Below are positions 1 to 64,000 of a stretch of 64,000 bases of DNA, piece after piece. The position numbers and the translations under genes are program-made. Position 1 is the first letter of the stretch. Every line of letters begins with the position of its first letter. The stretch lies in NCBI RefSeq assembly GCF_015265455.1, contig NZ_CP054492.1:2232001-2296000 (forward strand), written 5' to 3'. The DNA is from Candidatus Sulfurimonas baltica. Lineage in GTDB: Bacteria; Campylobacterota; Campylobacteria; Campylobacterales; Sulfurimonadaceae. The notes beneath the pieces are model-generated. The model saw nothing but the letters and a program-made list of their open reading frames with translations. It had not been told where the DNA came from and made no database searches.

Positions 1-2
1 AT

Positions 3-209
3 GTAGTAGGTTATGGAGATTTGTTTGATAATTTACTGCAGAGTTTAATATTTTTAGGTCAAGAGGGGCTACATGTAGAGTTAAGCTATAAACTTCTCGC
101 TCTACATGTAACGTTTTCGATTATTAGCGTTTATAGGAAAAGCTTTCTCTGGCTACTGCTCGTTTTTAGTCTCTTTGTTTTTATATATGCGGTTTATCAT
201 ATAACATAG
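3..209 (+). CDS. C-terminal end of an unidentified membrane protein (cut by window start)
   Basis: An open frame enters from the left edge at base 3 and stops at 209, giving 68 residues that begin VVGYGDLFDN. The last 40 residues are very hydrophobic and fit one or two membrane segments. The TTG at 21 could be an internal start, but the frame is open to the window edge, so I read it as the tail of a longer gene. It converges on the YihY-type gene and overlaps its 3' end by 57 bp. The GYGD string recalls a potassium-channel filter, but the flanking sequence does not support that. I do not recognise the family. Confidence 0.35.
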   Translation, partial: VVGYGDLFDNLLQSLIFLGQEGLHVELSYKLLALHVTFSIISVYRKSFLWLLLVFSLFVFIYAVYHIT

Positions 210-983
210 TTTAAGCCCATATATAAAAATAACCCACGAGACATAAATCCATAAAAACAAAAACATCAAAATAGCAAAAGAGCCATACATAGTCGCATAT
301 CCCTTGTTATAAAAAGTATACTCAATAAAAGCATTCTTAGAGATACTAAACACTATGGATATTACAAATGAACTAATAAGTGATGCTTTTGGATTTATCT
401 TTGTGTTTGCGGAGATTTGAAATATGAGAAAAAATAGTGCCCAAATAATCAGATACGGTATAACGGGAAGTATATTTATAACAGATGCAATTTCATTTGA
501 CTCTATAACCGTAGCCAGCATAGCCGTTATGTAAAAAGATACTCCAAGTGCAATCGGAGTTAAAGTAAGAAGTGTCCAGTAAGTTGTTACAGACTCCCAA
601 AGTGTTCTCTTTTGTGCATGAAAAATCTTATTTGCTATATGTTCAAAATCTTGGAAAAACAGAAGTGATGTAACTAAAACCATAACAAGACCAATAACAC
701 TCATTTTTGCAGAGTTAGCTAAAAACTTATCTATATGCCCCATCATCATTTCAGAATTTACAGGCATAAGGTTTGAAAATATAAATGTTTTTATGCTCAT
801 ATAATATTCTGCAAACGACGGCAGAGATGTTAGAAGTGTTAGCATAATCAAAAGCAGAGGGATAATAGTAAAGATAGTGTAAAAACTGAGGCTCGCAGCA
901 TAAAGAGAGAGATCTTTATCTGCAAAAGCAGCTAAGAAAAATTTTGTATGTCTGTAAAGTTTATATAATTTTTCTTTTAACAT
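153..983 (-). CDS. YihY/BrkB-type integral inner-membrane protein
   Basis: 276 residues, all helical and hydrophobic after a short basic N-terminus, with about six predicted membrane segments. The early FYTIFTIIPLLLIMLTL region and the later FLFLWIYVSWVIFIYG region are typical of the YihY/virulence factor BrkB family (often misnamed ribonuclease BN), whose molecular role is not settled. The ATG at 983 has GGAG about 9 bases upstream. It starts 16 bp after the FAD-linked oxidase gene on the same strand, so it is probably the last gene of a three-gene leftward operon with the PgbA-like gene. Confidence 0.8.
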   Translation of the reverse strand: MLKEKLYKLYRHTKFFLAAFADKDLSLYAASLSFYTIFTIIPLLLIMLTLLTSLPSFAEYYMSIKTFIFSNLMPVNSEMMMGHIDKFLANSAKMSVIGLVMVLVTSLLFFQDFEHIANKIFHAQKRTLWESVTTYWTLLTLTPIALGVSFYITAMLATVIESNEIASVINILPVIPYLIIWALFFLIFQISANTKINPKASLISSFVISIVFSISKNAFIEYTFYNKGYATMYGSFAILMFLFLWIYVSWVIFIYGLKLCYMINRIYKNKETKNEQ

Positions 984-999
984 GTGGCTTGACTCCCAA

Positions 1000-2385
1000 T
1001 CAGTTAAGCCCCATCTTGGCAGGGTTTAAAATATTATTTGGATCAAAAGCCATCTTAATTGACTTAAACAGATTCATCTCTTCATCAGAAAAAGCCATTC
1101 TCATATATGGCGCTTTTGCAAGACCGATGCCGTGTTCACCTGAGAGTGTTCCTCCCAAATCTATTGTAGCTTGAAAAACCTCTTCTATCGCTTTGTAAGC
1201 TATTTTAACCTGCTCAGGGTCTTTGCCGTCAACCATTACATTTGTATGTACATTTCCATCACCGGTATGTCCAAAACATGGTATTTTTATATTGTATTTG
1301 TCAGCGATTGCATAGAATTTTTCCAACAGTTCAGGCAATGCTGAACGTGGAACTGTTACATCTTCATTAAGTTTTTTACTTCCATAAATACTTAGCGATT
1401 GAGAAGCGTTACGGCGAGCAAACCAGATATCTGATGCTTCGGCTTTGTCTTTTGCAATTTTAAATTCCGTACAACCGTTTTCACGAAAAACTTTCTCAAT
1501 CTGAGCAAGTTGAAAATTCAAATCTTCTTCTAAATTTCCATCAACATCTGTAACTAAAAGTGCACCTGCATCAACAGGCAAACCTTTTTTAAATGTCTGC
1601 TCAACTGCCCTAATAGTCAAATTATCTAAAAACTCCATGGCAACTGGTGTTATACCGCTAGCCATAGTTTTATAAACAGCTTCCATGGCATCACTTACGC
1701 TAGAGAAAATCCCCATAGCCGTTTTAGTCAACTTTGGCTTAGGAATAAGTTTTAGTGTTATCTCACTAAGAACTGCAAGAGTCCCTTCGCTTGCTATCAA
1801 AATTCCGCTAATGTTATAACCAGCCACATCCTTGATAGTTCTTTTTCCCGCTTTAATGATATCGCCGTTTGGCAAAACTGCACGGGTTGCCATTACATAG
1901 TCTTTTGTGATTCCGTACTTCGCAGCTCTCATCCCGCCAGCATTTTCACTTACATTTCCACCTAGAGTTGAGTAGTCCTGAGAAGCAGGATCTGGTGGAT
2001 AAAACAGACCTAACTCCTCTACAGCACGCTGTAAGTCCATATTTATAACACCTGGCTGAACAATTGCCACCATGTTTTTCATATCAATCTCTAAGATTTT
2101 ATTCATATGCTTTTCCATCGCAAGGACAATTCCACCACTGCTTGGAAGTGCTCCACCTGTGAAACCGCTCCCTGCTCCGCGAGGAACAATTATGATTCTA
2201 TGCTCATTACAATACTTTAAAATATTGCTTATATCCTCTTCATTCCTTGGAAATATTACTGCATCTGGCTCAAAATGCTCACGTGTTGCATCATAAGAGT
2301 AAGCTATAAGATGTGCCTTGTCGCTATAGATATTCTCTTCACCTACAATAGTGCTAAAATGTTTTAAATGTTTAACATCAATCAT
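1000..2385 (-). CDS. glcD: GlcD-type FAD-linked oxidase (glycolate/lactate oxidase subunit)
   Basis: 461 residues. The N-terminal half is an FAD-binding type 4 domain, with the glycine-rich PRGAGSGFTGG near residue 65 and NVSENAGGMR near residue 145. The C-terminal half is the FAD-oxidase domain, with HTGDGNVHTN and SGEHGIGLAK. The family oxidises 2-hydroxy acids such as glycolate or D-lactate and feeds electrons to the respiratory chain. Its ATG shares one base with the stop of the upstream PgbA-like gene (TAATG), which implies translational coupling. The neighbour order matches Helicobacter pylori HP0508-HP0509. The exact substrate cannot be read from sequence. Confidence 0.88.
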   Translation of the reverse strand: MIDVKHLKHFSTIVGEENIYSDKAHLIAYSYDATREHFEPDAVIFPRNEEDISNILKYCNEHRIIIVPRGAGSGFTGGALPSSGGIVLAMEKHMNKILEIDMKNMVAIVQPGVINMDLQRAVEELGLFYPPDPASQDYSTLGGNVSENAGGMRAAKYGITKDYVMATRAVLPNGDIIKAGKRTIKDVAGYNISGILIASEGTLAVLSEITLKLIPKPKLTKTAMGIFSSVSDAMEAVYKTMASGITPVAMEFLDNLTIRAVEQTFKKGLPVDAGALLVTDVDGNLEEDLNFQLAQIEKVFRENGCTEFKIAKDKAEASDIWFARRNASQSLSIYGSKKLNEDVTVPRSALPELLEKFYAIADKYNIKIPCFGHTGDGNVHTNVMVDGKDPEQVKIAYKAIEEVFQATIDLGGTLSGEHGIGLAKAPYMRMAFSDEEMNLFKSIKMAFDPNNILNPAKMGLN

Positions 2386-3152
2386 TACTTCACCTTTGTC
2401 TTAAAAGCTTCAAACTTCTCTTGTAATTTTTTATTTTCAGGATTGGCATCTACTAAAAGTTCATAGTAGTAAGGCTCATAACTCTCTAGTTCGCTACTAC
2501 CCTCTCCCCACCAATTTGCATCTATCTCTGGAACTCTTGTATAAAAAGGGAGATTGGTGCTATTTTGTGGAAGTTTAGCCTCTGATACTGTTAAAATTTT
2601 AAAGCTTTTAGCATCTACAGTATATATAGCTTCTTCTAAAAATATAAAAACCAAACCAACAGAGGTTGTTTCACTCATCTTTGTGAAGTCTTCTCTAAGC
2701 GGTGTCGGGTGCCCATTAAACGATAATATAGTTGCAAAAATATCTGGATGTACCCATTGAAGTTTTGTGCTTTTGGTTACTCTATAGTATATCTCTTCAT
2801 TTGGGACAATCAACAATCCTCTTGTGTACCCAAATGCCAATACTGCCTCATCTCCAACTTCTACATGCCATTTTCCACTAGGAAGCGCACCGTTTGTCAA
2901 CTCACTGTATTCGCTTAGGAGAAGCTTTGCTATTTGCGTATCTTTGTCATAACTTGCAACAATTGCATTTTTCAAGATAGTTGTATGGTTTTTGGATATC
3001 TTATGGACAATAAAACCGCTCATTCCTACATCTATCTTATCTATTTTAATAGTAACTTCCGTTTCATCACTATTCACTGTAACTACAGGAGACTTTACAA
3101 CACTTCCAAACAACTCTATTGCTAAAATAAAAACTAAAAATATATACTTCAT
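2385..3152 (-). CDS. PgbA-like (plasminogen-binding protein N-terminal domain) exported protein
   Basis: About 255 residues from the ATG at 3152; a GTG at 3161 would add three residues. A short signal-like stretch (MKYIFLVFILAIELFG) precedes a soluble domain containing GYTRGLLIVPNEEIYYRV and WVHPDIFATILSFNGHPTP, features I associate with the PgbA N-terminal family of Campylobacterota. Despite the family name, a plasminogen role is unlikely outside host-associated species, so an envelope function is more plausible. It is the first gene of the leftward operon with glcD and the YihY-type gene, and is divergent from csd3. The same adjacency occurs in H. pylori, where csd3 (HP0506) lies close by. 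Confidence 0.65.
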   Translation of the reverse strand: MKYIFLVFILAIELFGSVVKSPVVTVNSDETEVTIKIDKIDVGMSGFIVHKISKNHTTILKNAIVASYDKDTQIAKLLLSEYSELTNGALPSGKWHVEVGDEAVLAFGYTRGLLIVPNEEIYYRVTKSTKLQWVHPDIFATILSFNGHPTPLREDFTKMSETTSVGLVFIFLEEAIYTVDAKSFKILTVSEAKLPQNSTNLPFYTRVPEIDANWWGEGSSELESYEPYYYELLVDANPENKKLQEKFEAFKTKVK

Positions 3153-3363
3153 TCTCTTCACTTTTCTTTATTTAAACGCAAAAGGAAGTAATTCCTTTTG
3201 CTACGCTAACCGCTATGGCACTAAAGCTAACCCCATAAAGGGGTAGAATATTAAAATTTTTCAATTTTATATAATGCGATTATAGCAAACAAACCTCATA
3301 CTAAGCCAAATTTTGTTAGAGTTTCTGAATTATTTTAAAAAATTTAATATTTATGGTTATTTT

Positions 3364-4563
3364 ATGCGACAGTTTTTAATATTTCTTCTACTTTTAACAT
3401 CTCTTTTTGGCTCCAAAGTCGAGACTTTCCGCTGGGCTAACGGTGAGAGCTATCTTGTCTTTTTAGAGAGGAACAATCTTCCAGTAAAACCTCTTTACTA
3501 TAACCTGGACAAAGATGACCAGCTTCTCACCGAAGAGATGCGCGCTGGTATACATTGCCACATGTTAAGAGATGAGAAACAAAATATAAAGCAGATACTC
3601 CTTCCTCTTAATGATGAGCTACAACTACACATATACAGGGATAAAAATTCTTATAGTTTTGAAGTTATACCAATTATCAGCACTACAAAAACAGAGGCAT
3701 TTACTTTAAATATCTCTCACTCCCCATATTACGACATCATAAAAGCAACTGGTAGTAAAAAACTGGCAGAAATCTTTGTATCTAGTTTTAAATACTCTCT
3801 AAATTTCAAAAGAGACCTAAGAAAAGGTGATACTTTAGTAATGATTTATGATCAAAAGTACCGTTTAGGAAGAGCTTTTTCAATGCCGATTTTACAAGTT
3901 GCAATGATTGAGATGAAAAAGAAACAACACTATATATACCTAAACTCAGATGACAGATTTTATGATGAAAATGCCAATGAAGTTGAAGGTTTTTTGCTTG
4001 CATCTCCAGTTAGGGGAGCACGAATATCCTCACGATTTACCAAAAGAAGATTTCATCCAATTTTAAAAAGATGGAAAGCACATCTAGGTGTAGATTACGC
4101 AGCAGGCAGAGGAACTCCAGTAGTGGCGGCTGGAAGTGGAAGAGTCTCACATGCAGGTATACTTGGCGCTTACGGAAACCTTATAAAGATTAGTCATAAC
4201 GATGGTTACGAGACAAGATATGCCCATTTAAAATCATTTCGCAGAGGTGTAACAAGGGGTAAATATGTTAAAAAAGGTCAAACAATAGGGTATGTTGGAA
4301 ACACCGGTCGCTCTACCGGTCCTCACCTGCACTTTGAACTTAGAAAAGATAACGTAGCCACAAACCCTCTGAGAGTCGTTCAAGTAACCACTAAAAAACT
4401 AAAAGGTCATGAGAAAGAGGCATTTTTAAAGCTAAAAAAGAATTACAATGAGAGCATAGAGTTGCACCTTAAAAATAAAACAAAATTTGTAAAATTATCC
4501 ATACCTGATACAACTTGCTATTTCTATAACGGAGGAGAGTGTGCACAAGATAGACTCTACTGA
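3364..4563 (+). CDS. csd3: Csd3/HdpA-type M23 peptidoglycan endopeptidase
   Basis: 399 residues from the ATG at 3364, chosen because it begins directly with a signal peptide (MRQFLIFLLLLTSLFGSKV); a TTG at 3313 would add 17 unlikely residues. The C-terminal LytM/M23 domain carries the zinc ligands H240 and D244 (HLGVD) and the HLHFEL motif with H321 and H323. The long N-terminal part fits the inhibitory and linker domains of Csd3. The family trims muropeptide crosslinks and side chains in the periplasm and shapes the cell. The gene order with the PgbA-like and glcD genes supports Csd3 rather than a generic M23 peptidase. The NUDIX gene overlaps its end. Confidence 0.8.
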   Translation: MRQFLIFLLLLTSLFGSKVETFRWANGESYLVFLERNNLPVKPLYYNLDKDDQLLTEEMRAGIHCHMLRDEKQNIKQILLPLNDELQLHIYRDKNSYSFEVIPIISTTKTEAFTLNISHSPYYDIIKATGSKKLAEIFVSSFKYSLNFKRDLRKGDTLVMIYDQKYRLGRAFSMPILQVAMIEMKKKQHYIYLNSDDRFYDENANEVEGFLLASPVRGARISSRFTKRRFHPILKRWKAHLGVDYAAGRGTPVVAAGSGRVSHAGILGAYGNLIKISHNDGYETRYAHLKSFRRGVTRGKYVKKGQTIGYVGNTGRSTGPHLHFELRKDNVATNPLRVVQVTTKKLKGHEKEAFLKLKKNYNESIELHLKNKTKFVKLSIPDTTCYFYNGGECAQDRLY

Positions 4564-5119
4564 AAAACTTAAAAATCCAAGATTTATAAAACCTATCATG
4601 ATTAACTACTCCCATTTTGGTGTAGAAAAAAAATGGGAAGCTGTTTTAAGTCATGATAGTGTAGCTGTTCTGCTTTACCACACCCAAAAAAATGCATTTG
4701 TTTTAGTAAAGCAGCTCCGTGCTACGGTTTTAAACAAAAACAGAGACAACGGGATGATGTATGAACTTTGCGCGGGAATAGTAGACAAAGAGGCAAGCAA
4801 CGCACAAATAGCAAAAGAGGAGATTTTAGAAGAGTGCGGGTATGATGTACCTGTAGAGAATTTAGAAAAAATCAGCTCTTTTTACACAAGCGTCGGCATC
4901 TCCGGAACTCACCAAACTCTTTATTACGCTGCATGTGATGACAGTATGAAAGTGAGTGAAGGCGGCGGTCTGCACGATGAAGATATTGAAGTTATATATA
5001 TCCCTGTTGAAGAGTCAAGAGAGTTTATGTTTGATGAGAGTTACCAAAAGACTACCGGAGTTATGATGAGTTTTTACTGGTTTTTTGATACTAAAAAAGA
5101 GCTATATATTAAAAATTAA
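4541..5119 (+). CDS. NUDIX hydrolase, NUDT14-like nucleotide-sugar diphosphatase
   Basis: 192 residues starting at a GTG that lies inside the csd3 reading frame, with a strong GGAGGA at 4531-4536, so the two genes are probably translationally coupled. The Nudix box is present as ELCAGIVDKE followed by AKEEILEECGY. The first glutamate is shifted by one place and the usual arginine is replaced, a form I associate with NUDT14-like UDP-sugar or ADP-ribose diphosphatases. The likely reaction is hydrolysis of a nucleoside diphosphate sugar to NMP and sugar phosphate in the cytoplasm. It converges on priA with a 23-bp gap. Confidence 0.78.
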   Translation: MHKIDSTEKLKNPRFIKPIMINYSHFGVEKKWEAVLSHDSVAVLLYHTQKNAFVLVKQLRATVLNKNRDNGMMYELCAGIVDKEASNAQIAKEEILEECGYDVPVENLEKISSFYTSVGISGTHQTLYYAACDDSMKVSEGGGLHDEDIEVIYIPVEESREFMFDESYQKTTGVMMSFYWFFDTKKELYIKN

Positions 5120-5142
5120 TTCCACTTCAGCAAGCTTTTTGG

Positions 5143-7134
5143 CTAGCCAAAATCTATGGGGTCCATATCTATCTCGGCTAATTGGCTTCTACATGTAGAG
5201 ATTGCTTTGATGATATCTGTACTCTTATCAGAGCGCAGAAGTATCTCAAACCTGTACTTATCGGCCACTCTCTCAACTCCGCATTTTCCATAACCTACTA
5301 TCTCGATGTTTTGTATTTTAGATAGTTTCTCTTGCATTTCACTCATCTCGCTTTGAGCTTTTAGTCCGTTCTTGTGAGAAAATACAATACGGCAAAGTTT
5401 CTTATACGGTGGATAGAGCTCTTTTCTGTACTCTTTCTCTTCCTCTAAAAAGTTCTCATAACTGCCTATGTAAGTTTTAAAAAACTCTTCATTGAAAGTT
5501 TGAACTAAAACTTTGGCATTTTGCTTTCGCCCGCTTCTCCCTGAGACTTGGATTAAAGAGGACAAAGCCTTCTCTCTTGCTCTGTAATCACCCATATTTA
5601 GCATATTGTCCATCCCAAGAACAACCGCCAAAGTTACCCCGTGATAATCGTGTCCTTTGCTTAGCATCTGAGTTCCCACAAGTATATCACTCTCTCTGTC
5701 ATTAAAACGTTTCAGTGCTTTTTTCAGTTTGTTTGAAGTGGTTATAACATCTCTGTCAAACTGCTCAACCCTAGCTTCAGAAAACTCTTCGCCAATCACC
5801 TTAACTGCCTCGGCAGTTCCAAGTCTTGAGCTTGTCAGAGAACCGCCTCCGCACTCGCAGCACACTTGAGGTATAGCTTGTGAATAGTTGCAGTAGTGGC
5901 ACTTCAAAGCTCTGCTTTTTTGGTGAATACTCATCCCAACGCTGCAAAACACACACTCATAAGTGTGTCCGCAATCTTGACAAATAAGATACTTAAAGTT
6001 TGCACGTGTCGGTAGAAAAACTATAGCCTGCTCTTTTGCTTTTAAACTCTCTTTTAGACTATCAAATATCAAAGGGGATAAATTTTCAGCTGAACGCTCG
6101 TAAACAAACTCTTTTTGTGCGCTGAAGTGTCCACCTTTTAGCCTTACATGTGCGAACTTGGTATAAGAGTTTAAAGATGGTGTCGCACTCCCTAAAACTA
6201 CTGGTATATCATAAAGCTTACCCATATATATAGCTATATCTCTGGCATTGTATCTTGGGCGTGAAGATGATTTATAACTATCATCGTGTTCCTCATCTAC
6301 AACAATCAGACCTAAATCTTTAACAGGGAGAAAAAGTGCTGAACGGGGACCTGCTATGATATATGCAGTGCCATCATAAATCTTTTGCAGTGCAATCTTT
6401 TTTTGTTTTGGGGTGAGCTTTGAGTGCCACATAACCACTAAGTCACCAAAGTGTTCCTCCAACCTTTGCCCCATCTGTGGAGTCAAAGAGATTTCAGGCA
6501 TAAGAAAAATAGAGCGTTTTTTCTCTTTTAAAATGTCATAAAAATATTGCATATATATCTCTGTTTTACCGCTACCAGTGTCACCAAAAAGAAGCGAGGT
6601 TTTATGTTGCTTTAAAAATGTAAGTGCCTCTTGTTGTTTTGCTGAGAGTGTGATGCTAGATTCCCAATCAAGTTGGGAACGACGAGGCGGTGTGTCATCC
6701 TGAATCTGATGTTCGTCATCCCAAACTTGATTTGGGATCTGGCCTGTGATGCTAGATTCTGAATCAAGTTCAGAATGACGAGTTGGAGCATCAGTTTCCG
6801 TCATTTCAGTTTCTGATTCCATCATCCTCAGCTTGACTGGGGATCTAGCTTCAAAAGCCATCATAACCCCAAGAGCCTCACCCAAAGATGAAAAGTAGTA
6901 TGTGCTTATAAATTTAGCAAGCTTTATCTGCTCTAAACTATACTCAAAATCACTTACTTCTAAAATTTCACTTGTTTTGAATTCTGGCTTTTCACATGTA
7001 GAGATAATAACGCCATCAGCTTCTCTGTTTCTGACTTTTAGACTAACTTTTGTACCTACATGTAGATTTAGTAAACTTTGGTAAGTGAATGGCTCAAGAG
7101 GAGAGTTTAAAAGTGAGATATTATAATAATGCAA
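5143..7134 (-). CDS. priA: Primosomal replication restart helicase PriA with a repeat-derived insert
   Basis: 663 residues. Visible are Walker A GDTGSGKT (about 184-191), VVDEEHDDSYKS, GSATPS, a paired zinc-finger region (CQDCGHTYECVFC then CHYC and CCECGGG) and GTQMLSKGHDY. PriA reloads the replisome at stalled forks. The start is weak: a TTG at 7134, with ATT just upstream as another option. Residues about 97-161, between the N-terminal DNA-binding region and the helicase core, are encoded by dispersed palindromic repeats (6657-6847). They keep the frame open but should form a disordered linker. The protein is correspondingly longer than a typical epsilonproteobacterial PriA. Confidence 0.93.
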   Translation of the reverse strand: MHYYNISLLNSPLEPFTYQSLLNLHVGTKVSLKVRNREADGVIISTCEKPEFKTSEILEVSDFEYSLEQIKLAKFISTYYFSSLGEALGVMMAFEARSPVKLRMMESETEMTETDAPTRHSELDSESSITGQIPNQVWDDEHQIQDDTPPRRSQLDWESSITLSAKQQEALTFLKQHKTSLLFGDTGSGKTEIYMQYFYDILKEKKRSIFLMPEISLTPQMGQRLEEHFGDLVVMWHSKLTPKQKKIALQKIYDGTAYIIAGPRSALFLPVKDLGLIVVDEEHDDSYKSSSRPRYNARDIAIYMGKLYDIPVVLGSATPSLNSYTKFAHVRLKGGHFSAQKEFVYERSAENLSPLIFDSLKESLKAKEQAIVFLPTRANFKYLICQDCGHTYECVFCSVGMSIHQKSRALKCHYCNYSQAIPQVCCECGGGSLTSSRLGTAEAVKVIGEEFSEARVEQFDRDVITTSNKLKKALKRFNDRESDILVGTQMLSKGHDYHGVTLAVVLGMDNMLNMGDYRAREKALSSLIQVSGRSGRKQNAKVLVQTFNEEFFKTYIGSYENFLEEEKEYRKELYPPYKKLCRIVFSHKNGLKAQSEMSEMQEKLSKIQNIEIVGYGKCGVERVADKYRFEILLRSDKSTDIIKAISTCRSQLAEIDMDPIDFG
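6657..6847. repeat. Cluster of 28-bp palindromic repeats inside the priA coding sequence
   Basis: Five units are visible. Forward units lie at 6657-6684 and 6753-6780 (TAGATTCTGAATC then AAGTTCAGAATGACG). Reverse units lie at 6714-6740, 6799-6820 (degenerate) and 6823-6847. Each is an inverted repeat around a central TCAAG or CTTGA. They fall entirely within priA and are translated in frame as its residues 97-161. Confidence 0.85.
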
Positions 7135-7197
7135 ATGTTTTTATTATCCAATGTTTGATGTGCGCTTTGCCACGTTAAAGAGTGGGAATAAGAAAAC

Positions 7198-7281
7198 TAG
7201 ACCCTGAATCAAGTTCAGGGTGACGGATTGGTCGTCATTCCAAACCGATGCTCCGTCATTCCAAACTTGATTTGGAATCTA
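7198..7281. repeat. Palindromic repeat pair between priA and a pilin-like gene
   Basis: A forward unit at 7198-7225 (TAGACCCTGAATC, then AAGTTCAGGGTGACG) faces a reverse unit at 7254-7281 (CGTCATTCCAAACTTG, then ATTTGGAATCTA). A truncated CGTCATTCC lies between them. It is the same family as the repeats in priA. Confidence 0.85.
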
Positions 7282-7290
7282 CTTTATACC

Positions 7291-7731
7291 TTAATTAGTA
7301 AGTATTGAACACTCTGATCCGGAAGTACACAAAAATCTTCCGTCCGTCGGAGTATATGTAAATGTATTTGTACTTGTACCTAGTTTAAAAGTGTGAACCA
7401 ATCCGCCTGCCTGACCTTGCCAGTGACCCGAAGCATCTTTAGCAGTTATGCCATACATTAAAAGTGTCTGATTTGCATCAACGCCAGTAAAAAGTGTTGT
7501 AGTGCTATTACTAAGCTTTGATATCCATGTGCTGTCACCTCTTATAAGGCGACCCTGCCTCTCTGTAACAATAGCGGAGCGTATAGAAGCTATATCAGCA
7601 CGACCTTTTGTTATGTCTGCATCTGTACGAGTTGCTGCAAACCTAGGTATAGCAACAGCTGCTAAAATACCTAAAATTACTATAACAAATACTAGCTCTA
7701 CCATTGTAAAACCGTTTTTTGATTTTTGCAT
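7291..7731 (-). CDS. Type IV pilin-like / type II secretion pseudopilin
   Basis: 146 residues with a prepilin signature. A seven-residue leader MQKSKNG precedes FTMVELVFVIVILGILAAVA, with the expected Glu at mature position 5 and a single hydrophobic helix. It should be cut and N-methylated by a prepilin peptidase and assembled in an inner-membrane pilus or pseudopilus. The C-terminal domain has a C-x5-C pair near the end (CTSGSEC) that could form a disulfide loop. It shares its N-terminal 40 residues with the pilin at 7970-8386, which suggests an old tandem duplication now separated by repeats. No assembly genes are present here. Confidence 0.82.
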   Translation of the reverse strand: MQKSKNGFTMVELVFVIVILGILAAVAIPRFAATRTDADITKGRADIASIRSAIVTERQGRLIRGDSTWISKLSNSTTTLFTGVDANQTLLMYGITAKDASGHWQGQAGGLVHTFKLGTSTNTFTYTPTDGRFLCTSGSECSILTN

Positions 7732-7792
7732 AAAAATTCCTTAAAATACGTCATATTTCATATATTTATTATACTAACATAATGTTTAATTA

Positions 7793-7957
7793 TTTAAGTT
7801 TAAAGTTTGTTTGATTTTTTAAAAGAGGAGGAAAACGCTTGTATGCATTCCCAAGTAGAACTTGGGAACGAGAAAGATTGTTTAAGTTTAAAGTTTGTGA
7901 TTTTTAAAAAAAGAAGAATTTGTAGATATCCATTCCCAAGTAGAACTTGGGAACGAG
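7793..7957. repeat. Tandem duplication, each copy carrying a second palindrome family
   Basis: TTTAAGTTTAAAGTTTGT occurs at 7793 and again at 7881. Each copy is followed 50-53 bp later by CATTCCCAAG-TAGAA-CTTGGGAACGAG (7846-7872 and 7931-7957). The palindrome is perfectly conserved while the intervening bases have drifted. A 64-aa open frame across it is an artefact of the repeats. Confidence 0.8.
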
Positions 7958-7969
7958 TGAAAAAGTATA

Positions 7970-8386
7970 TTAACGAGCTACAGACGAACCTAAAACAGTA
8001 ATAATCTCACCAGTAACAAACGCATCAGCAACCAAAGCACATGCCGCATTACCAATACCAGCACCATCCGTAATAGTAACATTTACATCATTAGTTCTAG
8101 CAACGGCAGCACAAATTACACCACCACCCATTACACTAATACCAGTACCATTAGCAACAACATTAGGAGATGCAGTTGTTGTATCTATCAAGTTTGCTTT
8201 TAAAGCTCCTGTAGACATAGCATCTGTCTGAATATCTTTCATAACAGTCTTAAAATCAGACAACGCTGAAGTAGCAGCAGCATCAGTACGTGTAGCAGCA
8301 AGTTTTGGAATAGCCACAGCGGCTAAAATACCTAAAATAACGATAACAAAGATCAATTCGATCATAGTAAAACCAGCTCTTTTCAT
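7970..8386 (-). CDS. Type IV pilin-like / pseudopilin protein
   Basis: 138 residues with leader MKRAG and the methylation motif FTMIELIFVIVILGILAAVA. The following helix (IPKLAATRTDAAATSALSDF) closely matches the neighbouring pilin-like protein. The globular part is rich in Ala, Gly and Thr and has two cysteines that could pair. Upstream on its own strand lies GGAGTC a few bases before the ATG. It is divergent from flgB across a 152-bp gap. The shared N-termini of the two pilins argue for paralogues in the same machine, but whether that is a type II secretion system or a type IV pilus cannot be told here. Confidence 0.82.
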   Translation of the reverse strand: MKRAGFTMIELIFVIVILGILAAVAIPKLAATRTDAAATSALSDFKTVMKDIQTDAMSTGALKANLIDTTTASPNVVANGTGISVMGGGVICAAVARTNDVNVTITDGAGIGNAACALVADAFVTGEIITVLGSSVAR

Positions 8387-8490
8387 AAGAGACTCCTTAG
8401 TAGATAAAAAATTTGGGTTATTCTAATAACCTTAACAACATTATGTAGCAGTTATGATTAAACTTCGCTTAATATATATAGCTATATTTT

Positions 8491-8507
8491 TTGGAACTAA
8501 TATTGCT
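8491..8507 (+). promoter_or_regulatory. Sigma-54 promoter of the flgB-flgC-fliE operon
   Basis: TTGGAACTAATATTGCT has GG at 8493-8494 and GC at 8505-8506, exactly ten bases apart, as the RpoN -24/-12 consensus requires. It lies 32 bp before the flgB ATG. RpoN control of rod genes is known in Campylobacter and Helicobacter. Confidence 0.8.
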
Positions 8508-8538
8508 TATATAAAATAATTAAAAAAAGGAGTATAAA

Positions 8539-8970
8539 ATGAGTATTCAGACATCCAGAGCAAATACCCTTGTTGCAGCTGCGCTTGACTATAGAGCGGC
8601 GCGTCAAGATATGATATCTTCAAATATTGCGAATGCTGATACTCCTTTTTACAGACCAAGAGATATAAGCTTTGAAGATGCTCTTCGTGCAAAACAAGCT
8701 GAAATATATAAAGATAACTCATCAAAGCTTGCTCTTGCAAAAACAGATAGTGCGCATATAGAGTTTCGTGATGAAAAAAGCTCATACAAACCAAAGACTT
8801 TTTTTAGAGATGGACATATGGCTAGAAATGACGGAAACAGTGTAGATTTGGATGTTGAGACAACAGAGATGAGTAAAAACTCAGTAATGTTTAATGCTCT
8901 TGTCCAAGCCAAGAAGAAAAATGGTGCTATTTTCAAAAGCGTTATTGATGCATCTTCAAAAATAAGTTGA
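8539..8970 (+). CDS. flgB: Flagellar basal-body rod protein FlgB
   Basis: 143 residues. The N-terminal ISSNIANADTPFYRPRDISF is the flagella basal-body rod motif, and the C-terminus (SVDLDVETTEMSKNS and MFNALVQAKKK) is typical of FlgB. FlgB forms the proximal rod in the periplasm and is exported by the flagellar type III system. RBS AAAGGAG precedes the ATG, and a sigma-54 promoter lies 32 bp upstream. It is first in the order flgB-flgC-fliE-ftsI, which is conserved in Helicobacter. A pair of palindromic repeats separates it from flgC. Confidence 0.95.
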   Translation: MSIQTSRANTLVAAALDYRAARQDMISSNIANADTPFYRPRDISFEDALRAKQAEIYKDNSSKLALAKTDSAHIEFRDEKSSYKPKTFFRDGHMARNDGNSVDLDVETTEMSKNSVMFNALVQAKKKNGAIFKSVIDASSKIS

Positions 8971-9032
8971 TAGATTCCAAATCAAGTTTGGAATGACGAG
9001 CTTTCGTCACCCTGAACTTGATTCAGGGTCTA
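8971..9032. repeat. Facing pair of 28-bp palindromic repeats between flgB and flgC
   Basis: Forward unit 8971-8998 and reverse unit 9005-9032 begin one base after the flgB stop, inside the operon. Transcribed, each unit folds as its own hairpin (TTCCAAATC with AGTTTGGAA; CCCTGAA with TTCAGGG), so they may affect message stability between flgB and flgC. Confidence 0.85.
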
Positions 9033-9052
9033 ATTTATAAAAAGGGAAAAAA

Positions 9053-9547
9053 ATGAGTAATTTTTTAAATAGTTTTGATATCAGCGGTTATGGTTTATCT
9101 GCTCAAAGAGTTCGAGTTAATACTATTTCTCAAAATATAGCAAATGCTCAGACTACAAGAACTGACGAGGGCGGACCTTACAGAAGAAAAGAGGTTGTAT
9201 TTAAAGCTATCGACTTTAACCAAGAGTTCAACAAAGCACTAAATTCTATGACAGACAGTGCAAAATACTCAGACCCTTTAAATGAGGGTGATTTTGGGAA
9301 AAAAGTGAATCCTGCTATAATGAGTGTAATAGTTGACAAGATTTCACGTGATGACAGAGAGCCAAAGTTGAAATTTGAGCCAAATCATCCAGATGCGGAT
9401 GCAAATGGTTATGTTGCGTATCCAAATATTAATCCTGTTATCGAAATGGCCGATTTAGTAGAAGCGACTCGTTCGTACCAAGCAAATGTTGCGGCATTTC
9501 AAAGTTCAAAAGATATGGCAAACAGTGCAATATCGCTTTTACAATAG
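9053..9547 (+). CDS. flgC: Flagellar basal-body rod protein FlgC
   Basis: 164 residues. The N-terminal rod motif reads SAQRVRVNTISQNIANAQTT, and the C-terminal NPVIEMADLVEATRSYQANV is the usual FlgC ending before the last helix. It is exported and assembles in the proximal rod next to FlgB. RBS AAAGGG lies upstream of the ATG. It is the second gene of the sigma-54-dependent operon, and fliE follows after 27 bp. Confidence 0.95.
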   Translation: MSNFLNSFDISGYGLSAQRVRVNTISQNIANAQTTRTDEGGPYRRKEVVFKAIDFNQEFNKALNSMTDSAKYSDPLNEGDFGKKVNPAIMSVIVDKISRDDREPKLKFEPNHPDADANGYVAYPNINPVIEMADLVEATRSYQANVAAFQSSKDMANSAISLLQ

Positions 9548-9574
9548 AAAATTTAAAGACGAAGGGGCTGAATT

Positions 9575-9877
9575 ATGAGTAATATAAATGGAATATCAGG
9601 CACATCCACAGCCGACTTACTAAAACAGAAGAGTAAACTAGAAAATCCTAGTGGTGGAGAGGCTTTTGCTGAGCACCTAAAATCTGCTCTAAATGAGGTA
9701 AATGAACTTCAAGACAAAGGTGATAAAGCCCTTGGAGATATGGCAACTGGTCAAGTAAAAGATTTACATCAAGCAGCACTTGCAATTGGTAAAGCTGAGA
9801 CAAGTATGAAATTAATGCTAGAGATAAGAAATAAAGCTCTAAGCGCCTATAAAGAATTGGGAAGAACACAGTTATAA
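9575..9877 (+). CDS. fliE: Flagellar hook-basal body complex protein FliE
   Basis: 100 residues, the usual FliE size. The C-terminal region (DLHQAALAIGKAETSMKLML, then EIRNKALSAYKELGRTQL) is the recognisable FliE motif. The N-terminus is low-complexity and probably disordered. FliE joins the MS ring to the proximal rod and is among the first exported rod proteins. The ATG follows GAAGGGG. It is the last flagellar gene here; a repeat pair and then ftsI follow. Confidence 0.93.
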   Translation: MSNINGISGTSTADLLKQKSKLENPSGGEAFAEHLKSALNEVNELQDKGDKALGDMATGQVKDLHQAALAIGKAETSMKLMLEIRNKALSAYKELGRTQL

Positions 9878-9908
9878 CTAGGTGAGTCTGCTCTTTTTGT
9901 TTAGAAGC

Positions 9909-9988
9909 TAGACCCCAAATCAAGTTTGGGGTGACGAAAGTGTCATTTTGAACAGTCGTTCGTCATTCTGAACTTGATTCAGAATCTA
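9909..9988. repeat. Palindromic repeat pair between fliE and ftsI
   Basis: Forward unit 9909-9936 (TAGACCCCAAATC, then AAGTTTGGGGTGACG) and reverse unit 9961-9988 (CGTCATTCTGAACTTG, then ATTCAGAATCTA), with a truncated GTCATTTTGAAC between them. The arrangement is the same as in the other three clusters. Confidence 0.85.
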
Positions 9989-10058
9989 ACATATCAAACA
10001 AAAAAAACTAAACTCGCTATTATGTAAACAATGTTATAATTTCTCCAAAAAAGTACAC

Positions 10059-11828
10059 ATGATAAATCAAAATAAAAGCAAAAAAATACTTCTACTTTAT
10101 GTGTTAATAGCCCTTGGCTTTTTAATATTTTTGAGTGTAATGCTTTTAACAACTCTTAAATCCCGTGATCTGCCATCTTTATATACAAAAGAGAGTTCAA
10201 AAGCTGTAAGAGGTTCTATTATAAGTGCTGACGGCTTTCACATTGCAAGTACAAAAAAACTTTACAAAGCTATTGTCAATACGCACTATATAGACCCTTT
10301 AAAAAAAGATTTATTTGTTGAACTTTTCAGCATATACTCCGGCATAGAGTCCGAAGAGATAACAAAGAAGCTTAGTAAAAAAAGAGGTGTGGTAGTTCTA
10401 AGCTACAACATAGAACAAAAACAGGCTCAATACCTAAAACGATTAGCTTATGAGCTTAGACGATTAAAAGTTTTTGTGGAGCGTAAAAGCCCCACTACAG
10501 GAAGGACTACACTTCATGGACTAAGTATAATCGAGAGTGGAGAGAGTAGAGAGTACTCCTATGGAGACTTGCTAACACCAATCATCGGCTACCCACATAA
10601 GATTGAAGAAGAGGGGTATACTTATGTAAAAGGGGTTAAAGGTTTAGAAAGACGCTTCGAAGACGACCTTCAAGCAAAACAGGATGAACTAAGCCAAGGA
10701 CCAAGAGATGTAAACAGCTATATTATATTAAATAAAAAAAGCTTCTCAAAACCGAATATTAATGGCTTAGATATAAAACTAACCATTCCAATATCTCTTC
10801 AAATCAGAGTAGAGAGAATGCTTGATAATATGAAAGTTGAACTCGACGCAAAACATATAATGATTGGCATCATGAATTCGACTAACGGTGAAGTTATCGC
10901 TTTGGCAAGCTCAAACAGATTCTTGCCAAAATCAATTAAAAAAAGTGACTATCCATCTCTAAACAGCGGCATGATTGAGTATAGTTTTGAGCCAGGCAGT
11001 GTTATTAAAACAATCACTTTTGCACTACTTTTAGACAAGGGACTAATCAACCCTTATGACTTGGTAAATGGGCATAATGGTCGTTTTAAAATTGGTAAAA
11101 AAATTATAACGGATGAGCATAAATTTGACTGGCTATCTGCTGAGAACACTATAGTTCACTCATCTAACATAGGGATAGCTCAACTAGCACAAAAATTATC
11201 TGGAGCAGAGTTTCATGAAGGGCTTAAAACATTTGGTTTTTCTAAAAAATCTACACCTGATCTTATCTATGAAAAAACGGGATCAATACCAAGTGCAATA
11301 AAACTCAATAATGAGATATACAAAGCTACCTGCTCTTACGGATATGGAATGAAAGCAAATCTAATGCAGCTTTTGCGAGCATACAGCGCCTTTAACAATA
11401 ATGGAAGAATGGTTACTCCAAAAATAGTCAGTAGTTTTATAGATAGTTATGAGAGAGAGACAAAGAGTGTAGATGAGGAGCAGATTCAGGTTATAAAAAG
11501 TTCTACCGCTCATAGAGTCAAAAAAGTTCTCATAAAAACTGTAAATGAGGGGACTGGAACAAAGGCCAAAACTGAAGGTTTAGTTATTGGCGGAAAGACT
11601 GGAACTTCACATATAGTTGAAAACGGGAAATACGTTAGAAAGTACAACACCGCTTTTATAGGTTTTGCGAATGATCAAAAGCAAAAATATACAATAGGTG
11701 TAGCTGTAGTTCAGCCTAAAAAGAGTCAATTTGCTGCTCAAACATCGGTACCTGTGTTTAAAAAAGCTGTTGAGATAATGGTTGAAGAGGGTTACTTGAG
11801 ACCTCTACAACCAGATATTGTCAAGTAA
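10059..11828 (+). CDS. ftsI: Class B penicillin-binding protein (FtsI/PBP3-like transpeptidase)
   Basis: 589 residues. One N-terminal membrane anchor (about 9-32) is followed by the PBP dimerisation domain and the transpeptidase domain, with SxxK at S314-K317 (EPGSVIKT), SxN at S368-N370 and KTG at 513-515 (GGKTGTSH). It crosslinks septal peptidoglycan. Its position directly after fliE matches Helicobacter and Campylobacter ftsI, which favours FtsI over the elongation PBP2. The ATG at 10059 lacks a strong RBS. The gene converges on panC with a 24-bp overlap. Confidence 0.88.
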   Translation: MINQNKSKKILLLYVLIALGFLIFLSVMLLTTLKSRDLPSLYTKESSKAVRGSIISADGFHIASTKKLYKAIVNTHYIDPLKKDLFVELFSIYSGIESEEITKKLSKKRGVVVLSYNIEQKQAQYLKRLAYELRRLKVFVERKSPTTGRTTLHGLSIIESGESREYSYGDLLTPIIGYPHKIEEEGYTYVKGVKGLERRFEDDLQAKQDELSQGPRDVNSYIILNKKSFSKPNINGLDIKLTIPISLQIRVERMLDNMKVELDAKHIMIGIMNSTNGEVIALASSNRFLPKSIKKSDYPSLNSGMIEYSFEPGSVIKTITFALLLDKGLINPYDLVNGHNGRFKIGKKIITDEHKFDWLSAENTIVHSSNIGIAQLAQKLSGAEFHEGLKTFGFSKKSTPDLIYEKTGSIPSAIKLNNEIYKATCSYGYGMKANLMQLLRAYSAFNNNGRMVTPKIVSSFIDSYERETKSVDEEQIQVIKSSTAHRVKKVLIKTVNEGTGTKAKTEGLVIGGKTGTSHIVENGKYVRKYNTAFIGFANDQKQKYTIGVAVVQPKKSQFAAQTSVPVFKKAVEIMVEEGYLRPLQPDIVK

Positions 11829-12650
11829 TCTTGTAGTTCCAACTCTCACTTCAACTAAGATAATCGTATTTCCAATCTCTACATGTGAGAGTTGTTCAAA
11901 ATCACGATTTAAAACCTCTACATAAAAAACTTCCAAATCTCCAAGAGTGTTTCTCATCTCTTTAATAATCTCTTTTGAATCCAAAATGTTTTTTACAACC
12001 ATAGCACTTGCTTGACGTAAAGATGACGAAATTTTAAGTGCTTCTTCCCTATCGTTAGGGCTAAGATATGCATTCCTGCTACTTAGTGCCAAGCCATCGC
12101 TCTCTCTAACCGTATCTACCGGAATTATCTGAGTACTCATAAACAGCTGCTTTACCATCAAAGAGATTAGGTTTAACTGCTGTGCATCTTTTTTGCCAAA
12201 GTAAGCTCTTGTTGGTGTAACTATATTTAAAAGCTTCATCACAACTGTTAAAACACCGTTAAAATGCGAAGGTCGGCTATTACCCTCTAAAACATATCCT
12301 CTAACTTTTGGAGCGCATAATGTCACTTCATCATTGGTGTACATATCTGCTACATGTGGAAAGAAAAGAATATCTACTCCGCTTAATTTACATATCTGCT
12401 TGTCAGCTTCATCTCTCTTAGGATATTTATCTAAATCTTCACCTTTTAAAAACTGTGTCGGGTTTAAAAAAATAGATACCACAACCAATTCATTTTGCTC
12501 TTTAGCTTTTTTTATAAGTGAAATGTGCCCTTGATGCAGTGCCCCCATTGTTGGGACAAAACCGATAGTTCGGTTTCCTTGAAAAGATGTAGAATTATTT
12601 TCACCTTTTAAATACTCTTTTAATTCTAATGGACAAGAGATAATCTTCAT
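11805..12650 (-). CDS. panC: Pantothenate synthetase (pantoate-beta-alanine ligase) PanC
   Basis: 281 residues from the ATG at 12650, which has GAGG six bases upstream; a TTG at 12662 would add four residues. The ATP-binding motif PTMGALHQGHISLI, FLNPTQF, the FGKKDAQQ loop and LSSRNAYLS are all present. It joins pantoate and beta-alanine using ATP to make pantothenate, the precursor of coenzyme A. It stands alone here; its 3' end overlaps ftsI, and prfB is divergent on the other side. Confidence 0.95.
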   Translation of the reverse strand: MKIISCPLELKEYLKGENNSTSFQGNRTIGFVPTMGALHQGHISLIKKAKEQNELVVVSIFLNPTQFLKGEDLDKYPKRDEADKQICKLSGVDILFFPHVADMYTNDEVTLCAPKVRGYVLEGNSRPSHFNGVLTVVMKLLNIVTPTRAYFGKKDAQQLNLISLMVKQLFMSTQIIPVDTVRESDGLALSSRNAYLSPNDREEALKISSSLRQASAMVVKNILDSKEIIKEMRNTLGDLEVFYVEVLNRDFEQLSHVEIGNTIILVEVRVGTTRLLDNIWL

Positions 12651-12762
12651 TTTAAGCCTCAATTCAATATAATCGCAATTATACTACAAAACATGAAGCT
12701 TTAGTCGCCCAAGCGGCGCTAGCGGAGTAAAAGGAATTTTATTCCTTTTAAGGGACTAATCA

Positions 12763-13866
12763 ATGGACAACTACGAATATACAGAACTTTTAAAAAACTT
12801 AAAAATTAAAATGGAAAACATCACCGGTGTTGTTGAGCCTACAAAACTTAAAGCCAGACTTAAAGAAATAGAAGAGCTAGAAAATAATCAAGAATTTTGG
12901 GATGATGCAAGCAATGCTGCAATCGTACAGCAAGAGAAGACAAAGTGCCAAAGAAAGCTCGATAAATACTTCGTAGCCAATAATGCAATACTTGATGCAA
13001 AAGAACTATATGATATGGCAAAAGAAGAGAGTGATGATGACTCTATAAACGAGTGTTTTGAAGGTGCAGAGGAACTTAAACAGCAAATTTTAAAAATGGA
13101 AATAGAAGTTCTTCTCAGCGGAGAGATGGACTCAAATAATGCCATACTATCAATACATCCCGGAGCTGGAGGGACAGAGTCACAGGACTGGGCTTCAATG
13201 TTACTTCGCATGTATAAACGCTTTGCGGAGAGAAACGGTTTTTCAGTTGAAGTTCTTGACTACCAGTCGGGAGAAGAAGCAGGGATTAAAGATGCTTCAA
13301 TCCTTATAAAAGGTGAAAATGCGTATGGATACCTAAAGGTTGAAAACGGTATTCACAGACTTGTAAGAATATCTCCATTTGATTCAAACGCTAAACGACA
13401 CACCTCTTTTTCCTCTGTCATGGTTTCTCCTGAGGTTGATGATGACATAAACATAGTAGTAGAGGATAAAGACATTCGTATAGATACTTACCGCTCTAGT
13501 GGAGCTGGCGGACAACATGTAAACAAAACCGAATCTGCTATTAGAATAACACACATAGCAACGAATGTCGTAGTTCAGTGTCAAAACGACAGAAGTCAGC
13601 ACAAAAATAAAGCAACAGCTATGAAGATGTTAAAATCAAGACTATACGAGCTAGAACTTGAAGCACAAAAAGCTGAGCTGGCAGGTGTATCTAAAAGCGA
13701 GATAGGCTGGGGACACCAGATTCGCTCTTACGTTATGCAACCGTATCAGCAGGTTAAAGACACGAGAAGCAATGAAGCTTACTCTAATATTTCAGGTATT
13801 TTAGATGGTGATATTGGAGAGATGATTGAGGGTGTGCTTATTGCACAGAATCGTTCTCACGCTTAA
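12763..13866 (+). CDS. prfB: Peptide chain release factor 2
   Basis: 367 residues with the RF2-specific SPF at 204-206 and the GGQ catalytic motif at 249-251 inside [15 protein letters not shown]2 reads UGA and UAA and triggers peptide release. The reading frame is continuous from the ATG, so the programmed +1 frameshift with an in-frame UGA, common in other bacteria, is absent. The RBS region is AAGGGA. The 3' end overlaps the convergent small membrane gene by 29 bp. Confidence 0.96.
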
Positions 13867-14176
13867 TAAAGCTATAGCCTAGGAACCCAATTCCAAAAAT
13901 CATAGCTATTATTGTCAGGTACTCTCTTTGTTTTGCCTGTGTGTTTTTTAGTTCCTCTAAAATTTTTGCACTGCTTGATTTTTTGGGGTTTTTAGAATTT
14001 CCAGCCGAACCCCTCACATGAGCTTCCATCCTTGCTACATTTGCCGCTGCAATCTCATTTTGAGTATATCCCTCTTTTGGAGCAGACCAAAAATGTACAA
14101 TGAAACCAATCATTAGCATTAGCACGCCCAAACTTCTTAAGATTAATATTTTATATTTTGTAAATATTTCTTTCAT
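13838..14176 (-). CDS. Small membrane protein of unknown function
   Basis: 112 residues with a hydrophobic helix near residues 10-30 and another near 87-104. Between them is a polar loop rich in Lys, Ser and Ala that could form a short coiled coil. It is divergent from bpt, with 41 bp between start codons, and its 3' end overlaps prfB. I do not recognise a family. The two-helix layout and the position between well-conserved genes support a real gene, but this is not certain. Confidence 0.6.
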
Positions 14177-14217
14177 TGTATACCTTTTTATAAAGCAAAT
14201 TATGTCAAACTTCGCAT

Positions 14218-14931
14218 ATGAATATACTTAAAGAATTTCTAACAAATGACAAATGTTCATATTTGCAGAATCAACACCAAACAACTTACTATAAAGTAAT
14301 CGAAGAGTGTTCTACGCAACAATGCCAGGATTTTATAGAACGTGGCTATAGACGATTTGGTAAGATGTATTTTAGACCGATTTGTTCTACATGTAATGAG
14401 TGTAAAAGTGTAAAAATTGACGTTGATAATTTTGAATTTTCCAAATCACAAAGAAGAGTTATAAAGAAAGCTTCAAATATCAAAAGCTATATTCAAAGAC
14501 CTACTATAAGTAAAACCCATTTAGAACTCTTTGAGAAGTACCATTTAAATATGAAAGATAAAAAAGGGTGGGAGTACACTCAGTCTACTCCTGAAGCGTA
14601 CTACAGATCATTTGTAGATTCTCACAATGATTTTGGGTATGAAGTTTTATATTATGATGAAGATAGACTAATCGGTGTCGATTTAATAGATATATTGAAT
14701 GATGGAATTTCTTCTATATATTTTTACTATGATCCAGATTATCTGAAATACTCTTTAGGAAAACTCTCCCTCTACAATCAGATACTATTTGCAAAAAGAT
14801 CTAAAAAAAAGTGGATTTACTTAGGATACTATGTTGAGGATTGCCCTTCTCTCTCGTACAAATCTCACTACAAGCCATACCTCACGCTTCAAGGCAAGCC
14901 AGATATAGATCAAGATTATGAGTGGGCATGA
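14218..14931 (+). CDS. bpt: Aspartate/glutamate leucyltransferase (Bpt, Ate1-like)
   Basis: 237 residues. The N-terminal DKCSYLQNQ and ERGYRRFGKMYFRPICSTCN motifs with cysteines at C13 and in CSTCNEC, and the C-terminal YFYYDPDYLKYSLGKLSLY and YLGYYVEDC, are those of bacterial arginyl-tRNA-protein transferase family members. Bpt transfers leucine from Leu-tRNA to N-terminal Asp or Glu, marking proteins for ClpS/ClpAP. It is a single gene, divergent from the small membrane gene and converging closely on the next gene. Confidence 0.92.
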   Translation: MNILKEFLTNDKCSYLQNQHQTTYYKVIEECSTQQCQDFIERGYRRFGKMYFRPICSTCNECKSVKIDVDNFEFSKSQRRVIKKASNIKSYIQRPTISKTHLELFEKYHLNMKDKKGWEYTQSTPEAYYRSFVDSHNDFGYEVLYYDEDRLIGVDLIDILNDGISSIYFYYDPDYLKYSLGKLSLYNQILFAKRSKKKWIYLGYYVEDCPSLSYKSHYKPYLTLQGKPDIDQDYEWA

Positions 14932-14938
14932 ATTTTAA

Positions 14939-15616
14939 TTATTTTTCTAACTCTTTTCTCTGATTTTCACGAATCTCCTGCTTTGTTTGTGCAACATTAT
15001 CATCAAGCAATTTTTCAAGGTTCTCCTGTTCTGCTTTGTCTTTTTTTCTTAATCTTTTAATTTTGGCATCTTCTATTTGCTTTTTTGTAAGTCCTTTTTT
15101 TTCACTTTGCATTTTGTCTTGATTTTTATTCTCATCCAAAAGAGTTTTTATAACTCCAGATTCTTCAATCTCTTCACTGTGTTTGAAGTAGTAATCTAAA
15201 ATTTCTTTCTTATGTTTCTCTGTATTGATAAGTCCAGAATTAATAATAAATACAAATAGTTCATTGTTCCCATCTTTTATAGACGATTTAAGTTTTGCTT
15301 CTGCTTCTCTTGCATAACTATTATTTTTTTTAAACAAATATCTTAAAGTTTTTAGATACTCAATTTTGTCTACTTTTATATCTCCTGATTCTATAGCAAA
15401 CCCTTTTATTTTAGCTTCTTGGACTTCTTTAACATATTTATCTATTTTATCTTCAAGAAGAGAGAACTCAGGGACATCTTTTAACTTTTGTATTAACACG
15501 ACATTATCATAGACTATATCCCCAATTGTAGAGTATATGGTCGGATTCTCTTGTGAAATCTTAATTTGAGAGAATAAGAGTGTTGCTAAAACGGCTAATA
15601 TTGCTAATTTTTTCAT
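14939..15616 (-). CDS. Exported helical protein of unknown function
   Basis: 225 residues. A signal peptide (MKKLAILAVLATLLFSQ) is followed by a helical domain and a strongly charged C-terminal third rich in Lys, Glu and Gln (from about residue 165), which should form a coiled coil. It is probably periplasmic. It is divergent from a small membrane gene and ends 8 bp from the convergent bpt stop. I recognise no family. Confidence 0.7.
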   Translation of the reverse strand: MKKLAILAVLATLLFSQIKISQENPTIYSTIGDIVYDNVVLIQKLKDVPEFSLLEDKIDKYVKEVQEAKIKGFAIESGDIKVDKIEYLKTLRYLFKKNNSYAREAEAKLKSSIKDGNNELFVFIINSGLINTEKHKKEILDYYFKHSEEIEESGVIKTLLDENKNQDKMQSEKKGLTKKQIEDAKIKRLRKKDKAEQENLEKLLDDNVAQTKQEIRENQRKELEK

Positions 15617-15669
15617 AAAAACACCTAATTTTTTTTAATTTTTTTAACTATACAAGATATAATAATAGT

Positions 15670-15903
15670 ATGATTAAAAAAATTAAAATTGAACTTTTAT
15701 ACTTCTTAATAATACTTATAGTCTTGGCACTTTTGCAACATCAGGACTTACTCACATCACCACTTAAGAGAATCGACTTGATGAGAGAGAAAGAGAATTA
15801 CTTGCACCCTCTACTTTGGACGTCAATAGTCTACTCCGCAATCGGGGTTTTAAGACTGGCTATTAAATCTATATTTTATTTGAAGAATAGAAACAAAAGT
15901 TAA
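15670..15903 (+). CDS. Small two-helix membrane protein, unknown
   Basis: 77 residues with hydrophobic helices at about 8-23 and 47-68 and basic ends. It is divergent from the exported protein to its left, with 53 bp between starts, and converges on the terminator of the str operon. No family is recognised, and the size makes the call less certain. Confidence 0.5.
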   Translation: MIKKIKIELLYFLIILIVLALLQHQDLLTSPLKRIDLMREKENYLHPLLWTSIVYSAIGVLRLAIKSIFYLKNRNKS

Positions 15904-15945
15904 CTACTGATAAATCGTCAATTTTTGGTTTATTTGTAGGGAAAG

Positions 15946-15970
15946 TTAATACTTCCAAAGGAAGTATTAA
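15946..15970 (-). terminator. Hairpin after fusA, probable end of the str operon
   Basis: A perfect 11-bp inverted repeat, TTAATACTTCC-AAA-GGAAGTATTAA, lies 12 bp beyond the fusA stop. It lacks a long T-run on the fusA strand, so it may end transcription only partly or protect the 3' end. Confidence 0.55.
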
Positions 15971-15981
15971 TTGGAGTAGGA

Positions 15982-18069
15982 CTAGCCGTTTCTCTTTTTC
16001 TGAATCTCTTCAGAAACATTCTTTGGAACTTCTTCATAGTGATCAAATTCCATTGAGTATGTTGCACGTCCTTGAGTTGCAGAACGAAGGTCTGTTGAAT
16101 AACCGAACATTTCAGCAAGTGGAACAAATGCATCTACAATTTTGTTACCTGAACGGTCACCCATATTGTTTATTTGTCCACGACGACGGTTAAGGTCACC
16201 GATTACATCACCCATATAGTCTTCAGGAACTTCAACTTCAACTTTCATCATTGGCTCTAAGATTGAAGGCTTAGCCTTACGACAAGCTTCTTTGAAACCC
16301 ATTGATGCTGCAAGTTTAAATGCCATCTCATTCGAGTCAACATCGTGGTATGAACCATCATAAAGTACAACATCGATATCTTCCATTGGGTAACCAGCAA
16401 GAACACCAGCAGACATAGACTCTTTACATCCTTTTTCAACAGCAGGAATATACTCTTTAGGAACAGTTCCACCTTTGATTTCATTGTGAAATACAAAACC
16501 AGTACCAGCTTCACCTGGAGAAACAGTAAGATAAACATGTCCAAATGCACCACGACCACCAGATTGTTTAGCATACTTGTACTCTTGGTTAACTTTCTCT
16601 TTAATTGACTCACGGTAAGAAACCTGTGGAGCACCAACTTCAGCATCAACAGAAAATTCTCTTTTCATACGGTCAACAAGAATTTCAAGGTGTAACTCAC
16701 CCATACCAGAAATAATAGTTTGACCAGTCTCTTCATCAGTATTAACTCTGAAAGATGGATCTTCAGCAGCAAGCTTGCTTAGTGCAATACCCATTTTTTC
16801 CTGGTCAGCTTTAGTTTTTGGCTCAACAGCAACTGAGATAACTGGCTCAGGGAAATCCATTCTCTCTAATACAACTTTTTGACCTATAACTAATGTATCA
16901 CCCGTAGTAGTTGCTTTAAGACCAACAACTGCACCGATTTCACCAGCGTAAATCTCTTTAACTTCTTCACGCTTGATAGCATGCATTTTTACGATACGCC
17001 CAATTCGCTCTTTTTTGTCTTTCGTAGTATTATGAACAAATGAACCTGCTTCTAATGAACCACGGTAAACACGGATAAAAGTAAGTACACCAACAAATGG
17101 ATCTGTCATAATTTTAAAAGCCAATGCTGCGAAATCACCTTCGTTAGTAGATGGAACTGCAACATGAACTTCTTCATCATCCATCATAGTACCAGTAATT
17201 GGCGCACACTCTGCTGGAGCTGGAAGGTAAGCAACAACTGCATCAAGTAAAGTTTGAATACCTTTGTTTTTAAACGCTGTACCACAAGTCATAGGAACAA
17301 TTGCCATACCAAGAGTAGCTGCTTTTATAGCTGCACAAATCTCTTCTTCTGAAATCTCTTCACCGTCTAAGAATTTTTCTGCAAATTCATCATTACCATC
17401 AACTTCAGATAATGATTCAAGCATTTTTTCTCTATATTCATCAGCTCTATCTTGTAGGTTAGCAGGAATCTCTTCAACGTGATAGTTTGAACCCATTGCT
17501 GCATCTTTATCCCATACAATTGCTTTCATCTTTACAAGATCAATAACGCCGTCAAACTCAGCTTCGGCACCTATTGGTAATTGAATAGGAACAGGATTAC
17601 CTTTTAGACGGTCACGTATTTGACGCTCAACTTCGTAAAAATCTGCACCTGTTCTATCCATCTTGTTAACAAAAACAATTGATGGAACTTTATAACGGTT
17701 TCTTTGTCTCCAAACTGTTTCTGATTGAGGCTGAACACCACCAACAGCACAGAATACTGAAACAGCACCATCTAGTACACGCATAGAACGCTCAACTTCA
17801 ATAGTAAAGTCAACGTGACCCGGAGTATCAATTATATTAATTTGTTTACCGTCCCACTCACAAGTTGTTGCAGCAGAAGTAATAGTAATACCTCTTTCTT
17901 GTTCTTGTTCCATCCAGTCCATAGTAGCAGCACCATCATGAACCTCGCCAATTTTATGCTCACGACCTGTATAGAATAAAATTCTTTCAGTTGCAGTAGT
18001 TTTACCAGCATCAATATGTGCTGCAATACCTATGTTTCTTACGTCTTCTAATTTATGTGATCTTGCCAT
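15982..18069 (-). CDS. fusA: Elongation factor G
   Basis: 695 residues, full length. The G1 motif [13 protein letters not shown]3 DTPGHVDF and G4 NKMDR are intact, followed by domains II-V including [21 protein letters not shown] moves tRNAs and mRNA through the ribosome with GTP. It is the last gene of rpsL-rpsG-fusA, separated from rpsG by 132 bp containing a strong hairpin. tuf is not in this operon but 14 kb upstream, as in other Campylobacterota. Confidence 0.98.
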
Positions 18070-18106
18070 TTTTATAATGCCTTAAAGTGATTTATTTATA
18101 GAGTTG

Positions 18107-18149
18107 GACCTCTTTCATAAATAGACTCTGTCTATTTGCAAAAGAGGTC
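18107..18149 (-). promoter_or_regulatory. Stable hairpin in the rpsG-fusA spacer
   Basis: GACCTCTTT at 18107-18115 pairs with AAAGAGGTC at 18141-18149, and the interior AATAGAC/TCTATT extends the stem. It could be an attenuator, a processing site or a fusA leader element. No function is proven by sequence. Confidence 0.5.
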
Positions 18150-18201
18150 ATTGAGGAATTCCCAACCAAATGGCTAGGAGACTCCGCTCAAGGATTAAAG
18201 A

Positions 18202-18681
<480 letters not shown>

Positions 18682-18778
18682 TTACTTCAATTTTTTCAAA
18701 TTTACTCAAAATATATCACTAAAGATATATCCTGTGCTCGCTTGATATATTTATATTTAAACTTCTATTAAAAGTTAT

Positions 18779-19153
18779 CTATTTTTTAGGTCTCTTAGTT
18801 CCATATTTAGAACGAGCAACTTTACGATTTGCAACACCAGCTGTATCTAAAGCACCACGAACGATATGATACTTAACACCAGGTAAATCTTTAATACGAC
18901 CACCACGTACAAGTACGATTGAGTGCTCTTGAAGGTTGTGACCCTCACCACCGATATAAGAAATAACTTCAAAACCTGAAGTTAAACGAACTTTTGCAAC
19001 TTTTCTTAAAGCCGAGTTAGGTTTTTTTGGTGTTGTCGTGTAAACACGTGTACAAACACCGCGACGCTGTGGACACGATACTAGAGCTGGTGATTTAGAT
19101 TTCTTAACCACACGTTTACGCTCATTACGTATCAATTGATTGATTGTAGGCAT
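18779..19153 (-). CDS. rpsL: 30S ribosomal protein S12
   Basis: 124 residues. PTINQLIRN, the [18 protein letters not shown] loop and [17 protein letters not shown] are intact. Lys is present at the loop positions where streptomycin-resistance changes arise, so the sequence looks wild type. S12 sits at the decoding centre. It is the first gene of the str group, with a probable -10 box 54 bp upstream. Confidence 0.98.
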
Positions 19154-19206
19154 ACAATTCCTTTACTTTATTTTCCAGTAGAATTTAATTCTCTAATTTT
19201 CAGAGA

Positions 19207-19212
19207 ATTATA
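19207..19212 (-). promoter_or_regulatory. Probable -10 element for rpsL
   Basis: A perfect TATAAT on the minus strand lies 54 bp before the rpsL ATG in the 190-bp rpoC-rpsL spacer. There is no good -35 box, only a T-rich stretch, which is common in this phylum. It suggests rpsL-rpsG-fusA can be transcribed separately from rpoBC. Confidence 0.45.
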
Positions 19213-19343
19213 GACACGTGATGGTACATAAAAAGTGATTAAAGTTAGCTTATTTTAAGTGTGGATTAATATTTATATTTTAAAGGAGGTATATTAGTAA
19301 CTACGCAAAGCGCAGCTACTATAGACAGAGAGTTTATATAAAA

Positions 19344-28002
<8,659 letters not shown>

Positions 28003-28126
28003 CTACCTCGATGAGTTGTTATTAGGACTTAATCTTAAAGATTAAGTTTATCGTATCCAAGCGTCCTTAGATAGATTTTGAGCTCTCTATAAGAGCTCCA
28101 TTTTACAGTGCTTATAAACGACATAA

Positions 28127-28170
28127 GGGCACTTTTACGAAGTGATAAAAATCTCTTCGTAAAAGCGCCC
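28127..28170 (-). promoter_or_regulatory. Long hairpin in the rplL-rpoB spacer (candidate attenuator/processing site)
   Basis: GGGCACTTTTACGAAG (28127-28142) pairs with CTTCGTAAAAGCGCCC (28155-28170) around a 12-base loop, with only one unpaired position. It lies between rplL and rpoB, where E. coli has an attenuator and an RNase III site that lower rpoBC relative to ribosomal protein expression. A similar role here is inference. Confidence 0.6.
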
Positions 28171-28209
28171 ATAAATGCAGGGCCGAAGCCCTAGCAATTT
28201 AGTTAAAAA

Positions 28210-28578
28210 CTATTTAACTAATACTGTAGCACCAGCTTCTTCAAGCTCTTTTTTAGCTGCTTCTGCAGTCTCTTTATCAACACCCTCTTTAATAGTTGAT
28301 GGTAAAGCTTCTGTTGCGTCTTTAGCCTCTTTAAGGCCTAAACCTGTAAGAGCACGAACAACTTTAATAACACCGATTTTCTTAGCACCAGCATCAGTGA
28401 TAATAACATCAAACTCAGTTTGTGCTTCTTCAGAAGCACCACCAGCAGCAACAGCAGCACCAGCTACTGGTTGAGCAGATACACCAAATTTTTCTTCAAA
28501 TTCTTTAACAAGTGCAGAAAGTTCTAAAACAGAAAGTCCTGAGATAAATTCTAATACGTCTTCTTTAGTTACAGCCAT
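28210..28578 (-). CDS. rplL: 50S ribosomal protein L7/L12
   Basis: 122 residues from the ATG at 28578 ([12 protein letters not shown]), which has GGAG just upstream; the open frame runs 14 codons further, but those are not protein-like. The Ala/Gly hinge ([14 protein letters not shown]) and the C-terminal [20 protein letters not shown] are typical. It forms the flexible ribosome stalk that recruits GTPase factors, anchored by L10 encoded next to it. Confidence 0.97.
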
Positions 28579-28638
28579 AATTTTCTCCATTATGTAAATT
28601 ATTATGATGATAAATATCATCTATATTGTTAAAAGCTA

Positions 28639-29118
28639 TTAAGCTTCCTCTTTTTTTTGTCTTAGTGCGTCTAGCCCGATTGTAAAACATGTAATTGGCG
28701 CCATCCAAGTAGCAGCAAGCATTGCAAGCAACTCTTCACGACCTGGAAGTTTAGCAAATGCTTCAACCATAGCAGCATCAGCTGGTACACGGTCAACATA
28801 AGCAGACTTAATTACAAATTTTTCATTATCTTTAGCAAAATCAGAAACTACTTTAGAAGCGGCAACAGAATCTGCACCCCATACTAAAATATTAGTATCT
28901 ACTAGCTCAACACCTGTTAACTCAGCATTAGAAAGTGCGATTGTTGCTAAAGTATTTTTAACAACTTGTACTTTTGCTTCTTTTGCGCGAGCAGAATTTC
29001 TTAAACCTTCAAGAGCAGAAACGGTCAAACCTTTGTAATCACAAAAGATTACAGTTTGAGCGCTTTTAAACTCATTTGAAAGTACTTCAATAATTTCAGC
29101 TTTTTGTGTTTTTGTCAT
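28639..29118 (-). CDS. rplJ: 50S ribosomal protein L10
   Basis: 159 residues from the ATG at 29118 (MTKTQKAEII), with GGAGATATTCT upstream; ten upstream open codons are unlikely to be translated. It anchors L7/L12 dimers to 23S rRNA. The 153-bp spacer from rplA contains a perfect hairpin and may hold the autoregulatory leader that L10 family members use. Confidence 0.96.
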   Translation of the reverse strand: MTKTQKAEIIEVLSNEFKSAQTVIFCDYKGLTVSALEGLRNSARAKEAKVQVVKNTLATIALSNAELTGVELVDTNILVWGADSVAASKVVSDFAKDNEKFVIKSAYVDRVPADAAMVEAFAKLPGREELLAMLAATWMAPITCFTIGLDALRQKKEEA

Positions 29119-29232
29119 AGAATATCTCCTTTCCAGACAACACTTCAACAGGAATGCTACAAATGTAGCATATTAAGCATTTGCTCCTATATCTCTAGTC
29201 CATAAAATGCAGTTACGAAAGTAGTAACTTTA

Positions 29233-29260
29233 TAGTGTCTTAAAAAATATTAAGACACTA
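29233..29260 (-). promoter_or_regulatory. Hairpin in the rplA-rplJ spacer
   Basis: TAGTGTCTTA (29233-29242) and TAAGACACTA (29251-29260) form a perfect 10-bp stem 11 bp after the rplA stop. It could be an L10 leader stem or a weak terminator; there is no clear T-run. Confidence 0.45.
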
Positions 29261-29271
29261 AAAACTACTAA

Positions 29272-29964
29272 TTATTTTAAATCCATCAATTCCATAACAT
29301 CAAGCTTAAGAGCAGGACTCATAGTTAACGAAAGTGCTCCATTTTTAATGTAGCGACCCTTTGCAGAAGCAGGCTTTTGCTTATTGATAGCTCTTACGAA
29401 AGAAACTAGATTTTCAGCAATTTTAGTTGCTTCAAAACTTGCTTTACCAATACCAGCGTGAATATTTCCTTTTTTATCAACACGGAAACTCACTTGACCA
29501 CCTTTAACGTTAGTAACAGCAGTTGCAACATCAGGAGTTACAGTACCAGTTTTAGGGTTAGGCATCATACCTTTTGGTCCTAGAATACGACCAATTTGAC
29601 CAACAAGACCCATACAATCTGGAGCAGCAACTACTACATCAAAATTGAAGATTCCATCTTTTATTTGTTGTACTAAATCATCAGTACCAACTATATCAGC
29701 GCCAGCAGCTCTAGCTTCATCAGCCTTAACACCCTTAGCGAAAACAGCAACACGAACAGTTTTACCTGTACCATGAGGTAATACAACTGCACCACGAATC
29801 ATCTGGTCAGCATGTCTTGGATCAACATTTAGGTTAAGCGCAACTTCAACTGTTTCGTCAAATTTTGCACTTACTAAATCTTTTACACTGCTTGAAGCAT
29901 CATTAACATTATATGCTTTAGTTAAATCTATTTTCTCTATTAATTGTTTATATCTTTTACTCAT
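29272..29964 (-). CDS. rplA: 50S ribosomal protein L1
   Basis: 230 residues from the ATG at 29964; a TTG two codons earlier is the other choice. [10 protein letters not shown]-type ([15 protein letters not shown]) and [13 protein letters not shown] are L1 hallmarks. L1 binds 23S rRNA at the mobile L1 stalk and, in many bacteria, represses its own rplKA message. It follows rplK after 69 bp. Confidence 0.97.
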
Positions 29965-30033
29965 TATCAAATTCTCCTATGTAATTCTGCCACAAAATTT
30001 TTACATCATTGTGGTCGATGATTTATGCAGATA

Positions 30034-30459
30034 TTAATCTACTACTTGAATACCAATTGAACGAGCAGAACCAGCTAAAGTATGAGCTGCCATCTCTCTG
30101 TCATCTGTATTTAAATCTTTAATTTTTTTATCTACAACTTCCATTAATTGTGCACGAGTGATTTTTCCAACTATGTTTTTAAGTGGATTATCTGTACCTT
30201 TTTTAAGTCCTGCAGCATGCATCAATAAAGCTGATGCTGGTGGTTGCTTAGTGATAAAAGTAAAACTCTTATCAGTATAAACAGTGATAATAACAGGAAC
30301 TTTGAATCCCATTTTATCTTTTGTTTTTTCATTGAATGCTTTAGTAAATTCCATGATGTTAACACCACGTTGTCCTAAAGCTGGTCCTACTGGTGGTGCA
30401 GGTGTTGCTGCACCTGCATTAATGTGTAGCTTAATATAGCTTGCAATTTTTTTTGCCAT
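30034..30459 (-). CDS. rplK: 50S ribosomal protein L11
   Basis: 141 residues, with the N-terminal [20 protein letters not shown] (thiostrepton-site proline-rich segment) and the C-terminal [13 protein letters not shown]11 forms the GTPase-associated centre with 23S rRNA. It lies 20 bp downstream of nusG in the same leftward operon. Confidence 0.98.
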
Positions 30460-30479
30460 TTTTTTTCCTTTTTTTTGAT

Positions 30480-31022
30480 TTAAATTATTTTTTCAACTTG
30501 AGTGTAAGAGATATCAACCGGAGTTGCTCTACCAAAAATTAAAACATTAAGCTTTAGAGTTCCATGCTCTAAGTCATACTCATCTACTGTTGCAGTAAAG
30601 TTTGCAAAAGGGCCATCTGTTATACGCACTGTCTCACCATTGTCAAAAAATACTTTTGGTTTAGGTGCTGCACGATTATTAACACGGTCAAGTATTACAT
30701 TAATATCATGTTCACTTAATGGTGTAGGTGTATTTCCTTCACCAATGAACCCTGATACTTTTGGAATACTTTGTATAAGATGTTGAATTTCAGTATTTAA
30801 GTCAATTCTTGCAAAAACATAACCTGAGTATAAAGAGCGCTCAGATATTTTTTTCTTACCATCTTTAACTTCAATAACATCTTCCGTTGGAACTATTACA
30901 TCTGTTATAAACTCTTGCAAACCCATCTCTTCAATTATATTAAGTAGAGCGATGCGAACAGCTTTTTCACTTCCGTATGTTTGTATAGAGTACCACTGGT
31001 GCTTACTTGTTGTATTTTCCAC
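30480..31022 (-). CDS. nusG: Transcription termination/antitermination factor NusG
   Basis: 180 residues. The NGN domain ([20 protein letters not shown] and [13 protein letters not shown]) is followed by a C-terminal KOW domain ([20 protein letters not shown]). It binds RNA polymerase and couples it to ribosomes or Rho. It starts 9 bp after the secE stop, as is usual. Confidence 0.97.
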
Positions 31023-31031
31023 TATTACCCC

Positions 31032-31211
31032 TTAACCTAAAATTGCTGACATAAACGATGACATAACCAAGTCAACTAAAGCTAAAAAAGCAGCTATAAC
31101 TGTCACGACTATTACAACTGAAATATAAGCTTGCTTAACTTGTCCTTTTGTAGGAAAGATAACCTTGCTTAGTTCTAATCTTGCATTTTTTATATGTGTA
31201 TTTAAATTCAT
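31032..31211 (-). CDS. secE: Preprotein translocase subunit SecE
   Basis: 59 residues (MNLNTHIKNARLELSKVIFP, then TKGQVKQAYISVVIVVTVIA and the end MSSFMSAILG). A short amphipathic helix with the LSKVIFPTKGQ hinge is followed by a single membrane helix, the minimal bacterial SecE layout. It is a core part of SecYEG. Between tRNA-Trp and nusG is the standard place for secE. Confidence 0.93.
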   Translation of the reverse strand: MNLNTHIKNARLELSKVIFPTKGQVKQAYISVVIVVTVIAAFLALVDLVMSSFMSAILG

Positions 31212-31272
31212 TAAACTTTCCTAATAGTCATTAATTACAGATAAAGCTCTAAAGCTTTACAAATAATTAATG

Positions 31273-31348
31273 TGGCAGGCGTGGAGGGACTCGAACCCCC
31301 AGCACCCGGATTTGGAATCCGGTGCTCTACCATTGGAGCTACACGCCT
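31273..31348 (-). tRNA. tRNA-Trp (CCA anticodon)
   Basis: Read on the minus strand it begins AGGCGTGTAGCTC and ends GGCGTGCC-type acceptor with an encoded CCA. The anticodon stem CCGGA-TT-CCA-AA-TCCGG gives anticodon CCA. The T-arm GGGGGTTCGAGTCCC is standard. It lies between rpmG and secE. Confidence 0.95.
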
Positions 31349-31402
31349 ATTCATCAACAATAAGTTCAAGCCAATATGGCTTAAACTTAAATTGCAACTA
31401 TA

Positions 31403-31555
31403 TTACAGTTTCATCTCTTTGTGAACAGTATGCTCACGACAAAACTTGCAATATTTATTTACTGAAAATTTTTCAGTATGAGTTTTTTTGTTTTTAGTTG
31501 TGTGATAGTTACGACGAGTACACTTTTCACATCCTAAATGTATTGCTTCTCTCAT
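31403..31555 (-). CDS. rpmG: 50S ribosomal protein L33 (zinc-ribbon form)
   Basis: 50 residues (MREAIHLGCEKCTRRNYHTT, then the KNKKTHTEKFSVNKYCKFCR segment and the end HKEMKL). The four cysteines (CEKC and CKFC) make the C+ zinc-binding form of L33. It is 44 bp after tuf and ahead of tRNA-Trp, the normal tuf-rpmG-tRNA-secE order. Confidence 0.95.
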   Translation of the reverse strand: MREAIHLGCEKCTRRNYHTTKNKKTHTEKFSVNKYCKFCREHTVHKEMKL

Positions 31556-31599
31556 ATTATTAACCTTTTAGATGATTTTGCTAATTCACAAATTGTGAA

Positions 31600-32799
31600 T
31601 TAAGCAAGAATCTCAGCTACAACACCAGCACCAACAGTTCTTCCACCCTCACGAATAGCGAACTTAGTACCTTTTTCCATAGCGATTGGGTGAATCAAAT
31701 CAACAGTAATACTAACATTGTCACCTGGCATAACCATCTCTGTACCTTCTGGTAAAGTGATAGCACCTGTAACGTCTGTAGTACGTACATAGAATTGTGG
31801 ACGATAGTTTGTGAAGAATGGTGTATGACGACCACCCTCATCTTTACTTAGTACATAGATTTCAGCTGTAAACTTAGTATGAGGATTGATAGTCTTTGGT
31901 TTACAAAGAACTTGACCACGCTCAACATCATCTTTACCGATACCACGAACAAGGATTCCACAGTTATCACCAGCAAGAGCTTCTGTCATCTCTTTACGGA
32001 ACATTTCAATACCAGTTACAGTTGTATTTTGAGTATCTCTAATACCAACGATTTCAATTGGATCACCAATTTTAACTGTTCCACGCTCGATACGTCCAGT
32101 AACAACTGTACCACGACCAGAGATTGAGAAAACGTCCTCAACAGGCATTAAGAAGTCTTTATCTGTTTCACGAGGTGGTTCAGGAATGAACTCATCTACT
32201 GTTTTCATTAGTTTTTGAATCTTTGCAGACCATTCACCAAGAGTACCAGTTTTAGCTTCAGCAAGAGCTAAAGTTGCAGAACCTGTAGTGATTGGAGTAT
32301 CGTCACCTGGGAAATCATACATGTCTAAAAGTTCACGAATTTCCATCTCAACTAACTCTAATAACTCTTCATCATCAACCATATCTTCTTTATTCATAAA
32401 AACAACTAGGGCAGGAACACCAATTTGCTTAGAAAGAAGAATATGCTCACGTGTTTGTGGCATTGGGCCATCTGCTGCAGATACAACTAGAATTGCACCA
32501 TCCATTTGAGCAGCACCAGTAATCATGTTCTTAACATAATCCGCGTGACCTGGACAGTCAACGTGTGCATAGTGACGAATATCTGTTTCGTACTCTACAT
32601 GTGAAGTAGCGATAGTAATACCACGCTCTCTCTCTTCTGGAGCGTTATCGATTGCATCGTAATCCATAAGCTCTGCACCGTTAGTTACTGCTAGTACTGC
32701 AGTAATTGCTGCTGTTAATGTTGTTTTACCATGATCAACGTGACCAATAGTACCTATGTTAACATGCGGTTTGTTACGTTCAAATTTTGCTTTTGCCAT
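31600..32799 (-). CDS. tuf: Elongation factor Tu
   Basis: 399 residues. [14 protein letters not shown] (G1), DCPGHADY (G3) and [11 protein letters not shown] (G4) are intact, with the beta-barrel domains ending in [11 protein letters not shown]. It delivers aminoacyl-tRNAs to the ribosome with GTP. It follows four tRNA genes on the same strand and the strong promoter at 33465-33493. Confidence 0.98.
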
Positions 32800-32889
32800 A
32801 GTGTCCTCCGACTTTAATTGTGAATTGAAACGGGATTATACCCAAAAATCATTCAATTATTGCTTAAACTTTTACTAAAATTTATTAAA

Positions 32890-32964
32890 TGGAGCTCACG
32901 AGCGGATTTGAACCGCCGGCCTCTTCCTTACCAAGGAAGTGCTCTACCCCTGAGCCACGAGAGC
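32890..32964 (-). tRNA. tRNA-Thr (GGT anticodon)
   Basis: On the minus strand it begins GCTCTCGTGGCTCAGGGG, with anticodon stem CTTCC-TT-GGT-AA-GGAAG and CCA encoded at the 3' end. The acceptor stem has one T-T mismatch at the fifth pair. It is the last tRNA before tuf. Confidence 0.92.
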
Positions 32965-33133
32965 ATCTTAATGAAAATAGCATATTTAAGTTAAGCAATA
33001 ATTGCATAATTTTTATTTTATTATTAGTTTTTTGATTAGATTTTAAGCTGTTATAGATATTTGATATACAAATATTATTTATGAAGTAATTCTTGTTGAA
33101 ATTGTACTTCAGCTTCCAGAAGTTTTTGTTCAA

Positions 33134-33210
33134 TGGAGCGGGTGAAGGGACTCGAACCCTCGACCCTCAGCTTGGAAGGCTGACGCTCTAGCCAACTGAG
33201 CTACGCCCGC
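33134..33210 (-). tRNA. tRNA-Gly (TCC anticodon)
   Basis: It begins GCGGGCGTAGCTCAGTTGG, with anticodon arm TCAGC-CT-TCC-AA-GCTGA, T-arm GAGGGTTCGAGTCCC and CCA encoded. It lies 15 bp from tRNA-Tyr. Confidence 0.95.
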
Positions 33211-33225
33211 ATGTGCCATTGATTA

Positions 33226-33310
33226 TGGTGGTGAGAAGAGGAGTCGAACCTCTGAACCCGTAGGGAGCGGATTTACAGTCCGCCGTCGTTGGCCACTTGA
33301 CTATCTCACC
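33226..33310 (-). tRNA. tRNA-Tyr (GTA anticodon)
   Basis: 85 bases with the long variable arm of a class II tRNA. The anticodon arm GCGGA-CT-GTA-AA-TCCGC reads GTA. It begins GGTGAGATAGTCAAGTGG and ends with an encoded CCA. Confidence 0.95.
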
Positions 33311-33370
33311 ATTTACATTATATAAATGTCTTTTCTGGTCTAACACTGTTTCTAATATTCTCGCATTCAA

Positions 33371-33447
33371 TGGTGCCGACACGAGGATTCGAACCCCGGG
33401 CCTGTTGATTACAAATCAACTGCTCTAGCCAACTGAGCTATGTCGGC
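33371..33447 (-). tRNA. tRNA-Thr (TGT anticodon)
   Basis: It begins GCCGACATAGCTCAGTTGG, with anticodon arm GTTGA-TT-TGT-AA-TCAAC and CCA encoded. It is the first gene of the leftward tRNA-tuf transcript, 18 bp from the -10 box. Confidence 0.95.
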
Positions 33448-33464
33448 ATCGAATTTGAGCCAGA

Positions 33465-33493
33465 ATTATAGTGCAAAAGATATCCAATGTCAA
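33465..33493 (-). promoter_or_regulatory. Consensus sigma-70 promoter for the tRNA-tuf-secE-nusG-rpl-rpoBC cluster
   Basis: On the minus strand TTGACA (33488-33493) and TATAAT (33465-33470) are both perfect and exactly 17 bp apart. The first transcribed bases reach tRNA-Thr within about 20 bp. No other promoter this good was seen in the cluster. Confidence 0.9.
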
Positions 33494-33707
33494 GAGTAAT
33501 TTGTTAAAAATACGTAATATTTTATTTTTTACATAAAACTGATTACTATCTACCCTTTTTTAGGGCTTTTATATCTTCTATTATTTAAAGTATCTTTCTT
33601 TTTTGTGATAAAGTTGTCGCAAAATATCATATTTTTTTCTTTTTATACTATATATATTGCTACAATAATAAAAAATTTCATTCAGTTATCTAAAAAAGGG
33701 CTCACAC

Positions 33708-34079
33708 ATGTTTAAAATATTATTTTCTCCCGCCGAAGGAAAAATAAGCGGAGGCAGAGAAAATGCAAAAGAGTTGCTCGGTTCAAATAGTGCTAGAGAA
33801 AATATTTTACATGAATATAACAACATTCTTAAATGTGGTGATGAAGAAACCATAAAAGAGCTATTTGGATTTAAAAAGTTTAGTGACTGTGAACCTTACA
33901 TAACTGATATATTTAATTCGCCACTTATGAGTGCAGTTGAGAGATATCAAGGTGTAGCTTATGAGTATCTTGATTTTGATTCGCTCGATAAGAATGGACA
34001 AGAGTACACAAAGTCAAACACAATAATTTTTTCAAACCTTTATGGCCCCATACTTGGCGGCGATACAAACTATATATAA
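33708..34079 (+). pseudogene. yaaA: 5' half of chromosomal yaaA, interrupted by the integrated element
   Basis: The frame gives MFKILFSPAEGK at the start and SNLYGPILGGDTNYI at the end. It aligns with the N-terminal half of the intact YaaA at 39899-40642 but is clearly divergent. Codons 1-120 are chromosomal; the last few after the AACTATA core come from the element and reach a stop at once. Joined at the core to the fragment at 62828-63190, it restores a 240-codon gene. YaaA (DUF328) lowers intracellular iron during peroxide stress in E. coli. The fragment lacks the C-terminal half and is unlikely to work. Confidence 0.93.
34068..34074 (+). other. attL core (AACTATA)
   Basis: Left copy of the 7-bp core, preceded by chromosomal GGCGGCGATAC in the yaaA frame and followed by element sequence TATAAATAATAATTG. 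Confidence 0.85.
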
Positions 34080-34191
34080 ATAATAATTGAATTAATAAAT
34101 TCTCAAATAACTTATTTACTGTAATTATACATTATAGTTCTTTAAGGTAAAAGAAAGATTTTAATAGATAATATTTTAACTATATATAAAT
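34068..34191 (+). repeat. Left-end direct repeat of the element
   Basis: AACTATATATAAAT occurs at 34068-34081 and again at 34178-34191, 110 bp apart, flanking the leader of the recombinase operon. The right end has the inverted form CTATATATAGT at 62804-62814. These are candidate recombinase arm-binding sites. Confidence 0.6.
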
Positions 34192-34207
34192 GAATTAAGA
34201 AGTTATA

Positions 34208-35569
34208 ATGTTATTAGTTACAAATAAAATTGCCTATATGAGTATTGCTATAAATGAGAATGTTTACTACTTGGAAGGTGTAAATAAGTATTACAAATAT
34301 CTGAAGTTAATAAAATGTAATGCGTTGTTGACAATAGAAAATAAATTAAATTCCTTATATCATTTCTGGCTGTGGTCTTTAAGCAACGATGTTGAATTTG
34401 ACGAAGATTTACAGCTATATTTTGCTAGATATTTATTAGCGCTTGAAGAAGGTTTTAAAATTACGAATATATCTTATCTTTATGAATATAATGAAGATAT
34501 TGAAGTTTTAGTTTTTGAGTCCAAACCAAAGCAATCATCAACAATTGAAAAAGAGAAAAGAGCAGTAGAATCTTTTTTTAAATATATGGGTACTTTCAAA
34601 TCAAAAGACTATAATCTTGAAAAAAACTTTCTGTCATACAACAAACAAGCCAAGTATAATAAAGGCTCTAGTTATGGTTTGAAAATGTCAAAGTACATGC
34701 AAAATATTTTATTGGATGATGTTTCAGTTTTAGCATCAAAGAATACAAATATCAAAGGCGATATAAAAGCTTTTCCATTTAAACTATTTGATGATTTATT
34801 ATTGCTTGCAAAGCCAAGAGAACGCTTGTTATATCTTTTATATGGCACATGTGCAGCTAGATTGAATCAGGGTCTTAATCTTACTTACTATGACATCGAT
34901 TATGCTTCTCAAAATGTTTGGTTAATTGACCCAAAATCGAACAATCAATTGGGTTATCACGGGTTGAGTAGAAAGCAATTTTTACACGAGATTTATAATA
35001 TAGATATAGAGACTCATCCAATTCACAACAAATTTAATTTCAAATATCCTATACCAACTAATTATAAAAGCCGAATGCCGCTTTTTTGGCTAAACAGTAA
35101 TTATCGAAAAATATTTTTTGATACATTAGTAGAATACTCTCCTTTACCTGAATCATTAAGAAAACCGAGGCATCCTTTCTTTTTTGTCCGTTCATCAGGC
35201 AAACGATTGTCATCCGATGAAGTATATAAGTCTTTTAAAAAACATCTTCAAATTTTAAGTAAGAAATATCCAGAATATGCATATAGATTGGATGGACTTG
35301 GAATTCACTCATTACGGCATATGTTCGGAAGTGTGATGGCAACTATTGAAGCAAAGTTAATTATGAGCGGGCAGCCTGAAAAGGCACATCATATTAAGTG
35401 GTTCACTAGTAATGCAATGGGACATTCTAATCTATCAAGTACAGAAATATATTTTAATCGTCCCTGGGATGTTGAAATTGAACTTGGGGAGTTTGTTCAA
35501 TCACTCATAGAATCAATGCAAGACAGTGAATATGAACCACTTACAAGTAACAGGAGAAAAAAATGGTAA
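34208..35569 (+). CDS. Tyrosine site-specific recombinase (first gene of the trio)
   Basis: 453 residues. The catalytic set is visible: R218 in CAARLNQGLNL, H367 and R370 in GIHSLRHMFG, H406 in AMGHSNLSS and nucleophile Y415 in TEIYFNRP. It cuts and rejoins DNA at att sites through a covalent 3'-phosphotyrosine. It is the first gene inside the element, 134 bp from attL. Its end overlaps the next gene by 7 bp, so the three genes are probably coupled. The large size and partner genes resemble Tn554-type or gamma-mobile-trio modules rather than a single phage integrase. Confidence 0.9.
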   Translation: MLLVTNKIAYMSIAINENVYYLEGVNKYYKYLKLIKCNALLTIENKLNSLYHFWLWSLSNDVEFDEDLQLYFARYLLALEEGFKITNISYLYEYNEDIEVLVFESKPKQSSTIEKEKRAVESFFKYMGTFKSKDYNLEKNFLSYNKQAKYNKGSSYGLKMSKYMQNILLDDVSVLASKNTNIKGDIKAFPFKLFDDLLLLAKPRERLLYLLYGTCAARLNQGLNLTYYDIDYASQNVWLIDPKSNNQLGYHGLSRKQFLHEIYNIDIETHPIHNKFNFKYPIPTNYKSRMPLFWLNSNYRKIFFDTLVEYSPLPESLRKPRHPFFFVRSSGKRLSSDEVYKSFKKHLQILSKKYPEYAYRLDGLGIHSLRHMFGSVMATIEAKLIMSGQPEKAHHIKWFTSNAMGHSNLSSTEIYFNRPWDVEIELGEFVQSLIESMQDSEYEPLTSNRRKKW

Positions 35570-36153
35570 AAAATGGTGACTTAAGATCTCAAAATGATAA
35601 TTCTAAAGAATACAGAGAAAAGAAAGCAAAACAAACAGAATCTTTACTAAAAAAGACACTATCTTATGTAAATGATTCAGATAAAAACTTTTCGCATAAG
35701 AATATTTGTGAAGTAATGGTAAGTATAGCTGATGAAGAAGACAGAAAGTTAAAGGCAGCAATTTCGCCTTCTGCAATTTCAAAGAATTTACATCTGAAAA
35801 ATATAATTGAAATATATAAGACACAAAATAACATCTTAAAACAAAAACAAAAAAAATATCATCTCTCCGAAGGAGATATGGCTTTTGAACTCCACAAATG
35901 TAAAACTATATTAGCTCAAAAAAGTGATGAAGTTAAATTATTAAAAGATATTATTAAAAAAGAAAAAATCACAGTTGAAAATCCAGTAATAAAAATTACA
36001 AATGAAGATTTTGATTATAAGCACTTATTGAAAAAAGCTTATGAAATAATGAGCAAAGAGAGTGTTACTTATATCTCAGGTGGGAATTTAATTCTAGAGA
36101 TAGATCATTCAATTGTGGCAAATAAAAAATTATTGATAGAGTTAGGATTGTGA
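35563..36153 (+). CDS. Small accessory protein of the recombinase trio
   Basis: 196 residues, overlapping the genes on both sides (7 bp and 4 bp). The N-terminal third is Lys-rich and includes a possible DNA-binding segment around NICEVMVSIADEEDRK. The middle (ILKQKQKKYHLSEGDM and the KSDEVKLLKDIIKKEK stretch) should form a coiled coil. I recognise no named domain. By position it corresponds to the small third partner in three-gene recombinase modules, such as Tn554 TnpC or the small gamma-mobile-trio protein, but homology is not shown. Its probable job is helping synapsis or directing recombination. Confidence 0.8.
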   Translation: MVKNGDLRSQNDNSKEYREKKAKQTESLLKKTLSYVNDSDKNFSHKNICEVMVSIADEEDRKLKAAISPSAISKNLHLKNIIEIYKTQNNILKQKQKKYHLSEGDMAFELHKCKTILAQKSDEVKLLKDIIKKEKITVENPVIKITNEDFDYKHLLKKAYEIMSKESVTYISGGNLILEIDHSIVANKKLLIELGL

Positions 36154-39100
36154 TGAAAATACATGGATTTAGCAAGGAAGAAAAGCTAGAATACCTTGAT
36201 AAAGTAATTATAGACTTAAAAAAAGAAAGCTATAAAAGTGTTTCAAACAAGGAGATAATAGATAGGTTTAAAAAATATGGAGTATTTTTAAAAAGTACGG
36301 AATTTAGCAAACTTCATATTAGGCAGTCATTGATTCAACACAACATTACCCCTACTAATTTAAGTGCAGAAGAAAAGCAGTTTTATTTCAAACAGCTATT
36401 GCAAGAGCTAATTGATCAAGGAGCTGATATATTGACTAATAGTGAATTAATTAAAAAAATGTACGATAACTATAAAGTTAAAATATCTGAAATTGAAATT
36501 CCAAGATTAGAATTTCGAAAATTATTAGATGAAAATAATATATACACTACGAAATCAAAAAACCATGTTAAAGACATTATAGACAAAACAATTATAAATA
36601 TTTTAGAAAATGAAAATGAAATAGAAATAGAAATAAATAATGTATCACAGTTTCATAAATATGCTGAGCAATTTGGAAATGTTTCTAGAGGGAGCATAGA
36701 TAATAATATAGATTATATTCAGCAAAAAATAGATATTAAAAATATTAAATCGACAAAGCGAATTGAAGCACAGGAAATGAGTGATGAAGAAATCATTATC
36801 ATAGCTGCAAAATATTACACTAAAAAAAATGTTTACCGTATTACTGCAGCCGAAATAAGAAGTTTCACTAATAGTAGATTTAGAACTGTAAATATTGAAG
36901 TAATTAGGGAATATGCAAGTTTTCTGAAAGAGAAATATGATATTGAATTAGTTGGCCAAAATACCAGTATTGATGAAAATATAAAACAAAATGTAGATGA
37001 AATAGTTGCTTTTCTAAGAGAAACAAAAAGAAGATATAATGTATCAGAACTTGATAATATAGATAAAGTGAATGACATAGATGATTCGTTTATAGTTAAT
37101 AAATCTCTAGAGACCGACCTTACAAAGCAATGGGAGTTATATCTCAATGACTATATTATATGGCTGGCGGAGTCAAGAATTAATGTTAAAAATGGATTAT
37201 TGAGTGAATCCAATGAACTTAAAATAGATACCGAAAAAAAGAAGCTGTTAACTCTAACTCATACAGATCTGGATATTAAGAAAATGAATTTTTCTGATAT
37301 CGTGCTTTTAACACAAATTAAGAATAAAGCAAGCCATAAGGCATATGGTGTTCATATGCAAAATATGTACATTGGATTTTTACTTTTTCTCCACGCAAAA
37401 AATAAAATTATTTTTCCATTTTCTTATGTATTTGATGTCTGTTATAGTGAGCGGAAAGTACAGTCTGAACTTCCATATTACTTATCCGACAATTCAATTA
37501 ACAAAAATTTGATGGATTCAATACAGGAAAATAGATTAAGTATTAAAGATGACAAATACAAACGTATTTTTCAATTTTTTCTTTTATCATTACCTCGAAA
37601 TTTTTCTGTAAAGAAGATAGAATATAAGCACTTAGTACCCTTGTTAAATAGAAATAAAAATGATTTTAAGCGTGTAAGTGAAATTTTAAATACACTTGGC
37701 GCGAATGTTGTAGATGAAAAACCAAGATTTAAATATGTAGATAGATATATCAAATATACAAAAATAGAAAAATATAAAAAGTTGGTTGAGATTTTTAATC
37801 AAGCGATGAATCGTGTTTATAAGTCAGGAGGTTATTCAAAAGAAAAAAGTGTTTATAAAAATTGGTCAAGTTCATATGCAGACTTTTTTGACTTCTTAGA
37901 GTCAAATTATCAGAATGAGACTTTTTCAGAAAGTTTTTTATATAAAATTTTTGATTATTTAGATGAAGAAAATATCCTTACATATCAAGAATATATTCAA
38001 AATTTAAAAGTTTCTCAAAATACGAAAGCTAGGAAGCTTACACCATTGATTGTCGCTTTCTCAGGAGATTGCCCCTATAAATCCTTAGGAAAGCTAAAGG
38101 ACAATAATCCAGTTTTTTACAATACAAGTGAAAAGAATGATACTCTTAAAAAGAGAGGAGCTATTAAAAGTTTTGTCGCATTAGCAAAAATAGAAGATAT
38201 TTTAAGGAATAGACCTCCAAAAAGTGAATATTATAAAAAACTAAATATAGATAGTAAATATACTGATTGGTGGGAACACTATAATGTTGTCGTACCATTT
38301 GAGCCACTGATTCTTTTAATGCATCTTTATATTCCTGCTCGTGGAATTAACTTTAGGCTCGCAGATCGTAATACATTTTTAGTAAAAAATGAATCTGGAA
38401 ATATTAGTGGTTATCATTTCACTCATGACAAAAATAAAAAACGAAAGACTCCTTATATAGCACCAAATATTTGGGGAGATGATTTGAAAATTATTGAAGA
38501 TTTTGTTGAGTACACCAAGGTGCATTTTCCTAATCAAAAAGCAATTAAATATGATAAACAAAATCCAAATGGTATAGTCCCACTTTTTCCAAATGCCAAA
38601 GGAACTAGCTTTTATACTGAAGGTCAGCATATGAGCTACTGGAAGCGTGTTTTGTTAAAAGCACAAATTGAATTAAATAGTGAGGGCAATACGGAAAATA
38701 TTATTTTAATTTATTCAAAAAAATCTGATTTAGAATTACCAAAAGAATCTTCAGAAGTTGATAATTTATCACAAGCTTATATGGATAATTTCGATGTGAG
38801 ATACGACTTGCACTCTTTACGACATACAGGGGCAACTAGATATGCGAATGCAGGTATGCCATTAGGACTATTAAAGTTGCTCACTGGACATATTGACTTA
38901 AATGTTCTTCAATTAGTTTACATTGAAATAGATACAGATAAGATGATTCGAGTATGGAATGAGTTGCAAGATATAGACCTTGGAGGATTAGGACTAGCAG
39001 ATGCTGGAAGTAAATTAATTAATCATATTAAAAAAGTAACGAACAAGATGTTGCAAGAAAATAATCCTGAGCAACTATTAGAATTTTTAAAACAAGGAAA

Positions 39101-39902
39101 GTTTCTTACGATAGGTTCTTATCTAAGTAAAGATGAGCTAACTCTGTATACGATGGAAGATATTTCTAAAATAGAGGCTGTATTTTGGCGCTTTCCAAGA
39201 GGTGGAATTTGTACATCATCTTCATGCCCTCAAGGCTTAGAAATGCGTTGTAGTTTATGCCCTCATTTTATTACTTCTCCTGCTTATATGCATGAAATTG
39301 CTGCTTTAATAAACTTACAAAGTGAAAAACTGTGTAAGCATATAAATAGGGTGATTGAAAATCGAGAAAATGGTAATCAAGAAAACAATGAGTCCATTAG
39401 GATATCTGCGCAAATAGATTTAGAAGAAATGTTGGGCTGGGGTAAACTAATTCAAGCTCTGGATGAAATAAGAGTAGTAGATGACAATGAACAAAATATA
39501 GAAACTCCCTCCACTTCAGTTGGTACTGGCATTACTCAAGAAGCACTTTACAGGCGAGCACCAATTGTAAATAGTGACCATTTTTTACTTAAACTAGTAT
39601 ATGATGGCTTGGCTTTAAAACAGTTTGATCATGAAAGTATGCAAGATGCTTCACAAGCATTAATTACGAAATTAATTAGATATGCTGCTAGAAATGGTAA
39701 GTTTTCTGAAATAGATGGAAAAGATAAATATGAAATGCTTGAATGGTTCAAACCAGTCTACAATGAAGTGTTACTTTTAGAAAAAGATGCGTATTCTCAA
39801 GAAAAATTATCTAATATTTTAAGTCTATTATCTGATAAAGCAGTCATTGACTCATTAGAATGCAGTAGCACAAAACAATTGACATACAAGGAAGATGAAT
39901 GA
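36150..39902 (+). CDS. Very large tyrosine recombinase with N-terminal repeats and C-terminal Cys cluster
   Basis: 1250 residues starting at GTG-ATG, overlapping the previous gene by ATGA. The catalytic part is near residues 730-930: an Arg in PARGINFRLADR, H888 and R891 in DLHSLRHTGATR, H914 in LTGHIDLN and Y924 in LVYIEID. After it comes a possible zinc site with CTSSSC and CSLCPH. The N-terminal 400 residues contain at least two related helical segments (KEIIDRFKKYGV and SELIKKMYDNYKV contexts), which look like repeated DNA-binding modules. The yaaA copy overlaps its stop by 4 bp. It is probably the second active recombinase of the trio. Confidence 0.87.
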   Translation: MMKIHGFSKEEKLEYLDKVIIDLKKESYKSVSNKEIIDRFKKYGVFLKSTEFSKLHIRQSLIQHNITPTNLSAEEKQFYFKQLLQELIDQGADILTNSELIKKMYDNYKVKISEIEIPRLEFRKLLDENNIYTTKSKNHVKDIIDKTIINILENENEIEIEINNVSQFHKYAEQFGNVSRGSIDNNIDYIQQKIDIKNIKSTKRIEAQEMSDEEIIIIAAKYYTKKNVYRITAAEIRSFTNSRFRTVNIEVIREYASFLKEKYDIELVGQNTSIDENIKQNVDEIVAFLRETKRRYNVSELDNIDKVNDIDDSFIVNKSLETDLTKQWELYLNDYIIWLAESRINVKNGLLSESNELKIDTEKKKLLTLTHTDLDIKKMNFSDIVLLTQIKNKASHKAYGVHMQNMYIGFLLFLHAKNKIIFPFSYVFDVCYSERKVQSELPYYLSDNSINKNLMDSIQENRLSIKDDKYKRIFQFFLLSLPRNFSVKKIEYKHLVPLLNRNKNDFKRVSEILNTLGANVVDEKPRFKYVDRYIKYTKIEKYKKLVEIFNQAMNRVYKSGGYSKEKSVYKNWSSSYADFFDFLESNYQNETFSESFLYKIFDYLDEENILTYQEYIQNLKVSQNTKARKLTPLIVAFSGDCPYKSLGKLKDNNPVFYNTSEKNDTLKKRGAIKSFVALAKIEDILRNRPPKSEYYKKLNIDSKYTDWWEHYNVVVPFEPLILLMHLYIPARGINFRLADRNTFLVKNESGNISGYHFTHDKNKKRKTPYIAPNIWGDDLKIIEDFVEYTKVHFPNQKAIKYDKQNPNGIVPLFPNAKGTSFYTEGQHMSYWKRVLLKAQIELNSEGNTENIILIYSKKSDLELPKESSEVDNLSQAYMDNFDVRYDLHSLRHTGATRYANAGMPLGLLKLLTGHIDLNVLQLVYIEIDTDKMIRVWNELQDIDLGGLGLADAGSKLINHIKKVTNKMLQENNPEQLLEFLKQGKFLTIGSYLSKDELTLYTMEDISKIEAVFWRFPRGGICTSSSCPQGLEMRCSLCPHFITSPAYMHEIAALINLQSEKLCKHINRVIENRENGNQENNESIRISAQIDLEEMLGWGKLIQALDEIRVVDDNEQNIETPSTSVGTGITQEALYRRAPIVNSDHFLLKLVYDGLALKQFDHESMQDASQALITKLIRYAARNGKFSEIDGKDKYEMLEWFKPVYNEVLLLEKDAYSQEKLSNILSLLSDKAVIDSLECSSTKQLTYKEDE

Positions 39903-40642
39903 AAATATTATTTTCACCAGCGGAAACAAAAAAAGTCGGTGGTATTAAAGGAAATATAGAAAGTGAATGCTTTTTATTTCCCAAATTATTTGGTTTTAGA
40001 AAAGAAGTTTTAGATAGGTATCAAGGATATGTAAGTTCTGTAACAGATGAGCAACTTAGTAAATTTTTTGGAATAAAAGACTCTGCAAAGTTTGAAAAGT
40101 ATAAAACAGATATTTATAGTCAGCCTCTAATGAAAGTTATTGAAAGATACGATGGAGTTGCTTTCGATTATCTAGAATATAGTTCGCTAGATGATGCAGC
40201 TAAACAGTATATTGATCAAAATACAGTGATTTTTTCAAACTTATTTGGGCCAATGTTGGCGGGCGATTTTGGATTGCCTGAGTATAAATTGAAACAAGGT
40301 GAAAAAATTGGTGATTTTGCACCAGAAGTTTTTTATAAAAAACATTTCTCTGAAAGCCTAGATGAAATGTTGAGTGATGAAGTATATCTAGATTTAAGAG
40401 CAGGATTTTATAATAAATTTTATAAGCCTAGGACACAGTATGTTACATTAAAATTTTTAAAAGATGATAAGGTTGTGAGCCATTGGGCAAAGGCTTATCG
40501 TGGACTAGTATTAAAAGAGATGGCTCAAAATAAAATTCAATCTATTGATGAGTTTATGAAAATGGAAATAGAAAATTTATCTGTACAAGAAATTCTCAAA
40601 AAAGGCATCCATACGGAAATAGTTTTCAATATCACTAATTAA
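39899..40642 (+). CDS. yaaA: Complete element-borne YaaA (DUF328) peroxide-resistance protein
   Basis: 247 residues, the normal family length, starting MKILFSPAETKK and ending GIHTEIVFNITN. It contains FSNLFGPMLAGD, LDLRAGFYNKFYKP and HWAKAYRGLVL, conserved in the family. It overlaps the large recombinase by ATGA, so it is translated from the recombinase operon. It is divergent from the split chromosomal copy at both ends and is therefore not a recent duplication of it. It very likely replaces the function lost when the element inserted. YaaA proteins are cytoplasmic, bind DNA and limit Fenton damage in E. coli. Confidence 0.93.
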   Translation: MKILFSPAETKKVGGIKGNIESECFLFPKLFGFRKEVLDRYQGYVSSVTDEQLSKFFGIKDSAKFEKYKTDIYSQPLMKVIERYDGVAFDYLEYSSLDDAAKQYIDQNTVIFSNLFGPMLAGDFGLPEYKLKQGEKIGDFAPEVFYKKHFSESLDEMLSDEVYLDLRAGFYNKFYKPRTQYVTLKFLKDDKVVSHWAKAYRGLVLKEMAQNKIQSIDEFMKMEIENLSVQEILKKGIHTEIVFNITN

Positions 40643-40984
40643 TGGTTTAAAAAGTCATATATATTAGAAAGGTAGTTTGGTTTTAGACAATAGATTTATA
40701 ACACTAATAACACTTCATATTCATCTAAACTAAAAATACCCTAAACAGCTTTAATAACAACTGTACTTTCATTTGAATAACATTAATAAAAGTACAACAG
40801 TTTAATTTCCACATGCCAGTGTTTCGCTCAAATGCTAACTAAATATTTTGCCAATTATATTTGCATCTTTGAGTGTAGTCGTCATATAGATAATAAATAA
40901 AACATAAATCATCATATAAAATTATTTTTAATATGTTAATCTTTAGATACAATAAATAATATAAATTAGGTTCGGAGAGTTCAC
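40643..40984. other. Gene-free stretch after yaaA
   Basis: 342 bp of AT-rich DNA. I see no RNA gene or convincing open frame. The TTCGGAGAG just before 40985 is probably the RBS region of the next gene. Confidence 0.5.
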
Positions 40985-41608
40985 ATGTTTAAACTTAAAA
41001 GTTCTGCAGAAAGGTCTGAAGAAAGACTCCTTGAAGAAAAGCTATATGAGCAGGTTGCGTTGGAATTACAAAATGATAATAAAAGAGCTGGCATATGGGC
41101 TAAAGCGTTAGCTGACTCAGATGGTTCAGAAATCAAAGCACAATCACTTTATATAAAGTACCATGTACAAGCACTTAAAGATGAAATAGATATAAAAAAT
41201 GAACAACCTAAGCAAGCAACAGAACAAGAGCAAAAAGAAACAGTCAAAAAAACAAGAAGCTCTTACAGCTCCAATGAAGAATACATTAAAGATATGATAG
41301 TACAAAATACTAAAGCAAAGGAAGGTACTCATAAAAGCGTATTGTCATCTGGAAGTTTCGCAGGTAATATCAAAAATTACATTCTAGTGAGTGTTGTTTT
41401 TATAGTAACACTGTTTGTTGGTATGCTTGTCGGTGGTTTAGTTTTAAATATATTAAAACCTGATTTAGCTTCTCCTGATTTTGGCTCAGTGGCTTTTTTA
41501 GGATGGTCTTTTGGTTTTGCTTCTTTGTATTTTTATCTCAAAAAAGAATGGCTCAAATATATTTCACTTGGAATGTTCATTTTATTTGTAATCCCATTAG
41601 TACTATAG
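40985..41608 (+). CDS. Membrane protein with an N-terminal cytoplasmic helical motif, unknown
   Basis: 207 residues. The N-terminal motif LYEQVALELQNDNKRAGIWA followed by KALADSDGSE and SLYIKYHVQ is common at the start of otherwise unrelated hypothetical membrane proteins. A charged linker (about 70-125) leads to three or four hydrophobic helices from residue 130 to the end. RBS GGAGAG lies about 8 bases before the ATG. It stands alone between yaaA and an insertion-sequence graveyard. No function can be assigned. Confidence 0.7.
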   Translation: MFKLKSSAERSEERLLEEKLYEQVALELQNDNKRAGIWAKALADSDGSEIKAQSLYIKYHVQALKDEIDIKNEQPKQATEQEQKETVKKTRSSYSSNEEYIKDMIVQNTKAKEGTHKSVLSSGSFAGNIKNYILVSVVFIVTLFVGMLVGGLVLNILKPDLASPDFGSVAFLGWSFGFASLYFYLKKEWLKYISLGMFILFVIPLVL

Positions 41609-42318
41609 AAATTTATACCCCGAGAAAATCCCCACTTTTCTATAGTGATTTCTCGCTCAACCCTCTACAGAGGTGGAACACCCCCTAAACCAAGACTAAT
41701 TAAACATTCTCACATTTCACAATTAGCACTAAAATTCTATAGTGATTTTTAAAATTTTAGTATGACTCTTGTTGTAGCCTCAAGAGCTTATTAAAAACAC
41801 TCTCCCCCCACCACATCAATCTAGCAAATTGCAAAAAAACGGAGCAAATCGGATACCGATGCCGTTTTAGTTCGGACACCCGTGTCGGTTCTAATCGGAC
41901 AGTGATGCCGGAAATGATTCGGACACTTTTGGATAAAAAACGCAATTTTAGAATCGTTTAAGAAAGAGATATTTTCTAAATTTAAATACACTGATTGTAA
42001 ATGATTTTACAAAGGTGTAGGTTATGGAACATAAGTCAAGATTAAATAATCATATAAAATGAGTTATATCTTTGTAAATTTATTTTTGAAAACTCTGTAA
42101 ACACACTATTTGAAGGTATTGTCTAGCTTATCAAGTTAGCTCCAGCATCCAGAGCCATGTAATTATTATTAATTGTTCCAAAAATGAGCTAAAAATATCT
42201 ATGATTAGCTATATGAAAGTACTTAAAGTTTCTGCTAGAAGCTGTAAGCTAGGTGTTTTGAAGTTATTTGTATTCTATGAGATAGAATTTTTAATTAAGT
42301 CTATAAGTTTGATGAAAT
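41609..42318. other. Gene-free stretch with insertion-sequence debris
   Basis: 710 bp. TTCTATAGTGATTT occurs twice (41638-41651 and 41735-41748). An IS21-like repeat block lies at 41849-41932. The rest is AT-rich with no gene I can support. A 62-aa minus-strand frame at 41757-41945 merely reads through the repeats. Confidence 0.55.
41849..41932. repeat. Degenerate 23-bp-periodic repeats, probable IS21-family end remnant
   Basis: TCGGA units begin at 41849, 41872, 41895 and 41919 (TCGGATACCGATGCCG, TCGGACACCCGTGTCGG, TCGGACAGTGATGCCGG, TCGGACAC). Multiple terminal repeats of this sort are typical transposase-binding ends of IS21-family elements. No istA or istB is present. Confidence 0.55.
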
Positions 42319-42386
42319 TGTAAGCCTCCCCAAAAACTGTACTACATAAAACGGAATAATTCTGATAAAATAAATCAGGAGTATTC

Positions 42387-42653
42387 ATGCGAAGAAGTAA
42401 GTTTAGTGAGAAACAGATTATAGAGATTCTCAAAGAGATTGAAGATGGTGCAGCAGTTGTAGCAACCTTGAGAGATAAGGGTGTCAGCAAGGACACTTAT
42501 TACAAGTGGAAGCGTAAATACAGTGGTATGGAAACAGGTGATGTGAAGAAGATGAGAGAGCTTGAAAAAGAGAATGCTAAACTGAAAAAGCTTTATGCAG
42601 AGATGGCATTAATGAATGATGCACTTAAAGATGTTATTGAAAAAAAGCTCTAA
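42387..42653 (+). CDS. IS3-family transposase OrfA (helix-turn-helix subunit)
   Basis: 88 residues. MRRSKFSEKQIIEILKEIE and VSKDTYYKWKRKYSGME form the helix-turn-helix, and the end (LEKENAKLKKLYAEMALMND) is the leucine-zipper region. The ATG follows CAGGAG. An AAAAAAG slippery run just before the stop (GAA AAA AAG CTC TAA) is where a -1 shift would make OrfAB. Confidence 0.93.
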   Translation: MRRSKFSEKQIIEILKEIEDGAAVVATLRDKGVSKDTYYKWKRKYSGMETGDVKKMRELEKENAKLKKLYAEMALMNDALKDVIEKKL

Positions 42654-42702
42654 AGCCTGATGAGAAAGAGAGTTAGTTAAACATATAAACATTTATTTTT
42701 CT

Positions 42703-43488
42703 TTGAGTATCAATCAGGCTTGCAAGACATTATCAATAAGTAAATCATCATATTACTATGAGAGAAAAATCAAAGACGATAGTACTGTTGTAGATGCCCT
42801 TAATAAGCTTGTTGAGAAGCATCCAAGGAATGGCTTTTGGCTGCTTTTCAATCGATTGCGCAAGCAAGGCTTTATTTGGAATCATAAACGTGTGTATCGT
42901 GTCTATAAAGCCTTAGGATTGAATTTTAAGAAGAGAACGAAGAAAAGAATACCAGCTAGAGTTCAACATCCCTTACAAGATCTGTTTGATCCTAATGAAC
43001 AGTGGTCGATGGACTTTATGTCTAATAAGCTTTTTGATGGTCGGCGGTATCGTGTTCTAAATATCATGGATGAATTTAATCGTGAGTTTATAGAATTTGA
43101 GGTGGGAACATCTTTACCCTCAAATAAAGTTATTCAAGCCTTGCAAAGAGCCATAGAATTTAGAGGAAAGCCTCAATCAATTAGAGTTGATAATGGTCCA
43201 GAGTTTATTTCTCATAAACTTGAACAGTGGTGCTATATTCACTCCATTGAGCTTAAATTTATTCAGCCTGGATCACCAACACAGAACTCTAGAATGGAGA
43301 GATTAAATGGATCAATGCGAAGAGAGTTTTTTGATGCTTATCTCTTCGATACATTAACAGAAGTGAAAATTATGGCTGATGAGTGGATTTATGATTACAA
43401 TAATCATAGACCACATTCAATTTTAGATAAATTAAGTCCTATTGAATATTTAGATAAGTACAATCTAGAGAAGAATTATTCCGTTTAA
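42703..43488 (+). CDS. IS3-family transposase OrfB (DDE integrase domain), probably uncoupled by a frameshift
   Basis: 261 residues from a TTG; the frame is open from 42664. The DDE catalytic residues sit in WSMDFM, RVDNGPEF and QNSRMERLNGS. After the expected -1 shift the frame reads ALKPDEK and then stops, while the rest of OrfB continues as RELVKH in the next frame. One A appears to be missing near 42667. Without the OrfAB fusion, transposition is probably impaired. Confidence 0.85.
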   Translation: MSINQACKTLSISKSSYYYERKIKDDSTVVDALNKLVEKHPRNGFWLLFNRLRKQGFIWNHKRVYRVYKALGLNFKKRTKKRIPARVQHPLQDLFDPNEQWSMDFMSNKLFDGRRYRVLNIMDEFNREFIEFEVGTSLPSNKVIQALQRAIEFRGKPQSIRVDNGPEFISHKLEQWCYIHSIELKFIQPGSPTQNSRMERLNGSMRREFFDAYLFDTLTEVKIMADEWIYDYNNHRPHSILDKLSPIEYLDKYNLEKNYSV

Positions 43489-43625
43489 ACTGGTTAGGGT
43501 TTAGGGGAGGCTTACAAAATGAGCAGATAGTGTAATAAGCTCGAATGGTTTTCCTTCAAGCCTCATACCTAGTTCTAACTTTTAAATACTTAAAATTACT
43601 TTTAGAATACTATCATTGAAAATGT

Positions 43626-43880
43626 TTATTTCTTACTTAATAGCTCACAAATATCAATCTCTAAAATATGAGCGATTTTACTCAAATGCTCAATGTTGAA
43701 ATGCTGACCTTTATAGCATATCTCAGCTCTTGAGATGATAGTAACCGACTTATGCCCTATAGCCTGAGACAGCTGAAGTTGCGTTAAACCTTTTTCTTCC
43801 CTCGCCTTTTTTACATTTTTGCCAATTTGTATATGCAATTGCTCTATATGGTCGTCTGGTAAATTATCAATATCTTGCAT
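43626..43880 (-). CDS. Xre-family helix-turn-helix regulator
   Basis: 84 residues. The HTH is GKNVKKAREEKGLTQLQLSQ followed by AIGHKSVTIISRAE, and the C-terminal HILEIDICELLSKK is typical of single-domain Xre repressors. It is divergent from the zinc-ribbon gene across an 86-bp spacer holding two copies of an 18-bp repeat, so it probably represses both genes. Related pairs are common as control genes of mobile elements and defence loci. Confidence 0.85.
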   Translation of the reverse strand: MQDIDNLPDDHIEQLHIQIGKNVKKAREEKGLTQLQLSQAIGHKSVTIISRAEICYKGQHFNIEHLSKIAHILEIDICELLSKK

Positions 43881-43887
43881 TTTACGC

Positions 43888-43955
43888 CTTGCTATAAGAA
43901 GTTAGCAGATAATAATTGAATGTATGATATTATTCAACTTGCTATAACACATTAG
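43888..43955. promoter_or_regulatory. Two direct-repeat operators between xre and the zinc-ribbon gene
   Basis: CTTGCTATAAGAAGTTAG (43888-43905) and CTTGCTATAACACATTAG (43938-43955) are identical at 10 + 4 positions around a variable 4-base middle and lie exactly 50 bp apart, about five helical turns. ACGCCTT also recurs in inverted form outside them. They are likely binding sites for the divergent Xre protein. Confidence 0.6.
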
Positions 43956-43966
43956 AAGGCGTATTG

Positions 43967-45103
43967 ATGCACAAATATTTGAAGAACAGGTATAAAACAA
44001 GTCACCTATCGGACGAAGAAAAAAATAAATTAATCTCAAAATATTATAGCGGTGAATATGTGCATAAGCTTATTGAAGAATTTAGTATAAAGACATCTAT
44101 ATGCAAATTTAGCTCAACACTGCCATTAATAAAAGACTCTGAAAAAAAATGCAAAAATTGCAAATCAAACATGTCTTTTGTTCCACCATCAAAAGAGTAC
44201 AAAAGCAGAAAAGAATACTTTTGTACTACTTGTTATCACATAGAAGGTCCATTCAAATGTGAATGTAAAAATTGTGTTTTAAACAAACAAGAAGAGGCAT
44301 ATAAAAAGAAGGCAGAAAGAAAATATAAATCTAATTTTGAAAACAATATACTAGACCGAGATAAAGCAATAGATATAAAATCACTAAGTCTTAAAGAAAA
44401 GCTTTATCTAGGAGCACTATTAAGGGCTAATCAGCCATCACAAGATTGCTTCATAACCCTTAAAACAGCGATGATAAATAATTTTGCTCCAACTGCACCT
44501 TTTGCTGCCAAGATTCTAAGAGATTTACTAGAAGAAAACATTATTTTTGAAGTTAGCAACTCTAATTCTTTTATAAAATATGCTCTTAACATTAAAAATA
44601 TATGCAGTGACGAATTTATGATTTTAAACTTGATATTTCCAAGTAAAGCAATAGGCATTAATGAGGATACTTTAAGAATTATCAGAGACATACAGATATA
44701 TGAGGCAATTGAATATTTTTCAGCTCAAGCTATGATATTTAACATACCCAATATCCTGCAAAGCAATATTGATACAAAATTTTACTTATTATTTATGAAT
44801 ATTTTAAATAACAATTTCTCCACATCTCAACTTTTTAATTTTATATACACCTCCATAAGAAACTATGCTTCCAAATACAATTGTGGGATATATAATACAA
44901 ATGCTCTAGGAATAATGTATGAAAATATAGCCAATATGTATGACAAGGCTGTTGCAGAAAAGTGGATAGTTAAACCCTATAATAGATTATATACTACAAA
45001 GCCAAGTGCATTATTTAAGCTAGTTGCAAATGATTTACTTGGACTACATGATTCGTTATTTTACAAAGCAATCGGCACTACAGATATAAATTCTTACTTT
45101 TGA
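43967..45103 (+). CDS. Unknown protein with N-terminal zinc-ribbon cluster
   Basis: 378 residues from the ATG at 43967 (AGAAGG seven bases upstream); a TTG precedes it. The N-terminus has a short helix-turn-helix-like segment (DEEKNKLISKYYSGEYVHKL). It is followed by cysteines KKCKNCKS, FCTTCYH, KCECKNCV between about residues 55 and 105, which should bind one or two zincs. The rest is helical with no membrane segment and no motif I can name. Divergent pairing with Xre suggests a repressed effector. I do not recognise the family. Confidence 0.7.
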   Translation: MHKYLKNRYKTSHLSDEEKNKLISKYYSGEYVHKLIEEFSIKTSICKFSSTLPLIKDSEKKCKNCKSNMSFVPPSKEYKSRKEYFCTTCYHIEGPFKCECKNCVLNKQEEAYKKKAERKYKSNFENNILDRDKAIDIKSLSLKEKLYLGALLRANQPSQDCFITLKTAMINNFAPTAPFAAKILRDLLEENIIFEVSNSNSFIKYALNIKNICSDEFMILNLIFPSKAIGINEDTLRIIRDIQIYEAIEYFSAQAMIFNIPNILQSNIDTKFYLLFMNILNNNFSTSQLFNFIYTSIRNYASKYNCGIYNTNALGIMYENIANMYDKAVAEKWIVKPYNRLYTTKPSALFKLVANDLLGLHDSLFYKAIGTTDINSYF

Positions 45104-45147
45104 AAGCAAGTATTGTGGCTGAAAATCAACACAAAAAGGATAAGAAA

Positions 45148-45339
45148 ATGGAATTAACTGGAATTATATTATTTATAGGATCTTTAGGTTTGTTTTTACG
45201 TTGGGGATACAACATGTTCTCCATATTAAAATACCAGAGGCTCTTAAAAAATACAAAAGAGGAACTTATGTTTGAATATGCCAAAGGAGTAGTGCTGTAT
45301 ATTGTAATTGCTATATCAGCTGGTATGGTATGGGGCTAG
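45148..45339 (+). CDS. Small membrane protein, unknown
   Basis: 63 residues from the ATG at 45148 (AAAGGA upstream); a longer frame from a TTG at 45100 is less likely. Two hydrophobic helices (about 3-20 and 44-61) are separated by a basic loop. It follows the zinc-ribbon gene by 44 bp and may be co-transcribed with it. A small membrane protein beside a regulated gene could be a toxin or an effector partner, but there is no direct evidence. Confidence 0.5.
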   Translation: MELTGIILFIGSLGLFLRWGYNMFSILKYQRLLKNTKEELMFEYAKGVVLYIVIAISAGMVWG

Positions 45340-45360
45340 AAGGTATCAGAAGGAGAAATT

Positions 45361-45471
45361 ATGTTACTTAAGCAAGTAGGTTTAGATAATGGAGATAAAG
45401 GGTTTCATGGGAATGTTCATAATTTGAAACATATAGATATTATCCACAAGATAACCCAAATAGAGATTTAA
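45361..45471 (+). CDS. Possible 36-aa small ORF with a strong ribosome binding site
   Basis: ATG at 45361 is preceded by AGAAGGAGAAATT, one of the better Shine-Dalgarno sequences in the element. The frame codes for a hydrophilic peptide starting MLLKQVGLDNGDKG and ending at 45471. It has no recognised family and could be the start of a lost gene. Beyond it, to 45630, is AT-rich DNA with an inverted AGAGTATCTT / AAGATACTCT pair near 45478-45510. Confidence 0.25.
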   Translation: MLLKQVGLDNGDKGFHGNVHNLKHIDIIHKITQIEI

Positions 45472-45630
45472 TTAAGAGAGTATCTTAGAAATACTCTTAA
45501 AGATACTCTTAGGAGAGCTAAAAAACTAATGGGATATTTTTAAGTCTTATATGGGGTGTTAGTATGTCCTGCTAAGTTAAATATGCTAAAATACAACAAA
45601 TAGTAATAATTAATATTAAGGAAACTATAA

Positions 45631-46866
45631 ATGCTTTTAAAACTTATTTTATTTTTATCATTTTTTTTTATTCTTACTGGATGTAGCTATAAAACAGATG
45701 TTGTGGCTGGTTTTGCTGGTGAAAAAGAAATATTTGTTGGTACATCAGAATGGCCATATGACCCTATAAAAATAACTTTAAGAAAAGAAAATAATTTACA
45801 ATTTAAATGTAATGGTGTTTTTACAAAAGGGAATGATAGGAGTGGAGGTACAATCAATGATGGTAAATTTTATTTAAATTGTATAAATGATTTGAATATT
45901 AATGGTGATTGGTACTCTCCAAGTGGTATGAATAACTTAGTTGCAGATGGCATAAGTAATGATGGCAGGAAATTTCATATGATTGCTGGAACTCAATTAA
46001 ATGTTTTTCCAAGTTTAAGAAGTAAGTTAAATAAGCAAGTTTTTGAATCAGAAAACACTCTAACAACACAAGTTGTAACAATTCAAGCAACCACAAATAA
46101 TACTAATATTATAACACTCCTTCAAGATTCAAAAGCTCATAAAGTAGATAATACAAAATGGCTTTTTATAGTTGGTATAGAAAATTATGAATATACAGAT
46201 TCTGTTATATATTCAAAAAATAGTGCTGAACAAATCAAGGAAGTTATTAAAAAAAGACTTGGAGTACCTGAGCAGAATATCAGGACTCTTATTAATACAA
46301 ATGCAACTAGTGCCAAAATAGATTATAACTTGAAAGATATGCTTAGAAGAGTTAAAAGTGGAGACACTGTTTACTTCTATTACAGCGGGCATGGTATTCC
46401 AGTGCCAACACAAGACAAAGCACCATATATGTTAGCCCAAGATATGAATCCAGCTTATCTAACAGATGATAGATTTAAACTCCAAAACATATACAAAAGC
46501 CTTAGTAATTCAAAAGCAAGTAAAGTTGTAGCTTTTATAGATAGCTGTTTTTCAGGTGGAACAGACAATCAAGCACTTATAAAAGGTGTTGCTGCTACAA
46601 GAATCAAACCTAAAAGTGTGACTTTTGATACAAGCAAAATGGTTGTTATAAGTGCAGGAAGTGGAACTCAATACTCAAATAAATATGATGAAAAGAGCAA
46701 TAGACTTTTTTCTTATTATGTTATGAGAGGATTGATTGAAAACAATTCAAACACTCAAAGATTATATGATTATGTAAAATCAAATGTACAAGAGAAGTCA
46801 TATGAGATGGGTGCAAGTTATGAGCAAGTTCCTGTTTATAGTGGAAATATTGGTTTAGAGCTATAA
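45631..46866 (+). CDS. Exported caspase-like (C14) protease, lipoprotein
   Basis: 411 residues. The signal peptide ends in the lipobox LTGC, so it should be lipid-anchored in the envelope. Residues about 25-150 are a beta-rich domain of unknown type. The rest is a peptidase C14 caspase-like fold, with catalytic H254 in FYYSGHGIPV and C306 in AFIDSCFSGG. The family cleaves after Arg, Lys or Asp depending on the member; the specificity here is not known. It is followed 19 bp later by a second caspase-like gene that shares KGVAATRIKPKSVTFDT, so the two are tandem paralogues. It is first in a four-gene operon. Confidence 0.85.
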   Translation: MLLKLILFLSFFFILTGCSYKTDVVAGFAGEKEIFVGTSEWPYDPIKITLRKENNLQFKCNGVFTKGNDRSGGTINDGKFYLNCINDLNINGDWYSPSGMNNLVADGISNDGRKFHMIAGTQLNVFPSLRSKLNKQVFESENTLTTQVVTIQATTNNTNIITLLQDSKAHKVDNTKWLFIVGIENYEYTDSVIYSKNSAEQIKEVIKKRLGVPEQNIRTLINTNATSAKIDYNLKDMLRRVKSGDTVYFYYSGHGIPVPTQDKAPYMLAQDMNPAYLTDDRFKLQNIYKSLSNSKASKVVAFIDSCFSGGTDNQALIKGVAATRIKPKSVTFDTSKMVVISAGSGTQYSNKYDEKSNRLFSYYVMRGLIENNSNTQRLYDYVKSNVQEKSYEMGASYEQVPVYSGNIGLEL

Positions 46867-46885
46867 TAAATTAAGGAAATATACT

Positions 46886-47968
46886 ATGAAACAAAAAATT
46901 AAAATCTTATTGCTTTTTGTATTATTGCAATTACCAGTTCAGTTATTTGCAGATTATGATTTTTATAATTCTGACATCAATAATTTCATTGGGAGAGGTG
47001 CCTATTTAGAAGATAAAGTGATTGTTAAAAAAAACAGAGCTGGCCTTAGAAATCAAATTATAGCCTATGAAAAATCTAAAACACAAGTAGAAGACAACAA
47101 AACAGATGGTTCTTTAAATCAAAATAAAAGTAGTGAAGTAAAGAATTTACTTGAAAAACATAATGAGTCAATGTACTTTTTTGATGACACATCAGAAAGT
47201 GATAGCATAGCACTATTACTCAAAGAAACAAAACAAAAAAAAGTAAGCTATAAAAGATATTTAATTGTAATTGGTGCTGAAAACTATGAATACACAGATA
47301 ATATAGTTTACTCACAAAACACTGCCCAAATGTTTACAGATGTAGCCCAAAAAACATTAGGAATATCAAAATCAAATACACTTGAACTAACAAGCAAAAA
47401 TGCTTCAATGGGTAGAATTCAAATGAAAATGAAAAAATTACTTAGAAGAGTAAAGCATGGAGACACTGTCTACTTCTATTATAGTGGACATGGGATCCCT
47501 GTTGTTTCACAAAAAAATGAACCTTATATCCTACCAATAGATGTTGAGCCTGAATTTATAAGTGAAGCACCCTTCTTTAAATTACAAAATATTTATAAAA
47601 CACTTGCAGATAGTAAAGCTTCAAAAGTGGTAGCCTTTATAGATAGTTGCTTTAGTGGTGCCACAGATGGAGTAAGTGTCATCAAGGGTGTGGCTGCAAC
47701 AAGAATAAAACCTAAGAGTGTAACTTTTGATACAAAGAAAATGGTTATATTAACAGCAGGTAAAGATAATCAATATTCAAATATGTATGAAGAGAAAAAA
47801 TATAGATTGTTTAGCTATTTTTTAATGGAGTCAATGTTAAAAGGTAGAACAAGTGTAAAAGATATTTATAGTGATGTCTATATCAAAGTTAAAGATAAAT
47901 CCTATGAGATGGGTGATATGAAATTACAAGAACCTACAATGAGTGGAAATAAGGCTATGGAATTTTGA
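46886..47968 (+). CDS. Second exported caspase-like (C14) protease
   Basis: 360 residues with a cleavable signal peptide (MKQKIKILLLFVLLQLPVQL, then FAD) rather than a lipobox. The caspase-like domain has H202 in FYYSGHGIPV and C255 in AFIDSCFSGA, with KGVAATRIKPKSVTFDT as in the upstream paralogue. The N-terminal 110 residues differ and look flexible. It should act in the periplasm. The stop overlaps the next gene by TTGA, showing coupling to the lipoprotein gene. One protease may activate or regulate the other, which is inference. Confidence 0.85.
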   Translation: MKQKIKILLLFVLLQLPVQLFADYDFYNSDINNFIGRGAYLEDKVIVKKNRAGLRNQIIAYEKSKTQVEDNKTDGSLNQNKSSEVKNLLEKHNESMYFFDDTSESDSIALLLKETKQKKVSYKRYLIVIGAENYEYTDNIVYSQNTAQMFTDVAQKTLGISKSNTLELTSKNASMGRIQMKMKKLLRRVKHGDTVYFYYSGHGIPVVSQKNEPYILPIDVEPEFISEAPFFKLQNIYKTLADSKASKVVAFIDSCFSGATDGVSVIKGVAATRIKPKSVTFDTKKMVILTAGKDNQYSNMYEEKKYRLFSYFLMESMLKGRTSVKDIYSDVYIKVKDKSYEMGDMKLQEPTMSGNKAMEF

Positions 47969-48954
47969 AGATAGCTTTTCTTGCCTTGCTGGCTTTATTG
48001 TTTGTAGCTTGTGGAACTCCAAAACCAAAAGTTTATCCACAGTGGTACAAGAACAGAGAGCTACAATCAGCAGTTAAATATGAAATAATAGGTTATGGTA
48101 ATGGCAATACAATTAAAGATGCAGAAGCCTCTGCAAAAGAAGATATAGCACAAACTTTGATTAGTAAGGTTCATAGTAGTTTCACTTCTACTTCAACAGA
48201 TGATAAAACTACCAGTCAGGCTAAACTAAAAGTTACAAGCAACTTAAATCTGCAAAATGTAAAAACTATCAAGCAAGAGCAAATTGATGGTTTGTTTTAT
48301 GTAGCTCTAAAATATAAAAATCTTGACTTGGCATATAGAGTGAAAACTACTATTGGAAATTTTGAATGTACAAAACAAGAACTAAACTCTTATCTTTTAC
48401 TAACCCCTCTTGTCAAAAAACTAACTGATTCACTTGGTTGTAAACTTAATTTTAAACTTGATAGAAGAAATGAAGCTTGGTATCTAAAATATAAAGAGTA
48501 TTTATTTTTACTCAGTGATGATGAATTTGAGGAATTATATGAAACAAACATAAATGATAATTTTGAGTTTAAATCTAATAAAACAGTTTTAACTGATGGA
48601 GATAGTTTTTACTTCACATTTAACTCTAAACAAGATGGATATATTACACTTCTAAATGTTTATGAAAATGGTGTTGTCACACTACTTCAACCATCAGCAC
48701 TTATAAAAAATAGTATCCAAATTCCTTCAAAAGATAGTGCTAATTTTTTTGAAGCTGGGTTAGTAAAAGAGGGTGTAAATACTTATGATTTATATGTAGC
48801 TATCTACACAAAAGAGCCACTTAATATGAGTAGATTTGAGTATGCTAATGAAGATTTGGCTTCAAGTGAATTGGCTTATAAATTTGATGAATTGATTGAG
48901 CTTATGAATGGCTATGAGTATAGTTCTTTGTTGCTTAGAACAAGAGCTAAGTGA
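47965..48954 (+). CDS. LPP20/DUF4384-like lipoprotein of the caspase operon
   Basis: 329 residues from a TTG overlapping the upstream stop. The signal peptide ends LLFVACG, a lipobox. An N-terminal LPP20-like region (YEIIGYGNGNTIKDAEASAK and EDIAQTLISKV) is followed from about residue 205 by a DUF4384-like beta domain (FNSKQDGYITLLNVYENGVV then TLLQPS). DUF4384 is often found with or fused to caspase-like proteases, which supports a functional link with the two genes before it. It probably sits at a membrane face as a scaffold or sensor. Confidence 0.75.
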   Translation: MKIAFLALLALLFVACGTPKPKVYPQWYKNRELQSAVKYEIIGYGNGNTIKDAEASAKEDIAQTLISKVHSSFTSTSTDDKTTSQAKLKVTSNLNLQNVKTIKQEQIDGLFYVALKYKNLDLAYRVKTTIGNFECTKQELNSYLLLTPLVKKLTDSLGCKLNFKLDRRNEAWYLKYKEYLFLLSDDEFEELYETNINDNFEFKSNKTVLTDGDSFYFTFNSKQDGYITLLNVYENGVVTLLQPSALIKNSIQIPSKDSANFFEAGLVKEGVNTYDLYVAIYTKEPLNMSRFEYANEDLASSELAYKFDELIELMNGYEYSSLLLRTRAK

Positions 48955-49838
48955 GGCTCAATATGACAATAATTCTAAAAAAAATATACTTATACTGTCT
49001 CTTATGTTTTAAAAATTACTCACTTTATATTATAACTTTATTAATAATAGTTAGTGCCATATTTGTGAAGTGGCATTATTCTATTGAGGAATCTGCACAA
49101 GTTGGAGATTGGTTAGCTGGATTTGCAGGAACTTTGGCATTTTTATGGCTAATTGCAAGTTTTCAACAACAAAAAAACCAACTTTCAATACAAAGTGAGG
49201 AGTTAAAACTTCAAAGAGAAGCTATTCAGCTACAAGCAAAAGAGTTGAAAAATATTGGTAAATTTTCTGCACTTGAACAAGTTAGTAGAATTGTGGATAG
49301 TGCCATTAAAGATATTGAGGCATCAACTACATCCATAAAAAATTATACTGAGCTTATTAATTTATTTACAAGAAGAGATTTTTTTGAAAATTTAGAAACT
49401 TTCTTTGACTCATTGGATAAAAAACTAATTATTGATAAATATCAAGAATGGGTTATTCAAGAAGCAGAAGTAAGAAAGTTTGTTGCAAGAATCTCAACTG
49501 CATTAAAAATATACTTGGAGCAATCCTCAGAAGAAACAATAGACTATGATTTAGATGATGTTCAATTTCTACATAATAATTTATATCATATAAAATATAT
49601 TCCATATTTGAATGAAACCTATGTAGTTATGCAAAACTTAGTTATGCTATTAATTACTATGAAGTCAATATTGAAAAAAATACAACTAGCTGGTTGGTGT
49701 GCAAGTACTATTGATATGGATGCTAATTTTCAAAATGAAATGGATAAAATGATGCTTAATGATTTAGTAAAGGATATAGATAATGCCAAACTTGAATATC
49801 CTGAAATATACAAATTGTACAAAAATATAATGGCCTGA
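48951..49838 (+). CDS. Two-helix membrane protein with coiled coil, last gene of the caspase operon
   Basis: 295 residues from a GTG overlapping the upstream stop by 4 bp; an ATG four codons later is possible. Hydrophobic helices at about 20-40 and 52-70 are followed by a Gln/Glu/Lys coiled coil (QQQKNQLSIQSEELKLQREA) and a helical C-terminal domain. The topology puts the coiled coil and C-terminus on the cytoplasmic side, so it could carry a signal between the cytoplasm and the envelope caspases. I recognise no named family beyond a general resemblance to phage-resistance-island membrane proteins. Confidence 0.7.
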   Translation: MRLNMTIILKKIYLYCLLCFKNYSLYIITLLIIVSAIFVKWHYSIEESAQVGDWLAGFAGTLAFLWLIASFQQQKNQLSIQSEELKLQREAIQLQAKELKNIGKFSALEQVSRIVDSAIKDIEASTTSIKNYTELINLFTRRDFFENLETFFDSLDKKLIIDKYQEWVIQEAEVRKFVARISTALKIYLEQSSEETIDYDLDDVQFLHNNLYHIKYIPYLNETYVVMQNLVMLLITMKSILKKIQLAGWCASTIDMDANFQNEMDKMMLNDLVKDIDNAKLEYPEIYKLYKNIMA

Positions 49839-49872
49839 AAAATCAAGACACATTAAAGATAGACATAATTGT

Positions 49873-50439
49873 TTATTGGCTGTTTTTTTTATATTGAGAA
49901 ATATATCTTAGAAGAGTGCTTCTGCCTATATTAAAATAATCTGCGATTTCTTGGTTAGCTACTCCTACATCTTGCATTTTTATCGCTTCAACAACTTTAA
50001 TCATGTCCAATTTAGATTTTCTACCAAATTTAATACCCCTTTTCTTAGCTGAGGCAATGCCTTCGGCTTGTCTTTCTGCTCTTAAATCTGTTTCAAACTC
50101 TGCTACAATTGAGAGTAACCCAATCATGAGTCTGCCGCTACTACTACTTGTATCTATATTCTGTTCAGTAGCTTTAAAAGCAACTTCTTTTGAATTCAGT
50201 TTATCTATGATTTCATATAAGTCTTTAACGCTTCTAGAACATCTATCAAGTCTTGTGACGACAAAAGTATCTCCAATTCGTACAAAGTCTAAAGCATTTT
50301 GTAGTTCTTTTCTACCAACAGATTGAGTGCTAGTAATTTTTTCATGAAATATTTTTTCACATCCTGCTTTTTCTAATAATTCGATTTGTGCTTCTAAGTT
50401 TTGACCAGAACTGCTGACTCTTGCATATCCTATTTTCAT
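49873..50439 (-). CDS. Small serine recombinase (resolvase/invertase family)
   Basis: 188 residues, the normal length. GYARVSSSGQNLEAQ contains nucleophile S9, and TRLDRCSRSV and the AEFETDLRAERQAEGIASAK region are family motifs. A C-terminal helix-turn-helix follows (ANQEIADYFNIGRSTLLRYI). It makes cuts with 2-bp overhangs and resolves or inverts DNA. It is divergent from hsdM across a 194-bp spacer with a 13-bp inverted repeat. Such resolvases next to hsd genes may flip DNA or be remnants of a transposon. Confidence 0.92.
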   Translation of the reverse strand: MKIGYARVSSSGQNLEAQIELLEKAGCEKIFHEKITSTQSVGRKELQNALDFVRIGDTFVVTRLDRCSRSVKDLYEIIDKLNSKEVAFKATEQNIDTSSSSGRLMIGLLSIVAEFETDLRAERQAEGIASAKKRGIKFGRKSKLDMIKVVEAIKMQDVGVANQEIADYFNIGRSTLLRYISQYKKNSQ

Positions 50440-50519
50440 GACTAATATACTCCAATGATAAAATTTTTAATCATGTATTATAATCTCTAAGACTTAAAGA
50501 GACACTAAAAAGAGATATG

Positions 50520-50572
50520 TTTTGAGACATATAATTTAGGTCAATATATCATTTTGTAGATATGTCTCAAAA
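50520..50572. promoter_or_regulatory. 13-bp inverted repeat between resolvase and hsdM (candidate res site/operator)
   Basis: TTTTGAGACATAT (50520-50532) and ATATGTCTCAAAA (50560-50572) are perfect inverted copies separated by 27 bp. A weaker GAGACACTAAAAAGAGATAT precedes them. The place, upstream of the resolvase and divergent from it, suits resolvase binding; control of hsdM is another possibility. Confidence 0.55.
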
Positions 50573-50633
50573 AGTATACTTATTAATACATTATATATTT
50601 AGCTATAATTAACTCAAATAAATAGGATATAGC

Positions 50634-52229
50634 ATGCCAGAACAAAAATTCCTCCAAGATCTAGAAAAGAAACTATGGACATCAGCCAACAAGCTACTGC
50701 CATCATTAGATGCAGCTGTGTATAAGCATGTAGTGTTAGGCATGGTATTTGTAAAATATGTATCAGATAGTTTTGAGACAAGAAGACAAGAACTAAAGAC
50801 TGCCTTTGCAGACCCATTAAATGAATATTTCTTAGGTGAAGATGTAGATGATGAGTTCATAAATGAAGAGCTTGAAAACAGAGACTTCTATACTGAGAAG
50901 AATGTGTTCTGGGTGCCACAGGCCGCTAGATGGCATTATCTCCAAGACAACATCAGACTCTCTATGGGTTCACCTATGCCTCTTGGTGGTGAGTTTAAAG
51001 GTGCTGGCAAGCTACTAGATGACACAATGGAACTCATAGAGAAAGAGAATCCAAAGCTAAAGAGAATTCTCAACAAGAACTATGCACAGCTACAGATAGA
51101 ACAAAACAAACTGGCAGACTTGCTAGATCTTATAGCTACTATTCCATTCGCTCATGACACACTAAAAGCTAAAGATATACTAGGTCATGTATATGAGTAT
51201 TTCTTAGGTCAATTTGCAGCGGCTGAGGGAAAAAAAGGTGGGCAGTTCTATACTCCTAAATCTATTGTAAATCTCATTATTGAGATGGTTGAACCATACA
51301 AAGGTCGTATTTATGACCCTGCCATGGGAAGTGGTGGATTTTTTATCTCTAGTGAGAAGTTCATTGAAGCGCACAATGGAAGACTTGGGGATATTTCGGT
51401 TTATGGGCAAGAGTCTAATCCTACTACATGGAGATTAGCGGCTATGAACATGGCGATTCGTGGGATAGATTTTAACTTTGGAAAAGAACCAGCCGATACC
51501 TTTACAAACGACCAACACCCAGACCTAAGAGCTGATTTTGTACTGGCTAATCCTCCATTTAATCAGGATGAGTGGTGGGATGGTAGTTTAGAAGGCGATG
51601 CAAGGTGGAAATATGGAACACCATCAAAAGGTAATGGCAACTATGCTTGGATACAACACATGCTTCACCATACAAGCCCAAATGGAGTTGTAGGTTTAGT
51701 TTTAGCCAATGGCTCACTCAGTTCAAACACTTCTGGCGAAGGGGACATAAGAGCAGCCCTTGTAAAAACAGACATAGTAGAAGCGATAGTAGCTCTTCCA
51801 TCACAACTCTTTGCCAATACACAAATACCAGCTTGTATTTGGATACTCAACCGTAACAAAAAACAAAAAGGCAAAACTCTATTTATAGATGCACGCAATG
51901 TTGGGCACATGGTAGACAGAGCTCAAAAAGCATTTAGTGATGATGACACAAAAGCATTAGCTGATATGTTGCATAAGTTTAGAGCCAACACAGGTTATGA
52001 AGATATAGCAGGAGAGTTTTATGGTGCAACGACTGAAGAGATAGCAAAACAAGAGTTCATCCTAACTCCAGGGCGATATGTGGGAACAGCCGAAGAGGAA
52101 GATGACGGCATCCCATTTGGTGAGAAAATGGCTACACTGACTGCAACTCTGAGTGAGCAGTTTAAAGAATCGGCTAGGCTTGAAGCAATGATAAAAAAGA
52201 ACTTGGCGGGGCTTGGGTATGAAGTCTGA
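50634..52229 (+). CDS. hsdM: Type I restriction-modification DNA methyltransferase subunit HsdM
   Basis: 531 residues. The N-terminal HsdM helical domain starts FLQDLEKKLWTSANKLLPSL. SAM motif DPAMGSGG lies at 228-235, and the catalytic NPPF at 306-309 marks an N6-adenine methyltransferase. It works in an HsdM2-HsdS complex to methylate, and with HsdR2 to cut unmodified DNA. The order hsdM-hsdS-(coiled-coil)-(abi)-hsdR is a type I operon with two inserted accessory genes. hsdS overlaps its end. Confidence 0.96.
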   Translation: MPEQKFLQDLEKKLWTSANKLLPSLDAAVYKHVVLGMVFVKYVSDSFETRRQELKTAFADPLNEYFLGEDVDDEFINEELENRDFYTEKNVFWVPQAARWHYLQDNIRLSMGSPMPLGGEFKGAGKLLDDTMELIEKENPKLKRILNKNYAQLQIEQNKLADLLDLIATIPFAHDTLKAKDILGHVYEYFLGQFAAAEGKKGGQFYTPKSIVNLIIEMVEPYKGRIYDPAMGSGGFFISSEKFIEAHNGRLGDISVYGQESNPTTWRLAAMNMAIRGIDFNFGKEPADTFTNDQHPDLRADFVLANPPFNQDEWWDGSLEGDARWKYGTPSKGNGNYAWIQHMLHHTSPNGVVGLVLANGSLSSNTSGEGDIRAALVKTDIVEAIVALPSQLFANTQIPACIWILNRNKKQKGKTLFIDARNVGHMVDRAQKAFSDDDTKALADMLHKFRANTGYEDIAGEFYGATTEEIAKQEFILTPGRYVGTAEEEDDGIPFGEKMATLTATLSEQFKESARLEAMIKKNLAGLGYEV

Positions 52230-53493
52230 GTGGAACACATATGTGCTAAATGATATTATTGAAATCATAGGTGGTGGAACACCAAAAAGAGCTATTTCCG
52301 AATACTGGGAAGGTAAAATACCCTGGTTATCTGTAGTTGATTTTAATACTGGAAATAAATATGTTTCTGAAACCAAAGAATACATCACAGAACTGGGTCT
52401 ACAAAAGAGTAGTACAAAAATGCTGGAAAAAGGACAGATTATAATATCAGCTAGAGGAACTGTTGGTGCCTTGGCTCAATTGACTCAGCCAATGGCATTC
52501 AATCAGTCCTGTTATGGTTTGAATGCAAAAGCAGAATATACAATCAATGAGTTCTTGTATTATTTAGTTAAGCATCAAATAGCTAATTTACAACAGATTA
52601 CTCATGGGGCTGTATTTGACACAATTACAAAAGACACATTCAAGCAAATAGATGTTTCTTTGCCACCATTAGCAACCCAAAAGAAAATAGCACACATCCT
52701 CTCAACCCTAGATGACAAAATAGAACTCAACCGCAAGATGAACCAGACACTAGAAGAGATGGCTCAGGCACTTTTTAAGTCTTGGTTTGTAGATTTTGAC
52801 CCAGTACATGCAAAAATGGGATGTGCAAATGATGAAGAGCTAGAAGTAGCAGCTCGTGAACTTGGAATATCCAAAGAAGTATTAGAACTATTTCCTAGTG
52901 AGTTTGAAGAGAGTGAGCTTGGGATGATTCCTGAGGGGTGGGACAATGACTTTTTGGATAGCTTTGTAGAAATACTTGACTCAAAACGAATACCTTTGGC
53001 ATCCAATGAAAGAGCAACAAGAAAAGGAAGTATCCCATATTATGGTGCTACTAGCATAATGGATTATGTAGATGATTACATATTTGATGAAACTTTGCTG
53101 TTGATGGGTGAAGATGGTTCAGTTACTAGAGAGAATGGTACCCCTTTTTTACAGTATATATGGGGACAATCATGGGTTAATAATCATGCCCATGTTATGA
53201 GAAGCAAGTCAACACTATCTGTTGAAGCTTTGTATATTGCATTACTAAATAAAAATGTAACCATGTTTGTAACAGGTGCTGTTCAGCCTAAAATCAATCA
53301 GGGTAACTTAAAACAAATACCTATTATTAATGCTGGAGATGTAGTCAATAAAATGTATTCAACTTTAATAGAGCCAATATTTGCAAAAGTTAGATTAATT
53401 ACAGAAGAAAATATAACTCTCCAAAAAACAAGAGACGCACTTCTCCCAAAACTCCTCTCAGGTGAGCTGGATGTTTCAGAGCTAGAGTTATGA
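52219..53493 (+). CDS. hsdS: Type I restriction-modification specificity subunit HsdS
   Basis: 424 residues from the ATG at 52219, overlapping hsdM by 11 bp. There are two target-recognition domains: the first (EIIGGGTPKRAISEYW onward) ends at about residue 160, and the second starts near 240. They are separated by the central helix region LPPLATQKKIAHILSTLDDK. The C-terminal helix KTRDALLPKLLSGELDVSEL mirrors it. It sets the bipartite DNA target, which cannot be predicted here. No internal inverted repeats typical of phase-variable hsdS were noticed. Confidence 0.95.
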   Translation: MKSEWNTYVLNDIIEIIGGGTPKRAISEYWEGKIPWLSVVDFNTGNKYVSETKEYITELGLQKSSTKMLEKGQIIISARGTVGALAQLTQPMAFNQSCYGLNAKAEYTINEFLYYLVKHQIANLQQITHGAVFDTITKDTFKQIDVSLPPLATQKKIAHILSTLDDKIELNRKMNQTLEEMAQALFKSWFVDFDPVHAKMGCANDEELEVAARELGISKEVLELFPSEFEESELGMIPEGWDNDFLDSFVEILDSKRIPLASNERATRKGSIPYYGATSIMDYVDDYIFDETLLLMGEDGSVTRENGTPFLQYIWGQSWVNNHAHVMRSKSTLSVEALYIALLNKNVTMFVTGAVQPKINQGNLKQIPIINAGDVVNKMYSTLIEPIFAKVRLITEENITLQKTRDALLPKLLSGELDVSELEL

Positions 53494-53526
53494 ATTATGT
53501 CATTAAATACTAAGTGAGGAAAAATA

Positions 53527-55008
53527 ATGTCAAGATGGATAGTTAACTTTGATAACGATGTCTTTAAAACGACATGGGAAGATTTAAAAGCTAAGCTTGA
53601 TATAAGCGAAGTTGATGAAACAACAGCAACAAGTGTTGAAGAACTAGCAAGATTAAAAAAGGTCATAGTTTTTATTGATAATGCTTTTGAAGGAATTGAC
53701 CCAGAACTAATACCTGCAAGTTTTATAACTAATTTTAATACACAAACCACAGAATGTAGAAATCAAATCATTAGTTATAACTCAAATAAAAATATTGGTC
53801 ACATAACAAATGCAAATAATAATGCTGATAATTTATTGAGCTATATAAGGCCATATTTACTAAGTCCTGATGCTTTAAAAAAATCTCTTTTGGGGGCTAT
53901 TCGTGCATATGCAAGTGAGATAGATAAACATCTTGGCAAAATTACTGATACAGAAGCAGAGTATAAAAAGGTAAAAAACTTTAGAGAAGAGATTGAAGAG
54001 TATTATGATGTATTGTTTGCAAGTGATGATGAAAATGAATCTATTAAACTACAAATAGCTACTTTACTAGAAGATTCTGAAGAAAAATACAATGCACTTA
54101 ATAAGTTTCATGCTGAAACTTTAGTTGATGGAGTAAATGAATCGACTCAAACAACTATCACAGAAGCAAAAAAAGATATTTTAAGAGATGTAAAAGAAAC
54201 AAATGAAAAGCTAGTTGATGTTTCTGCTAAGATTGAAAAACTAAATAAATTTTATACAAAAATATTTGGTTCAGAAGATGAAAATGGAAAAATAACTGGT
54301 GGATTAGAGAAAGAACTAGAACAAAAAATTAAAGATTTAGAGAGTTTTAAAAGTAAGCAAGAAAAAACTTATAATGAAGAGATGACATCAAGGCTTGAAT
54401 CGTTAAAAAAATATGAACAAGACCAACAGACAAATAATAAAAATTTATATGAACAAATTGAGAGTTTATTACCTGGTGCTACAAGTGCTGGTCTTGCTAA
54501 AGCATATCAAGATATGAAAGAATCCTTTGATAAACCAATTAAGTATTGGAATATTACTTTTATTAGTATTGTTTCAATTATGTTTATCTCTACATTTATT
54601 TCGTTTGTTGATATAGGTATTGTTAAAGATAATACAACAACTTGGTTTGCATTTAAACAAATGGGTGATTTTACAAGTACCCTTAATAGTTTATTATTTA
54701 AATTACCTCTTTATGCTCCTCTTATTTGGTTGGCAATATTTGCTAGTAAACGAAGAAGTGAAAACCAAAGATTGCAACAAGAATATGCTCATAAAGAAGC
54801 ATTGGCAAAATCTTATGTAAGTTATAAAATGCAAATTGATGAGCTGAAACAAGAAGATAAAAAGCTTCTTGAAAAATTATTAGATAGTTCAATAGATACT
54901 GTTGCTCATAATGCAAGTGTAAGTTTGGATCAAAAACATGGAGATTCTACTCCTGTGCAAGAAACAATAAAAATGTTTGTTGAACAAGTAACAAAATTGA
55001 AAGGTTAG
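53527..55008 (+). CDS. Large coiled-coil protein with two membrane helices in the hsd operon
   Basis: 493 residues. A helical N-terminal domain (about 1-150) is followed by a long coiled coil (about 150-320, with many Glu/Lys heptads such as LEKELEQKIKDLESFKSKQE). Two membrane helices follow (about 340-358 and 385-403), then a second short coiled coil (SENQRLQQEYAHKEALAKSY). It has no enzymatic motif. It lies between hsdS and the Abi gene. Coiled-coil membrane proteins in restriction loci may act as phage sensors or membrane effectors, but the role is inference and I recognise no family. Confidence 0.75.
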   Translation: MSRWIVNFDNDVFKTTWEDLKAKLDISEVDETTATSVEELARLKKVIVFIDNAFEGIDPELIPASFITNFNTQTTECRNQIISYNSNKNIGHITNANNNADNLLSYIRPYLLSPDALKKSLLGAIRAYASEIDKHLGKITDTEAEYKKVKNFREEIEEYYDVLFASDDENESIKLQIATLLEDSEEKYNALNKFHAETLVDGVNESTQTTITEAKKDILRDVKETNEKLVDVSAKIEKLNKFYTKIFGSEDENGKITGGLEKELEQKIKDLESFKSKQEKTYNEEMTSRLESLKKYEQDQQTNNKNLYEQIESLLPGATSAGLAKAYQDMKESFDKPIKYWNITFISIVSIMFISTFISFVDIGIVKDNTTTWFAFKQMGDFTSTLNSLLFKLPLYAPLIWLAIFASKRRSENQRLQQEYAHKEALAKSYVSYKMQIDELKQEDKKLLEKLLDSSIDTVAHNASVSLDQKHGDSTPVQETIKMFVEQVTKLKG

Positions 55009-55077
55009 TAGATGATACTAAGAAATTTTAACGAATATTTAAGAACTTTAAGTTATACTAACAGCCACATATCTCCT

Positions 55078-55116
55078 CCACCTCTCTATTTACCAATAGA
55101 AGTGCCAATGAGGGGG
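55078..55116 (+). promoter_or_regulatory. Hairpin that sequesters the Shine-Dalgarno of the abi gene
   Basis: CCACCTC (55078-55084) pairs with GAGGGGG (55110-55116), which is itself the RBS five bases before the ATG. An inner stem TCTATT-TACC-AATAGA (55085-55100) supports it. CTCCTCC upstream (55073-55079) could pair alternatively with the RBS. This suggests translational repression of the toxin-like protein or a small antitoxin RNA. Confidence 0.6.
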
Positions 55117-55121
55117 TCTTT

Positions 55122-56123
55122 ATGCTAATCCCAGAACTTCAAAAAATCAAAAATAATCTTAATACATATACTAAACCACATCTAAGCTTTGAAGAACAAT
55201 TAAAAAGATTAAAATCTAATGGTCTAATTATATCCAACTCTTCGTATGCACGAAAAAAATTAACTCATATTAATTACTACCGATTGAGTTCCTATTTTTT
55301 AACCTTTCAATATCCAAAGAACAGCACTAAAGTAAACCAGTTTTACCCTCAATCAGAATTTAGACATATCACAAGACTGTACGACTTTGATGTAAAGTTT
55401 CGTCGCTTACTGTTTGGTGCTATGGAAACTATTGAGGTTTATATTAGAACTCAAATAGCATATCACCACAGTGCAAAATATGAGGCTTTTGGTTATATTT
55501 CACATAAAAACTTTCAATGTAGTGAAGCTGTTTTTGAAGAACTACTTGAAGATGTAAAAAAAGAGAGTGAACGGTCTGATGAAAAATTTATTAAACACTT
55601 TAAAGACAAGTATGGAGCCACAGATTTGCCAATATGGAGCATAGTGGAAGTCCTTTCTTTTGGTACTCTTTCTAAGATATTCTATGCCATGCACAATGAG
55701 GATAAAAAACTAGTTATTGAACAAATACCTGTTACAACTACAGTTTTTTCTAAATGGTTACACTCTCTTACTATTTTAAGAAATATATGTGCACACCATT
55801 CACGAGCTTGGAATAGAGAACTTCGTGTGCCCTTTGCTATACCATCAAACAATAGTATGTTTGATCCATTACGAAAAATAACAAAATCAAAATTTAAAGC
55901 AGAAGTTGACGGCGAATTTATATACGAAGATAAGGAATATGATAATAATAACTCAATATTTTTTGGCTTAAGTGTTATTAAATACATCTTTGATAGTATT
56001 GGTGAAGAAGTTGACTTTGTATCTGAAATTAAGCAATTGCTAAAATCGTATCCAGAAATTGATTTAAAGGCTATGGGATATGTCGATGGATGGCAAAATT
56101 TAGATATTTGGAGCGATGTATGA
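55122..56123 (+). CDS. AbiD/AbiF-type HEPN abortive-infection protein
   Basis: 333 residues. The family signature is visible in [31 protein letters not shown] and [20 protein letters not shown]. The HEPN ribonuclease motif R-x4-H occurs at R220-H225 ([13 protein letters not shown]). Such proteins are RNA-cleaving toxins that stop infected cells; AbiF has been linked to the ancestry of Cas13 and to small RNA antitoxins. It is the fourth gene of the hsd operon, and its stop overlaps the hsdR ATG (ATGA). The RBS is hidden in a hairpin. Confidence 0.88.
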
Positions 56124-59100
56124 TAAATGAAGACCAAGTAGAACAACTAGCCCTAGAGTGGTTCAAAGAGTTAGGATATGATTACCTTTTAGGCTATGAT
56201 ATAGCTCCAGATAGTAGTGACCCTCAAAGAGGCAACTACCAAGAGGTGCTTTTATCTCACAGACTTCAAACAGCCCTGACAAAGTTAAATCCTAGACTTC
56301 CTATGAGTGCTATAGATGAAGCTATACACCTACTAAAAAAACCACAACACGCAACCCTAATCCAAAACAACAGAGCTTTTCATCAAATGCTACTTCAAGG
56401 TATATCTGTAGAGGTGAAAAATGGGGATGAAGCTAGAGGTGAAGTAGTCAAACTTATAGATTTTCATGATGTAAATGCAAATGACTTCTTAGTGGTAAAC
56501 CAATACACCATTAAAGGTACTAAAGGCAACAGAAGACCTGATCTAGTTGTGTTCATCAATGGACTACCTATATCTGTACTAGAGCTAAAGAATCCAGCAG
56601 ACACCAATGCAGATATTTTCAAAGCATACAATCAACTACAGACATATAAAGATGAGATAGAGGATTTGTTTGTCTATAATGAAGCTTTGGTTGTCAGTGA
56701 TGGAATTAATGCTAGGATTGGCTCACTCACAGCTACGGATGAGCGTTACATGTATTGGCGAACTATTAAAGATGAGACAGATAAGCCACAGCTGGAGTAT
56801 GAGCTAGACACTCTGATAAAAGGCTTTTTCGAGAAAGAGCATATCTTAGACTACATTCAAAGTTTTGTATTATTTGAGGATGATGGCAAGAATATCATCA
56901 AAAAGATTGCAGGGTATCATCAGTTTCATGCAGTGCGAGAAGCTATTCATTCTGTCGTAGAAGCTTCAACTAGTGGAAGCAAGAGAGGTGGTGTTGTTTG
57001 GCATACACAAGGTTCTGGAAAGTCTATAAGTATGGCTTGTTTTGCAGGAAAGCTCACGAAACAGCCTGAAATGAAAAACCCAACACTATTGATTGTTACA
57101 GATAGAAATGATTTAGATGGTCAACTCTATGCTACATTTTCAAGTGCTAAGATGCTGCTAGGTCAAGAACCAATCCAAGTAGACAGTGTCAGTGAACTAC
57201 GAGAGATACTAAAAGACAAACCATCTGGTGGGATTATATTTACTACTATTCAGAAGTTTGGACTCAAAAAAGATGAGAGTAGATTTCCAATTCTTAGCGA
57301 TAGAGATAACATAGTAGTCATTGCTGATGAAGCGCACAGAAGCCAGTATGGATTTGATGCCATGCTAGATAGTGAGACGGGTCAGTTTAAATATGGCTAT
57401 GCTCAACACCTAAGAGATGCCGTACCTAATGCTACATTTATAGGATTTACTGGAACCCCTATTGAGAGTGTAGATAAAGATACAAGAAGTGTATTTGGTG
57501 ATTATATTAGTATCTACGACATCGAGGACGCTGTAAAAGATGGTGCTACGGTTCCAATCTATTATGAGAGCAGACTTGCTAAGCTGGATTTGGATGCAGA
57601 GGTGCTCAAAGAGATTGATGCAGATGTCGGCGAACTCGTAGTTGATGAAGAGTTAAATGATAAAGAGAAGTTTAAGAGCAAGTGGAGCGCATTAGAAAAG
57701 CTTGTTGGTTCTGAACCAAGGATACAACAGATAGCAAAAGACTTAGTGGAACACTTTGAAGATAGAGTTGCCACTATTGACGGCAAAGGTATGATAGTTG
57801 CCATGAGTAGACAGATAGCAGTGGATTTGTATGACGCTATAGTTGCTCTAAGACCACAGTGGCATGACGAAGACCCAACTAAGGGTGCTATTAAAATCAT
57901 TATGACTGGTTCAGCTAGTGATGAAACTAAACTACAAAAACATATCTACTCTAAACAAACGAAGAAAGATTTAGAGAGAAGAATCAAAGACCCTGATGAT
58001 GAATTAAAGCTGGTTATTGTTAGAGATATGTGGCTTACTGGATTTGATGCACCAAGTCTTCACACTATGTACATTGACAAGCCCATGAAGTCTCATAACC
58101 TAATGCAAGCCATAGCGAGAGTCAATCGTGTCTTTAAAGGTAAAAATGGTGGGCTTGTCGTTGATTATATTGGAATTGCTAATGAACTCAAAGCTGCACT
58201 TAAAACCTATACTGGAGCCAATGGTAAAGGCAGTGGAACTGTAGATGTAGCAGAAGCATTTGCTGAGATGTTAAAGAGACTAGATATAGTGAGTAATATG
58301 TACCATGGTTTTGATTATGGAGAATATTCAACCAAAGCACATATGCTATTAGCTCCAGCAGCCAATCATATACTTGGTCTTGAAGATGGTAAGAAAAGAT
58401 ATTTGGACGAAGTACTTGCCCTTACAAAAGCTTTTAGTTTATGTGGAACTTTGGATGAAGCTAAAGAACATAAAGAGGAGATAGCATTCTTTCAGGCTGT
58501 GAAGGCTGTAATACAAAAAATCGGAGTGGTAACAGGTAAGAAAAAAGATACCAATGGAGCCATTAAACAGATAATTGATAATGCTTTAATATCTGAGGGT
58601 GTGGAAGATATATTTTCTCTGGTTGGATTAGAAAAGCCAAATATTGGAATCTTATCTGATGAGTTTTTAGAAGATATCGCTCACATGAAGCACAAGAATC
58701 TTGCTGTAGAGCTGCTAGAAAAACTACTGAGTGACCAGATAAAAGCTCAAAATAGAACCAATGTGGTACAAGAGAAGAAATTTAGCGATAGGCTCAAAGC
58801 TACGCTAAGCAATTATCATAATCGCGCAATAGAGACTGCCAAGGTTATAGAAGAGCTAATACAGATGGCGAAAGATATTGCTGAAGCTGCAAAGCATGGA
58901 GCAGAGCTAGGGCTAAATTTCGATGAACTAGCTTTCTATGATGCACTTGCTGAGAATGAATCGGCACTTCGAGAGATGGGTGATGATATACTCAAGCAGA
59001 TAGCGCAAGAGCTAACTAGTAAGCTCAGAAGCAGCGTAAGTGTGGATTGGCAAAGAAGAGAATCTGTAAGAGCTAAGATGAGAAATATCATACGAATGAT

Positions 59101-59197
59101 ACTCAAGAGGTTTAAATATCCACCAGATAAGACGGCAGAAGCGATGGATTTGGTTATGAAGCAAGCGGAAGTTTTGAGTGATGAGTGGAGTAAGTAG
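56120..59197 (+). CDS. hsdR: Type I restriction enzyme subunit HsdR
   Basis: 1025 residues from the ATG at 56120, overlapping the abi stop by ATGA; an ATG at 56090 inside abi is less likely. The N-terminal nuclease has D141 and E155-K157 ([20 protein letters not shown]). The translocase has Walker A GSGKS ending at K301 (HTQGSGKSI), DEAH at 403-406 and [11 protein letters not shown]. It pumps DNA and cuts at a distance from unmethylated sites. It is the last gene of the operon and appears intact. Confidence 0.96.
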
Positions 59198-59209
59198 TTG
59201 AATTATATT

Positions 59210-59323
59210 ATGCTTGATACTTGTGTATTATTAGACATATCAACAAACAGAAAAGATTTGCCTATTGTATCGGCTCTTGAAGAGCTCACACAGTCAAGGG
59301 TAATAAAACTGCTAGTTTACTAA
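59210..59323 (+). pseudogene. N-terminal fragment of a PIN-domain-like protein
   Basis: 37 codons beginning MLDTCVLLDISTNRKDLPIV and ending VIKLLVY then a stop. MLDTCVLLD is the first strand and catalytic Asp of PIN-like nucleases. The full domain needs another 100 or more residues, which are missing. It starts 12 bp after the hsdR stop. It is probably truncated by arrival of the next gene. Confidence 0.55.
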
Positions 59324-59386
59324 ATTCTAGGTGATATTTATTTATACTGTATAATATTTCATTTTATAACTAAAAAAGGATTCTTT

Positions 59387-62300
59387 TTGAAAATATCAAT
59401 TCTCCATCTTAGCGATTTACATTTTAAAAAAGACAATAATAAAATAATAGAAAAAGAAACACTACTATTTGATGCATTTAAAAATGAAATCTCACAATAC
59501 GAACATCTCTTCATCACAATAACAGGGGATATAGCATATTCTGGTCTTAAAGAAGAGTATGCCTTAGTTAAAAGTTTTTTAAACAGACTAGAAAATAGAA
59601 TATTCGCATACAACAAAAAGATTAAAATTGAATATATTTTTTGTGCCGGTAATCACGATTGTGATTTTAGTATTCCTCAAAAAGCGAGAAATATGTTAAT
59701 AGAAAACATAATCAAGGCTCCACTAGAAACAGATGATGAACTTGTAGAAGTTTGTACCTCTGTGCAAAAACAATATTTTGATTTTATAAAAGAATTCTCA
59801 TCATATAAGAATATAAATGAAACATTATCAAACAAACTAATATCTAGGTATGAATATTCGCTGTCCGAATACAATATTGCTTTTAATTCTTTTAATACTG
59901 CATGGGTTTCAAAACTACCAGAAAAGCAATCAGAAATTATCTATCCTCTTAACTATATAAAATCTGACGAAATTATTGATGCGAATTTCAGTCTAACATT
60001 TTCATTACTTCATCACCCTTTCCACTGGTTAAAACACTCAAACATGCGCGACTTTAAAGAATATGTAGATTCTTTATCTGATATTATCTTAACTGGGCAT
60101 GAGCACTCTGACAGTGCGACTCAAAGAGAAAATATTTATAACGGGAATAAAACAGAGCATATTGAAGGCGGAACACTGCAAGACTCTTATGATGAAGGAC
60201 AAAGCAAATTTAATTTAATATTGCTAGATTTAGCGAATAAAAAGCATGACATACTAATTTTTGATTGGCAAGGCGACCATTACAGTAAAACAAAAAACGA
60301 AAGTATTGATGTTCACACAAATAATAAATGTTTATTTCCATTAAAGCAAAATTATAAAGAAAAAATTGCTTCTTTGGGATTAAAAGTAAATCATCCAAGA
60401 AAGGATAATGTTATTCTTGAAGATCTTTTTGTGTTTCCGGATTTAAAAATTATAGATATTCAAAAAAACAAAAAAAATTCTTTTCTTGAAATATCTTCTG
60501 AACAATTATCAAAACAAACTAATTTAGGTCTCAATATTCTTTACGGTTCTGATAATTCCGGCAAAACGACTCTTGCACATATGCTGCAATTCATATATAA
60601 GCAAAAGGGCTTAGTTCCCATAATTATAAACGGAAAAGATTTTAGAAGTGGTGATTATGAAGAAAATAAAATTGCGCTTTTAATAAAAAGAATTTTTAAA
60701 TTGCAATACTTAGATGATAAAAAGAATGTCGATTTGTTTGAACAAACAGATGTTAATGAAATTTTATTAATAATAGATGATTTTCAGAATGTAAGATTAA
60801 ATAGTGCTTTTAAGGGTGTGGCAATAGATTCTATTTTAAAGTTAAATTATAAAAATGTTTTAATCCTATCTAGTGAAATATTGAAATTCGAGGCTACTTC
60901 GGAAAGTAACTTAGCCATGTCTTTACAAGACTTTACACACTACCAAATTTTAGAATTTGGACATAGACTACGAGATAAATTAATAACAAAATGGATTAGG
61001 CTGGGACAAGAAACAGAAATAGAGAATAGTGAGCTAGTAGGTAAACGCCGAACAAAGGCTAATGCTATAAATCAGACAATTGGATTGAATATAGTGCCTT
61101 CACATCCTGTTTACCTCTTAACCTTGCTTCAAGCTATGGAAGTAAATGACACCTCTTTGGATAAAAGTTCATATGGACATTACTATCACTATATGATTTT
61201 GCAATATTTAAATAGTGATAAAAATAAAGTTATGGAACATAAAGATATAAACACCATTTTTACTTATACATCAACTTTGGCATTTAATATGTTTCAAGAT
61301 AGAAACTATTCATATACGCTTGGGGAACTTAATGGATTTGACAATGATTATAGAAAAGATATTGATTTTGAGCCAACATTTAATATACTTGAAAAATTAA
61401 TTAAATCTAATGTATTAATTGAATATGAAAATGAATATAAATTTTCACATAAATATATTTATTATTATTTTGTAGGGCATTACTTTTCTCAAAATACTGA
61501 CGATTATGAAATAACTTCAATTATAAAAAAAATGACAGAAAGACTTTATAGGACAGAATTTGCAAATATTTTAATGTTTATATTACACTTATCTCCTAAA
61601 ACGAATATTATTGAAATGTTGAATAATGAAGCGAGAAAAATATTTAGTGATATTGCTGAATTTTCTTTTGCAAATGAAGAGTTAGTTAATATTAATGCTT
61701 GTATCAAAGAGGACACTTCGCATAGGCTAAGTCAGAGAACTTTTGATGAGTCAAGGGACATAGAACTGTCTGAAAAAGATGAAGAAGCAGAACTAAAAAG
61801 ACAGATTTATTTAGACGACCAGTTTGATGTTAATTATGACGAAGAAATTCAGCAACTTGATTTCTTTAAAAAGATAAACTTAGCTTTCAAATTAATAGAA
61901 ATACTTGGAGAAATAGTTAAAAATTACTCCGGTTCTCTAAAAGGAAATATTAAAAGCGAATTAATAAAAAATACATATGGGGTAGGGCTTAGAAGTTTAA
62001 AAACAATAATACTACTTTTTGAAGAAGAGCATGATAATCTCGTTGATGCGATAACAAAGGTAATTACAAAGAAAAAAATGATTGCGGAGGATAAAATTAA
62101 TGAGGCAGTATATGGTATAGTTTTCGGACTGGCATCTTCTATATCTACAGATATTGTTAAAAGAATATCTAAATCAATAGCTTCAAAAGACTTGAAAAAA
62201 ACATATAAAAGAATATCTGAAGAGCAACCAGAGAACATAGCCTATCAATTAATAAAACTTGCTATTGATTTAGATTTCGCAAGCGGGTTGAATGTAAAGA

Positions 62301-62488
62301 ATATTGAGCAGCTTCATAAGAAACTTTCATTAGAAAAAAATACACTAACCGATTCATCATTAAAAAAACTGGTATTAGACCACTTATATATGTTTGAATC
62401 ACCAATTAGTGAAAAAACCTCAATTTGTAAAAAGCTAGGAATTGAAGTAGGTGAATCCAAAAACAAGTTAATACAGCACCATAGATAG
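59387..62488 (+). CDS. Metallophosphatase-STAND NTPase fusion protein, probable defence protein
   Basis: 1033 residues from a TTG (AAAGGA upstream). The N-terminal 300 residues are a calcineurin-like metallophosphatase: HLSDLHF (D10, H12), TGDIAYSG, AGNHDCDF, LLHHPFHW and LTGHEHSD give all five metal motifs. A P-loop NTPase follows, with Walker A GSDNSGKTT (K393) and Walker B ILLIIDD (D464, D465). The C-terminal 450 residues are helical and may sense a trigger. Phosphoesterase-STAND fusions fit the Avs-like logic of sensor plus effector. The target is unknown. It is a single gene at the right end of the element. Confidence 0.82.
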   Translation: MKISILHLSDLHFKKDNNKIIEKETLLFDAFKNEISQYEHLFITITGDIAYSGLKEEYALVKSFLNRLENRIFAYNKKIKIEYIFCAGNHDCDFSIPQKARNMLIENIIKAPLETDDELVEVCTSVQKQYFDFIKEFSSYKNINETLSNKLISRYEYSLSEYNIAFNSFNTAWVSKLPEKQSEIIYPLNYIKSDEIIDANFSLTFSLLHHPFHWLKHSNMRDFKEYVDSLSDIILTGHEHSDSATQRENIYNGNKTEHIEGGTLQDSYDEGQSKFNLILLDLANKKHDILIFDWQGDHYSKTKNESIDVHTNNKCLFPLKQNYKEKIASLGLKVNHPRKDNVILEDLFVFPDLKIIDIQKNKKNSFLEISSEQLSKQTNLGLNILYGSDNSGKTTLAHMLQFIYKQKGLVPIIINGKDFRSGDYEENKIALLIKRIFKLQYLDDKKNVDLFEQTDVNEILLIIDDFQNVRLNSAFKGVAIDSILKLNYKNVLILSSEILKFEATSESNLAMSLQDFTHYQILEFGHRLRDKLITKWIRLGQETEIENSELVGKRRTKANAINQTIGLNIVPSHPVYLLTLLQAMEVNDTSLDKSSYGHYYHYMILQYLNSDKNKVMEHKDINTIFTYTSTLAFNMFQDRNYSYTLGELNGFDNDYRKDIDFEPTFNILEKLIKSNVLIEYENEYKFSHKYIYYYFVGHYFSQNTDDYEITSIIKKMTERLYRTEFANILMFILHLSPKTNIIEMLNNEARKIFSDIAEFSFANEELVNINACIKEDTSHRLSQRTFDESRDIELSEKDEEAELKRQIYLDDQFDVNYDEEIQQLDFFKKINLAFKLIEILGEIVKNYSGSLKGNIKSELIKNTYGVGLRSLKTIILLFEEEHDNLVDAITKVITKKKMIAEDKINEAVYGIVFGLASSISTDIVKRISKSIASKDLKKTYKRISEEQPENIAYQLIKLAIDLDFASGLNVKNIEQLHKKLSLEKNTLTDSSLKKLVLDHLYMFESPISEKTSICKKLGIEVGESKNKLIQHHR

Positions 62489-62827
62489 TAAATTAAAATT
62501 ATGGTTTGAGTTTGCAGCTAAAGTTATTTTTATTGTGCTAACTATTGGCAGATAATTATTCTATCGTTTAGTTTTAAAGTTTTGCGTTAGCCTAATATTA
62601 TTCTGTATATTTTACCATTTAGGAATAAATCTTTCAAGTTTGTTGTCTAAGTAAAAATGGAAGCAGTCTATAGATGAAAGAGAAGTTCGATAAAAAATAA
62701 GAATAAAATTTATTAATTCATTTATTAATTCATTTTTAAGTTTAGAAAATGATTTAATATATATTCCTTAAGCAATGAAGTTTTTTTAACTCATTTATTA
62801 AATCTATATATAGTAAGTATCATTGCT
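62489..62827. other. Gene-free right end of the element
   Basis: 339 bp of AT-rich DNA before attR. I see no gene. CTATATATAGT at 62804-62814 is an inverted match to the left-end repeat. Confidence 0.55.
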
Positions 62828-62834
62828 AACTATA
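62828..62834 (+). other. attR core (AACTATA)
   Basis: Right copy of the 7-bp core, preceded by element sequence AGTATCATTGCT and followed by chromosomal AAGTTAAACAGGG in the yaaA frame. Confidence 0.85.
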
Positions 62835-63190
62835 AAGTTAAACAGGGAAATGATATTGGCAAGTTTGTTCCTGACAAGTTCTATAAAGATAGATTCTCTT
62901 ATCAACTGGATTTATATCTTGGTAAAAGTGAGATTTTAGACCTTCGTGCTGGATACTATGATAAATTCTACAAAGTCACAAAACCATATACGACTCTGAA
63001 GTTTTTAAAAGATGGCAAGACGGTTAGCCACTGGGCAAAGGCATACAGAGGATTGGTGTTAAGAGCAGTTGCGCAAAATAATATTAACTCGATGAAAGAG
63101 TTTATGGCTATGGAGATAGAAGGACTGAGTGTTGCAGAGATTGTGGTCGTAAAAAACAAAACAGAGATTGTTTACAACATAACAAACTAA
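62828..63190 (+). pseudogene. yaaA: 3' half of chromosomal yaaA
   Basis: The frame from the core reads NYKVKQGNDIGKFVPDKFYK, then LDLRAGYYDKFYK, HWAKAYRGLVL and ends KTEIVYNITN. It matches the C-terminal half of the intact YaaA at 39899-40642 but with many differences. It has no start codon of its own that would give a complete protein. It is 120 codons long, and with the 120 codons before attL it makes a complete 240-codon gene. Confidence 0.93.
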
Positions 63191-63263
63191 GGACAATAGC
63201 CAAGAATACCGTTTTACAACACTTTTAAGGAAGAGTTTAGCAAAGTTTCTGTCAAATACGTTT

Positions 63264-63752
63264 ATGAAAAAATTATACATAATCAGACATGCAAAATCGA
63301 GTTGGAAGAACTCTTCATTGAGTGATTTCGACAGACCTTTAAACAAAAGAGGCATAACAGATGCTCCATTAATGGGCAAAGTACTCAAAGGCAAAAAAGT
63401 ATCTCCGGATGCAATAATCTCTAGTCCGGCACTAAGAGCAAAAACTACCGCACAGATAATCTCAAAAAAGCTTAATTTCAATAAGCATATTATCTATGAT
63501 GAAAATATATACGAGGCTAATGTCGACACTCTGATGAATGTTGTAAAAAGAGCAAATAAGGAAGATAGTATTGTTTTTATTTTTGGCCACAACCCGGGGC
63601 TGAACATGTTGGCTGAAAGTTTGGTTGGTTTGCATGAAAATATTCCTACATGTGGAGTGGTAGAGCTTGAGTTCGCTTGTAAAAAATGGAGTGAGATTAG
63701 CCCTGAAAATGCGAAACTGATATCTTTTGACTACCCCAAGAAGTATAAATAA
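63264..63752 (+). CDS. sixA: SixA-type phosphohistidine phosphatase
   Basis: 162 residues. The histidine phosphatase motif is IIRHAKSSW near the N-terminus, with DFDRPLNKRG, SSPALRAKTTAQI and FGHNPGLN. SixA-like enzymes remove phosphate from histidine-containing phosphotransfer proteins. It follows the yaaA 3' fragment by 73 bp on the same strand. The ATG has no strong RBS. Confidence 0.85.
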   Translation: MKKLYIIRHAKSSWKNSSLSDFDRPLNKRGITDAPLMGKVLKGKKVSPDAIISSPALRAKTTAQIISKKLNFNKHIIYDENIYEANVDTLMNVVKRANKEDSIVFIFGHNPGLNMLAESLVGLHENIPTCGVVELEFACKKWSEISPENAKLISFDYPKKYK

Positions 63753-63876
63753 TTTCTGCGTGTGCCCTAAGCAATAGAGAGGAAGTGCTTTTGTTGATAG
63801 AATGCAATTATAAAATTTCTAAAGAGATGGCTTAAAAATAGTGTAAAATTCTATTTACATAACCAAAAGGCTTAAT

Positions 63877-64000
63877 TTGCAAGATTCAAAAGAGTATTTA
63901 GATAAAAAAGCATATTTCGAGAAAATCATAACGCTCTATGGAAGAAATGTTGTTATAGAGGTTTTACAAGATGAGACTATTGAAATTCATAAACTTCACA
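63877..64000 (+). CDS. rlmB: Start of a TrmH/RlmB-type 23S rRNA 2'-O-methyltransferase (cut by window end)
   Basis: 41 codons from a TTG with AAAAGG about 8 bases upstream. The frame includes ITLYGRNVVIEVLQDETIEI, which resembles the N-terminal substrate-binding part of TrmH-family methyltransferases (YGRNxVxEAL). The catalytic SPOUT domain lies beyond the window, so the assignment rests on a short motif. Confidence 0.55.
   Translation, partial: MQDSKEYLDKKAYFEKIITLYGRNVVIEVLQDETIEIHKLH

Follow-up and report, generated by a model that had tools for sequence, protein, structure and literature searches.

A genomic island within yaaA of Candidatus Sulfurimonas baltica carries a complete yaaA of separate ancestry behind its recombinase genes

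Results

An island interrupts yaaA and brings a complete copy of the gene

In the 64,000-nucleotide stretch of the Candidatus Sulfurimonas baltica genome that we analyzed (referred to here as the window), the host yaaA is interrupted at codons 119-120 by a 28.7-kb island, with 28,748 bp lying between the two 6-bp cores (Table 1). The open reading frame of the 5' part of the host gene continues into the island as far as a stop at 34079. The left and right ends of the island are alike at 16 of 32 positions, sharing the inverted outer ACTATATATA and little besides. Across the whole genome, a single contig of 2.74 Mb, the two host halves and the copy borne by the island are the only yaaA matches. 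Besides the cargo listed in Table 1, the island encodes a phosphoesterase-domain protein, and several of its ORFs are without a match.

Table 1. Features of the island and of the interrupted host gene, in positions of the window
Feature	Position	Strand	Basis or remark
Host yaaA, 5' part (118 codons)	33708..34061	+	Groups with same-genus chromosomal yaaA
attL, 6-bp crossover core GATACA	34062..34067	+	Host codons 119-120 (Asp-Thr); gene A end
Left terminal sequence, 32 bp	34068..34099	+	Same at recombinase end of Sulfurovum island L023 (32-33 bases)
Gene A, tyrosine recombinase, 453 aa	34208..35569	+	Pfam Phage_integrase, E 8.8e-7
Gene C, small protein, 196 aa	35563..36153	+	No family match
Gene B, large tyrosine recombinase, 1250 aa	36150..39902	+	Pfam Phage_integrase, E 5.1e-6 (26.8 bits, just under the cut-off of 27.1)
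Complete island yaaA, 247 aa	39899..40642	+	PF03883, fold match, tree
Extra Gly codon (residue 125) of island yaaA	40271..40273	+	Alignment; aligned with crossover core
Insertion sequence, presumably IS3-type, two ORFs	42387..43488	+	Transposase HTH and rve integrase-core domains
Two caspase-like peptidase genes	45631..47968	+	Pfam Peptidase_C14
Serine resolvase	49873..50439	-	Cargo
Type I restriction-modification hsdM, hsdS, hsdR	50634..59197	+	Cargo
Abi_2 gene within the type I restriction-modification region	55122-56123		Cargo
Right terminal sequence	62784..62815	-	Outer ACTATATATA is the left end inverted
attR, 6-bp core AGTATC	62816..62821	+	Far end; unlike host core
Host yaaA, 3' part	62822..63190	+	Split-gene match

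The left end of the island is occupied by four plus-strand genes, each overlapping the next, in the order A, C, B and yaaA. The open reading frames thus confirm what a first-pass annotation of this DNA had proposed, namely that an intact yaaA starting at 39899 is the fourth gene of a recombination operon and overlaps the stop of a 1250-residue recombinase by ATGA. Tyrosine recombinases are marked by the residues R, H, R, H and Y; in gene A, R218, H367, R370, H406 and Y415 are identical in a two-row alignment, and in gene B, R731, H888, R891, H914 and Y924 are invariant across three aligned rows, with the gene B profile also matching XerD (E 0.00032). The same R-H-R-H-Y motif is described for the strand-biased circularizing integrative elements, or SE (PMC9345347). 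Gene C yielded no convincing Pfam match in a profile search, and it is possibly TnpC-like, which is an impression. The overlap between gene B and yaaA, together with a GGA ahead of the yaaA start, suggests that the two genes may be translationally coupled.

The carried YaaA (hereafter the spare) matches Pfam PF03883 over residues 1-231 of 247 (E 9.5e-38), and its AlphaFold2 model (mean pLDDT 96.1) matches E. coli YaaA 5caj with an E-value of 8.1e-13 and a TM-score of 0.74; a sequence search against solved structures gave no match. Identity to the host gene is 42% in the 5' half and 61% in the 3' half, as expected from the earlier statement that the spare differs from the chromosomal halves. 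All 28 residues that are invariant in 40 chromosomal rows are retained in each of the five spares described below, and dN/dS is ~0.11-0.14 in three of four spare pairs, where dS is near saturation, the fourth pair being saturated. This conservation with low dN/dS, along with an intact spare in genome G420 despite a decayed recombinase, argues for what is probably a working protein. Searching plasmids for YaaA returned four records, at 25-28% identity.

The same arrangement recurs in other genomes

Among 397 genomes of the phylum searched with gene B, nine including that of the window had a match, and the only relative of the same kind was found in G276, where a split yaaA encloses A, C, B and yaaA in unchanged order and the island is reversed and measures 13.9 kb (34% identity for gene B over nearly its full length, 44% for gene A). 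Family searches with gene B in 228, 104, 175 and 44 genomes, which overlap the 397 set, produced matches in 9, 5, 5 and 1 genomes and added two remnants of the same kind. One of these (G420) has a decayed gene B tail followed by an intact spare 78% identical to that of the window, with an intact host-type yaaA on a different contig; the other (G494) retains, at the end of a contig, only a gene B tail that contains a stop, followed by an intact yaaA. A first scan of species genomes, with patterns drawn from the variable N-terminal part, found no further members, and a second scan found only L023, a Sulfurovum contig in which A, C, B and yaaA lie inside a split yaaA, reversed, in 12.1 kb and with the ATGA overlap. 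The viral contigs and phages that were scanned held no members, and the plasmid scan gave one distant relative only, in a Sulfurospirillum plasmid.

Altogether, five recombinase-yaaA junctions were found (window, G276, L023, G420 and G494), and in all five the two genes overlap (by ATGA in the window, L023 and G420, by 26 bp in G276 and G494) and GGA precedes the yaaA start. Recurring as it does in other genomes, the arrangement is not a product of chance. The prediction that homologous islands would themselves sit in yaaA was borne out by the three complete islands, these being all that have both ends visible, since each lies at the same codon pair, one in forward and two in reverse orientation. 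Location in yaaA is therefore seen for three of the five junctions (window, G276 and L023), G420 not being shown in yaaA and G494 lying at a contig end. The companion expectation, that the trio of genes A, C and B would neighbor yaaA, held at 5 of 5 junctions of the close kind and needs qualifying for distant relatives: in the fetched stretches, mostly partial, of 14 distant loci (L015-L022 and L098-L103), none had yaaA, none had an intact comM and eight had comM pieces. In L017 a whole island is clearly flanked by both comM pieces, and among the distant loci read by eye the ORFs after gene B vary.

A census of the same 397 genomes with PF03883 gave a yaaA match in 347. Three yaaA pieces were present in two of the 397 (the window genome, G000, and G276), and these are exactly the genomes with such islands. 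Nine census genomes had two matches, of which five were examined (G054, G094, G097 and G100 being left out). In G038 and G092 the additional match falls below the cut-off and is short; one yaaA is broken into two adjacent pieces in G247; G258 holds a pair of nearly full-length matches, of which one contains a stop; and in G213, a candidate for a split yaaA without rescue, the pieces are found at the ends of contigs and do not join at the insertion site.

Host and foreign cores mark the two ends

At the recombinase end, the cores consist of Asp-X codons of the host itself (GATACA in the window, GACGAA in G276, GACTTG in L023), so that GAY-NNN is found at the equivalent position in all three islands, and joining the flanks with this core gives an open yaaA of 242, 247 and 244 codons, respectively. 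The far-end cores are foreign and, read along yaaA, are AGTATC (window), TTTAGA (G276) and TGACAT (L023). A target core at the end of the first recombinase gene with a foreign core at the far end, present in 3 of 3 two-ended islands, is the pattern reported for SE (PMC10214605) and for Tn554-like elements (PMC12486829). The attR core of the window looks as if imported from a previous insertion site. We considered whether the far-end core records earlier residence in yaaA, and dropped the claim as one of three islands fits (that of the window, with yaaA reversed); in G276 and L023 the far-end core is unlike yaaA codons, and the previous sites of those islands may therefore have been elsewhere.

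Most spares have an extra codon at the crossover site

An extra Gly codon is present in four of the five spares vs. none of 54 intact chromosomal yaaA genes (Fisher p 1.1e-5, for rows that are not independent). Accordingly, the stretch from the SN-x-x-G motif to the next Tyr comprises ten residues in 54/54 chromosomal YaaA proteins and eleven in 4/5 spares, with the added Gly following Asp-X in each of the four (DFGL, DMGI, DFGV and DFGI). Within a 45-row alignment of 262 columns (5 spares and 40 chromosomal rows), this codon is the sole island-specific indel and falls exactly on the core. The spare of G494, which adjoins a decayed recombinase tail, is without it. In the model, residue 125 is positioned close to where the strand 124-127 begins, by the hairpin turn after the strand 117-120, a place that could likely tolerate one added residue. 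Tyrosine recombinases require a fixed core length. With the core lengthened from 6 bp to 9 bp, or with the right half-site shifted or changed, insertion into the spare should be blocked, and we surmise from the alignment that the spare is probably immune to the recombinase of its own island.

The spares form two clades apart from the three host genes with both halves

We built a yaaA tree of 63 rows, comprising five spares, four split host genes (one being a 5' yaaA fragment of G494) and 54 intact chromosomal genes, a non-random selection from the census made to cover the families and favor high scores. The three split host genes with both halves fall with their hosts: that of the window with its genus, that of G276 beside a same-genus gene and that of L023 with its family. 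The spares fall into one clade that unites the window, G420 and L023 with the G494 5' fragment and another that unites G276 and G494, each with support of 100/98. Since the hosts within each clade are from different families, transfer of the islands from one family to another is probable. In the phylogenetic check that had been proposed, the spare thus groups with the spares of other islands and not with the host copy, and both the tree and the identities of 42% and 61% rule out recent duplication of the host gene. The G494 5' fragment adjoins ordinary host genes, yet it groups with the spares; this fragment ends after GATTTTG.

A single origin of all spares was not rejected by the AU test, with p 0.053 in a test in which site masking was ineffective in 51 of 55 rows, and p 0.085 with the crossover site cut from all 53 rows. 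Two independent origins are favored by the branches of the tree, and we do not claim them as the AU test keeps a single origin. The extra Gly occurs in both clades and, given that a single origin is not rejected, may reflect one event rather than convergence. Among chromosomal genes, the yaaA of G307 is closest to one of the spare clades, and the 16 kb around that gene hold no match to the trio.

Discussion

From the target, the complete spare, its overlap with gene B, the recurrence, the separate ancestry, the conservation with low dN/dS and the extra codon, all of which are matters of sequence, we consider it likely that the window contains a two-recombinase island which targets yaaA and keeps YaaA available to the cell by way of an operon-coupled yaaA of its own lineage, in most cases recoded at the crossover. 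We postulate that the two tyrosine recombinases and the small partner protein would move the island site-specifically, recognizing a conserved codon pair of yaaA and inserting in either orientation. As the last gene of the recombinase operon, the spare would be translated by coupling to gene B, and the cell would thereby retain YaaA once the native gene is broken, with the extra in-frame codon of most spares presumably keeping the recombinase from inserting there; rescue of this kind may be why the gene has been retained. A more far-reaching version sees an insert-and-rescue device that homes to and destroys yaaA, supplies an attack-proof recoded copy and renders the cell island-dependent once the native halves decay; we would give this version an even chance of being right.

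Other roles can be envisaged for the carried gene. YaaA is said to bind DNA, and it may act as a recombination helper in excision or insertion, as srap in SE elements, with its likeness to the target being secondary. The position of yaaA as the last gene of the recombinase operon, overlapping at 5 of 5 junctions, would agree with such a role, as would the need of SE elements for their fourth gene (PMC10214605); we nevertheless regard it as improbable, because in the distant trios the ORFs following gene B vary by eye and yaaA is not among them, because the carried gene is the target in 3 of 3 islands, and because yaaA is intact in G420 although the recombinase has decayed. The identity of carried gene and target in all three islands argues equally against yaaA as plain cargo, that is, a host-helping peroxide-stress gene captured beside the insertion site. 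That YaaA protects E. coli from peroxide counts in favor of cargo, as do the intact spare and intact host yaaA together in G420, and recombinases could take up flanking host DNA; set against this, yaaA belongs to the operon instead of lying at one end of the island, and the overlap is present at 5/5 junctions, so that we attach little weight to cargo as well.

More room is left for the view that the extra codon is no adaptation, being a scar or else a peculiarity handed down within one spare lineage, with protection, if any, arising from ordinary sequence divergence. Three base pairs could come from imprecise excision, the AU test does not reject one common origin for the spares, and the G494 spare does without the codon. 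On the other side, the codon is found in both spare clades, and no other island-specific indel exists in the alignment, this one lying exactly at the core. We are inclined to doubt the scar, while taking it as a possibility of some substance, and prefer to read the codon as a recoding that would protect the spare.

If the island does rescue its host, a gene-breaking element in several bacterial families could become harmless, and perhaps hard to lose, by bringing the gene along, with the carried gene adjoining the recombinase and apparently changed just enough at the cut site for the safety of the element itself. The same logic has been devised by engineers in insert-and-rescue gene drives. 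A caution for annotation is that a housekeeping gene found complete in a genome may be part of a mobile island.

The first-pass annotation knew of no description of such an arrangement, which does not stand, in that two elements carry copies of their target genes with rescue proposed. The recA mobile element (RME) of Vibrio cholerae S24 carries a complete divergent recA, for which its authors propose rescue; like the islands in yaaA, it occupies one site in a housekeeping gene in both orientations. Excision of RME restores the host gene. It differs in its target and host (recA, Vibrio) and in having the copy at the end opposite to the integrase, outside its operon, and the portion of the report drawn on here makes no mention of an altered site in the carried recA (PMC4405046). 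In Tn552-II of Staphylococcus aureus, a target-gene-like gene is part of a tnpABC-tgl array; the authors liken the recombinase genes to Tn554 and suggest rescue. A core is imported at the right end, as seems to hold for the window, but tgl retains a 7-bp att copy (i-att2) where the site of the window spare is altered, and Tn552-II targets a yolD-like gene or a plasmid gene instead of yaaA (PMC12486829). A split host gene with a complete divergent copy inside, the hallmark of both elements, is present in the window, G276 and L023.

SE elements, found only in Gammaproteobacteria, circularize from a single strand and leave no empty site; they share with the window island an operon that encodes two tyrosine recombinases, of which the second is very long, gene overlaps suggestive of translational coupling, a 6-bp spacer flanked by imperfect inverted repeats and a core from the previous site (PMC9345347, PMC10214605). 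Genes A and B of the window island are likewise two R-H-R-Y tyrosine recombinases, and neither a Tfp second gene nor a srap fourth gene was found in it. Tfp has the recombinase fold without the catalytic residues and at least ~550 aa (in a survey that removed Tfp subjects under 550 aa as truncated), in contrast to the 196 aa of gene C, and the fourth gene is srap, taken here by its description, in contrast to a yaaA recognized by PF03883 (PMC9345347, PMC10214605). The window island has two recombinases and one small protein, which may or may not correspond to TnpA, TnpB and TnpC of Tn554-type transposons. Gamma-Mobile-Trio (GMT) islands, from a host phylum different from ours, move defense cargo by means of a recombinase together with a small protein and a large integrase. 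GMT-named NCBIfam models gave no match up to E 10, in a library that may be without GMT models; the islands themselves are mentioned in PMC12715929 and PMC11888443.

Islands that carry a copy of the broken target gene are therefore already known from RME and Tn552-II, while the operon coupling, the recurrence across families and the apparent recoding of the spare are new. Within the partial literature that we covered, no report described an element whose copy of the target gene is changed at the crossover, or yaaA as a target gene carried in this way. Literature on yaaA together with a genomic island, integrase or insertion site yielded one case only, an SE that sits in the yaaA promoter of Vibrio harveyi (PMC9345347).

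Signs of movement in related recombinase trios

Among the distant relatives of the island's recombinase trio, genome G225 holds a related trio twice (loci L017 and L018), with one copy (L017) lying within comM and the other (L018), in which the large recombinase is shortened, at a different place. The first two genes of these copies are identical at the DNA level, and we take the pair as a sign that the trio relatives moved recently. Pieces of comM were also seen close to related trios at L015, L016, L017, L019, L021, L022, L099 and L103, with no intact comM in the stretches fetched around these loci; this comM-associated group spans several families of Campylobacterota. The large recombinase also exists in a longer version of 1515-1643 aa (L021, L100 and G744:C11).

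yaaA copies in other genomes and island cargo

The chromosomal yaaA of genome G307 is nearer to one clade of the island-borne spare copies than to the yaaA of its genus mates, and we surmise that it is perhaps a former spare, having taken the place of the host gene. In genome G494, inspection by eye showed that the spare-type 5' part of yaaA stops at the insertion point, at a contig end, and that at another contig end (L097, near 9248) a yaaA-like 5' piece is joined to a recombinase tail. Genome G213 has yaaA as two pieces (L124 and L125), each at a contig end; provided that it was in the draw, the 397-genome search of the phylum gave no large-recombinase match for G213. Within the island itself, two adjacent caspase-like genes, together with the restriction and Abi_2 genes close by, are possible defence cargo.

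Location and surroundings of yaaA copies and cargo genes
Feature	Location	Surroundings
Chromosomal yaaA (G307)	L144 7629-8372	near tuf
Spare-type yaaA, 5' part (G494)	L127 1-370	ordinary host genes alongside
Two adjacent caspase-like genes	window 45631-47968	in island, near type I restriction system and Abi_2 gene
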